Source: Bacteroidia bacterium (GTDB taxonomy: Bacteria; Bacteroidota; Bacteroidia; Bacteroidales; Prolixibacteraceae). From it: DNA of 33,291 bases. The first letter of the stretch is position 1. Every line of letters begins with the position of its first letter. Location: contig JAPLDR010000125.1 of the NCBI GenBank assembly GCA_026391655.1, forward strand, positions 25,459 to 58,749. The letters run 5' to 3'. Both the position numbers and the translations under genes were made by a program. The notes under the pieces were generated by a model. The model made no database searches. It was not told the origin of the DNA and saw nothing but the letters and a program-made list of their open reading frames with translations. Below, in pieces: positions 1 through 33,291 of this stretch.

Positions 1-38
1 ATTGTGTCGACTTCGAGAGCTTTGAGCATTTCATCGGT

Positions 39-392
39 CTAATTGATTACAACATTCATATTAATTTTCAGAAGAAGGTTTTGCTGCTGACGATCTTCAG
101 GATAAGCCGGGTCCTGTAACCGAACTTTATTTCCGTTTTCGTCCTTTATAAAATCTCCGTTTTCGTCCTTTATAAAAATATCCTCAGGAATTGGGACAGG
201 GGAGCCCTGGACAGATTCGGCAAGGATAATTGGAGGAGCCAATGTTACATTTTCGGTATTTTGTGAAAATGTAGTTGGGATAAATCCTTGCAGCATTCCA
301 TGTCGGATCAGATCAGCGATTGCTTTCGATGAAAAATGCACGGTTGCGTCAAAACCAGCATTTCGAACAACTTCAAAATTATTTCTTGCCAT
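39..392 (-). CDS. Hypothetical protein, 117 aa, with internal tandem repeat
   Basis: I do not recognise this family. The protein has no signal peptide or membrane segment. It starts MARNNFEVVRNAGFDA and ends in a polar/hydrophobic alternating segment (LLLKINMNVVIN). Near residues 71-86 an eight-residue unit (FIKDENGD / FIKDENGN) occurs twice, encoded by a 24-bp direct repeat at 133-180. After the TAG stop, the same frame stays open to the window edge and could be read as TDEMLKALEVDT, so either a second gene starts here or a longer protein is interrupted. It is separated by about 150 bp from the secreted hydrolase upstream, so it is probably transcribed separately. The ORF looks real (balanced composition, clean ATG), but no function can be given. 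Confidence 0.6.
   Translation of the reverse strand: MARNNFEVVRNAGFDATVHFSSKAIADLIRHGMLQGFIPTTFSQNTENVTLAPPIILAESVQGSPVPIPEDIFIKDENGDFIKDENGNKVRLQDPAYPEDRQQQNLLLKINMNVVIN
133..180. repeat. 24-bp tandem direct repeat (2 copies) inside the 117-aa gene
   Basis: Units 133-156 and 157-180 share the first 21 bases exactly and differ only in the last three. The repeat adds a second IKDENG motif to the encoded protein and keeps the frame, so it looks like a recent in-frame duplication. Confidence 0.85.
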
Positions 393-545
393 AATATGTA
401 GTTTTAATTGTTAAAATGCAACCCAAAATCGTTTATATAGCTGGTGAGATTGGTTCTATCCAGCAAGTTTAAGTGAATGGAACTGACAAATGTCAGATTT
501 GTAATGTAAAAATAAAGATTTTTTACAAGTCATCAACAGGAGATT

Positions 546-1334
546 TTATTTCGTAAAAAAAGTAAGTACCGTTTCATTGAATAATTTGGGATGCTGCTGA
601 AGGACACCATGCCTGGAATCTGGGAATATACAGAGCGAAGCCGATGGTATCGACTGAAATATTTTAAGGGTATGTTCGGGTTTAATTATATCATGATCGC
701 CGGCCATTACCAAAACCGGACAATGAATTTGTTTCAAACCCGCATATGGAATATTGGGTTGATCGATCATCATTTTGTTTAAAGCAATGCTTATTTTCGA
801 CGCAGTTTTATTATGCGCTACAAAATCTTTCATAGCAAGAATATCGGCATAAGATACGGCAGAAGAATCGGGAACAGTATTCGCACCTGAGATGGCTAAT
901 TTTTTTACTTTTTTAGGACAATTCATCGCCATAATGATCCCATCAATTCCGCCATCGCTCCATCCCAAAACATAGGTTGAATCAATATGCAAATAGTTTA
1001 GTAAAGCGCAAAAATCTGATGCCATTAAATCATAGGAAATATTATCGGGCGAACCGCCCGATTTACCTTGCAGCCGGCTGTCAATTGCAATTACCTTGTA
1101 ATACTTTTCGAAAAATGGAATCTGTTCACTAAATACCTTTATTGATCCGCTATTCCCATGCAACATGATTAAAGGTTCACCACTTCCATAAGTTTCGTAA
1201 TACAGTTTAATGCCATTAATTGAGGCGTAATGTCCTGCCTGAGGGTTGCTTCCATAAACAATTGTATTTGTTTGTGCCAATGCGCTTATTGCAAAGAAAA
1301 ACAGAACGAAAAAAAGGTTGATAATGCTTTTCAT
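546..1334 (-). CDS. Secreted alpha/beta hydrolase
   Basis: This 262-residue alpha/beta-hydrolase fold protein has a typical N-terminal signal peptide (hydrophobic residues 5-20, ending ALAQ), so it should act in the periplasm or outside the cell. Visible motifs are the oxyanion-hole segment LHGNSGS at about residues 58-64, the nucleophile elbow GWSDGG with Ser126, the acid in AGDHD (Asp215, or Asp213), and the general base His242 in DSRHG. This order and spacing fit the proline-iminopeptidase/epoxide-hydrolase-like branch of the family. The cap region (about residues 155-195) is short, so the substrate cannot be predicted. It stands alone, with over 300 bp of repeat-containing DNA upstream. 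The hydrolase fold is clear; the specific activity is unknown. Confidence 0.9.
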   Translation of the reverse strand: MKSIINLFFVLFFFAISALAQTNTIVYGSNPQAGHYASINGIKLYYETYGSGEPLIMLHGNSGSIKVFSEQIPFFEKYYKVIAIDSRLQGKSGGSPDNISYDLMASDFCALLNYLHIDSTYVLGWSDGGIDGIIMAMNCPKKVKKLAISGANTVPDSSAVSYADILAMKDFVAHNKTASKISIALNKMMIDQPNIPYAGLKQIHCPVLVMAGDHDIIKPEHTLKIFQSIPSASLCIFPDSRHGVLQQHPKLFNETVLTFFTK

Positions 1335-1360
1335 CCGAAAATAATTTGTTTTTTAATTGC

Positions 1361-1421
1361 CGGATGGAACTCGCATCCGCCAGCTGGCGGATTCATCCGT
1401 GTTTGTCCCGAATTTTCGGGA
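1361..1421. repeat. Cluster of nested palindromes (REP-like)
   Basis: Three structures are packed together. CGGATG at 1361-1366 pairs with CATCCG at 1374-1379. The perfect 18-bp palindrome ATCCGCCAGCTGGCGGAT lies at 1375-1392. TCCCGAA at 1406-1412 pairs with TTCGGGA at 1415-1421. It is GC-rich compared with its surroundings. Such mosaics resemble repetitive extragenic palindromic elements, but only one copy is seen in this window, so family membership is inferred. Confidence 0.55.
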
Positions 1422-1516
1422 TGCTCGTTTCATAAGATGTGTATTGACTTTGTTTAATAAATTTTGTCCGTCAATCAATAAACCAAAAATTGAACCTACT
1501 CCGAAAAAATATAAAA

Positions 1517-1610
1517 TGCCACAAAGTCACGAAGTCTCCAAGTTACACAAAGAGCAGAATTTCAGCAAAATATTCTTCGTGAAACTTTGAGCCTTTGAGT
1601 CTTAGTGGCA
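1517..1610. repeat. Dispersed imperfect inverted repeat, copy A
   Basis: The 36-bp arms at 1517-1552 and 1575-1610 are complementary at 28 of 36 positions around a 22-bp centre. Both ends read TGCCAC outward. The same sequence family recurs at 27238-27331, in a different intergenic space. It carries no transposase and would form a long hairpin in RNA from either strand. Confidence 0.8.
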
Positions 1611-1676
1611 AAAAAGACTTTTCGTATTTACCTCAAAGTTAAATATTTTTAGATTGTTTTGAATGTTTGTACAATA

Positions 1677-2219
1677 TCACTTTACCAGTTTCGAAATCGC
1701 CCTGAACTCTTCGGCTTTGGCTGAACGCATGAGTTCGAAAAGAATTGATTCGCAGGTGGCTGTCATAATATTCTCGTAACTGAAACGATCGATAGCGCTT
1801 TCTTTACTTATAGCATTTCGCGAATTAATGCAGTCAGTTACGACGATCGGGAAATATCCGTATTCCTTTAAATCAACGGCTGTCTGTAATACACAAACAT
1901 GTGCTTCAATTCCGCAAAGGATAATGGTTTTACTTTGATGATGTTGCAGAAAAGCGGTGTATTCTTCAACACCAAAACAGCTGAAATCGGTTTTTTCGAT
2001 AGGGGCAAAATCGGGAACAAGCGACCTAAGCTCTTCAATTGTTTCACCCAGACCTTTGGTATATTGTTGTGAAAATGCTATTGGTATACCCAGAATATTT
2101 AATCCTTCGAGCAGGATTTTAACGTTTTTCAAGAGAGTTTCCTTTTCATTCATCGCCGGGAAAAGTCGTTCCTGGAAGTCGATAAATAGGGCAGAGGTGT
2201 TTTCTTTGGTGATGCGCAT
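1677..2219 (-). CDS. Isochorismatase-family cysteine hydrolase
   Basis: At 180 residues this is the usual length for the YcaC/nicotinamidase-related branch of isochorismatase-fold hydrolases. The Asp-Lys-Cys triad is readable: Asp14 in LFIDFQ, Lys76 in IEKTDFSCF, and Cys109 in the conserved GIEAHVCV segment, which in this family contains a cis-peptide before the nucleophile. There is no signal peptide, so it is cytoplasmic. Family members hydrolyse small amides or esters (nicotinamide, isochorismate, ureido compounds); the residues here do not settle the substrate. It is close to the E. coli YcaC type in length and lacks the metal-binding His pair expected of a true nicotinamidase. It lies 98 bp downstream of the beta-lactamase and may or may not share its transcript. 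Confidence 0.9.
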   Translation of the reverse strand: MRITKENTSALFIDFQERLFPAMNEKETLLKNVKILLEGLNILGIPIAFSQQYTKGLGETIEELRSLVPDFAPIEKTDFSCFGVEEYTAFLQHHQSKTIILCGIEAHVCVLQTAVDLKEYGYFPIVVTDCINSRNAISKESAIDRFSYENIMTATCESILFELMRSAKAEEFRAISKLVK

Positions 2220-2221
2220 GA

Positions 2222-2285
2222 TTGGATTATGAATTTAGAATTATGAATTATAAATTGTCGGCAAGTTGCCAGTCGCCAGCCGCAA
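2222..2285. repeat. Short AT-rich reiterated motif and GGCAA-g-TTGCC palindrome
   Basis: The space between the two genes holds repeated GAATTATGAATTA-type units (about 2225-2256). They are followed by a GC-rich piece in which GGCAA and TTGCC form a near-perfect palindrome and TTGCCAGTCGCCAG repeats GCCAG. Such units are often scattered in intergenic DNA of this phylum; no function is apparent. Confidence 0.35.
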
Positions 2286-2317
2286 ATTAAATCAACAGAT
2301 TACATTTATATTATTAG

Positions 2318-3121
2318 TTATTTATCAAGTCCTATCTGGCCAAGTATCTGCAATGTAATATCACGCCGGATTTGCTGGAAATCTGTCAGCTCTGTTTTTG
2401 ATTCAATATTTGTGGCAAACGTATACCACTTTCCGTCTTTTAGGATGTAGCCAACAAGCCATCCGATATTTGTTTTATCCGCCAGAATTGCCCATCCCGT
2501 TTTTGCTCCGAAGCGGTAACCATCCGGCTCTTTTTCGAGCATAATGGCTTTCACCAACTGCTGGTTCGCTCTCGAAAATGGTAACGTTTCCTTCACCAAT
2601 CGGGCCATGAACAGCGCTTGTTCGATAGGAGTAATTCTCAATGCTCCTTTTAACCAGAACATATCAATACCACCACCCAAATTTTTATTCCCGTATTCTG
2701 CCCGGTTTAGCCACAATTGCATTTTCTCTTCACCAATCCTGCGCGCAATCTCCTGATAATACCAGACCGCTGAAGCTTTGAATGCCGATTCGAGTGTATG
2801 ATCACGGTTCCATCCAGCTGAACCATAATCTTTACCATCCCATTTGATCAGAAAGTCTTTTCCTGAGGCAACACCCGTTTCGAGTGCAACAAGTGAATTG
2901 AAAATCTTAAATGTTGAGGCAGGAAGAAAGCCCGTTTTGCAACGCTCAGGATTCGAAATGGTCAGCTGATCCTTTTCTAAATCATATAAAACAAAACATC
3001 CTTCGACTTTAAACGCTCCAAAATACTTTTCAAAGTTCACAATCCTGGTTATTTGCTGTGCGGAACCATGTAATGTGATCAAGGCGAACAACGCGAAAAG
3101 CAAATAGTTAATTAATCTCAT
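2318..3121 (-). CDS. Class D (OXA-type) beta-lactamase family protein
   Basis: The start is placed at the ATG at 3119-3121, not the upstream in-frame ATG at 3175. It is followed directly by a signal peptide (RLINYLLFALFALITLHGSAQ), and the extra 18 residues would bury that peptide inside the glycosyltransferase reading frame. The mature protein shows all class D motifs: Ser69-Thr-Phe-Lys72 (nucleophile and the lysine that is carboxylated in known enzymes), Ser117-Ala-Val119, Tyr143-Gly-Asn145 and Lys207-Thr-Gly209-Trp. Its 267-residue length matches OXA enzymes. It should hydrolyse beta-lactams in the periplasm, although penicillin-binding sensor domains share the fold. There is no BlaR-like membrane part, so a free enzyme is favoured. 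The start overlaps the 3' end of the GT2 gene by 14 bp, suggesting translational coupling. Confidence 0.9.
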   Translation of the reverse strand: MRLINYLLFALFALITLHGSAQQITRIVNFEKYFGAFKVEGCFVLYDLEKDQLTISNPERCKTGFLPASTFKIFNSLVALETGVASGKDFLIKWDGKDYGSAGWNRDHTLESAFKASAVWYYQEIARRIGEEKMQLWLNRAEYGNKNLGGGIDMFWLKGALRITPIEQALFMARLVKETLPFSRANQQLVKAIMLEKEPDGYRFGAKTGWAILADKTNIGWLVGYILKDGKWYTFATNIESKTELTDFQQIRRDITLQILGQIGLDK

Positions 3122-4145
3122 TTTCAGGAAAGTGTAATGATGAAAACTTTCTTTTTCGGGCAATAAAGAAATCAAAGATCAGGCTTCCTTTGTAGATCTC
3201 GGGGTGACTTGGGGTTACCATTTTCGAAAGCAGTTCCTTTCTTTTCTTCCTTAGTTTTTCGAGACTTTTATAGAAATCGCGATGAGCAGCAGGTACTTTT
3301 ACGAATGCCGTGAATTGTCCAGTGAGAAGAAATTGAAGCGCTGCAACGCCATCGAGAATCATTCTTATAATAAGTGTTTTATAAAATTTCCCTTTCGGGA
3401 GATTTTTATACAGGAGAAACAAATTGTTTCGGAAATTGAGATATATTTTTTGCGGACTGCCATATGCCAGGCTACCGCCACCAAGATGGTTTACTTTTGA
3501 TGCGGGGCATACCGCCACTTTGTAACCACGGTTTTTCAATCTCCAGCACAGGTCGATCTCTTCCATATGCGCCCAGAAATCCTTATCAAATCCGCCGGAT
3601 TCGTGCCAAAGATTTCCTCTGATAAGCATTGCCGCTCCGCTTGCCCAAAAAACAGAAATTGAATGGTCGTATTGCCCATGGTCGTGTTCCTGAAAATTGA
3701 CCAGCCGGCCCCGGCAAAACGGATAACCATAGTGGTCGATAAAGCCACCCGATGCCCCGGCATATTCGAATTTTTCGGGGTGATTGAGTTGCATGATTTT
3801 TGGTTGGCAAACTGCAATTAATGGATTAGAATCCATCAGATGAAGCATTGGTTCCAGCCAGTTTTCAGTCACTTCGACATCCGAGTTAAGCAGCAGAATA
3901 TATTCAGCATCATTGTTTTTTAACGCCAGATTGTATCCTTCGGAAAAACCGTAATTCCGGTCAAGCCGGAGAAGTTTTACATTTGGGAACTCCTGTTCAA
4001 CTACTTCACAACTATCATCCTCTGAGTGGTTATCAGCCACAACTATTTTGGACCAATCGTAATTGGAGTATTTCACCACCGAAGGAAGAAACCGCCTAAG
4101 GTGGTGACTTCCGTTCCAGTTTAAAATTACGATGGAGAGCTTCAT
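3108..4145 (-). CDS. GT2-family glycosyltransferase (rhamnosyltransferase-like)
   Basis: A 345-residue GT-A fold glycosyltransferase. The N-terminal SIVILNWNG strand, the VVADNHSEDDS nucleotide-binding segment (Asp38) and the metal-binding LLLNSD motif (Asp89) are typical of GT2. The downstream HMEEIDLCWR segment (Glu195/Glu196, Asp198) holds the likely catalytic base region. The layout resembles the rhamnosyltransferase/WbbL group that adds deoxysugars to cell-surface glycans. A hydrophobic stretch at about 261-282 may tether it to the inner membrane. It lies 19 bp downstream of the acyltransferase pair, which suggests a role in lipopolysaccharide or other envelope glycan assembly. Donor and acceptor sugars are unknown. 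Its last 14 bp are shared with the start of the beta-lactamase gene. Confidence 0.9.
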   Translation of the reverse strand: MKLSIVILNWNGSHHLRRFLPSVVKYSNYDWSKIVVADNHSEDDSCEVVEQEFPNVKLLRLDRNYGFSEGYNLALKNNDAEYILLLNSDVEVTENWLEPMLHLMDSNPLIAVCQPKIMQLNHPEKFEYAGASGGFIDHYGYPFCRGRLVNFQEHDHGQYDHSISVFWASGAAMLIRGNLWHESGGFDKDFWAHMEEIDLCWRLKNRGYKVAVCPASKVNHLGGGSLAYGSPQKIYLNFRNNLFLLYKNLPKGKFYKTLIIRMILDGVAALQFLLTGQFTAFVKVPAAHRDFYKSLEKLRKKRKELLSKMVTPSHPEIYKGSLIFDFFIARKRKFSSLHFPENEIN

Positions 4146-4164
4146 ATATATACAAGTTTAAATT

Positions 4165-5040
4165 TTATTCGGTTACAACTCGTTTATGTTTCCATCTTTT
4201 ATGCGACCAAAGCCAGAATTCGGGATGTTCGATAATTTGTTGTTCAAGCATGTGGTTACACTTACCGGTGATCTCAAATTTGGGGCATGCCCCTGCATGA
4301 TCAGTCACTAATTGAAATTCAGTTTCATAATACCCACGTTTTATTTTTCGTGAAAAAAGAAAAAGTACAACGGCATCGAGTTTTTGGGCCATCTTTTCTG
4401 CTCCAAGAATTACGGGTGTATCCTGGTTCAGAAAAGTCACCCAGTGATGAAGTTCAGTGGAGCGGGGAGTTTGATCAAACAGAAATGCCGACATAGATGG
4501 AATTCCCTGTTGATGATCACTCATGAGTTGTCGGAAAGTATCTGCCCTTTCGAGCGGAACAGCACCAAATCTGCTTCGAAGATTAATATAGAAACGATCA
4601 ATAGCTTTGCTTTTAATTTTTTTATAAACTGCATAACACCGGTGAGTTGCATACAATGGTAAATTACAAAACCACTCCCAGTTATTGTAATGTCCGAAAA
4701 ATGTAAGCACTTGTCGTCCCTGACCAAGATATCCGTTCAATAATTCAGGATTCATGAATTTCAGGCAGTTTTTTCCTTCGGCAAACGAGACCCGATCGAA
4801 ATACAAGGTTTCGATAAATGAATCGCAGATATGCCGGTAAAATTTTTTAGCGATAAGCTCACGCTCTTTTTGTGTCTTTTCAGGAAAGGAGTTGGCAAGA
4901 TTCAGATATACCACCTTACGACGGTAACCGACAATATAATATATGATTGCAAAAAAAATATCGGAAAGAACATAGCGTACTCTCCAAGGCATTTTATAGA
5001 TCAGCCACGACAATATTCGAAGCAGGTAATACCCTGTCAT
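4165..5040 (-). CDS. Lipid A acyltransferase-like protein (LpxL/HtrB family), copy 1
   Basis: A 291-residue member of the lysophospholipid acyltransferase superfamily, LpxL/LpxM/HtrB branch, which transfers fatty acids onto lipid A precursors at the inner membrane. The catalytic H(X)4E signature is His117 to Glu122 in GHYNNWEW. The conserved arginine region NLRSRFG (about 153-159) and the DQTPR motif (Asp189) are also present. An N-terminal hydrophobic helix precedes LANSFPEKT. It is a clear paralogue of the next gene upstream, sharing LANSFPEKTQ, NNWEW, NLRSRFG, FDQTPR, ELHHWV, FLNQDTPV and RRWKHKR-type blocks. It lies 52 bp after that gene in the same orientation. It could instead acylate an ornithine or other amino lipid, but the LpxL assignment is the simplest. 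Confidence 0.87.
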   Translation of the reverse strand: MTGYYLLRILSWLIYKMPWRVRYVLSDIFFAIIYYIVGYRRKVVYLNLANSFPEKTQKERELIAKKFYRHICDSFIETLYFDRVSFAEGKNCLKFMNPELLNGYLGQGRQVLTFFGHYNNWEWFCNLPLYATHRCYAVYKKIKSKAIDRFYINLRSRFGAVPLERADTFRQLMSDHQQGIPSMSAFLFDQTPRSTELHHWVTFLNQDTPVILGAEKMAQKLDAVVLFLFSRKIKRGYYETEFQLVTDHAGACPKFEITGKCNHMLEQQIIEHPEFWLWSHKRWKHKRVVTE

Positions 5041-5092
5041 TGGTGTATGATTTTTTTCAAAATTAATCAGAATTAAAAGGAGAGATATCTAA

Positions 5093-6004
5093 TTATTCGA
5101 GTGAATGAACAGATGTATTGTTTTCACCTTCTATTGCTCTTTTATGTTTCCATCTTCTGTGCGACCAAAGCCAGTATTCGGGTTGGGCTCTAATTTGTTG
5201 TTCCAATAGCATCATGCACTTATCGGTTACTTCAAATTTTGGGCATGCTCCGGCATGTTCGGTTACTAATATGAATTTAACTTCATAGCTGCCACGCTTT
5301 ACTTTCCGGGAATGAAGAAAAAGAACAACAGTATCGAGCTTTTGGGCAATCTTCTCTGCTCCAAGCACAACGGGTGTATCCTGATTCAGAAACCTTACCC
5401 AATGATGAAGTTCAGTGGCGCGAGGTGTCTGATCGAATATAAACGATGAAAATGATGGAATTCCTTTTTGATGATCGCTTACCAATTGTCGGAATATGGC
5501 AGCTCTCTCCACAAGGATAAGCCCAAATCTGCTCCTGAGATTGAGGAAGAAACGCTCGAAGGCTTTGTTTGTTAGTATTTTATAGACTCCGTAGCATTTT
5601 TCATGAGTAAACAAAGGTAAATTGCAGTACCATTCCCAATTATTGCAATGTCCCACATAGGTAACGACTTGCCTGCCCTGATCAAGATACTGGTTAAGCA
5701 ATTCAGGATTAACGTATTTCGCGCAAGTTTTTCCTTCGGAGAGCGTCATACGATCGAGATACAAAGTTTCGACAAATATATCACAGATGTTTTTATAGTA
5801 TTTTTTTTCAATGCGTGCGCGTTCATTCTGCGTCTTTTCGGGAAATGAGTTGGCAAGATTTTCAGCCACAACAACCCGGCGATACCGAAAAATGTAGTAG
5901 ACAAAAATGTAAAATAAATCAGAAACCAAATAACTTACCCGAAGAGGAAATAAGTGAATGATCCAGGTAGTTGCCTTAAGTAAATAGTATCCTGTTTTTC
6001 CCAT
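5093..6004 (-). CDS. Lipid A acyltransferase-like protein (LpxL/HtrB family), copy 2
   Basis: Paralogue of the downstream acyltransferase. The start is set at the ATG at 6002-6004 (MGKTGYYLL), because it aligns with the start of the sister protein; the longer frame begins with a TTG three codons earlier. The H(X)4E pair is His119 and Glu124 in GHCNNWEW, followed by NLRSRFG and FDQTPR. The C-terminus is about a dozen residues longer than in copy 1, with an acidic/Ser-rich tail. It lies 34 bp after the inositol monophosphatase gene. Two acyltransferases in tandem fit stepwise addition of two secondary acyl chains, or a duplication that has diverged in chain-length preference. Confidence 0.87.
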   Translation of the reverse strand: MGKTGYYLLKATTWIIHLFPLRVSYLVSDLFYIFVYYIFRYRRVVVAENLANSFPEKTQNERARIEKKYYKNICDIFVETLYLDRMTLSEGKTCAKYVNPELLNQYLDQGRQVVTYVGHCNNWEWYCNLPLFTHEKCYGVYKILTNKAFERFFLNLRSRFGLILVERAAIFRQLVSDHQKGIPSFSSFIFDQTPRATELHHWVRFLNQDTPVVLGAEKIAQKLDTVVLFLHSRKVKRGSYEVKFILVTEHAGACPKFEVTDKCMMLLEQQIRAQPEYWLWSHRRWKHKRAIEGENNTSVHSLE

Positions 6005-6038
6005 AACAAGCAATTGTGAGATTTATTAAATGTAGATA

Positions 6039-6842
6039 TCAGGCATGATTTTCCATGAAATATTTATGCACAATATCGTAAAATTCATCGAAATATACGC
6101 TATTTGAAGCGATCATTTCACCATTAAACAAAAATTTGTTTTCGCCATTGAAATCCGATACTTTTCCCCCGGCCTGCCTGAGAATAATCGTCCCGGCTGC
6201 CACATCCCACGGTTTGAGGCCATGTTCATAAAACGCTTCGAAACGACCGGCCGCAACATAGGCCATATCGGTAGCAGCAGAACCTAATCTTCGTAAGCCA
6301 TGTGAGTTGATCATGAAATAGCGCATCGAGGCGATGTAACTATCCAGTTTTTCAAAAGCAGTATAGGGGAATCCGGTTGCAATCAATGAATCACTTGTTG
6401 TAGCGGCCGTTGAAACTTTTATTTCAGCTCCGTTCAGGTAGGCTTTACTCCCTTTCCAGGCGTAAAAACACTCATCCTGTGTGATTTCATACACAACACC
6501 TAAAACTAATTCTTGATTTTCCATGAGTGCAATGCTCACCGCAAATGGTGGAAGACCATGAATGAAATTGGTTGTTCCATCCAGCGGGTCAATGATCCAT
6601 TTATATCTTTCATCCGCACTTATAGCTGTTCCTTCCTCAGCGATAAAGCCGGAACCAGGTAACAATTTGCGAAGTTCGCTAATAATCAGCTCCTCGGCCT
6701 GCTTGTCAACATACGAAACAAAATTGGCTTTTCCTTTGACTTCAACATCTTCTAGATTGAATTTTTCGCGTTCTCCGGAAATGAAGGCTCCGGTAATTTT
6801 AGCAAGATGCTGAACGTCAAAGCAGAGTTTTTCTAAATTCAT
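6039..6842 (-). CDS. Inositol-1-monophosphatase family protein (SuhB-like)
   Basis: A 267-residue Mg-dependent, Li-sensitive phosphatase-fold protein. The metal-binding motifs are intact: Glu69-Glu70-Gly, the DPLDGT motif at residues 85-90 (Asp85, Asp88), and PWDVAAG with Asp213 near the C-terminus. Family members dephosphorylate myo-inositol-1-phosphate and related sugar phosphates; SuhB-type proteins also take part in rRNA transcription in some bacteria. No signal peptide is present. The gene sits between mtaB and the acyltransferase pair in one orientation. Its upstream space is almost filled by a ten-unit ATT/AAT microsatellite ending 8 bp before the start codon, which could affect translation. 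Confidence 0.92.
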   Translation of the reverse strand: MNLEKLCFDVQHLAKITGAFISGEREKFNLEDVEVKGKANFVSYVDKQAEELIISELRKLLPGSGFIAEEGTAISADERYKWIIDPLDGTTNFIHGLPPFAVSIALMENQELVLGVVYEITQDECFYAWKGSKAYLNGAEIKVSTAATTSDSLIATGFPYTAFEKLDSYIASMRYFMINSHGLRRLGSAATDMAYVAAGRFEAFYEHGLKPWDVAAGTIILRQAGGKVSDFNGENKFLFNGEMIASNSVYFDEFYDIVHKYFMENHA

Positions 6843-6849
6843 CTATTGA

Positions 6850-6880
<31 letters not shown>

Positions 6881-6898
6881 TGCAAAAATAGAGATAAT

Positions 6899-8200
6899 TT
6901 ATTCGAAACTAATGTTCATTGTTCCGTTTTCGTTCAATCCGCAAAGCTTAACCGTGCGGAATTCATTCAGCAGTTCTGGCCTGTATTGAGTCTCTACTTT
7001 AATATAATTGGCAGTCCAGCCTTGCATAAACCCCTTCGTCTTTTCATTTTCGAAAAGGACAGTTTCCCGTTTTCCGATGTTTCGCCGATAAAAATCTTTT
7101 AGCTTTTGCTCCGACAGCTTAATCAGCTGTTGTGCCCGCTGCCGCCGCTCTTCAACAGGAACTACACCTGAAATTTTAAGTGCCCGTGTGTTTTTTCTCT
7201 CAGAGTATGGAAAAACATGTAATTCTGAGATATCAAGACGCTCAATGAATTGGTAAGCTTTTTCAAAGAGTTCCCCTGTTTCTCCGTTCATACCGGCAAT
7301 CAGATCAACGCCAATAAAAGCATAGGGGAGAAGTTCTCGTATCCTTGAAACTCTTTCGGCAAACAGGCTGGTTGTATATCGCCGTTTCATCAGATGAAGT
7401 ATTTCGTCGGTTCCGGCTTGCAGCGGAATGTGATAATGTGGTGCAATCCTTTTTGATTCAGCCATAAATGTGATGATTTCATCGGTCAGAAGGTTGGGTT
7501 CAACCGAACCGATACGAATCCGTCCTAAAGTTTCAACCTCATCCAGTGCTTTGATTAGTGCCAGAAAAGTCTCTCCTGTGCTATGCCCAAAATCGCCAAT
7601 GTTGACTCCCGTTAGAATGATCTCCCGAATGCCTTGTTCTGCAACATTGCGTGCTTCATCTACTAAGCTTTCAATAGACGGGTTACGGCTTTTGCCCCTG
7701 GCCATTGGTATGGTGCAATAAGTACAAAAATAATTGCATCCATCCTGAACTTTCAGAAAACTTCGGGTGCGGTCGCCAAATGACCATGCATGCTGAAATT
7801 CGGATATTTCGCCGAATGCGCAAGTATGTATTTCACCTCCATGATGTTTCCCGAGATTCTCCAGATATTTTATAATGTTGAATTTATCGTTTGCCCCGAT
7901 AACCAGATCAACTCCTTCAATGTGAGCTGCTTCATCGGGTTTTAGCTGTGCATAGCATCCTGTGACGATAATAAATGCGGCTGGATTGATTTTGGCCGCC
8001 TGACGAATAACAGTCCTGCTTTTTTTATCGGCAGTGTCAGTTACCGAACAGGTGTTGATCACATAAACATCTGCTTTCTCCTTAAAATTGACTCTTTTAA
8101 ACCCTTTCTCTTCGAAAGACCGGGCAATTGTTGATGTTTCCGAAAAATTTAATTTACACCCTAATGTCGCAAATGCTACTGTTTTATCTTTAAAATCCAT
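6899..8200 (-). CDS. mtaB: tRNA t6A37 methylthiotransferase MtaB
   Basis: A 433-residue MiaB/RimO-family radical SAM methylthiotransferase that converts N6-threonylcarbamoyladenosine at tRNA position 37 to ms2t6A. The N-terminal domain carries the three cysteines of the auxiliary 4Fe-4S cluster: Cys15 (LGCKLN), Cys51 (NTCSVT) and Cys82 (TGCYAQ). The radical SAM domain has the CxxxCxxC motif at Cys155, Cys159 and Cys162 (GCNYFCTYC), followed by IPMARG. A TRAM-like segment occupies about 370-430. The LGCKLNFSET opening and 433-residue length favour MtaB over MiaB. It is the first gene of the minus-strand cluster and diverges from the PUL across an AT-rich region. Confidence 0.93.
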   Translation of the reverse strand: MDFKDKTVAFATLGCKLNFSETSTIARSFEEKGFKRVNFKEKADVYVINTCSVTDTADKKSRTVIRQAAKINPAAFIIVTGCYAQLKPDEAAHIEGVDLVIGANDKFNIIKYLENLGKHHGGEIHTCAFGEISEFQHAWSFGDRTRSFLKVQDGCNYFCTYCTIPMARGKSRNPSIESLVDEARNVAEQGIREIILTGVNIGDFGHSTGETFLALIKALDEVETLGRIRIGSVEPNLLTDEIITFMAESKRIAPHYHIPLQAGTDEILHLMKRRYTTSLFAERVSRIRELLPYAFIGVDLIAGMNGETGELFEKAYQFIERLDISELHVFPYSERKNTRALKISGVVPVEERRQRAQQLIKLSEQKLKDFYRRNIGKRETVLFENEKTKGFMQGWTANYIKVETQYRPELLNEFRTVKLCGLNENGTMNISFE

Positions 8201-8246
8201 CCAAGTATTATCAATTGTGCAAAGGTATGAATTTGCGGGGAAGATA

Positions 8247-8540
8247 ATGAAGCCGGGAATCAGAAGCCGAAATCAGGGTAAAACTGAAAAATCTATCACA
8301 GGCATTTTCCCCGACTTAGGACGCGTAAACCAGGTGTCGATTTCGGTGTATTCATTGAAAAATCCACACTTTGAACTGAGTTTTTCGATGTTTGAAGAAT
8401 GGATCATTTTATCGTTTGGTCATAAAAAGGTACTGAGAAGAAGAAGGTTAACTGCGATACCAACTGTACAGCTGGTTTTGTTTCGCCATGGGAAAGTAAA
8501 ATACAAGGGATGCCGGGCAAAGATTTCGGAGATGGATTGA
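8247..8540 (+). CDS. Possible small hypothetical protein, 97 aa
   Basis: A frame opening with ATG at 8247 encodes a basic 97-residue protein (MKPGIRSRNQGKTEKSI ... KISEMD) with a run of arginines (KKVLRRRRLT). The frame is also open upstream into mtaB, but the longer version is antisense to that gene and unlikely. I do not recognise it; there is no signal peptide or known motif. It could be a real orphan gene, a gene remnant, or chance. Confidence 0.25.
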   Translation: MKPGIRSRNQGKTEKSITGIFPDLGRVNQVSISVYSLKNPHFELSFSMFEEWIILSFGHKKVLRRRRLTAIPTVQLVLFRHGKVKYKGCRAKISEMD

Positions 8541-8918
8541 ATAATCTGAAAATGGTTCCTGAGAAGTAAACAGTTATTATTTTAGTTTACTCATTATTGC
8601 AATGAACGCTTTCCAAATCGTTTAAATGTGCTATTGTTGATGTCATAAATAATAGTTTTTCCGATATATTACTTTTTGTTTTTTTTAAAGAACTCAAATA
8701 CAGCAATATAAGTCCATAAAACCACGACCCTTCCCAATTTATTGGTATTGAATATCTACATTTTCATATATGAAATTTTAGTGCAGGAGCATTAATCGGA
8801 TATTTAGCATCTCATCTTAATTCGAATATAACTAATATTAAAAAAAAGTTAAATTATATCATTTTGTGTAAAGAATATTCCAAAAAGTATAAAGATTTCA
8901 TCGAATATTTTCTATTAA

Positions 8919-8952
8919 TTTGGCCATTAGATTAATTCCAGCTTTATATTTT
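8919..8952 (+). promoter_or_regulatory. Candidate Bacteroidota-type promoter for the PUL
   Basis: TTTGG at 8919-8923 and TATATTTT at 8945-8952 resemble the -33 (TTTG) and -7 (TAnnTTTG) elements of this phylum, with a 22-bp gap that is slightly long and a final T in place of G. Transcription would start about 40 bp before the ATG at 8998. The match is imperfect in an AT-rich region, so this is a guess. Confidence 0.25.
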
Positions 8953-8997
8953 AAGCTTACTCAAGTTATCACTAACAAACTGAGAAATTAAACAATT

Positions 8998-11208
8998 ATG
9001 AATAGAATTTTACGAATTTCCTCGGGATTCTTGTTATTGCTACTTTTTCTGACAGGATGTGTCAAGAAAGAGTTTGAAGCGTTTTACGCACGTCCGGACA
9101 ATTTGGCTCAACCTATTTATCAACAGTTGGAAGCCAGGAAAAACTTTACAAGTATATTGGCTTGTATTGACAAAGCAGGTTATAAGGGTATTTTAAGCAC
9201 TGCAGGTTACTGGACCTTTTTTGCACCTAACGACGCTGCATTTCAGAAATACTTTACTGAAAAGAACATCAGTAGTGTTGCTGCAATTGATTCTGTCACA
9301 GCAAAGAAGATTGTCACTTATTCTTTGGTGTACAATGCCTTCAGAAAAGATCAGCTGACTAATTACCAATCGTCCTTGGGTGTATTACCAAATCAGGCTT
9401 TCAAAAGAAAAACAGCCTACTATGACTTTGTACAAACTGAAAGTGGATCGACAAGGAAAATTGTGGCGTCAAACCGAAATGGATTATACGTTGCAGGCGA
9501 TAACAACAATAAGAACATTCCCTATTTTATAGATAATTTTATGACGACAAAGGGATTAAGCGCTTCTGATTATAATTTTTTCTACCCAAATGCAACCTAT
9601 TCAGGGTTTAACGTTGTTGATGCCACTGTTGTAAATGCTGATATCGTTGCTGAAAATGGCATAATCCATGAAATCGACAAAGTAGTACCTCCGCTTCCAA
9701 GTATTGAACAGTACATGGCTTCTAATTCTAATTATAACGAGTTCAGAAGTTTATTGCAAAAAAGAGCCTCCTATATGGCAAATGCTGACCTAAGTCATCG
9801 ATATCAGGTTTTAACAGGTTCTACAGATTCCGTTTACGTTAAACTCTATAGTAGCGATTTAGGTTTCTCTCCAAATAATGAAAACTATACAAGTGGGGGA
9901 ACAGACTCACAAATAGGTGGATTCGGATTTATGGCACCAACAAATGCGGAATTAAAAATTTACACTAAAGATTTATTGAAATATTTTGGATCGTTTGATG
10001 CCGCCCCGTCGGAAATTTTAAGAGACTTTATTAATGCCCACATGTGGAATTCACTTGTGTGGCCAAACAGGTTTGCTACTGCGGTAAATGTTCAGGGCGA
10101 AGTACCAACTATTACAACCGGGAACATTGTTGATAAGAAATTATTAAGTAATGGCATCTTTTATGGTACCAATAAGGTTCAGGAGGCAAATGTTTTCAGG
10201 ACCGTCTATTCAAAACCTTATCTCGATCCTCGTTACCTGCTTATGGTAAGGGGTCTTAATGCCGAACTAAAGTATTCCATCATAAACCCTGCTATTAAAT
10301 ACACTATGTTTATGATGCCTGATGTTTCAATAAAAGCAGCCTATTATGACTGGAGTACAAATTATAATAGCTGGTCATATGCTTTTCCCGGAGTTGCAGT
10401 CGTTTATTCTACAAAATCCAGAGACGATTTCTACAGAATCTTACAGACATCAGTTTCTCAGCCTACCACAAACCTTACCGATCTTTCGGGTCAGGGAATT
10501 GTGGAAATGTATAATGGTGAGTACATTTTATATAATGCGAATAAGATTTATGCCAGTGGAAATATTGACGCCGGTAACTACCTTGTAAAAGACAGTTCCC
10601 AAACAGTGATCAATGGAACAGTTTATTATACTCATGAAGTTGTACCTGCCGGCAAAACATCAACTGGTGGGTTATTAACATTTACAACCAAAGGGATTGG
10701 GGCTCATATTAATGCTTTAGCTGCTGCTGATGCCACATCTTTTGGGTCATTTAACAGCTATTTAATAAATTCTTCACTTTGGGATGCTGCGAATTTTGCG
10801 ATTATTGGAACTGTTGCGGGGAATTTTTACACAATATTGATTCCTACCAATGCCGCAATTGTGAATGCCGTTAAAGCCGGACTTCTTCCCGGTAATATAG
10901 CGACGGGGGTACCTAATTTTACCTCAGCCGTTCCTGCCGACCGGGACATGGTGGCGAAATTTATTCAATACCACATTTTAAATAAAAATACAGTGGTTCC
11001 AGATGGGAAAAAAGATGGTGCATTTGCAACTTTACTACAAAATAGTGCGGGAGATCCGACTTATGTCACGGTTATTAACCAGGTAAACATTATGCAGCTC
11101 AGAGATGCCTTTAACAAAAGTGTTAATGTAATTCTTGCAAAGAGCAATAATCTTTCGAACCGCGCCGTAATTCATTCAATTGATAACTATTTAAAATATA
11201 ACTACTAA
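8998..11208 (+). CDS. Fasciclin (FAS1) repeat lipoprotein, putative surface glycan-binding protein
   Basis: A 736-residue lipoprotein: the signal peptide ends in LTG-Cys21, followed by KKE. It contains what look like four FAS1 or FAS1-like repeats. Their first conserved strands are WTFFAPNDAAF (about 72-82), FGFMAPTNAEL (about 304-314), YTMFMMPDVSI (about 436-446) and YTILIPTNAAI (about 614-624). GIIHEIDKVVPP and AVIHSIDNYL are typical domain ends. FAS1 domains mediate adhesion and binding in many proteins. Here it is the first gene of the PUL and lies 5 bp before SusC-1, in the spot where SusE/F-like glycan-binding proteins are often found. Surface display and glycan binding are inferred from context. 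No catalytic motif is visible. Confidence 0.88.
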   Translation: MNRILRISSGFLLLLLFLTGCVKKEFEAFYARPDNLAQPIYQQLEARKNFTSILACIDKAGYKGILSTAGYWTFFAPNDAAFQKYFTEKNISSVAAIDSVTAKKIVTYSLVYNAFRKDQLTNYQSSLGVLPNQAFKRKTAYYDFVQTESGSTRKIVASNRNGLYVAGDNNNKNIPYFIDNFMTTKGLSASDYNFFYPNATYSGFNVVDATVVNADIVAENGIIHEIDKVVPPLPSIEQYMASNSNYNEFRSLLQKRASYMANADLSHRYQVLTGSTDSVYVKLYSSDLGFSPNNENYTSGGTDSQIGGFGFMAPTNAELKIYTKDLLKYFGSFDAAPSEILRDFINAHMWNSLVWPNRFATAVNVQGEVPTITTGNIVDKKLLSNGIFYGTNKVQEANVFRTVYSKPYLDPRYLLMVRGLNAELKYSIINPAIKYTMFMMPDVSIKAAYYDWSTNYNSWSYAFPGVAVVYSTKSRDDFYRILQTSVSQPTTNLTDLSGQGIVEMYNGEYILYNANKIYASGNIDAGNYLVKDSSQTVINGTVYYTHEVVPAGKTSTGGLLTFTTKGIGAHINALAAADATSFGSFNSYLINSSLWDAANFAIIGTVAGNFYTILIPTNAAIVNAVKAGLLPGNIATGVPNFTSAVPADRDMVAKFIQYHILNKNTVVPDGKKDGAFATLLQNSAGDPTYVTVINQVNIMQLRDAFNKSVNVILAKSNNLSNRAVIHSIDNYLKYNY

Positions 11209-11213
11209 GGCAT

Positions 11214-11570
11214 ATGAAATCTATTTCTACAAAACTATTTTATTGCTTCATTGCTTTAGTCATGCTTTTCAGTAATACATTGAAAGCACAAAAAGTAACT
11301 GAGAAGATTACTGTCAGGGGAAAGGTAATTGACAAAGCTGATAAAAATGCGATTATTGGAGGTTCAGTTGTTGAACGTGATAAAGACATGCGCTATATTA
11401 CAGGTGTAGCCACCGATATTGATGGGAACTTTGCAATTAAGATATCGAATCCTGCAAATCTTATCTCTTTTTCATATTTAGGTACAAAACAATCATCCTC
11501 CCTATTAAGGATAAAACTACCTTTAACATTGAACTTGAATCTGTTACTGCAGAATTGGCAGAGTTTGTAA
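11214..11570 (+). pseudogene. N-terminal part of frameshifted SusC/RagA-family TonB-dependent transporter (SusC-1)
   Basis: This frame encodes a signal peptide (MKSISTKLFYCFIALVMLFSN to LKAQ) and a carboxypeptidase-D regulatory-like domain (VRGKVIDKADKNAIIGG to GNFAIKI). It then enters FSYLG at codon 90, after which it becomes nonsense and stops. The normal continuation (YKTIILPIKDKTTFNIELESV) is found in the other frame, starting by re-using the T at 11483. One missing T in GGT-TAC restores a 1101-residue SusC of normal length. It is either a true frameshift or a sequencing/assembly error; if real, the transporter is inactive or depends on a rare recoding event. Confidence 0.85.
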
Positions 11571-14518
11571 TTACTTCCAGAGCTCCTACGAATAATGGAA
11601 CCGGTTTAAATGTTGAGGCGCGTAGTTCTACAATTGCAACTTCGACCCTCGAAGCTAAGGAAATACAGGAAGTTGGAGCCAGCTCTATTGATCAGGCGCT
11701 ATCGGGTCGTCTATCCGGTGTTGATGTTGGAACAACCACAGGTGATCCCGGGGCAGGAATGTCTATCCGTATCCATGGTACGGCTTCAATTAATGGTTCT
11801 GCCAACCCACTTATTGTTGTGGATGGAATGCCTTATGAAACACAAATTCCTTCGGACTTCAATTTTGGAACAGCAGATGAACAGGGTTATGCGCAGTTGT
11901 TAAATATTGCACCCACAGATATCAAAGACATCACTGTGTTGAAGGATGCAGCTTCAACTGCTGTATGGGGATCAAGAGCTGCCAATGGCGTTTTGATTAT
12001 TAACACGAAGCGTGGTTCAATCGGTAAACCTACAATTACTTATAATTTGAAAGCCTCTCTTTCAAGACAACCCAGTGCCATTCCTTTACTTAATGGAGAT
12101 CAGTATTCGACATTGATACCGGAAATGAAGATGAACGCTGACGGATTACCTTTGGATATTACAGCCAATAAGGAGTTTGCTTATGATCCGAACGATCCGT
12201 TAAATTATTACAACTACTCCCGAAATTCTGACTGGATAGGTGCAATCACTCAACTTGGGTATTCGATGGACCATAATGTTTCGATGCAAGGTGGTGGAGA
12301 AAAAGCAAGATATTATGCTTCCGTCGGGTATTTGAATCAAAAAGGAACTACTGTAGGCACAGGATTGGATCGAATCACAGCTAAAATAAATCTGGATTAC
12401 AATGTTTCAGACAGGATTCGATTTAAAACAGATATCACTTATACGCATGTTGCTAATGATTTTAACTATACCGGATCGGTCAGGAGTGTAGCTTACAATA
12501 AAATGCCCAATATGAGTATTTACAGGTACGATGAATACGGTAATCTGACACCTAATTATTTTTCTCCTGCTCAAAATATTCAGGGTTCTTATTTAGGTCT
12601 TGACAGTAAAGGAAATATTACGGGCACTAACAACACTGTTAACCCTGTGGCAATGGCTAATGTAGGAATCAATCATCAGTTAGGCGAAAGAATCACTCCT
12701 AAGTTTCAACTCCAATACTCCTTAATTCCTAATTCGGTATTGACTGCCACTTTTGATGTTCAGTTTGACATTAATAATTCCAAGACGCAAACTTTTTTAC
12801 CACAATTGGCAACCGGCAGACCGACAAATGAAGTATCAGTAAACCGTGCTACCGACAGTGACGGGGATGCATTGAATATTCAAACAAAAGCCAATCTTAT
12901 TTTTATACCTAAGCTTAAAGAAGGTCATGCTTTTCAGGCTCTGTTATCCTTTCAGTCAAACGATACGCGAAACATATCACATAATGTGGCGACAACGAAT
13001 ACAGCCTCAGATATTCTTCAGGATCCATCAAATCCCTCAAGAACCCAAAACTCTGATTTGAAATTAACCTCTGGCTCGAGCCAATACCGTTCAATGGGGG
13101 CTTTAATTTCAGGGCAATATGGATATTTGGATCGTTACCTGATTAATGTGGGTCTTCGGGCTGACGGGAATTCCAGATTTGGTCCCAGTAATCGTTACGG
13201 CTTATTTCCTTCTATATCAACAAGATGGCGAGTTTCTGGCGAACCATTTATGAAAAATGTAAAGTTTCTTGATGAATTGAGTTTTCGTGCCAGTTACGGA
13301 CACAGTGGTAATGTACCAGGTAAAGATTACACTTTCTATAATTATTACTCGCCTTACAATTATTCATATTTAGGAATGTCTGGTGTCTACCCTTCCAATA
13401 TGGAACTATCGAATCTTAAATGGGAAACATTAATCGGGAAGAACATCGGTTTTAATTTGGGCATTTTTAAAAATCGTGTGCGGATGGATGCCGAAGCTTA
13501 CCTGAATACAACAAGAGATATGTTTTATGATAAATTGCAAGTACCTACGTTTACCGGCTTTGGTACTGTTTCAATGAACGTTGGAACGATGGACAATTCG
13601 GGTTGGGAAATAAGTCTTAATACGATACCACTAAAAACGAAAAACTGGACTGTTGGTTTTGATTTTAATATTTCCAAAAACATCAATACGCTACGGTCGA
13701 TTTCTGAGTTCTATCCATCGACTAAAGGTAATATTACAACAAACGGAGTTTATCAGACATACCTTCAAATTGGAAATCCATTTGGATCTTACTATGGCTT
13801 TAAATATACAGGAGTTTACAAAGATGCGGATGCAACAATTGCAAGAGATGCAGCTGGTAACCAAATAATTGGTCCCAACGGACAGATTATCCAGATGCGT
13901 TTTAATTATCCTGCAACAGATTATCAGTTTAAACCCGGAGATGCGATGTACGAGGATATCAACCATGATGGTAATATTGACTATAAAGATGTCGTCTATC
14001 TTGGCAATGGAATACCAAAATTTACTGGAGGGTTTGGTCCGAGTATCACCTTCAAAAATAACCTGAAGCTTTCAGCTTTTTTCAATTATCGTTGGGGTTA
14101 TCAGTTGATTAATGGAACTAAAATGAGTACAACTAATATGTATAGTTTTAATAATCAGAGCACAGCGGTATTGAGCAGGTGGCGTAATCCGGGCGATGTA
14201 ACTGATATGCCAAGAGCATTGTACCGCAGTGGATATAACTGGCTTGGATCTGATAGATACGTGGAAGATGCATCATTTGTAAGACTAAGGTCTGTAACGC
14301 TGAGGTATAACTTCACTCCTGAGTTTTTGAAGAAGATTAATATGAAAACCGCAAGTTTTTATATCACTGCAGAGAACCTCTTTACCTGGACAAAATATAC
14401 GGGTCAGGATCCAGATGTATCGTCCAGGGGAGACAACGATCCGCTTTCGTACAATGTGGATAACTCTATGACTCCTCCGGGAAAGACAGTTTTGATAGGT
14501 ATAACGGTTGGATTTTAA
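11555..14518 (+). CDS. SusC/RagA-family TonB-dependent transporter SusC-1, plug and barrel
   Basis: Main body of SusC-1. The listed start (TTG) is not a credible initiation site; the open frame extends back to about 11483, where it joins the N-terminal fragment. It shows the end of the regulatory domain and TonB-box region (LAEFVITSRAP), and the plug domain with EVGASSIDQALSGRLSGV, IRIHGTASIN, PLIVVDGMPYE and DITVLKDAASTAVWGSRAANG. A 22-strand-type barrel follows, ending in the aromatic C-terminus VLIGITVGF needed for outer-membrane assembly. SusC proteins form the TonB-powered channel under a SusD lid and import oligosaccharides. Its partner SusD-1 begins 29 bp downstream. Apart from the single frameshift I see no damage, which suggests a very recent change or a sequence error. 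Confidence 0.9.
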   Translation: MAEFVITSRAPTNNGTGLNVEARSSTIATSTLEAKEIQEVGASSIDQALSGRLSGVDVGTTTGDPGAGMSIRIHGTASINGSANPLIVVDGMPYETQIPSDFNFGTADEQGYAQLLNIAPTDIKDITVLKDAASTAVWGSRAANGVLIINTKRGSIGKPTITYNLKASLSRQPSAIPLLNGDQYSTLIPEMKMNADGLPLDITANKEFAYDPNDPLNYYNYSRNSDWIGAITQLGYSMDHNVSMQGGGEKARYYASVGYLNQKGTTVGTGLDRITAKINLDYNVSDRIRFKTDITYTHVANDFNYTGSVRSVAYNKMPNMSIYRYDEYGNLTPNYFSPAQNIQGSYLGLDSKGNITGTNNTVNPVAMANVGINHQLGERITPKFQLQYSLIPNSVLTATFDVQFDINNSKTQTFLPQLATGRPTNEVSVNRATDSDGDALNIQTKANLIFIPKLKEGHAFQALLSFQSNDTRNISHNVATTNTASDILQDPSNPSRTQNSDLKLTSGSSQYRSMGALISGQYGYLDRYLINVGLRADGNSRFGPSNRYGLFPSISTRWRVSGEPFMKNVKFLDELSFRASYGHSGNVPGKDYTFYNYYSPYNYSYLGMSGVYPSNMELSNLKWETLIGKNIGFNLGIFKNRVRMDAEAYLNTTRDMFYDKLQVPTFTGFGTVSMNVGTMDNSGWEISLNTIPLKTKNWTVGFDFNISKNINTLRSISEFYPSTKGNITTNGVYQTYLQIGNPFGSYYGFKYTGVYKDADATIARDAAGNQIIGPNGQIIQMRFNYPATDYQFKPGDAMYEDINHDGNIDYKDVVYLGNGIPKFTGGFGPSITFKNNLKLSAFFNYRWGYQLINGTKMSTTNMYSFNNQSTAVLSRWRNPGDVTDMPRALYRSGYNWLGSDRYVEDASFVRLRSVTLRYNFTPEFLKKINMKTASFYITAENLFTWTKYTGQDPDVSSRGDNDPLSYNVDNSMTPPGKTVLIGITVGF

Positions 14519-14547
14519 TATATTGCTAAATAATAAATTTATTAAAG

Positions 14548-16047
14548 ATGATTCAAAAAATAAAATATTTAACATTACTCGCATTTACTGTAATGTTAAC
14601 TACATCCTGCAATAAATGGCTTGAATTAAAGCCGGAGGATGGAATTATCAGACAAAACTTCTGGAAAACTAAGGAAGATGTAAAATCTGCCGTAATAGGA
14701 TGTTACTCTTCTCTTTTAGGACCAATGGCGCAAACACTATTCATTTGGGGAGAAATAAGAGGCGACATGGTTTCTTCTACTATAACAAGCACCTCTGAGC
14801 AAATCGATATTATGAATGGCAATATTACTTCATCCAATACAATTACTAAATGGGGTACAATTTATCAAACGATTAACTATTGTAATACAGTTATCGATTT
14901 TGCGCCTCAGGTTCTGGTAACTGATAAAACATTAACAGAAGTTGATCTGAATGCCTATTTAGCAGAAGCACACGCTTTAAGAGGGTTAATGTATTTTTAT
15001 TTACTAAGAACATTTGGAGAGGTGCCTCTGCAAATTAAATCGACTTCGAGTGATAACCAACTTGAGCAATTAGCAAAAAGCTCACAAGAGGATGTCTATA
15101 ATCAGATTATTAAGGATCTGACTTTTGCCGAGGCTAACGCTGTTACAACGTACAATAACCACGACTATGATAAAGGTCGGATTACCAGATATACGGTTAA
15201 TGCCATTCAGGCTGATGTTTATCTTTGGATGGAAAAATACGCTGAATGCATTGATGCGTGTACTAAAGTTATTGGTTCAGGACAATTTGGATTGATTGCC
15301 GGTAAAAATCCTGATGGAATAGTTAATTCTCAATGGTTTAATACGGTTTTTTATAACGGAAATTCTAATGAGAGTATTTTCGAGTTCCAGTTCGACAGTC
15401 AACAGGTAAATCCGTTTTTTTCGTTTCTTATTAATACGACCAAACAATTTGTGGGCTCATCATTTGTTATGGACGAGATGTATACTGTTGATCCTTTGGA
15501 TGATACGAATAAAGATATTCGGGGTGATTTGTCTTCCATCCGAGGTAGTGATGGATTGATTTGGAAATTTGCCGGAGCCAATAACACCGGAAGTGTGAGA
15601 ACAGCAACTTCATCTTATGCACATTGGTTTGTATATCGTTATTCTGATATATTATTGATGAAAGCTGAAGCACTTGCATGGACAGGTAAAGGACAAGAAG
15701 CGCTTGATTTGGTAAAAGTCATTAGAAATCGTGCCAATGCACTTCCAGCTACTGAAAAAGCACCTGATCCTATTTCATCAGTGGATGTATCAGACTATAT
15801 TATGGAAGAGAGAGCGCGCGAATTTGCTTTTGAAGGGAAGAGATGGTATGATATTTTACGCAATTCAAAACGTAATAAGTATGCCCATATACAATTTTTA
15901 ATTGATATAGTGACTAAAAGCGCACCGTCTAACAGGCAACAATATATCCTGAACAAGTACAAAGATATTCGAAGTCATTATCTGCCTATTAATTTGTATG
16001 AATTGCAGACGGATAAGAATTTGGTGCAAAACCCTTTTTACCAATAA
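14548..16047 (+). CDS. SusD/RagB-family nutrient-binding outer membrane lipoprotein SusD-1
   Basis: A 499-residue SusD-family lipoprotein with lipobox TTS-Cys21 and the classic opening NKWLELKPEDGI. It has TPR-like helices (AHALRGLMYFYLLRTFGEVPL at about 144-164 is a signature block) and the conserved C-terminal YIMEERAREFAFEGKRWYDILR. SusD proteins sit as a lid on the SusC channel and bind the incoming glycan. It follows SusC-1 by 29 bp and clearly belongs to the same operon. The protein appears complete, although its SusC partner is frameshifted. Confidence 0.95.
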   Translation: MIQKIKYLTLLAFTVMLTTSCNKWLELKPEDGIIRQNFWKTKEDVKSAVIGCYSSLLGPMAQTLFIWGEIRGDMVSSTITSTSEQIDIMNGNITSSNTITKWGTIYQTINYCNTVIDFAPQVLVTDKTLTEVDLNAYLAEAHALRGLMYFYLLRTFGEVPLQIKSTSSDNQLEQLAKSSQEDVYNQIIKDLTFAEANAVTTYNNHDYDKGRITRYTVNAIQADVYLWMEKYAECIDACTKVIGSGQFGLIAGKNPDGIVNSQWFNTVFYNGNSNESIFEFQFDSQQVNPFFSFLINTTKQFVGSSFVMDEMYTVDPLDDTNKDIRGDLSSIRGSDGLIWKFAGANNTGSVRTATSSYAHWFVYRYSDILLMKAEALAWTGKGQEALDLVKVIRNRANALPATEKAPDPISSVDVSDYIMEERAREFAFEGKRWYDILRNSKRNKYAHIQFLIDIVTKSAPSNRQQYILNKYKDIRSHYLPINLYELQTDKNLVQNPFYQ

Positions 16048-16072
16048 TTTAATGATTTAATAACAGAATAAA

Positions 16073-17776
16073 ATGAAAAGGATTTCAACAATAAACAGAC
16101 TGATTGGCATCATGATAAGCTTTGTGTTGCTAATAGGAATATGGGAATGCAAACAAGAAGCACTTGTTTATACTACGACAAGTGACACAAATATTACTGC
16201 ATATTTAGACAAATATCCCGAGAGTTTTTCCGAATTCAGAAAAATTTTGGACCTGACCGGCACTGCAAGTTATCTTAATGCTTATGGAGCTTATACGCTT
16301 TTTGCGCCAACCAATGATGCTATTAAAGCGTATCTTGTGGAAAAAGGAAAAACAACTATCGACCAGGTCGATGTTGCTGAACTTAAAGATTTAGTGAGAT
16401 TTCATCTTTTATCGGACACCATTCGGTCAAACACCTTCACTGATGGAAAGCTACCTTCGCTTACCATGTTTGGGCAATATCTGATAACAGGCGCTAAAAA
16501 CGTAGCTGGAATAACCAAGGTTGTTGTAAACAGACAAGCAAATATTCTTCAGGCCGACATTACTTTGGGTAATGGGATTATCCACGTAATTGATCATGTA
16601 TTAATACCTGCAAAATTTAGTGTAGCTCAGCTTATTGAAAACAATGCGAAATATTCTATTTTTAATCTGGCATTAAAAGCTACCGGATTGTATGATACCC
16701 TGAATATATTACCAGCCAATAATCCAATTACAAATAGAAAATTTCTTACTGTTTTGGCTGAATCTGACTCTGTATTAAAGGCTGCCGGGTTCAAAGACTA
16801 TGCAGCTTTAAAGGCAAAATATTGCACAACTGGTGATCCTAAAAGCATAACTGATAGTTTACACCTTTTTATGGCTTATCACATTCTTTATGACGCAAAA
16901 TATCTTGCTGATATTGCTTCGTCGCAGTCTCAGACTACTCTTGCTCCGCTTGAAATAGTTACTTCAAACCTGGTGGGAACAACCATATTAATTAATGATG
17001 TTACTTTTCTTGGAATTCATGAACCTGGAGCCCCGCTTGACAGAGCTGCAAGTGATAATTCTGCCACTAATGGTGTATTTAATAGTGTATCACAACATTA
17101 CATTTTGAAAATACGGAAACCGGTACGCGTAGATTGGGATGTTGCCGATCAACCTGAAATTCGGAAATTGACTTCTATTTTCCGTAAATCGACTACTACA
17201 GTATCCTGGACAAAAACAGCTGGCAATCCATTTGTGGATATTGACTGGCAAGATGGTGCAATGGCTTTCGGTCCGGTATATTCATGGAGTCTTACCAGTA
17301 CAATTACCAGATATATGTTATACAGTGATATGTTAATGCTTCAATCCGGTGGCCCTAACCGAGTCCTTTGGTGGGAATTCAGAACTCCTTTAATTGTCCG
17401 GGGAAAATACAAGGTTTGGGTTGGTTACAGGAATCAAAAACAATCGGGAAGTTCAACAAATGTTAATCAGATTTTGGTTGACGGAGTAGCTTTACCTAAG
17501 TTGCTCGAGTTTACTGTTGCCAGACCAGTAGGAACCGATGCTGAACTTGAAGCTCAGGGATGGAAACAATATTCTGAAAATGCAGACGCCGTAGTTGGTG
17601 CCCGGTTATTAGGTGTCATCGATATTAAAACTACTGATCGTCATATTTTGAGAATTCAAAATATCTCAGGAACTCAGAATAACAACAATTTAGATCTCAT
17701 TCAATTTATTCCGATTAACGATGATCAGGTGTATCCGCGTTTTAAACCAGATGGAACCCTGATACCAAGGCCATAA
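16073..17776 (+). CDS. FAS1 lipoprotein with C-terminal carbohydrate-binding-like beta-sandwich
   Basis: A 567-residue protein. The signal peptide ends near IWE-Cys26, an unusual but possible lipobox. FAS1 domain 1 (about 40-180) has YTLFAPTNDAI, VRFHLL and GIIHVIDHVL. FAS1 domain 2 (about 180-350) is more divergent, with FMAYHILYD and a GVFNSVSQHYIL end. The C-terminal 190 residues form a predicted all-beta module containing GKYKVWVGYRN, QILVDGVALPK, HILRIQNISG and the closing LDLIQFIPI, which recalls CBM6/CBM35-type sandwiches that end in a conserved Asp-x-Ile/Phe strand. The next protein has a related tail. It lies 25 bp after SusD-1. Surface glycan binding is inferred from domains and context. 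Confidence 0.85.
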   Translation: MKRISTINRLIGIMISFVLLIGIWECKQEALVYTTTSDTNITAYLDKYPESFSEFRKILDLTGTASYLNAYGAYTLFAPTNDAIKAYLVEKGKTTIDQVDVAELKDLVRFHLLSDTIRSNTFTDGKLPSLTMFGQYLITGAKNVAGITKVVVNRQANILQADITLGNGIIHVIDHVLIPAKFSVAQLIENNAKYSIFNLALKATGLYDTLNILPANNPITNRKFLTVLAESDSVLKAAGFKDYAALKAKYCTTGDPKSITDSLHLFMAYHILYDAKYLADIASSQSQTTLAPLEIVTSNLVGTTILINDVTFLGIHEPGAPLDRAASDNSATNGVFNSVSQHYILKIRKPVRVDWDVADQPEIRKLTSIFRKSTTTVSWTKTAGNPFVDIDWQDGAMAFGPVYSWSLTSTITRYMLYSDMLMLQSGGPNRVLWWEFRTPLIVRGKYKVWVGYRNQKQSGSSTNVNQILVDGVALPKLLEFTVARPVGTDAELEAQGWKQYSENADAVVGARLLGVIDIKTTDRHILRIQNISGTQNNNNLDLIQFIPINDDQVYPRFKPDGTLIPRP

Positions 17777-17790
17777 ATATAAGCAGTTGC

Positions 17791-17818
17791 TCTCCTGCAA
17801 TAGAAATATTGCAGGAGA
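17791..17818 (+). promoter_or_regulatory. Perfect 12-bp hairpin with GAAA tetraloop between two FAS1 genes
   Basis: The arms 17791-17802 and 17807-17818 are perfectly complementary around GAAA, a stable GNRA tetraloop. No T-run follows on either strand, so it is not a normal intrinsic terminator. Its place inside the operon, between two FAS1 genes 78 bp apart, fits an mRNA-stabilising or processing element that sets different expression levels on its two sides. Confidence 0.6.
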
Positions 17819-17854
17819 AAATTAACAAAGTATTAATAATTTAGAAGTAGAAAA

Positions 17855-19336
17855 ATGATCGCAATTAAAAATCAGTATTTCATCTTCCTCTCTTTATTCA
17901 TAGGTTTATTTTTATCGGGTTGTACGGATAAATGGGAAGATCATAACAAAATTCAGGATTCGATTCTTGCAGAAAATCTGCTTGCGCAAATAAAGACAAA
18001 CCCGGACCTGAGCAAATTTGCCGATTATCTGAATAAAACCGGATATGATAAGGTTGTCGCTTCCTCTAAAACATTTACAATCTGGGCTCCGACAAACCTG
18101 GCACTGCAAAATCTGGATCCTGCTATCGTGAATGATACAGCTAAATTGAAACCGTTTGTTGCGAACCATATATCAAATCAGTCGTACCTTACAAGTATGC
18201 CAAACCCGTTGCTTACTATCAGAACCTTAAACGGCAAAAATATCTTGTTTACCAAAACAAAATTTGAAGAAGCTAATATTGTAACCGCTAACCGGTATGT
18301 GGGGAATGGTGTTTTACACACGATTGATTTGGGGATTCTTCCTAAATTGAATGCCTGGGAATATTTAAACAACACCGCCACTTCATTACAAAAAACATTT
18401 TTGCTATCTCAAAGTTACATCTTCAGAGATTCAACAAGAGCTGTAGTAATCGGAATAGATCCAAAGACTGGTATTCCAATTTTGAAGGAAGGTACAGGTT
18501 ATTTCCCCAAAAACTATTTTCTTCAACGCGTAGCAGATGTAAGCAATGAAGATGCGAAGTATATTTATGTAATTTTGACAGACGCTGCTTTCACTGCCGA
18601 AAAGGCCAAGCTTTCCAAATATTTTACTGTAAATGACCCAATTAAAACGCCTGCCCGCAATACTTTCATTTCGGATAGTATTACCAACTGGAATATCGTA
18701 AAGGACCTGGCTTTTAAAGGTGATTATACTTTAGCTACTTTACCCGACACATTAACTTCAAACGATAGCATAAGGATTCATTTGGATAAGACTGCTATCG
18801 TACAATCTATAAAGGTAAGCAATGGTGTTGTTTTTATAATGAACCGCATTGATTATAAGATGTCGCGTAAAATTAAACCTGTGATTATTGAGGGTGAATA
18901 CTATGTTAGCAACTACGGGAATAATGGTACCCGGACTACAATTACACGCAGGAATCCTAATACGAATGTGGACTTCAGGGAAATTTATTATTATAACACC
19001 GGAGTTTCTTCATATTGGATTAAATACCAACCAACTGTGTACACTGCATCCTATAAAGTATATTGGGTGGCAGTACGGGATTTTAATACTACAGCTGTAG
19101 CACCGGCAGTCCCCGTTATGTTCTCTCAGCGGCTTGCATTTGGTACTACTGCTTTATTACCAGCTTTCCCTTATAAGCAAGTTGACATTTTGAATTACAA
19201 TGAGGTTTATTTGGGAGATTACACAGTTACCAGCTATGGAAAAATGGATACATTTTTGGTTGGAGCTGCAAATACAACAAATGGACAAAATTCACTAGTT
19301 CTCGATTATATTAAAATGGTACCCGTAATAAATTAA
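17855..19336 (+). CDS. FAS1 lipoprotein with C-terminal beta-sandwich, second copy type
   Basis: A 493-residue lipoprotein with a clear lipobox (LSG-Cys23, then TDKWEDH). FAS1 domain 1 (about 40-170) shows TFTIWAPTNLAL, FVANHISN and GNGVLHTIDLGI. A second, divergent FAS1-like unit (about 175-345) has IYVILTDAAF and ends NGVVFIMNRIDY. The last 145 residues are all-beta and close with LVLDYIKMVPV, matching in pattern the LDLIQFIPI end of the preceding FAS1 protein. No catalytic residues are evident. It is 4 bp upstream of SusC-2, so it is tightly coupled to the second transporter pair and is probably its dedicated surface glycan-binding partner. Confidence 0.85.
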   Translation: MIAIKNQYFIFLSLFIGLFLSGCTDKWEDHNKIQDSILAENLLAQIKTNPDLSKFADYLNKTGYDKVVASSKTFTIWAPTNLALQNLDPAIVNDTAKLKPFVANHISNQSYLTSMPNPLLTIRTLNGKNILFTKTKFEEANIVTANRYVGNGVLHTIDLGILPKLNAWEYLNNTATSLQKTFLLSQSYIFRDSTRAVVIGIDPKTGIPILKEGTGYFPKNYFLQRVADVSNEDAKYIYVILTDAAFTAEKAKLSKYFTVNDPIKTPARNTFISDSITNWNIVKDLAFKGDYTLATLPDTLTSNDSIRIHLDKTAIVQSIKVSNGVVFIMNRIDYKMSRKIKPVIIEGEYYVSNYGNNGTRTTITRRNPNTNVDFREIYYYNTGVSSYWIKYQPTVYTASYKVYWVAVRDFNTTAVAPAVPVMFSQRLAFGTTALLPAFPYKQVDILNYNEVYLGDYTVTSYGKMDTFLVGAANTTNGQNSLVLDYIKMVPVIN

Positions 19337-19340
19337 TAAA

Positions 19341-22300
19341 ATGCTTCCAACTAAACTCAATTTTATGTATATATTTATAAAAGCGGCCAAGAGAGTATTA
19401 TTATTGAGCTTGATTATTGCGCTAACAACCATTTATTCAATTGCTCAAAATAACTCAGCTGAAAGTACATCAACTGTTGTAACCAAACAAAAAAATGGTG
19501 AATTTAAGGTAACTGGAACAGTGAAAGAGGCTTCTACAGGAAAAGCTTTACCTGGTATAAATATCAGCGTCCCCGGATATTCTGCTGCCTTAACTGATGA
19601 CAAAGGATTTTTCAGTATAACTGTAACGGATAAAAGCGCGTCTTTGATGGTTTCCGGTCCCGGTTTTCAGAGAAGAGAAGTTCCACTAAAGGGAAGATCA
19701 TCAATTGACGTTAGTTTATTCGAAGATTCATACAACTCAGTATACGATGAGGCGCATATGCCTTATGGGAATGTACCGTTAAATCAAATTGCCCACTCAG
19801 TCACTTCGTTTAATACAACTGGTAATTGGGAACGTGCTACGGAAACTCCGGATTCCTGGTTACAGGGTAGGGTGGTTGGTCTGAATGCCGTCAGACGCTC
19901 GGGTACACCTTCAATTGGCGCTGATTTATTCCTTCGCGGATTTAATTCATTATATGCCACTAACCAGCCATTATACGTTGTCGATGGTGTTATTTATGAT
20001 GTAAATTCCTATGGTAACTCTCTTATTACCGGCCACGCAACTAATCCTATGGCAGATATAGATATTAAGGATATTGATAATGTTACTGTGATTAAAGATG
20101 GTGCCTCAATGTATGGCACAAGGGGTGGAAATGGGGTCATATTAATTACGACCAGTGTTGCCAAAGAGGTGGCTACAAAAATTGACTTTGCAGTTTATGG
20201 CGGATTTAATTCAACTCCAAAACTGATTCCGGTAATGAAGGCAGGTGATTACCGTACTTATTTATCAGATCTATTAAAAACCACCGGTCTGAATGACGAT
20301 CTGATTCAGTCGTTGCCCTTTATGAATGATAATACTTCAAATCCTGATTATTACCGGTATCACAACGAGACCAACTGGCAGAATGAGGTGATGAAGAATA
20401 GCTTTAACCAGAATTATCATTTAAGAGTTACCGGAGGTGATGATATTGCAAAATATGCATTGTCACTTGGATATACTACTAATAAGGGGATTATAACCAA
20501 TACTGGCTTAACCCGTTATTTTATGCGGTTCAATGCTAATTTGAAATTATCTTCAAGATTAACAGCCAATGCTAATCTCGCCTTTACCAGTAGTCAGCAG
20601 GATCTCAAAGACCAGGGAATTAATATTAAAACTAATCCGTTATACCTGGGATTAGTTAAAGCACCGTTTCTTCCAATCTATCAAATGGGAGACGATGGTG
20701 CACAATCTCCTAATTTAGCTGATACCGATATCTTTGGGATCAGTAACCCTTCAGCTGCAATTCAAAAAATACAGGATCTTAACAAGAATTATCGTTTCTC
20801 CGGATCATTCAGCCTACGATATGAATTATCCAGAAATTTTAATATCAATACGATAATAGGTTTAACATTTGACAAAGTTCGCGAAAATATCTTTGTGCCT
20901 AATAATGGTATTGCGCATGATACTGTAAGTCTTGCCATTGCATCCAATAGATCAGGTAGTAACGTTCAGCGTTTATTCTCATTATACAATGATACACGAA
21001 TCTCATATAACCAGACATTCGATAATATTCATAATATTTCTGCCAATATCGGAGCAAGATATAACAGCAGTAGTAGCCAGTCCGATTACGGATTGGGATA
21101 CAATTCAGCTACTGATAATTTTGTGAGTGTTGGAAATGGTTCAATCTCATTACGAAAAGTTGGTGGAGAAATCGGAGATTGGAACTGGTTAAATACGTAT
21201 TTTAATACTGATTATAAATTATTGAGCCGGTATTTCTTGTCCTTCAATGTCGCTTTTGATGGATCGTCCAGATTTGGAAAAAAAATTCATGATGGAATGG
21301 CACTTACTTGTGAAGACAATAAATTTGCAATTCTTCCTTCAATTGCTGCCGGTTGGTTGGTTTCTTCTGAAAAATTCATGTCGAAGTTTAATTTTGTTGA
21401 TATGTTGAAATTAAGGACCAGCTATGGATTAACAGGAAATGATGATATCGGAAATTATACCTCCAGGCAATATTACGTTTCACAAAACTTGTTGGGAATG
21501 GAAGGGCTTGTCAGGGGAAACATTGGTAATCCACAACTAAAATGGGAAAATGTAGCAAAGTTTGATTTGGGCATGGATGCTTCGCTTTATAATGAGCGTC
21601 TAAGCTTTAGTTTTGATGTTTTCAAAAACAAAACTACTGATATGATTACTTTTGAGCCCATCAATACTGCCAGCGGTTTTCCATATGCCATTACAAATAA
21701 TAGTGGTATGAAAACCAGCGGCGTAGAACTGGCTGTAAACGGAAGAATATTAAATCGTACAATCAAATGGGATATTGGTTTGAATCTGAGTACATCAAAG
21801 AACCAAATTACCAAAATTCCCAATGATAAACTGATCACCACTACATTTGGCGGAGCTTCAATTTTAACTGAAGTTGGTAAAGCTGCAAATTTATTTTACG
21901 GATATAAAACAAGCGGAGTGTATGCTACACAAACTGAAATCTCCGGGCAGTTCAATAGAACTGCAAGCGGTAACTTAGTTCCTTTTCAGGCTGGTGATGT
22001 CAGGTTCGTAGATAAAAATGGCGATAAAATTATTGATGAAAAGGATATGCAGGTAATTGGAAACCCAAATCCTGATTTTGTTGGTTCATTTAGTAATGTT
22101 ATTTCATGGAAAAGGTGGTCATTTGATGCGCTGATTACTTTCAGCAAAGGCAATGATATTTATAATTATACCCGTGCTAAATTGGAGTCGATGTCGGGAG
22201 GCGAAAATCAGATGCCACGGGTTATAAACAGGTGGAGAGCTGAAGGGCAAGTTACCAATGTTCCAAGAGCTGCCTGGGGAGATCCTTCCGGTAATTCAAG

Positions 22301-22562
22301 ATTTTCGGATCGTTGGATTGAGGATGGCTCGTATATTCGCCTAAGGACTTTATCTTTAACCTTCGATTTCCCTGTCAAAGAAGGATATTTAATCAAATAT
22401 GCCAAGATTTACGCTACAGGGAATAATCTGCTTACGCTCACTAAATATTTGGGTTATGATCCTGAATTCAGTGCGACAGGCAGTGTGTTTTCACAAGGAG
22501 TTGATATTGGTTTTGAACCACAGTTCAGATCAATACAATTGGGTGTAAGAATTGGTTTATAA
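19341..22562 (+). CDS. SusC/RagA-family TonB-dependent transporter SusC-2
   Basis: An intact 1073-residue SusC-family protein. The signal peptide fits best from the second Met (MYIFIKAAKRVLLL to SIAQ), so the true start may be 19365 instead of 19341. It has a carboxypeptidase-like domain (FKVTGTVKEASTGKALPGINI, residues about 54-74 onward). The plug contains WLQGRVVGLNAVRRSGT, LFLRGFNSLYATNQPLYVVDGV and VTVIKDGASMYGTRGGNGVILI, and the barrel ends RSIQLGVRIGL. The linker before the plug is longer and different from SusC-1, so the two transporters are diverged, not recent duplicates. It pairs with SusD-2, 36 bp downstream. Its likely role is import of a second oligosaccharide class from the same polysaccharide. 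Confidence 0.94.
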   Translation: MLPTKLNFMYIFIKAAKRVLLLSLIIALTTIYSIAQNNSAESTSTVVTKQKNGEFKVTGTVKEASTGKALPGINISVPGYSAALTDDKGFFSITVTDKSASLMVSGPGFQRREVPLKGRSSIDVSLFEDSYNSVYDEAHMPYGNVPLNQIAHSVTSFNTTGNWERATETPDSWLQGRVVGLNAVRRSGTPSIGADLFLRGFNSLYATNQPLYVVDGVIYDVNSYGNSLITGHATNPMADIDIKDIDNVTVIKDGASMYGTRGGNGVILITTSVAKEVATKIDFAVYGGFNSTPKLIPVMKAGDYRTYLSDLLKTTGLNDDLIQSLPFMNDNTSNPDYYRYHNETNWQNEVMKNSFNQNYHLRVTGGDDIAKYALSLGYTTNKGIITNTGLTRYFMRFNANLKLSSRLTANANLAFTSSQQDLKDQGINIKTNPLYLGLVKAPFLPIYQMGDDGAQSPNLADTDIFGISNPSAAIQKIQDLNKNYRFSGSFSLRYELSRNFNINTIIGLTFDKVRENIFVPNNGIAHDTVSLAIASNRSGSNVQRLFSLYNDTRISYNQTFDNIHNISANIGARYNSSSSQSDYGLGYNSATDNFVSVGNGSISLRKVGGEIGDWNWLNTYFNTDYKLLSRYFLSFNVAFDGSSRFGKKIHDGMALTCEDNKFAILPSIAAGWLVSSEKFMSKFNFVDMLKLRTSYGLTGNDDIGNYTSRQYYVSQNLLGMEGLVRGNIGNPQLKWENVAKFDLGMDASLYNERLSFSFDVFKNKTTDMITFEPINTASGFPYAITNNSGMKTSGVELAVNGRILNRTIKWDIGLNLSTSKNQITKIPNDKLITTTFGGASILTEVGKAANLFYGYKTSGVYATQTEISGQFNRTASGNLVPFQAGDVRFVDKNGDKIIDEKDMQVIGNPNPDFVGSFSNVISWKRWSFDALITFSKGNDIYNYTRAKLESMSGGENQMPRVINRWRAEGQVTNVPRAAWGDPSGNSRFSDRWIEDGSYIRLRTLSLTFDFPVKEGYLIKYAKIYATGNNLLTLTKYLGYDPEFSATGSVFSQGVDIGFEPQFRSIQLGVRIGL

Positions 22563-22598
22563 TTCCGGACAGCATTTAAATAATATAATGAAGCTATT

Positions 22599-24380
22599 AT
22601 GAAAAAGAAATTATCAAAGATATTTATAACTGTTTTCTCGGTAATGATATGCCTGAGTATCCTTTCCTGTAGTAAAATGTTTGATATAGAGCCTAAATCA
22701 GCTGTGTCATCTGAACAAATGTATCGAAATGTTTATGATGCAGATGCTGCTGTAATAGGCATATATGGGAAGTTTCTGAATGTTGTAGACCGATATGTTA
22801 TACTGAATGAATTAAGATCTGATCTGGCAGATGTAACACCAAATTCCAATCAATATTTAAAACAATTGAGTACGCATACAGTTACGGTGGACAACCCTTA
22901 CGCTGATCCAAGGCCGTTTTATGAAGTCATTTTGAACTGTAATGATGCTTTGAAGAATTTTGATATTATGCGAAGCGAATTAAAGATGACGGAAGATGAA
23001 TATAAGCAACGGTATTCAGATATTGGTGCATTGCGTACATGGTTGTATTTTCAGTTAGGTATTCAATATGGGAATATTCCTTATGTTACAGAACCGATTG
23101 AAAATCTCAGGGATCTTCAAAATGAAGCAAAATTTCCCCGGATTGGTTTTGACCAGTTATTGAATAATCTGATACAGTTTACTGAGTCATTGCCATTTAA
23201 ATATCCATATCCTACAGGGAGTTCACTTTTAAGTACATATGATACTTATTATACTGAAAAAATATTCATCAATAAGAATTGTCTTCTTGGCGATTTATAT
23301 TTATGGAAAGGGAGTTGGACACAAGCTGCCACAGCCTATCGGGAAGTTGTTAGAGTTGGTGGAATCCCATACAATGTAGTAAGCCCGGGGGAACAATATT
23401 ATGAATATTACATGTTAGCTTATACTGCTAATACTAATGGGGGAAATTGGGCAAATATTTTTCGCAATCCATTTGGTGAACGTTACTCAAATTACGAAAT
23501 CATGTGGAACCTGCCTTTTGACAAAAACTTTAATCCGAAAAATCCATTTATTGATTTGTTCTCCACTTCAGGTAGTTACCTGATAAAACCCTCTGATTTG
23601 GCCATCAATAATTGGAATGCTCAGCTACGAAATGACAATGGTACTTTACCGGGTACTCCTACCGATATAAGAGGTAACGGAATCTCTTATAGAATGGTGG
23701 GAGGTCTTCCAGAAATAAATAAATACACCTATAATTATAGTCCATTGCTTCCTTTTGAAACAAACGGAAAGGTAATTCTTTATCGTGGTGCTAATTTATT
23801 CCTGCGGTTTGCAGAAGCTGCAAATCATGACGGGCGCGACAGAATTGCCTATTGTTTTCTTAATGATGGGATTAGCCGAAATTATGATCCTGTTCCGGGC
23901 GGAGGTAATTCAAGAGATGTTACAAATATACAACAAACCAGGTTTGGAGATTATCTCACGGGGCCATATGAAACTGCACCCTATTATTTTGATGCACGTG
24001 TAGGAGACTATCCTCAGTTCAGGAATGGTTGGTATCGTGCTGTCGGTTTAAGATCAAGAACATCAAATATGAATTTAGCTGTTGATTCAACCAGATCATT
24101 CAATATGGCTGTTAGACCACGCGTTGTGACCAACAGAGTAAACCTGATAAACGATTTGGATGACCTTCTTATTGCCGAATCGGGATTGGAAACTGCTTTT
24201 GAAGGAAACAGATGGGGAGACTTGCTAAGAATTGCCTTAAGAAGAAAGGCTACTGATCCAAACTATCTGGCCAATAAAATCGGCGCTAAGTTTGATGCCG
24301 CTCATAGCGCTGATGCAGCTGCTGTCAGGGCTAAATTAACAGATCCTGCCAATTGGTATTTACCTTTCAGGTGGAAATAA
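22599..24380 (+). CDS. SusD/RagB-family lipoprotein SusD-2
   Basis: A 593-residue SusD-family protein with lipobox ILS-Cys24 and the opening SKMFDIEPKSAVSSEQMY. Recognisable blocks are YGKFLNVVDRYVILNELRSD, the helical ALRTWLYFQLGIQYGNIPYV and the C-terminal ESGLETAFEGNRWGDLLRIALRR. It is about 90 residues longer than SusD-1, with the extra length in the glycan-facing middle region (about 260-480), consistent with recognition of a different or larger ligand. It is the last gene before an intrinsic terminator, so it ends the FAS1-SusCD transcription unit. Confidence 0.94.
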   Translation: MKKKLSKIFITVFSVMICLSILSCSKMFDIEPKSAVSSEQMYRNVYDADAAVIGIYGKFLNVVDRYVILNELRSDLADVTPNSNQYLKQLSTHTVTVDNPYADPRPFYEVILNCNDALKNFDIMRSELKMTEDEYKQRYSDIGALRTWLYFQLGIQYGNIPYVTEPIENLRDLQNEAKFPRIGFDQLLNNLIQFTESLPFKYPYPTGSSLLSTYDTYYTEKIFINKNCLLGDLYLWKGSWTQAATAYREVVRVGGIPYNVVSPGEQYYEYYMLAYTANTNGGNWANIFRNPFGERYSNYEIMWNLPFDKNFNPKNPFIDLFSTSGSYLIKPSDLAINNWNAQLRNDNGTLPGTPTDIRGNGISYRMVGGLPEINKYTYNYSPLLPFETNGKVILYRGANLFLRFAEAANHDGRDRIAYCFLNDGISRNYDPVPGGGNSRDVTNIQQTRFGDYLTGPYETAPYYFDARVGDYPQFRNGWYRAVGLRSRTSNMNLAVDSTRSFNMAVRPRVVTNRVNLINDLDDLLIAESGLETAFEGNRWGDLLRIALRRKATDPNYLANKIGAKFDAAHSADAAAVRAKLTDPANWYLPFRWK

Positions 24381-24449
24381 GTTGAGTATGTAATCTTCAT
24401 TTTCTAAATAGGAAATAAGATTGAAATAAATTGAATTAGAAGATAAAAC

Positions 24450-24484
24450 CAGGCAATATCAGTTACGATATTGCCTGATTTGTT
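24450..24484 (+). terminator. Intrinsic terminator after SusD-2
   Basis: An 11-bp perfect stem (CAGGCAATATC 24450-24460 with GATATTGCCTG 24467-24477) around a 6-nt loop is followed by ATTTGTTT. It lies 70 bp after the SusD-2 stop and separates the binding/transport genes from the enzyme genes. Confidence 0.8.
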
Positions 24485-24578
24485 TAAACCTTATCTCAAT
24501 TTTATACACCTTTAAGATAGAAGGTTCAGGATTGAAAAAGTAGTGATTCTTAGAAAAATTGATATAAAAAATTGAATT

Positions 24579-26144
24579 ATGAATCGGATTAAGATTTTTG
24601 CTTTTATACTTCTATTTTCAGTATGTGCTGAAAATTTAAGTGCTAATATCAAATTAGCCAGTCTTTTTAGTGATCACATGGTTTTACAGCGGAACAAAAC
24701 TGTACCGGTATGGGGAACTGCAACGCCGGGTGAGAAAGTAACCATTGATTTTAATAAGCAACTGAAAAGTACAATCACAGGCACAGATGGGACATGGAGT
24801 ATCAGCTTAGGGAAACTCAAAGCCGGTGGTCCATTTGTTTTTACAGCTTCAGGTCAGAATACTGTTACTATACAAGATGTATATGTAGGTGAAGTCTGGA
24901 TTTGTTCAGGTCAGTCAAACATGGATTTTACAGTAGCCCGCGAGAATCGTTACTGGTGTGGTGTGTTTAACGAGAAACAGGAGGTAGCAGAAGCTAATTT
25001 TCCGCTTATTCGCGTTTTCGATACTGAATATTCTCCCAGAGAGGACCTACAGAAAGAGGTTGCGGGAACCTGGGAAATTGTTTCTCCCCAAACGGTAGGA
25101 CATATCTCTGCAGTAGCCTATTTCTTTGCCCGTGATCTGCAAAAGAAACTCAAAGTGCCCATTGGATTGATTACAACAGCTTTTGGTGCCAGTACTGCCG
25201 AAGCGTGGATAAGTGAATCTGCCTTACAATCAAATCCGAAATTTGCCACGCTGTTGAGCAATTTTCAGGATAAAATCAATAAATACCTTCCTGACACGGT
25301 AGTCCAGAATAAGTACAAGAAAGCTTACGAGAAATGGGTTGTGGATGCAGCTAAAGCAAAAGCCGAAGGAAAAGATGAATTAAGAAGCCCCAAAAATCCA
25401 AATCCTGTTGTGGATCAGCATAATCCTTATGTGCTTTGGAATGGAATGGTAGCACCATTAGTGCACTTTGCAATTGCAGGAGCGTTGTGGTATCAGGGAG
25501 AATCTAACAGTCCCACAGCCTCTATTTATCGCGATTTGATGGAAACATTGATTGTGGACTGGAGAAAACAATGGAATCAGGGCGATTTTCCTTTTATCTA
25601 TGTTCAACTTGCCAATATTGGAAAAGAAGTCGAAACAGTTCCGGCGAAAGGTGGTTCTGAAGCCATTAAACGTGAAGCTCAGTTATTAAACCTTGCAATT
25701 CCCAAAACAGCGATGGTCGTGGCCATTGATAATGCTGATCCGTTAGATATGCAGAATGTTCATCCTAAAAATAAGCAGGAAATTGGCAAACGGATGGTTC
25801 TTGCAGCAAGGGCAATTGCTTATGGTGAAAAATTAACATATTCCGGTCCTATTTATGACAAAATGCAAATTAAAGGAAATACAATCCAACTGCAATTTAA
25901 ATCTGCCGATAAAGGTTTGATTTGCAAGGGAGATAAGCTAAAGGGTTTTGCAATTGCCGGCGAGGATAAAAAGTTTGTCTGGGCTGATGCTAAAATTATT
26001 GGCAATTCTGTCATTGTTTCAAGTCCCGACATCGCCAAGCCTGTAGCGGTTCGCTATGGTTGGGGTAGCAATCCTCCGACAAGCCTTTATAATAAGTCCG
26101 ATTTGCCTGCATCACCTTTTCGTACAGATGTCGGTAGTAATTAG
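24579..26144 (+). CDS. Sialate O-acetylesterase-like SGNH carbohydrate esterase
   Basis: A 521-residue secreted esterase (signal peptide residues 1-22) of the sialate O-acetylesterase/DUF303 type. The N-terminal beta domain has SLFSDHMVLQRNKTVPVWG. The SGNH core has EVWICSGQSNM with nucleophile Ser113, the AFGASTAEAWIS block, ALWYQGESN at about 302-310, and the DMQNVHPKNK segment with Asp390 and His395. Despite the family name, relatives in pectin and xylan loci remove acetyl groups from plant polysaccharides; no sialic acid genes are nearby. A long charged insert (about 235-285) is present. It is the first enzyme gene after the terminator, so it should have its own promoter in 24485-24578, which I could not identify. 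Deacetylation of RG-I or its side chains is the inferred role. Confidence 0.9.
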   Translation: MNRIKIFAFILLFSVCAENLSANIKLASLFSDHMVLQRNKTVPVWGTATPGEKVTIDFNKQLKSTITGTDGTWSISLGKLKAGGPFVFTASGQNTVTIQDVYVGEVWICSGQSNMDFTVARENRYWCGVFNEKQEVAEANFPLIRVFDTEYSPREDLQKEVAGTWEIVSPQTVGHISAVAYFFARDLQKKLKVPIGLITTAFGASTAEAWISESALQSNPKFATLLSNFQDKINKYLPDTVVQNKYKKAYEKWVVDAAKAKAEGKDELRSPKNPNPVVDQHNPYVLWNGMVAPLVHFAIAGALWYQGESNSPTASIYRDLMETLIVDWRKQWNQGDFPFIYVQLANIGKEVETVPAKGGSEAIKREAQLLNLAIPKTAMVVAIDNADPLDMQNVHPKNKQEIGKRMVLAARAIAYGEKLTYSGPIYDKMQIKGNTIQLQFKSADKGLICKGDKLKGFAIAGEDKKFVWADAKIIGNSVIVSSPDIAKPVAVRYGWGSNPPTSLYNKSDLPASPFRTDVGSN

Positions 26145-26203
26145 TACTTTATCTTTAAAAATATTTTCATTTTTCAATTTAATTTTTACATTAATTTCCT
26201 TAG

Positions 26204-27220
26204 ATGAAACGACTTAAATATTTGTCTTTATTTCTGTTCTTTCTCAGTTTATTAACCCCAAATATCCTTTTGGCACAAAAGAACAGTCAGGGCAAACTGG
26301 CAGATAAACCTTTGTTCAGAGATCCGATTTTTGATGGAGCAGCAGACCCTGCAATTATCTGGAATAAAAGTGAAAAGAGGTGGTTTATGTTTTATACCAA
26401 CCGCAGGGCAAATTCCAAAAATGAAACTGGTGTTACATGGGTTCATGGAACGCGCATCGGTATTGCAGAATCTTCTGATAATGGAGCGACCTGGAAATAT
26501 CGCGATACAGCCAATATCAACTACAGGCCAACTCCAGAATACACACATTGGGCACCTGAAGTTATTGAACATAAAGGTCTTTATCACATGTATCTTACTT
26601 ACGTTCCCGGAATCTTTACCGATTGGAATCATCCGCGGGAGATTCTTCATCTCACAAGCACTGATTTACTCAATTGGAAATATGAATCGACTTTGCAACT
26701 GGCATCTGACAGGGTAATCGATGCATGTGTAATTCAAATGCCTGATGGCAAATGGCGCTTGTGGTATAACAACGAAAAAGATAGTAAATCAATCTATTAT
26801 GCCGATAGTCCCGATTTATATACCTGGCAGGATAAAGGAAAGGCAGTTGGTGACAGAAGCGGAGAGGGGCCAAATGTATTTAAGTGGAAAAATAAGTATT
26901 GGATGCTGGTGGATAATTGGGCAGGAATGGGACTCTATTATTCAGTTGATATGCTGAACTGGACAAAGCAGCCAGATCGTATTCTTGAAAAACCTGGTAC
27001 AGGATCCGAAGATGGTGCTATGGGCGGACATGCAGATGTAATTGTCAGTGGCGACCGAGCTTTTGTAATTTATTTTCTGCATCCCGGTAGGGGCAAGGCA
27101 TCTTCCGGAAATCCGACAGATTCACGACGAAGTCTGATTCAGATTGCCGAACTGGAATATGAGAATGGAAATATAACCTGCAATCGCGATAAACCAGTGT
27201 ATATTAAGTTAAAACATTGA
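26204..27220 (+). CDS. Five-bladed beta-propeller glycosidase, GH43/GH117-like (clan GH-F type)
   Basis: A 338-residue secreted protein (signal peptide ending NILLAQ). It reads as a five-bladed propeller with repeated W-x-MFYT / YHMYLTY / WRLWYNN / YWMLVDNW / FVIYFL strands, one per blade. Three acidic residues fall where clan GH-F enzymes keep them: Asp48 in DGAADPA (base), Asp173 in RVIDACV (pKa modulator) and Glu221 in SGEGPNV (acid). A conserved His in GGHADV (residue 276) may bind a metal or substrate. In this locus, an alpha-L-arabinofuranosidase or beta-galactosidase-type activity on RG-I side chains is plausible. The exact family is not settled by eye, and it may belong to an uncharacterised subfamily. 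Confidence 0.8.
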   Translation: MKRLKYLSLFLFFLSLLTPNILLAQKNSQGKLADKPLFRDPIFDGAADPAIIWNKSEKRWFMFYTNRRANSKNETGVTWVHGTRIGIAESSDNGATWKYRDTANINYRPTPEYTHWAPEVIEHKGLYHMYLTYVPGIFTDWNHPREILHLTSTDLLNWKYESTLQLASDRVIDACVIQMPDGKWRLWYNNEKDSKSIYYADSPDLYTWQDKGKAVGDRSGEGPNVFKWKNKYWMLVDNWAGMGLYYSVDMLNWTKQPDRILEKPGTGSEDGAMGGHADVIVSGDRAFVIYFLHPGRGKASSGNPTDSRRSLIQIAELEYENGNITCNRDKPVYIKLKH

Positions 27221-27237
27221 ATACAAAAAATCAAAAA

Positions 27238-27331
27238 TGCCACGAAGACACAAAGCCTCAAAGTTACACTAAGAATATTTTAGCAGATTAAAATACTTTG
27301 TGCAACCTGGTGCCTTGGTGTCTTCGTGGCA
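27238..27331. repeat. Dispersed imperfect inverted repeat, copy B
   Basis: The 36-bp arms at 27238-27273 and 27296-27331 match at 29 of 36 positions when paired, with a 22-bp centre and TGCCACGAAGACAC ends. Arm length, centre length and total length (94 bp) are identical to copy A at 1517-1610, with clear sequence similarity. It lies inside the enzyme operon, between the propeller glycosidase and the PL11 lyase genes, and would fold into a long hairpin in the mRNA. Confidence 0.85.
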
Positions 27332-27387
27332 AAGAGAGGATTTCTCAGGAGAACTACATTATCAACCATTTCAAAACAATAAATTAA

Positions 27388-29280
27388 ATGACCAAAAGTC
27401 TTTCGAAAATCAGAAATTATGCAGCTTTAGCAATTATTTTGATCATTACCGTAACTCATACAATGGCTCAGCGGCAAATGGAAAACCTCGACCGGGGCGT
27501 TATTGCAATTCATCAGGCAAATGATTCGGTATATATTGGGTGGCGTTTGCTGGGAACTGAACCTGATGCAATTGCATTTAATATCTATCGTCAGAGCGGG
27601 AACGAAAAACCTGTCAGACTTAATCAAACGCCCATAAAGGAAAGCACGAATTACGTAGATGGTAATATTAATTTCACGACAGATAATTCCTGGTTTGTAA
27701 AAGCAATATTAAAGGACACCGAACAGGAAGCCAGTAAATCGTTTACATTAAAAGCAAATGCACCGGCACAGCAATACATCAATATCCCGCTTAAAACTCC
27801 GAAAGGTTATGCTCCAAATGACGTTTCTGCCGGTGATCTGGATGGTGACGGGGAATACGAAATTATCCTCCATCAAACTGGCAGAGGTATTGATACCCCT
27901 TCACCAGGTATTTCAGGAATCCCAATATTTCAGGCATATAAAATGGATGGAACCTTGTTGTGGGAGATCAATCTTGGAAAGAATATTCGTGAAGGAGCCC
28001 ATTATACCCAGTTTATGGTTTATGATCTTGATGGTGATGGCATTGCAGAATTTGCCTGTAAAACAGCCGATGGAACCATCGATGGAATAGGAAAAGTTAT
28101 AGGGGATTCTACAAAAGACTATCGTAATTTAGATAAGGCCAGTGGTACTTTTTATGGTAAAATTCTGGAAGGACCGGAATACTTCACCATTTTCAGTGGC
28201 AGAACCGGTGAAGCACTTGCTACAACAGACTATATTCCTAACCGTCTTCCGCTTAACGGATGGAATGGTCATGGAGGCAATGGGGGAAGTGACAGCACTG
28301 GAAATCGCGTCGATCGTTTCCTTGCATGTGTGGCTTATCTTGATGGGGTTCATCCAAGTGTATTGATGTGCAGAGGCTATTATGGCAGATCAGTGCTGGC
28401 TGCCTGGGACTGGAGAAACGGAAAACTTACTTCACGCTGGGTATTCGATAGCAAAGATGGCGAAAATGCCTATTCCGGACAGGGCAATCACAACTTAAGT
28501 GTTGCAGATGTTGATGGCGATGGAAAGGATGAGATTATTTATGGTTCTATGGTTGTTGATGATAATGGCAAAGGTTTGTTTTCGACAGGCTTTCGTCATG
28601 GCGATGCCATACATGTCGGTATGCTTATTCCGGATCGTCCCGGATTGCAGGTATTTGGAGTACACGAGATTGAAGATAAAACAACTGGTCCGGGAGCTGC
28701 TGTCTATGATGCTAAAACCGGGGAAGTATTGTACAAAGGTTCTATGGATAAAGATGTTGGTCGCGGAGTGGCCGAAGATATCGACCCTTCAAATCCCGGT
28801 GCCGAGATGTGGTTTTCCGGATCGAATGGTCTCTTAAATATGAAAGGTGAACGAATTGGAGACAATCCTCCGTCCACTAATTTTTTGATATGGTGGGACG
28901 GCGACTTTTCAAGGGAGTTACTCGATGGAAATCACATCGATAAATATAAAGTCGGCAGAATATTTACAGCCGAAGGCTGTGTTTCAAATAATGGCTCAAA
29001 GTCTACACCTGCCTTAAGTGCTGATTTGTTTGGCGACTGGCGCGAAGAAGTTATTTTTAGGACTGCCGATAATCAGAATCTTCGGATTTATACGACTACA
29101 ATTCCTACTAATCACCGGATTTATACGCTGATGCATGATCCTCAGTACCGATTGGCGATTGCAACCGAAAATGTGGCTTATAACCAACCGCCTCATACAG
29201 GTTTTTTTCTTGGAACTGATATGAAGAAGGCTCCGCTACCAAAAATTGTTTTGGTTAAAAAAGTTGCTAAATCCAAATAA
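27388..29280 (+). CDS. Rhamnogalacturonan lyase, polysaccharide lyase family 11
   Basis: A 630-residue secreted lyase (signal peptide to about residue 28) of family PL11, the YesW/YesX type. It cleaves the alpha-1,4 bond between rhamnose and galacturonic acid in the RG-I backbone by beta-elimination. It opens with the typical MENLDRGVIAI and SVYIGWRLLGTEP, has an N-terminal FN3-like part (about 45-120), then an eight-bladed propeller. Three visible calcium-binding motifs are DLDGDG at 150-155, DLDGDG at 213-218 and DVDGDG at 374-379. The C-terminal GDWREEVIFRT and HDPQYRLAIATENVAYNQPPHTGFFLG blocks are diagnostic. It is the strongest single pointer to RG-I as the target of the locus. Endo versus exo action cannot be told from sequence. 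Confidence 0.95.
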   Translation: MTKSLSKIRNYAALAIILIITVTHTMAQRQMENLDRGVIAIHQANDSVYIGWRLLGTEPDAIAFNIYRQSGNEKPVRLNQTPIKESTNYVDGNINFTTDNSWFVKAILKDTEQEASKSFTLKANAPAQQYINIPLKTPKGYAPNDVSAGDLDGDGEYEIILHQTGRGIDTPSPGISGIPIFQAYKMDGTLLWEINLGKNIREGAHYTQFMVYDLDGDGIAEFACKTADGTIDGIGKVIGDSTKDYRNLDKASGTFYGKILEGPEYFTIFSGRTGEALATTDYIPNRLPLNGWNGHGGNGGSDSTGNRVDRFLACVAYLDGVHPSVLMCRGYYGRSVLAAWDWRNGKLTSRWVFDSKDGENAYSGQGNHNLSVADVDGDGKDEIIYGSMVVDDNGKGLFSTGFRHGDAIHVGMLIPDRPGLQVFGVHEIEDKTTGPGAAVYDAKTGEVLYKGSMDKDVGRGVAEDIDPSNPGAEMWFSGSNGLLNMKGERIGDNPPSTNFLIWWDGDFSRELLDGNHIDKYKVGRIFTAEGCVSNNGSKSTPALSADLFGDWREEVIFRTADNQNLRIYTTTIPTNHRIYTLMHDPQYRLAIATENVAYNQPPHTGFFLGTDMKKAPLPKIVLVKKVAKSK

Positions 29281-29297
29281 TCGAAAAGTTAAGAAAC

Positions 29298-31643
29298 ATG
29301 ATTAAGCTGAAACCCGGTTCTTTACTATTATTTTGTGTAGCATTTATTCTGCTGTCTTTGACACTTCAGGCACAAAAGTCAAAAGAGACTTCCCGAAACA
29401 TTCTGAACTTTGACAACGATTGGCGCTTTTTGAAAGATGATGCCAAAGGTGCAGAAGTCCCGACATATGATGATTCGAAATGGCGAAAACTCGATGTTCC
29501 TCATGACTGGAGCATTGAAGGGCCCTACGATAAGGAAAATCCGACCAGTCGTGGAGGCGGGTATTTACCTGCAGGGATTGGCTGGTATCGTAAAAGCTTT
29601 ACAGTTAATGATGCTGATGCGAAGCAAAAATTCTTTATTGAGTTTGATGGGGTGATGGCCAATAGTGATGTCTGGATCAATGGATTTCATTTAGGGAAAC
29701 GTCCATATGGCTATATCAGTTTTAGTTATGATTTAACGGGTCATTTAAAATTTGGAAAGAGAGAATCTAATATCCTTGCTGTCAGAGCTGATAATACCAT
29801 TCAACCTGCGTCCAGATATTATACAGGAGCAGGTATCTACCGTCATGTAAGATTAGTTGTCATAAATCCTGTTCATATCGGTCAATGGGGTGTTTATGTC
29901 TCAACTTTACAAGTGAGTGATAAAAAGGCTCTCATAAATTTTCAGGTTAAGGTTAATAATGAGTCTTCTGCATCAAATTCTATAATTCTTGAGACAACCA
30001 TTCTCGATCCATCAGGAAAGGTAGTTAAGTCAGCAGAATCAAAACAAACGGCTCCATCAGGAAAGTCTGTTACAATTGATCAAACTATTGAAGTTGCAAA
30101 TCCTGAGCTTTGGAATTTAGATCAACCCAATCTTTATAAAGCAATTACAAAGATTAAATCTGCCAAAAATACGATTGACGAACAATCGAATTTTTTTGGT
30201 ATTCGCGACAGTAAATTCGAAGCAGCCACAGGTTACTGGTTGAATGGTAAAAACATTAAAATTAAAGGGGTTTGTCTTCATCATGATGCCGGCGCATTAG
30301 GTTCAGCTGTTCCTGTCAGAGCATGGGAACGTCGTCTTGAATTGCTCAAAGAGGTTGGCGTTAATGCCATTCGTACTGCCCATAATCCTGATGCACCTGA
30401 ATTTTTGGATTTATGCGATCGGATGGGTTTTCTCGTAATGGACGAAACCTTTGATACCTGGACTGCTCCAAAACCTAATGGAGAAAAGGGTTATAATCAA
30501 TATTTTACCCAATGGTGGGAGATAGATACACGTGATATGGTACTTCGCGACAGGAATCATCCTTCAATCATTATTTACAGTGTTGGAAACGAAATCCATG
30601 ATTATTTGAATGATTCTACGGGTTTTAAAAAATATAAAGATCAGCAGGATCTGATTCATCAGTTGGATCCAGGACGTCCTGTTACAATGGCGTTATTCCG
30701 TCCTAATGTATCAAAAGTCTACTCGAACGGTTTTATTGAAAAGATGGATGGAGTAGGTCAAAATTATCGTGAAAACGAACTGGTTGCAATCCATAAGGCC
30801 AAACCGGATCAGATTGTAATCGGTACCGAAAACGGTCATACACTCCAGGCCTGGTTGACATTGCGTGACAACCCTTTTATGTCAGGACAGTTTTTATGGG
30901 TTGGAATCGATTATTTGGGAGAAGCTCAATGGCCTAATATTTCTTTTTATAAGGGGTTATTTGATCGGACTGGTGGCTGGAATCAACCTGGTTACCAGCG
31001 GCAAAGTTGGTGGTCGGATAAGCCGGTTGTTCATATTGTTCGAAAAGAAGATAATGCAGGTATGGGTGACTGGGTTGCAAATTGGACGCCGATTGATTTT
31101 GGAACCTATGACGATGCCCGTGTGCAGGTTTACAGCAATTGTGATGAAGTGGAACTGTTTTTAAATGGTAAGTCTCTGGGTTCAAAAACAAAACCGGCTG
31201 ATGATTCTCCCAGGTCTTGGGAAGTTACTTTCGAAAAGGGTTCATTGAAAGCGGTTGCAAGAAACAAGGGAAAAGAAGTCGCGTCTGACGAGCTGAAAAC
31301 AGCTGGTGACCCGGTTAAAATTATCCTGACGGCTGACAAATCAAAGATCACAAAAAACTGGGATGATGTATCATATGTTACAGCAAAGGTTGTTGATGCA
31401 AATGGAATTATATGCCCGAATGCTGATAAATTAGTTTCATTTGTTGTTTCTGAATCCGGTATGATTTCGGCAGTTGACAATGGAGATGTGGTAAGCCATG
31501 AAGCTTATCAGGCTTCAGAACGACATACATTCAATGGCCAATGTATTGCAATTTTAAAAGCAAAATCTGCGTCAGGTAAAATTAGAGTTACAGCAAGTTC
31601 CCCCGAATTGACTTCAGGTGAAGTAACAATTGAAATAAATTAG
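29298..31643 (+). CDS. Glycoside hydrolase family 2, beta-galactosidase-like
   Basis: A 781-residue secreted GH2 enzyme, 17 bp after the PL11 gene. Domain order: signal peptide (to about residue 26); sugar-binding jelly roll (about 33-190, WRFLKDDAKGAE, VPHDWSIEGPY, DVWINGFHLGKRPYGY); immunoglobulin-like domain (about 192-305); TIM barrel with acid/base Glu432 in SVGNEIHD and nucleophile Glu511 in IGTENGHT; a DUF4982-type domain (VYSNCDEVELFLNGKSLG, about 615-632); and a C-terminal GH2 domain 5-like sandwich to the end. RGGGYLPAGIGWYRK is typical of Bacteroidota beta-galactosidases. It probably removes beta-galactosyl units from RG-I galactan or arabinogalactan side chains. Beta-glucuronidase activity is possible but less likely. 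Confidence 0.93.
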   Translation: MIKLKPGSLLLFCVAFILLSLTLQAQKSKETSRNILNFDNDWRFLKDDAKGAEVPTYDDSKWRKLDVPHDWSIEGPYDKENPTSRGGGYLPAGIGWYRKSFTVNDADAKQKFFIEFDGVMANSDVWINGFHLGKRPYGYISFSYDLTGHLKFGKRESNILAVRADNTIQPASRYYTGAGIYRHVRLVVINPVHIGQWGVYVSTLQVSDKKALINFQVKVNNESSASNSIILETTILDPSGKVVKSAESKQTAPSGKSVTIDQTIEVANPELWNLDQPNLYKAITKIKSAKNTIDEQSNFFGIRDSKFEAATGYWLNGKNIKIKGVCLHHDAGALGSAVPVRAWERRLELLKEVGVNAIRTAHNPDAPEFLDLCDRMGFLVMDETFDTWTAPKPNGEKGYNQYFTQWWEIDTRDMVLRDRNHPSIIIYSVGNEIHDYLNDSTGFKKYKDQQDLIHQLDPGRPVTMALFRPNVSKVYSNGFIEKMDGVGQNYRENELVAIHKAKPDQIVIGTENGHTLQAWLTLRDNPFMSGQFLWVGIDYLGEAQWPNISFYKGLFDRTGGWNQPGYQRQSWWSDKPVVHIVRKEDNAGMGDWVANWTPIDFGTYDDARVQVYSNCDEVELFLNGKSLGSKTKPADDSPRSWEVTFEKGSLKAVARNKGKEVASDELKTAGDPVKIILTADKSKITKNWDDVSYVTAKVVDANGIICPNADKLVSFVVSESGMISAVDNGDVVSHEAYQASERHTFNGQCIAILKAKSASGKIRVTASSPELTSGEVTIEIN

Positions 31644-31673
31644 TAATCAGCATATAAAATCATTAATGCCATG

Positions 31674-31731
31674 AAATAGCCATGATAAGAATATCACAAA
31701 CCGTAATGAATATTTCCTCATGGCTATTCCA
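31674..31731 (+). promoter_or_regulatory. Long imperfect hairpin between GH2 and CE12 genes
   Basis: GAAATAGCCATGA at 31674-31686 pairs with TCATGGCTATTCC at 31719-31731 (12 of 13). A second short stem (GAATAT with ATATTT, including one G-T pair) extends inside the loop. No T-run follows at once, so I read it as an mRNA structure or repeat remnant, not a clear terminator. Confidence 0.5.
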
Positions 31732-31761
31732 TACGACCTTTAAAAAACAAATTATATACGT

Positions 31762-32544
31762 ATGAAAATTAAACCTAATTTTAGAATATTTCTACCCGTT
31801 TTGTTATTTACCGTCATAATGGTAACAGCTTTCATCGCACCACCAAAACCTGTTTTTTATATTATCGGAGATTCAACCGTAAGAAATACAAACAGGCCGC
31901 AATGCGGTTGGGGAGAGGTGATTGGGGCATATTTCGACACCTCTGAAATCGATATTTCCAATCAGGCGATGGCTGGCCGTAGTACCCGGACTTTTGTGAG
32001 CGAAGGTAGATGGGATAAGGTTTTATCTACCTTAAAACCCGGTGATTTTGTGATTATGCAATTTGGCCATAATGAAGGGAGCGTACCTGATACAACCCGA
32101 AACGGCAGGCGAGGAGTATTGAAAGGCATTGGTGATGAAACTAAAGATTTATTGTGGCCTGATGGAAAAGCAGAAACAGTTAATACTTACGGTTGGTATT
32201 TGCGTAAATTTATCAATGATGCCAAAGCCAAAGGTGCAATACCTATTGTAGCTTCAATGATTCCAAGAAATGAATTCAGAGAAGGGAAAGTTATGCGGGC
32301 CTCGAATGATTATGGGAAATGGGCAGCTGAAGTTGCTGTTCAAACTGGTGCTTATTTTATTGATTTGAATCGTATTACATCGGATAAATATGACCTGTTG
32401 GGACCAGTCGAAACAAAAAAGTTATTCCCCGGCGATCATACGCATACAAATTTAGAAGGCGCAACGATTAATGCTGCCTCTGTGATTGAAGGGTTGAAAG
32501 AAATCAAAGATTGTCCCTTAAATAATTTTCTGCTGAAAAATTAA
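31762..32544 (+). CDS. Rhamnogalacturonan acetylesterase, CE12 type (SGNH hydrolase)
   Basis: A 260-residue secreted SGNH hydrolase with an N-terminal hydrophobic signal segment (residues 8-26). Block I is IIGDSTV with nucleophile Ser38. Block II is NQAMAGRSTRTF (Gly of the oxyanion hole). Block III is QFGHNEG with Asn. Block V is FPGDHTHTN with Asp225 and His228. The GDST and GRSTRT forms and DHTH are typical of rhamnogalacturonan acetylesterases (CE12), which remove acetyl groups from galacturonic acid in RG-I and so open the backbone to the lyase. It lies 118 bp after the GH2 gene. No extra carbohydrate-binding domain is present. Confidence 0.93.
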   Translation: MKIKPNFRIFLPVLLFTVIMVTAFIAPPKPVFYIIGDSTVRNTNRPQCGWGEVIGAYFDTSEIDISNQAMAGRSTRTFVSEGRWDKVLSTLKPGDFVIMQFGHNEGSVPDTTRNGRRGVLKGIGDETKDLLWPDGKAETVNTYGWYLRKFINDAKAKGAIPIVASMIPRNEFREGKVMRASNDYGKWAAEVAVQTGAYFIDLNRITSDKYDLLGPVETKKLFPGDHTHTNLEGATINAASVIEGLKEIKDCPLNNFLLKN

Positions 32545-32571
32545 ATCAGATTAATTATCATGTAAGCCAGT

Positions 32572-33291
32572 ATGTTCAAAAAACCATATCTCTTTGTTTT
32601 ATTGATAATATTTTCTCTTCATCTGTCTGCTGCTTTGGTTCAGAATAAAGCAAAAATGGAATTATCATTACAGGGCACCTGGAAGTTTAAAATTGATCCT
32701 TTGGATAAAGGGATTACTGAAAACTGGTACAATCAAACATTTTCTGATTTGATTGTACTCCCGGCATCAATGACTGAAAGAGGTTTGGGAGATCCGGTTA
32801 CGCTTAAAACAAACTGGACAGCAAGTCTTTACGATAGTTCATGGTATTTTAATCCGCGTTTGGCGAAATATCGTCAGCCCGGTAATCTTAAATTCCCGTT
32901 TTTTCTGACTCCTGTAAAGCAGTATGTTGGAGCGGCCTGGTATCAGAAGGAAATTGAAATACCCTCGAATTGGAAAGGCAAAAGAGCAGTCTTATTTCTC
33001 GAGCGGGCACATTGGGAAACAGTTGTCTGGATTGATGGCAAACAAATTGGGATGCAAAACAGTTTGAGTGTCCCTCATCAGTATAATCTGGCTGATGGTC
33101 TGGTACCCGGAATACATACGATTACCATCCGTGTCGACAACCGGATAAAAGAGATCAATCCGGGTAAAGATTCACACAGTATTACCGATCAAACGCAGGG
33201 AAACTGGAACGGAATAGTTGGGAGAATGCAACTCATCGCAACTCCTCAAACATATTTTGATGATATCCGTCTTTATCCAAACCTGGCCTCA
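32572..33291 (+). CDS. GH2-type glycoside hydrolase, 5' part (runs off the window)
   Basis: The frame from ATG 32572 stays open to the right edge, giving 240 residues. The signal peptide (FKKPYLFVLLIIFSLHLSAA) is followed by a GH2 N-terminal sugar-binding jelly roll: LQGTWKFKIDPLDKG, ENWYNQTFSDLIVLPASM, AAWYQKEIEIPSNWKG, LFLERAHWETVVWIDGKQIG, HTITIRVDNR and a GIVGRMQLIA end. It differs from the GH2 at 29298 in having an insert between the LPASMTERG strand and the AAWYQKEI strand (SLYDSSWYFNPRLAKYRQPG). The catalytic barrel lies outside the window, so activity is unknown. It starts 27 bp after the CE12 gene and belongs to the same enzyme operon. Confidence 0.88.
   Translation, partial: MFKKPYLFVLLIIFSLHLSAALVQNKAKMELSLQGTWKFKIDPLDKGITENWYNQTFSDLIVLPASMTERGLGDPVTLKTNWTASLYDSSWYFNPRLAKYRQPGNLKFPFFLTPVKQYVGAAWYQKEIEIPSNWKGKRAVLFLERAHWETVVWIDGKQIGMQNSLSVPHQYNLADGLVPGIHTITIRVDNRIKEINPGKDSHSITDQTQGNWNGIVGRMQLIATPQTYFDDIRLYPNLAS

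Follow-up and report, generated by a model that had tools for sequence, protein, structure and literature searches.

A seven-gene block of FAS1 lipoproteins and two SusCD pairs recurs across Bacteroidota and appears equivalent to the core of a Bacteroides thetaiotaomicron RG-I locus

The stretch of DNA analysed here (the window, 33,291 nucleotides of a Bacteroidia bacterium of the Prolixibacteraceae) carries on its + strand, at 8998-24380, a compact block of seven genes in the order FA (four FAS1 units), SusC1, SusD1, FB, FC, SusC2 and SusD2. The adjacent genes of a TonB-dependent SusC and a SusD lipoprotein, by which a SusCD-type polysaccharide utilisation locus is recognised, are present, and the SusE/SusF position beside them is taken by FA, FB and FC, three FAS1 proteins with lipoprotein-type signals. 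The initial annotation had the gene order and coordinates correct and closed the block at 19336, whereas SusC2 and SusD2 extend it to 24380. It had also stated that FAS1 proteins replace a SusE/SusF-like protein, and indeed the SusE/SusF Pfam families gave no match among the seven block proteins at E 0.1. Pfam Fasciclin (PF02469) scores above its cut-off in FA, FB and FC, and FAS1 folds are seen in the models of FA and FB. In the 5.0 Mb genome PF02469 has four matches, all within these three proteins, and SusD_RagB has 19. A signal-peptide-like start followed by a lipobox-type Cys was found in all three (C21 in FA, C26 in FB and C23 in FC), where at least two had been claimed, and the proteins would be exposed at the cell surface.

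FA (8998..11208, + strand) is a lipoprotein of 736 aa (LTGC motif, Cys21) that matches PF02469 over three stretches (E 1.2e-20). The best PDB match of its AlphaFold2 model (mean pLDDT 71.8) is the four-FAS1 protein TGFBIp, with 732 alignment columns, E 1.4e-23 and about 14% identity, which bears out the four FAS1-like units originally proposed for this gene. As the whole-chain TM-score is about 0.3, the relative arrangement of the domains does not match. Neither Pfam nor the AF2 model revealed a domain other than FAS1. TGFBIp and periostin, the closest solved folds of FA and FB, are four-FAS1 extracellular matrix proteins with whose chain FA aligns across its length; apart from the low identity, they differ from FA in being eukaryotic matrix proteins that act without SusCD.

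FB (16073..17776, + strand) is a lipoprotein of 567 aa (Cys26) that Pfam, AF2 and Foldseek divide into two FAS1 domains followed by a CBM-like beta-sandwich at the C-terminus, which corresponds to the DUF5108 region, so that structure prediction, suggested earlier as a check, gave FAS1 units in both proteins and a sandwich in FB. It matches PF02469 over two stretches (E 6.7e-25), and its lipobox (WEC) is the least canonical of the three. Its AF2 model has a pLDDT of 70.6, and parts of the sandwich are weakly modelled. Foldseek returned TGFBIp, MiXBM (2.5e-5), CBM35 (1.9e-4) and the CBM35 complex with delta-4,5-anhydrogalacturonate, 2w47 (1.6e-3), and we read the CBM matches as belonging to the C-terminal sandwich. 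When searched by sequence, the sandwich alone is weakly CBM-like: the best match is a xanthan lyase (0.0011), MiXBM scores 0.028 (0.041 for the sandwich of FC), and the CBM35 2w47 scores 0.98 by sequence profile. The CBM35 and MiXBM modules thus resemble the sandwich in fold, whereas the likeness in sequence is marginal. On the strength of the model, the sandwich seems a likelier glycan binder than the FAS1 domains. FC (17855..19336, + strand; 493 aa, Cys23) matches Fasciclin over one stretch (PF02469, E 1.4e-16), and its profile aligns with that of FB over 452 columns (E 3.8e-35); by this profile comparison FC is a paralogue of FB and shares its layout, in which FAS1 domains are followed by a beta-sandwich at the C-terminus. 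As the alignment spans so many columns, FC probably holds a second FAS1 unit that Pfam missed. The lipobox Cys is invariant in the alignments of FB (35 sequences) and FC (30 sequences).

The two SusCD pairs are unlike each other. SusC1 (11214..14518, + strand) is a TonB-dependent transporter gene split by a frame change into an ORF for the signal peptide and the N-terminal part (11214-11570) and an ORF with the remainder (11555-14518), the latter matching TIGR04056 (6e-193) and the SusC signature TIGR04057. In a close relative (L031/L046) the same gene is a single ORF of 1090 aa. The SusC genes are present in the order first read, the first of them being interrupted. SusD1 (14548..16047, + strand) is a SusD lipoprotein (SusD_RagB 1.1e-33; SusD-like_3 1.1e-17). 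The second SusC, SusC2 (19341..22562, + strand), is diverged and has a CarboxypepD_reg-like domain (Plug 2.6e-10; CarbopepD_reg_2 1.6e-8); it is found in the same order in relatives. SusD2 (22599..24380, + strand) is a diverged lipoprotein for which SusD-like_3 (4.7e-6) scores 27.4 bits, barely above the cut-off of 27, SusD_RagB stays under its cut-off, and a PDB sequence search at 0.001 gave no match.

A set of carbohydrate-active enzymes coherent with a single substrate follows the block, all on the + strand: a SASA-type carbohydrate esterase (24579..26144, PF03629 5.9e-22), a GH43-like hydrolase (26204..27220, PF04616 3.3e-10), a PL11 rhamnogalacturonan lyase (27388..29280, RGL11_C 3.6e-207, RGI_lyase 3.8e-22), a beta-galactosidase-like GH2 (29298..31643, with GH2 domains and the GalB model below its cut-off) and a GDSL esterase (31762..32544, PF13472 8.2e-13), possibly a rhamnogalacturonan acetylesterase of family CE12. 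The 5' part of another GH2 gene (32572..33291) runs past the window end, with a frame change beyond it; a GH106 rhamnosidase (2e-73; L126:2949-5723) comes next, outside the window. RG-I would thus be a fitting substrate for the block of the window. Other blocks vary in their apparent substrates: pectin/RG-I enzymes also lie at two loci (G047 and G293), some flanks carry GH5/GH10/GH115 or a GH32 gene, and diverged blocks stand in sialic-acid loci (G309 and G042, with BNR repeats, NANM and DHDPS). The initial assignment to RG-I is supported for this locus by its PL11, GH106, GDSL esterase and GH2 enzymes; a role restricted to RG-I is not.

A count of FAS1-SusCD neighbourhoods across Bacteroidota had been put forward as a check, and it came out in favour of the linkage. 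Among 80 named Bacteroidota loci, collected by a search with FB alone, 54 hold all seven genes in order and six are complete except for FC. A SusC or SusD gene lies on the same strand within the fetched stretch at 76 loci; at the other four (L077, L100, L109 and L114) the FB-type gene has neither in the fetched stretch. L103 has the second SusCD pair only, with 8.4 kb of sequence in front of its first block gene. FA is directly 5' of SusC1 at 66 of the 80, and both kinds of SusC occur at 69; one kind was found at seven, six of these at the end of a contig or stretch. The block was also present at 9/9 other FB-type loci from an even draw of 296 genomes over the phylum and at 20/20 of the order-level loci fetched, once without FC; the locus sets overlap. 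SusD (PF14322 or PF07980) was found at 0/11 hand-picked other FAS1 loci within the fetched stretch. Median intergenic gaps in 80 complete blocks are 8.5-27 bases, figures that are lower bounds because ORF starts were set at the first start codon. A lipobox-type Cys is present by a loose rule, which lets in some unconvincing Cys in FB, in 63/63 FA, 74/78 FB and 61/62 FC; a stricter motif finds one in 61/63, 59/78 and 54/62, respectively, compared with 12/67 SusC1. All 15 located DUF5108 matches fall within FB of such blocks (two more in G614 were left out). For one subfamily of FAS1, the linkage to SusCD is thus real and occurs widely. It supplies a sequence signature for a class of importers ranging from Flavobacteriia to rumen Bacteroidales, namely FAS1-FAS1-sandwich lipoproteins together with two SusCD pairs, and suggests a purpose for DUF5108 or fasciclin-type genes beside SusCD.

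The initial annotation regarded the block as the best candidate for an undescribed system. However, its order matches that of the characterised RG-I PUL of B. thetaiotaomicron (locus BT4145-BT4183, core BT4163-BT4169, PUL77), in which, according to the available portions of PMC8002723, PMC10434189 and PMC13088901, the SusC/SusD pairs BT4164/65 and BT4168/69 flank BT4166 and BT4167, a review names BT4167 as a surface glycan-binding protein (SGBP) that binds RG-I, and DUF5108 is annotated within BT4164-BT4169. Compared with this published order, both loci show SusC-SusD-X-X-SusC-SusD with RG-I enzymes or lyases nearby, although the enzyme set reviewed for B. thetaiotaomicron is larger than that of the window. 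By published order and one family label, the seven-gene block appears equivalent to BT4163-BT4169, although FB of the window is itself under the DUF5108 cut-off (0.018), and by analogy an SGBP would be found among the X genes, FB and FC. As far as the available parts of these sources go, the block is an already described kind of system whose FAS1 proteins have passed without mention in the literature found: the word "fasciclin" does not occur in those parts of PMC10434189 and PMC13088901, and FAS1 is not mentioned for the B. thetaiotaomicron RG-I PUL.

Based on our data we propose, as a likely reading, that the block captures and imports RG-I, with the FAS1 lipoproteins as SGBPs, FB and FC binding through their sandwich and FAS1 serving as spacer or scaffold. 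The region 8998-24380 would be the outer-membrane capture and import part of an RG-I utilisation locus, in which RG-I oligosaccharides are imported by two different SusCD pairs while FA, FB and FC, in the SusE/SusF position, probably hold pectin fragments at the surface. FB and FC would carry an N-terminal lipid anchor, FAS1 domains rising from the membrane and the CBM-like sandwich at the free end, where the pectin chain would be bound, perhaps at the unsaturated GalA ends left by the PL11 lyase; FA would most likely be a scaffold or partner beside SusC1, and contact of the FAS1 lipoproteins with SusCD is presumed. SusE/SusF of the starch system and the DUF1735 lipoproteins, as far as described in PMC11216935, are likewise lipoproteins beside SusCD with an N-terminal spacer and a C-terminal functional part, whereas their spacer is Ig-like and the block has FAS1 without a SusE/F Pfam match. 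An old adhesion fold would thus become a testable part of glycan capture.

That the FAS1 genes are chance neighbours or a one-off insertion is hardly credible: no other FAS1 was found in the genome, as an imported cassette would predict, but the same order recurs in many genera, which rules out chance adjacency. FAS1 is a classical adhesion fold, and the nearest solved folds are TGFBIp and periostin; the lipoproteins could then be adhesins that attach the cell to other cells or to the walls of plant cells, co-transcribed with the importer and standing outside it. We hold this improbable, since the FAS1 genes lie before and between the SusCD genes in an order kept across the phylum, SusD is missing near the 11 other FAS1 loci, and a gene at the corresponding B. 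thetaiotaomicron position is described as an SGBP in the text available. Quite unlikely, too, is that the substrate is not RG-I proper but a different glycan of the pectic or acidic-sugar kind (RG-II, or a group of glycans with uronate or sialate), RG-I being just one case: the sialic-acid loci and the GH flanks noted above speak for it, as does the gene order of the B. thetaiotaomicron RG-II locus BT1024-BT1030, which we take to be similar, but the window has PL11, GH106, a GDSL esterase and GH2, and G047 and G293 have pectin/RG-I enzymes.

It had also been suggested that glycan is bound by the FAS1 domains themselves, which would pass RG-I to SusCD. As FA consists of FAS1 units only and directly precedes SusC1, FAS1 must be useful there beyond bearing a sandwich; nevertheless, we consider this suggestion unlikely, since in FB a CBM-like domain stands apart from the FAS1 units, FC is paralogous to FB over its full length, and the levan SGBP, in the part of PMC7618045 available, binds glycan via its C-terminal domain, to which two N-terminal domains lead up.

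Among known systems, the block also comes near the utilisomes for levan and dextran (SusCD dimers, SGBP and surface hydrolase), which, as described in the same portion of PMC7618045, also combine a SusCD importer with lipid-anchored multi-domain lipoproteins. They contain one kind of SusCD and a surface hydrolase, and in the levan SGBP the N-terminal domains are Ig-like, whereas the block has two kinds of SusCD, no hydrolase gene inside its seven genes, and FAS1 domains. A bolder and rather doubtful possibility is that all seven proteins belong to a single obligate machine. Its FAS1 lipoproteins would hold two non-identical SusCD side by side, giving a hetero-transporter utilisome that would differ from those for levan and dextran and would serve Bacteroidota for branched acidic glycans, RG-I and sialoglycans among them. 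As both pairs are widely kept together, two different SusCDs in one complex is directly testable. The distance matrices of the seven genes over 48 loci correlate at r 0.91-0.98, a co-divergence that would fit physical contact and shared inheritance alike.

The three FAS1 lipoproteins, FA (8998-11208), FB (16073-17776) and FC (17855-19336), are interleaved with two SusCD pairs in the order FA, SusC1 (11214-14518), SusD1 (14548-16047), FB, FC, SusC2 (19341-22562) and SusD2 (22599-24380), the seven genes (8998-24380) all running in one direction. FA, FB and FC alike exceed the Pfam cut-off for Fasciclin (PF02469). The arrangement described in the initial annotation is confirmed and extended. Downstream follow, in order, genes for a SASA esterase, a GH43-like protein, a PL11 rhamnogalacturonan lyase, a GH2, a GDSL esterase and a second GH2, after which, past the window end, lies a GH106. 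As the PL11 (Pfam, 3.6e-207) and GH106 (2e-73) matches are strong, rhamnogalacturonan I (RG-I) can soundly be inferred as the substrate of this locus.

The source genome spans 5.0 Mb in 149 contigs (window, G000:C18:25459-58749), and the best named relative that the FB search found is a Prolixibacteraceae MAG (fetched stretch L046, 80% identity). SusC1 changes frame near 11480-11570, is a single ORF in L046 and is likewise in two ORFs in the stretch L060; the frame change is either an assembly error or a real lesion. As the GH2 at the window end (32572 onward; L126:31-2930) is also split, into ORFs 31-783 and 927-2930 of the stretch L126, the assembly may hold several such errors. The top PDB sequence matches of SusD1 are SusD homologs (9sje/9sm2, E 5.3e-28; 9sjj/9sjk, E 2.1e-24).

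Within the source genome and its relatives, FAS1 matches were found in 22/41 genomes, some sets being spaced as FA...FB-FC, and the loci fetched from those relatives kept the same gene order in several genera and two families (one listing of fetched loci left out unlabelled ORFs below 300 aa). Searching a species-genome collection with the FB alignment, an exact FAS1 peptide pattern being required, gave 372 confirmed relatives, the best 80 of which were kept as a named set. With HMM matches below 60 bits disregarded, all seven genes stand in order in 54/80 of these loci, two of them with an extra SusC-like gene downstream; 6/80 have all but FC, 16/80 are partial, rearranged or cut, and in 4/80 (L077, L100, L109 and L114) the fetched stretch holds no SusC or SusD. 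FA lies immediately 5' of SusC1 in 66/80 and both SusC kinds are present in 69/80; seven loci have one kind only, six of which run up to the end of a contig or stretch; the seventh, L103, does not. The named set includes Flavobacterium, Leeuwenhoekiella, Zunongwangia, Gramella, Aestuariibaculum, Pedobacter, Mucilaginibacter, Sphingobacterium, Niabella, Thermoflavifilum and Pontibacter, and further spans Prolixibacteraceae, Marinilabiliaceae, Dysgonamonadaceae and rumen Bacteroidales.

When 296 genomes were drawn evenly from the phylum, seven FB matches other than the window's own were near-full-length and a further two ran past the FAS1 pair. The block is present at all nine of these loci, with FC in seven; in the two blocks from which FC is absent the second SusD scores as SusD1-type. 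Among 20 order-level loci, comprising all 12 DUF5108 (PF17133) matches of an order draw and eight hand-picked from another order-level search, the block was found in 20/20 and FC in 19/20. The locus sets overlap (the G047:C2 locus, for example, is that of NZ_FPCJ01000001.1) and are therefore not independent. The gene-neighbourhood counts of FAS1 lipoproteins beside SusCD that the initial annotation had proposed reveal a recurrent association. Intergenic gaps in 80 complete blocks have medians of at least 8.5-27 bases. In the 48 loci where all seven genes are complete and single-copy, their distance matrices correlate at 0.91-0.98, with median identities of 27% for FC, 34% for FB, 35% for FA and 46% for SusC1; co-divergence across these 48 loci is too uniform to resolve the pairing of a FAS1 protein with a given transporter, and its partial correlations are given no weight. 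Joint retention of the two dissimilar SusCD pairs suggests a joint function.

Several loci depart from the common order. In L077 the FB-type gene lies between two GH2-like genes, beside an unlabelled ORF of 1227 aa. In L103 it has grown to 973 aa, possibly as a fusion; SusC2-SusD2 come next, and the 8.4 kb preceding it hold neither FA nor SusC1 nor SusD1. L098 is rearranged to FB, FA, SusC1, SusD1 and FC, after which the fetched stretch ends.

The FAS1 family search at phylum level, taken alone as a test of linkage, showed no visible linkage and was dropped, as an FB-specific profile is required. FAS1 was detected in 68/148 phylum-level genomes, many of the matches listed being short frames of ~170-230 aa. 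The FB profile at 1e-12, scoring four candidates per genome, matched in 127/296 genomes, nearly all of the matches listed being through the FAS1 part only. As controls we hand-picked 11 other FAS1 loci among the listed matches of the family search; for two of them the contigs are short and the fetched stretches span 10.7 and 13.3 kb. HMMs built for the block overlook certain unrelated SusDs, such as L190:10559-11962, an ORF that they leave unlabelled and Pfam assigns to SusD-like_3, so we repeated the control using two SusD families from Pfam. In complete match lists for the 11 genomes, SusD of PF14322 or PF07980 is absent from the fetched stretches of 11/11 control loci, and 10/11 of the genomes carry such genes elsewhere; this stronger control left the conclusions unmoved. 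The control locus L184 holds a single SusC-like ORF (68 bits), and L186 has one that is short and scores weakly (26 bits). Within a single genome, G073, with 34-37 SusD matches, the block's own SusDs lie beside the FB-type gene and none lies beside its other fetched FAS1 locus. Set against the recurrence of the block, the control loci indicate that FAS1 is not generally tied to SusCD, whereas one FAS1 subfamily is.

Of the structures whose prediction had been suggested initially, FA and FB were modelled with AlphaFold2 and gave FAS1 folds, and FC was assessed by profile only. In Foldseek the FA model (10-row alignment, pLDDT 71.8) aligned to TGFBIp, a chain of four FAS1 domains, across 732 columns (E 1.4e-23) but with a low whole-chain TM-score, pointing to four FAS1-like units in a predicted arrangement unlike that of TGFBIp. 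The FB model (pLDDT 70.6) matched TGFBIp and periostin and also carbohydrate-binding modules, namely MiXBM (2.5e-5), a Clostridium thermocellum CBM35 (1.9e-4) and that same CBM35 complexed with delta-4,5-anhydrogalacturonic acid (2w47, 1.6e-3). From a table without aligned ranges, we read these module matches as probably falling on the C-terminal sandwich, a placement supported by the sandwich profile alone, which finds a xanthan lyase best (0.0011) and, weakly, MiXBM (0.028) and 2w47 (0.98). The FC and FB profiles align over 452 columns (E 3.8e-35), from near the lipid anchor through to the C-terminal end, and the top match of the FC sandwich profile is MiXBM (0.041); FB and FC are thus paralogues sharing the layout lipid, FAS1, FAS1, sandwich, which for FC is predicted from sequence.

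The lipobox Cys is invariant across the FB alignment and across the FC alignment. By a loose rule, 63/63 FA, 74/78 FB and 61/62 FC proteins of the window and the named set have a lipobox-type Cys, and a stricter motif is present in 61/63, 59/78 and 54/62, respectively, as compared to 12/67 for SusC1. Acidic residues behind the lipobox Cys favour surface export in Bacteroidota, and one occurs within six positions after it in 58 FA, 63 FB and 58 FC proteins, likewise in 59/68 SusD1 and 56/62 SusD2.

The best reading of FB and FC is that of surface glycan-binding proteins (SGBPs), in which the sandwich would bind glycan as the head and the FAS1 domains would hold it away as a spacer. Analogues are a levan SGBP, in which N-terminal Ig-like domains precede the C-terminal binding domain (PMC7618045), and DUF1735, a proposed spacer (PMC11216935). 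Since rhamnogalacturonan lyases are described as generating unsaturated galacturonate ends, the CBM35 with unsaturated galacturonate would be an attractive model. FA, all FAS1 and adjoining SusC1, is more likely structural. The original proposal that FAS1 domains serve as glycan-binding or scaffold modules is partly supported.

Flanking genes were scanned in hand-chosen ORF subsets, giving family tallies without per-gene labels. Pectin-related genes adjoin several blocks: the G047 block is flanked by GH28 (twice), GH106, GH88, PL4-type domains and oligogalacturonate lyase, two pooled loci of G293 by PL11 (twice), GH106, GH88, GH95, GH28 and RhaT, and the pooled blocks of G190 and G073 by RhaT; pooled order-level loci, DUF5108-bearing and related, have pectate lyase, GH28, GH88, pectinesterase, GH106 and also a BT1760-like GH32. 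No pectin enzyme is among the 25 of 46 families shown for two Flavobacterium loci (G061, G242), nor among the 25 of 63 shown for G018, G020 and G031, whose flanks include GH5, GH10 and GH115. A diverged six-gene block without FC lies in G309 and G042 (L175, L176) among several BNR-repeat, N-acetylneuraminate epimerase, DHDPS and SASA genes, a sialic-acid context from which we read the FAS1 lipoproteins and SusCD of these loci as serving a glycan other than pectin. An RG-I-only reading was accordingly dropped for the block at large, which is pectin-leaning and not RG-I-specific.

The primary study of the B. thetaiotaomicron RG-I polysaccharide utilisation locus (PUL) is reportedly Luis 2018. 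According to a review, this PUL spans BT4145-BT4183, its SusC/SusD pairs are BT4164/BT4165 and BT4168/BT4169, and BT4167 is the SGBP binding RG-I (PMC8002723); BT_4163 is listed in the same PUL, and BT4164-BT4169 are listed as SusC, a DUF5108 protein, hypothetical proteins and a TonB-dependent receptor, the DUF5108 gene not being specified. In our loci DUF5108 falls in the C-terminal part of FB in 3/3 phylum-draw matches (one over the cut-off) and 12/12 order-draw matches, and three such proteins scanned singly have both Fasciclin and DUF5108; G614 holds two further DUF5108 matches. As gene order and DUF5108 label agree, FA would correspond to BT4163 and FB/FC to BT4166/BT4167, by comparison with the published order and descriptions. 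The block may also correspond to the B. thetaiotaomicron RG-II uptake core BT1024-BT1030, in which BT1028 is labelled RagB/SusD. The open-licence literature searched, as far as its text was accessible, yielded neither FAS1 in a SusCD or PUL setting, 'fasciclin' appearing beside SusC/SusD terms only as a reference-list entry of a mussel paper, nor a connection of FAS1 domains with TonB in Bacteroidetes, nor a fasciclin-RagB link. The locus is not the undescribed system for which it was initially a candidate: it is of a known kind, a SusCD glycan importer of the RG-I PUL type, here as a two-transporter variant based on FAS1, and the literature searched yielded no description of this variant.

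Four genomes of 2.3-2.7 Mb (G418, G502, G569, G605) each have, among the matches listed, four near-full-length or long FB-type matches, four candidates per genome being scored, which suggests that their multiple blocks serve several glycans; the G418 family yielded four genomes, belonging to a small family other than Bacteroidaceae. Elsewhere in the window, an ORF on the minus strand (2318-3175) contains STFK and KTG motifs, by which it resembles a class D beta-lactamase or a related penicillin-recognising protein, and two adjacent acyltransferase-like genes (4165-5040 and 5093-6013, minus strand) are clearly related and, by eye, tandem duplicates.
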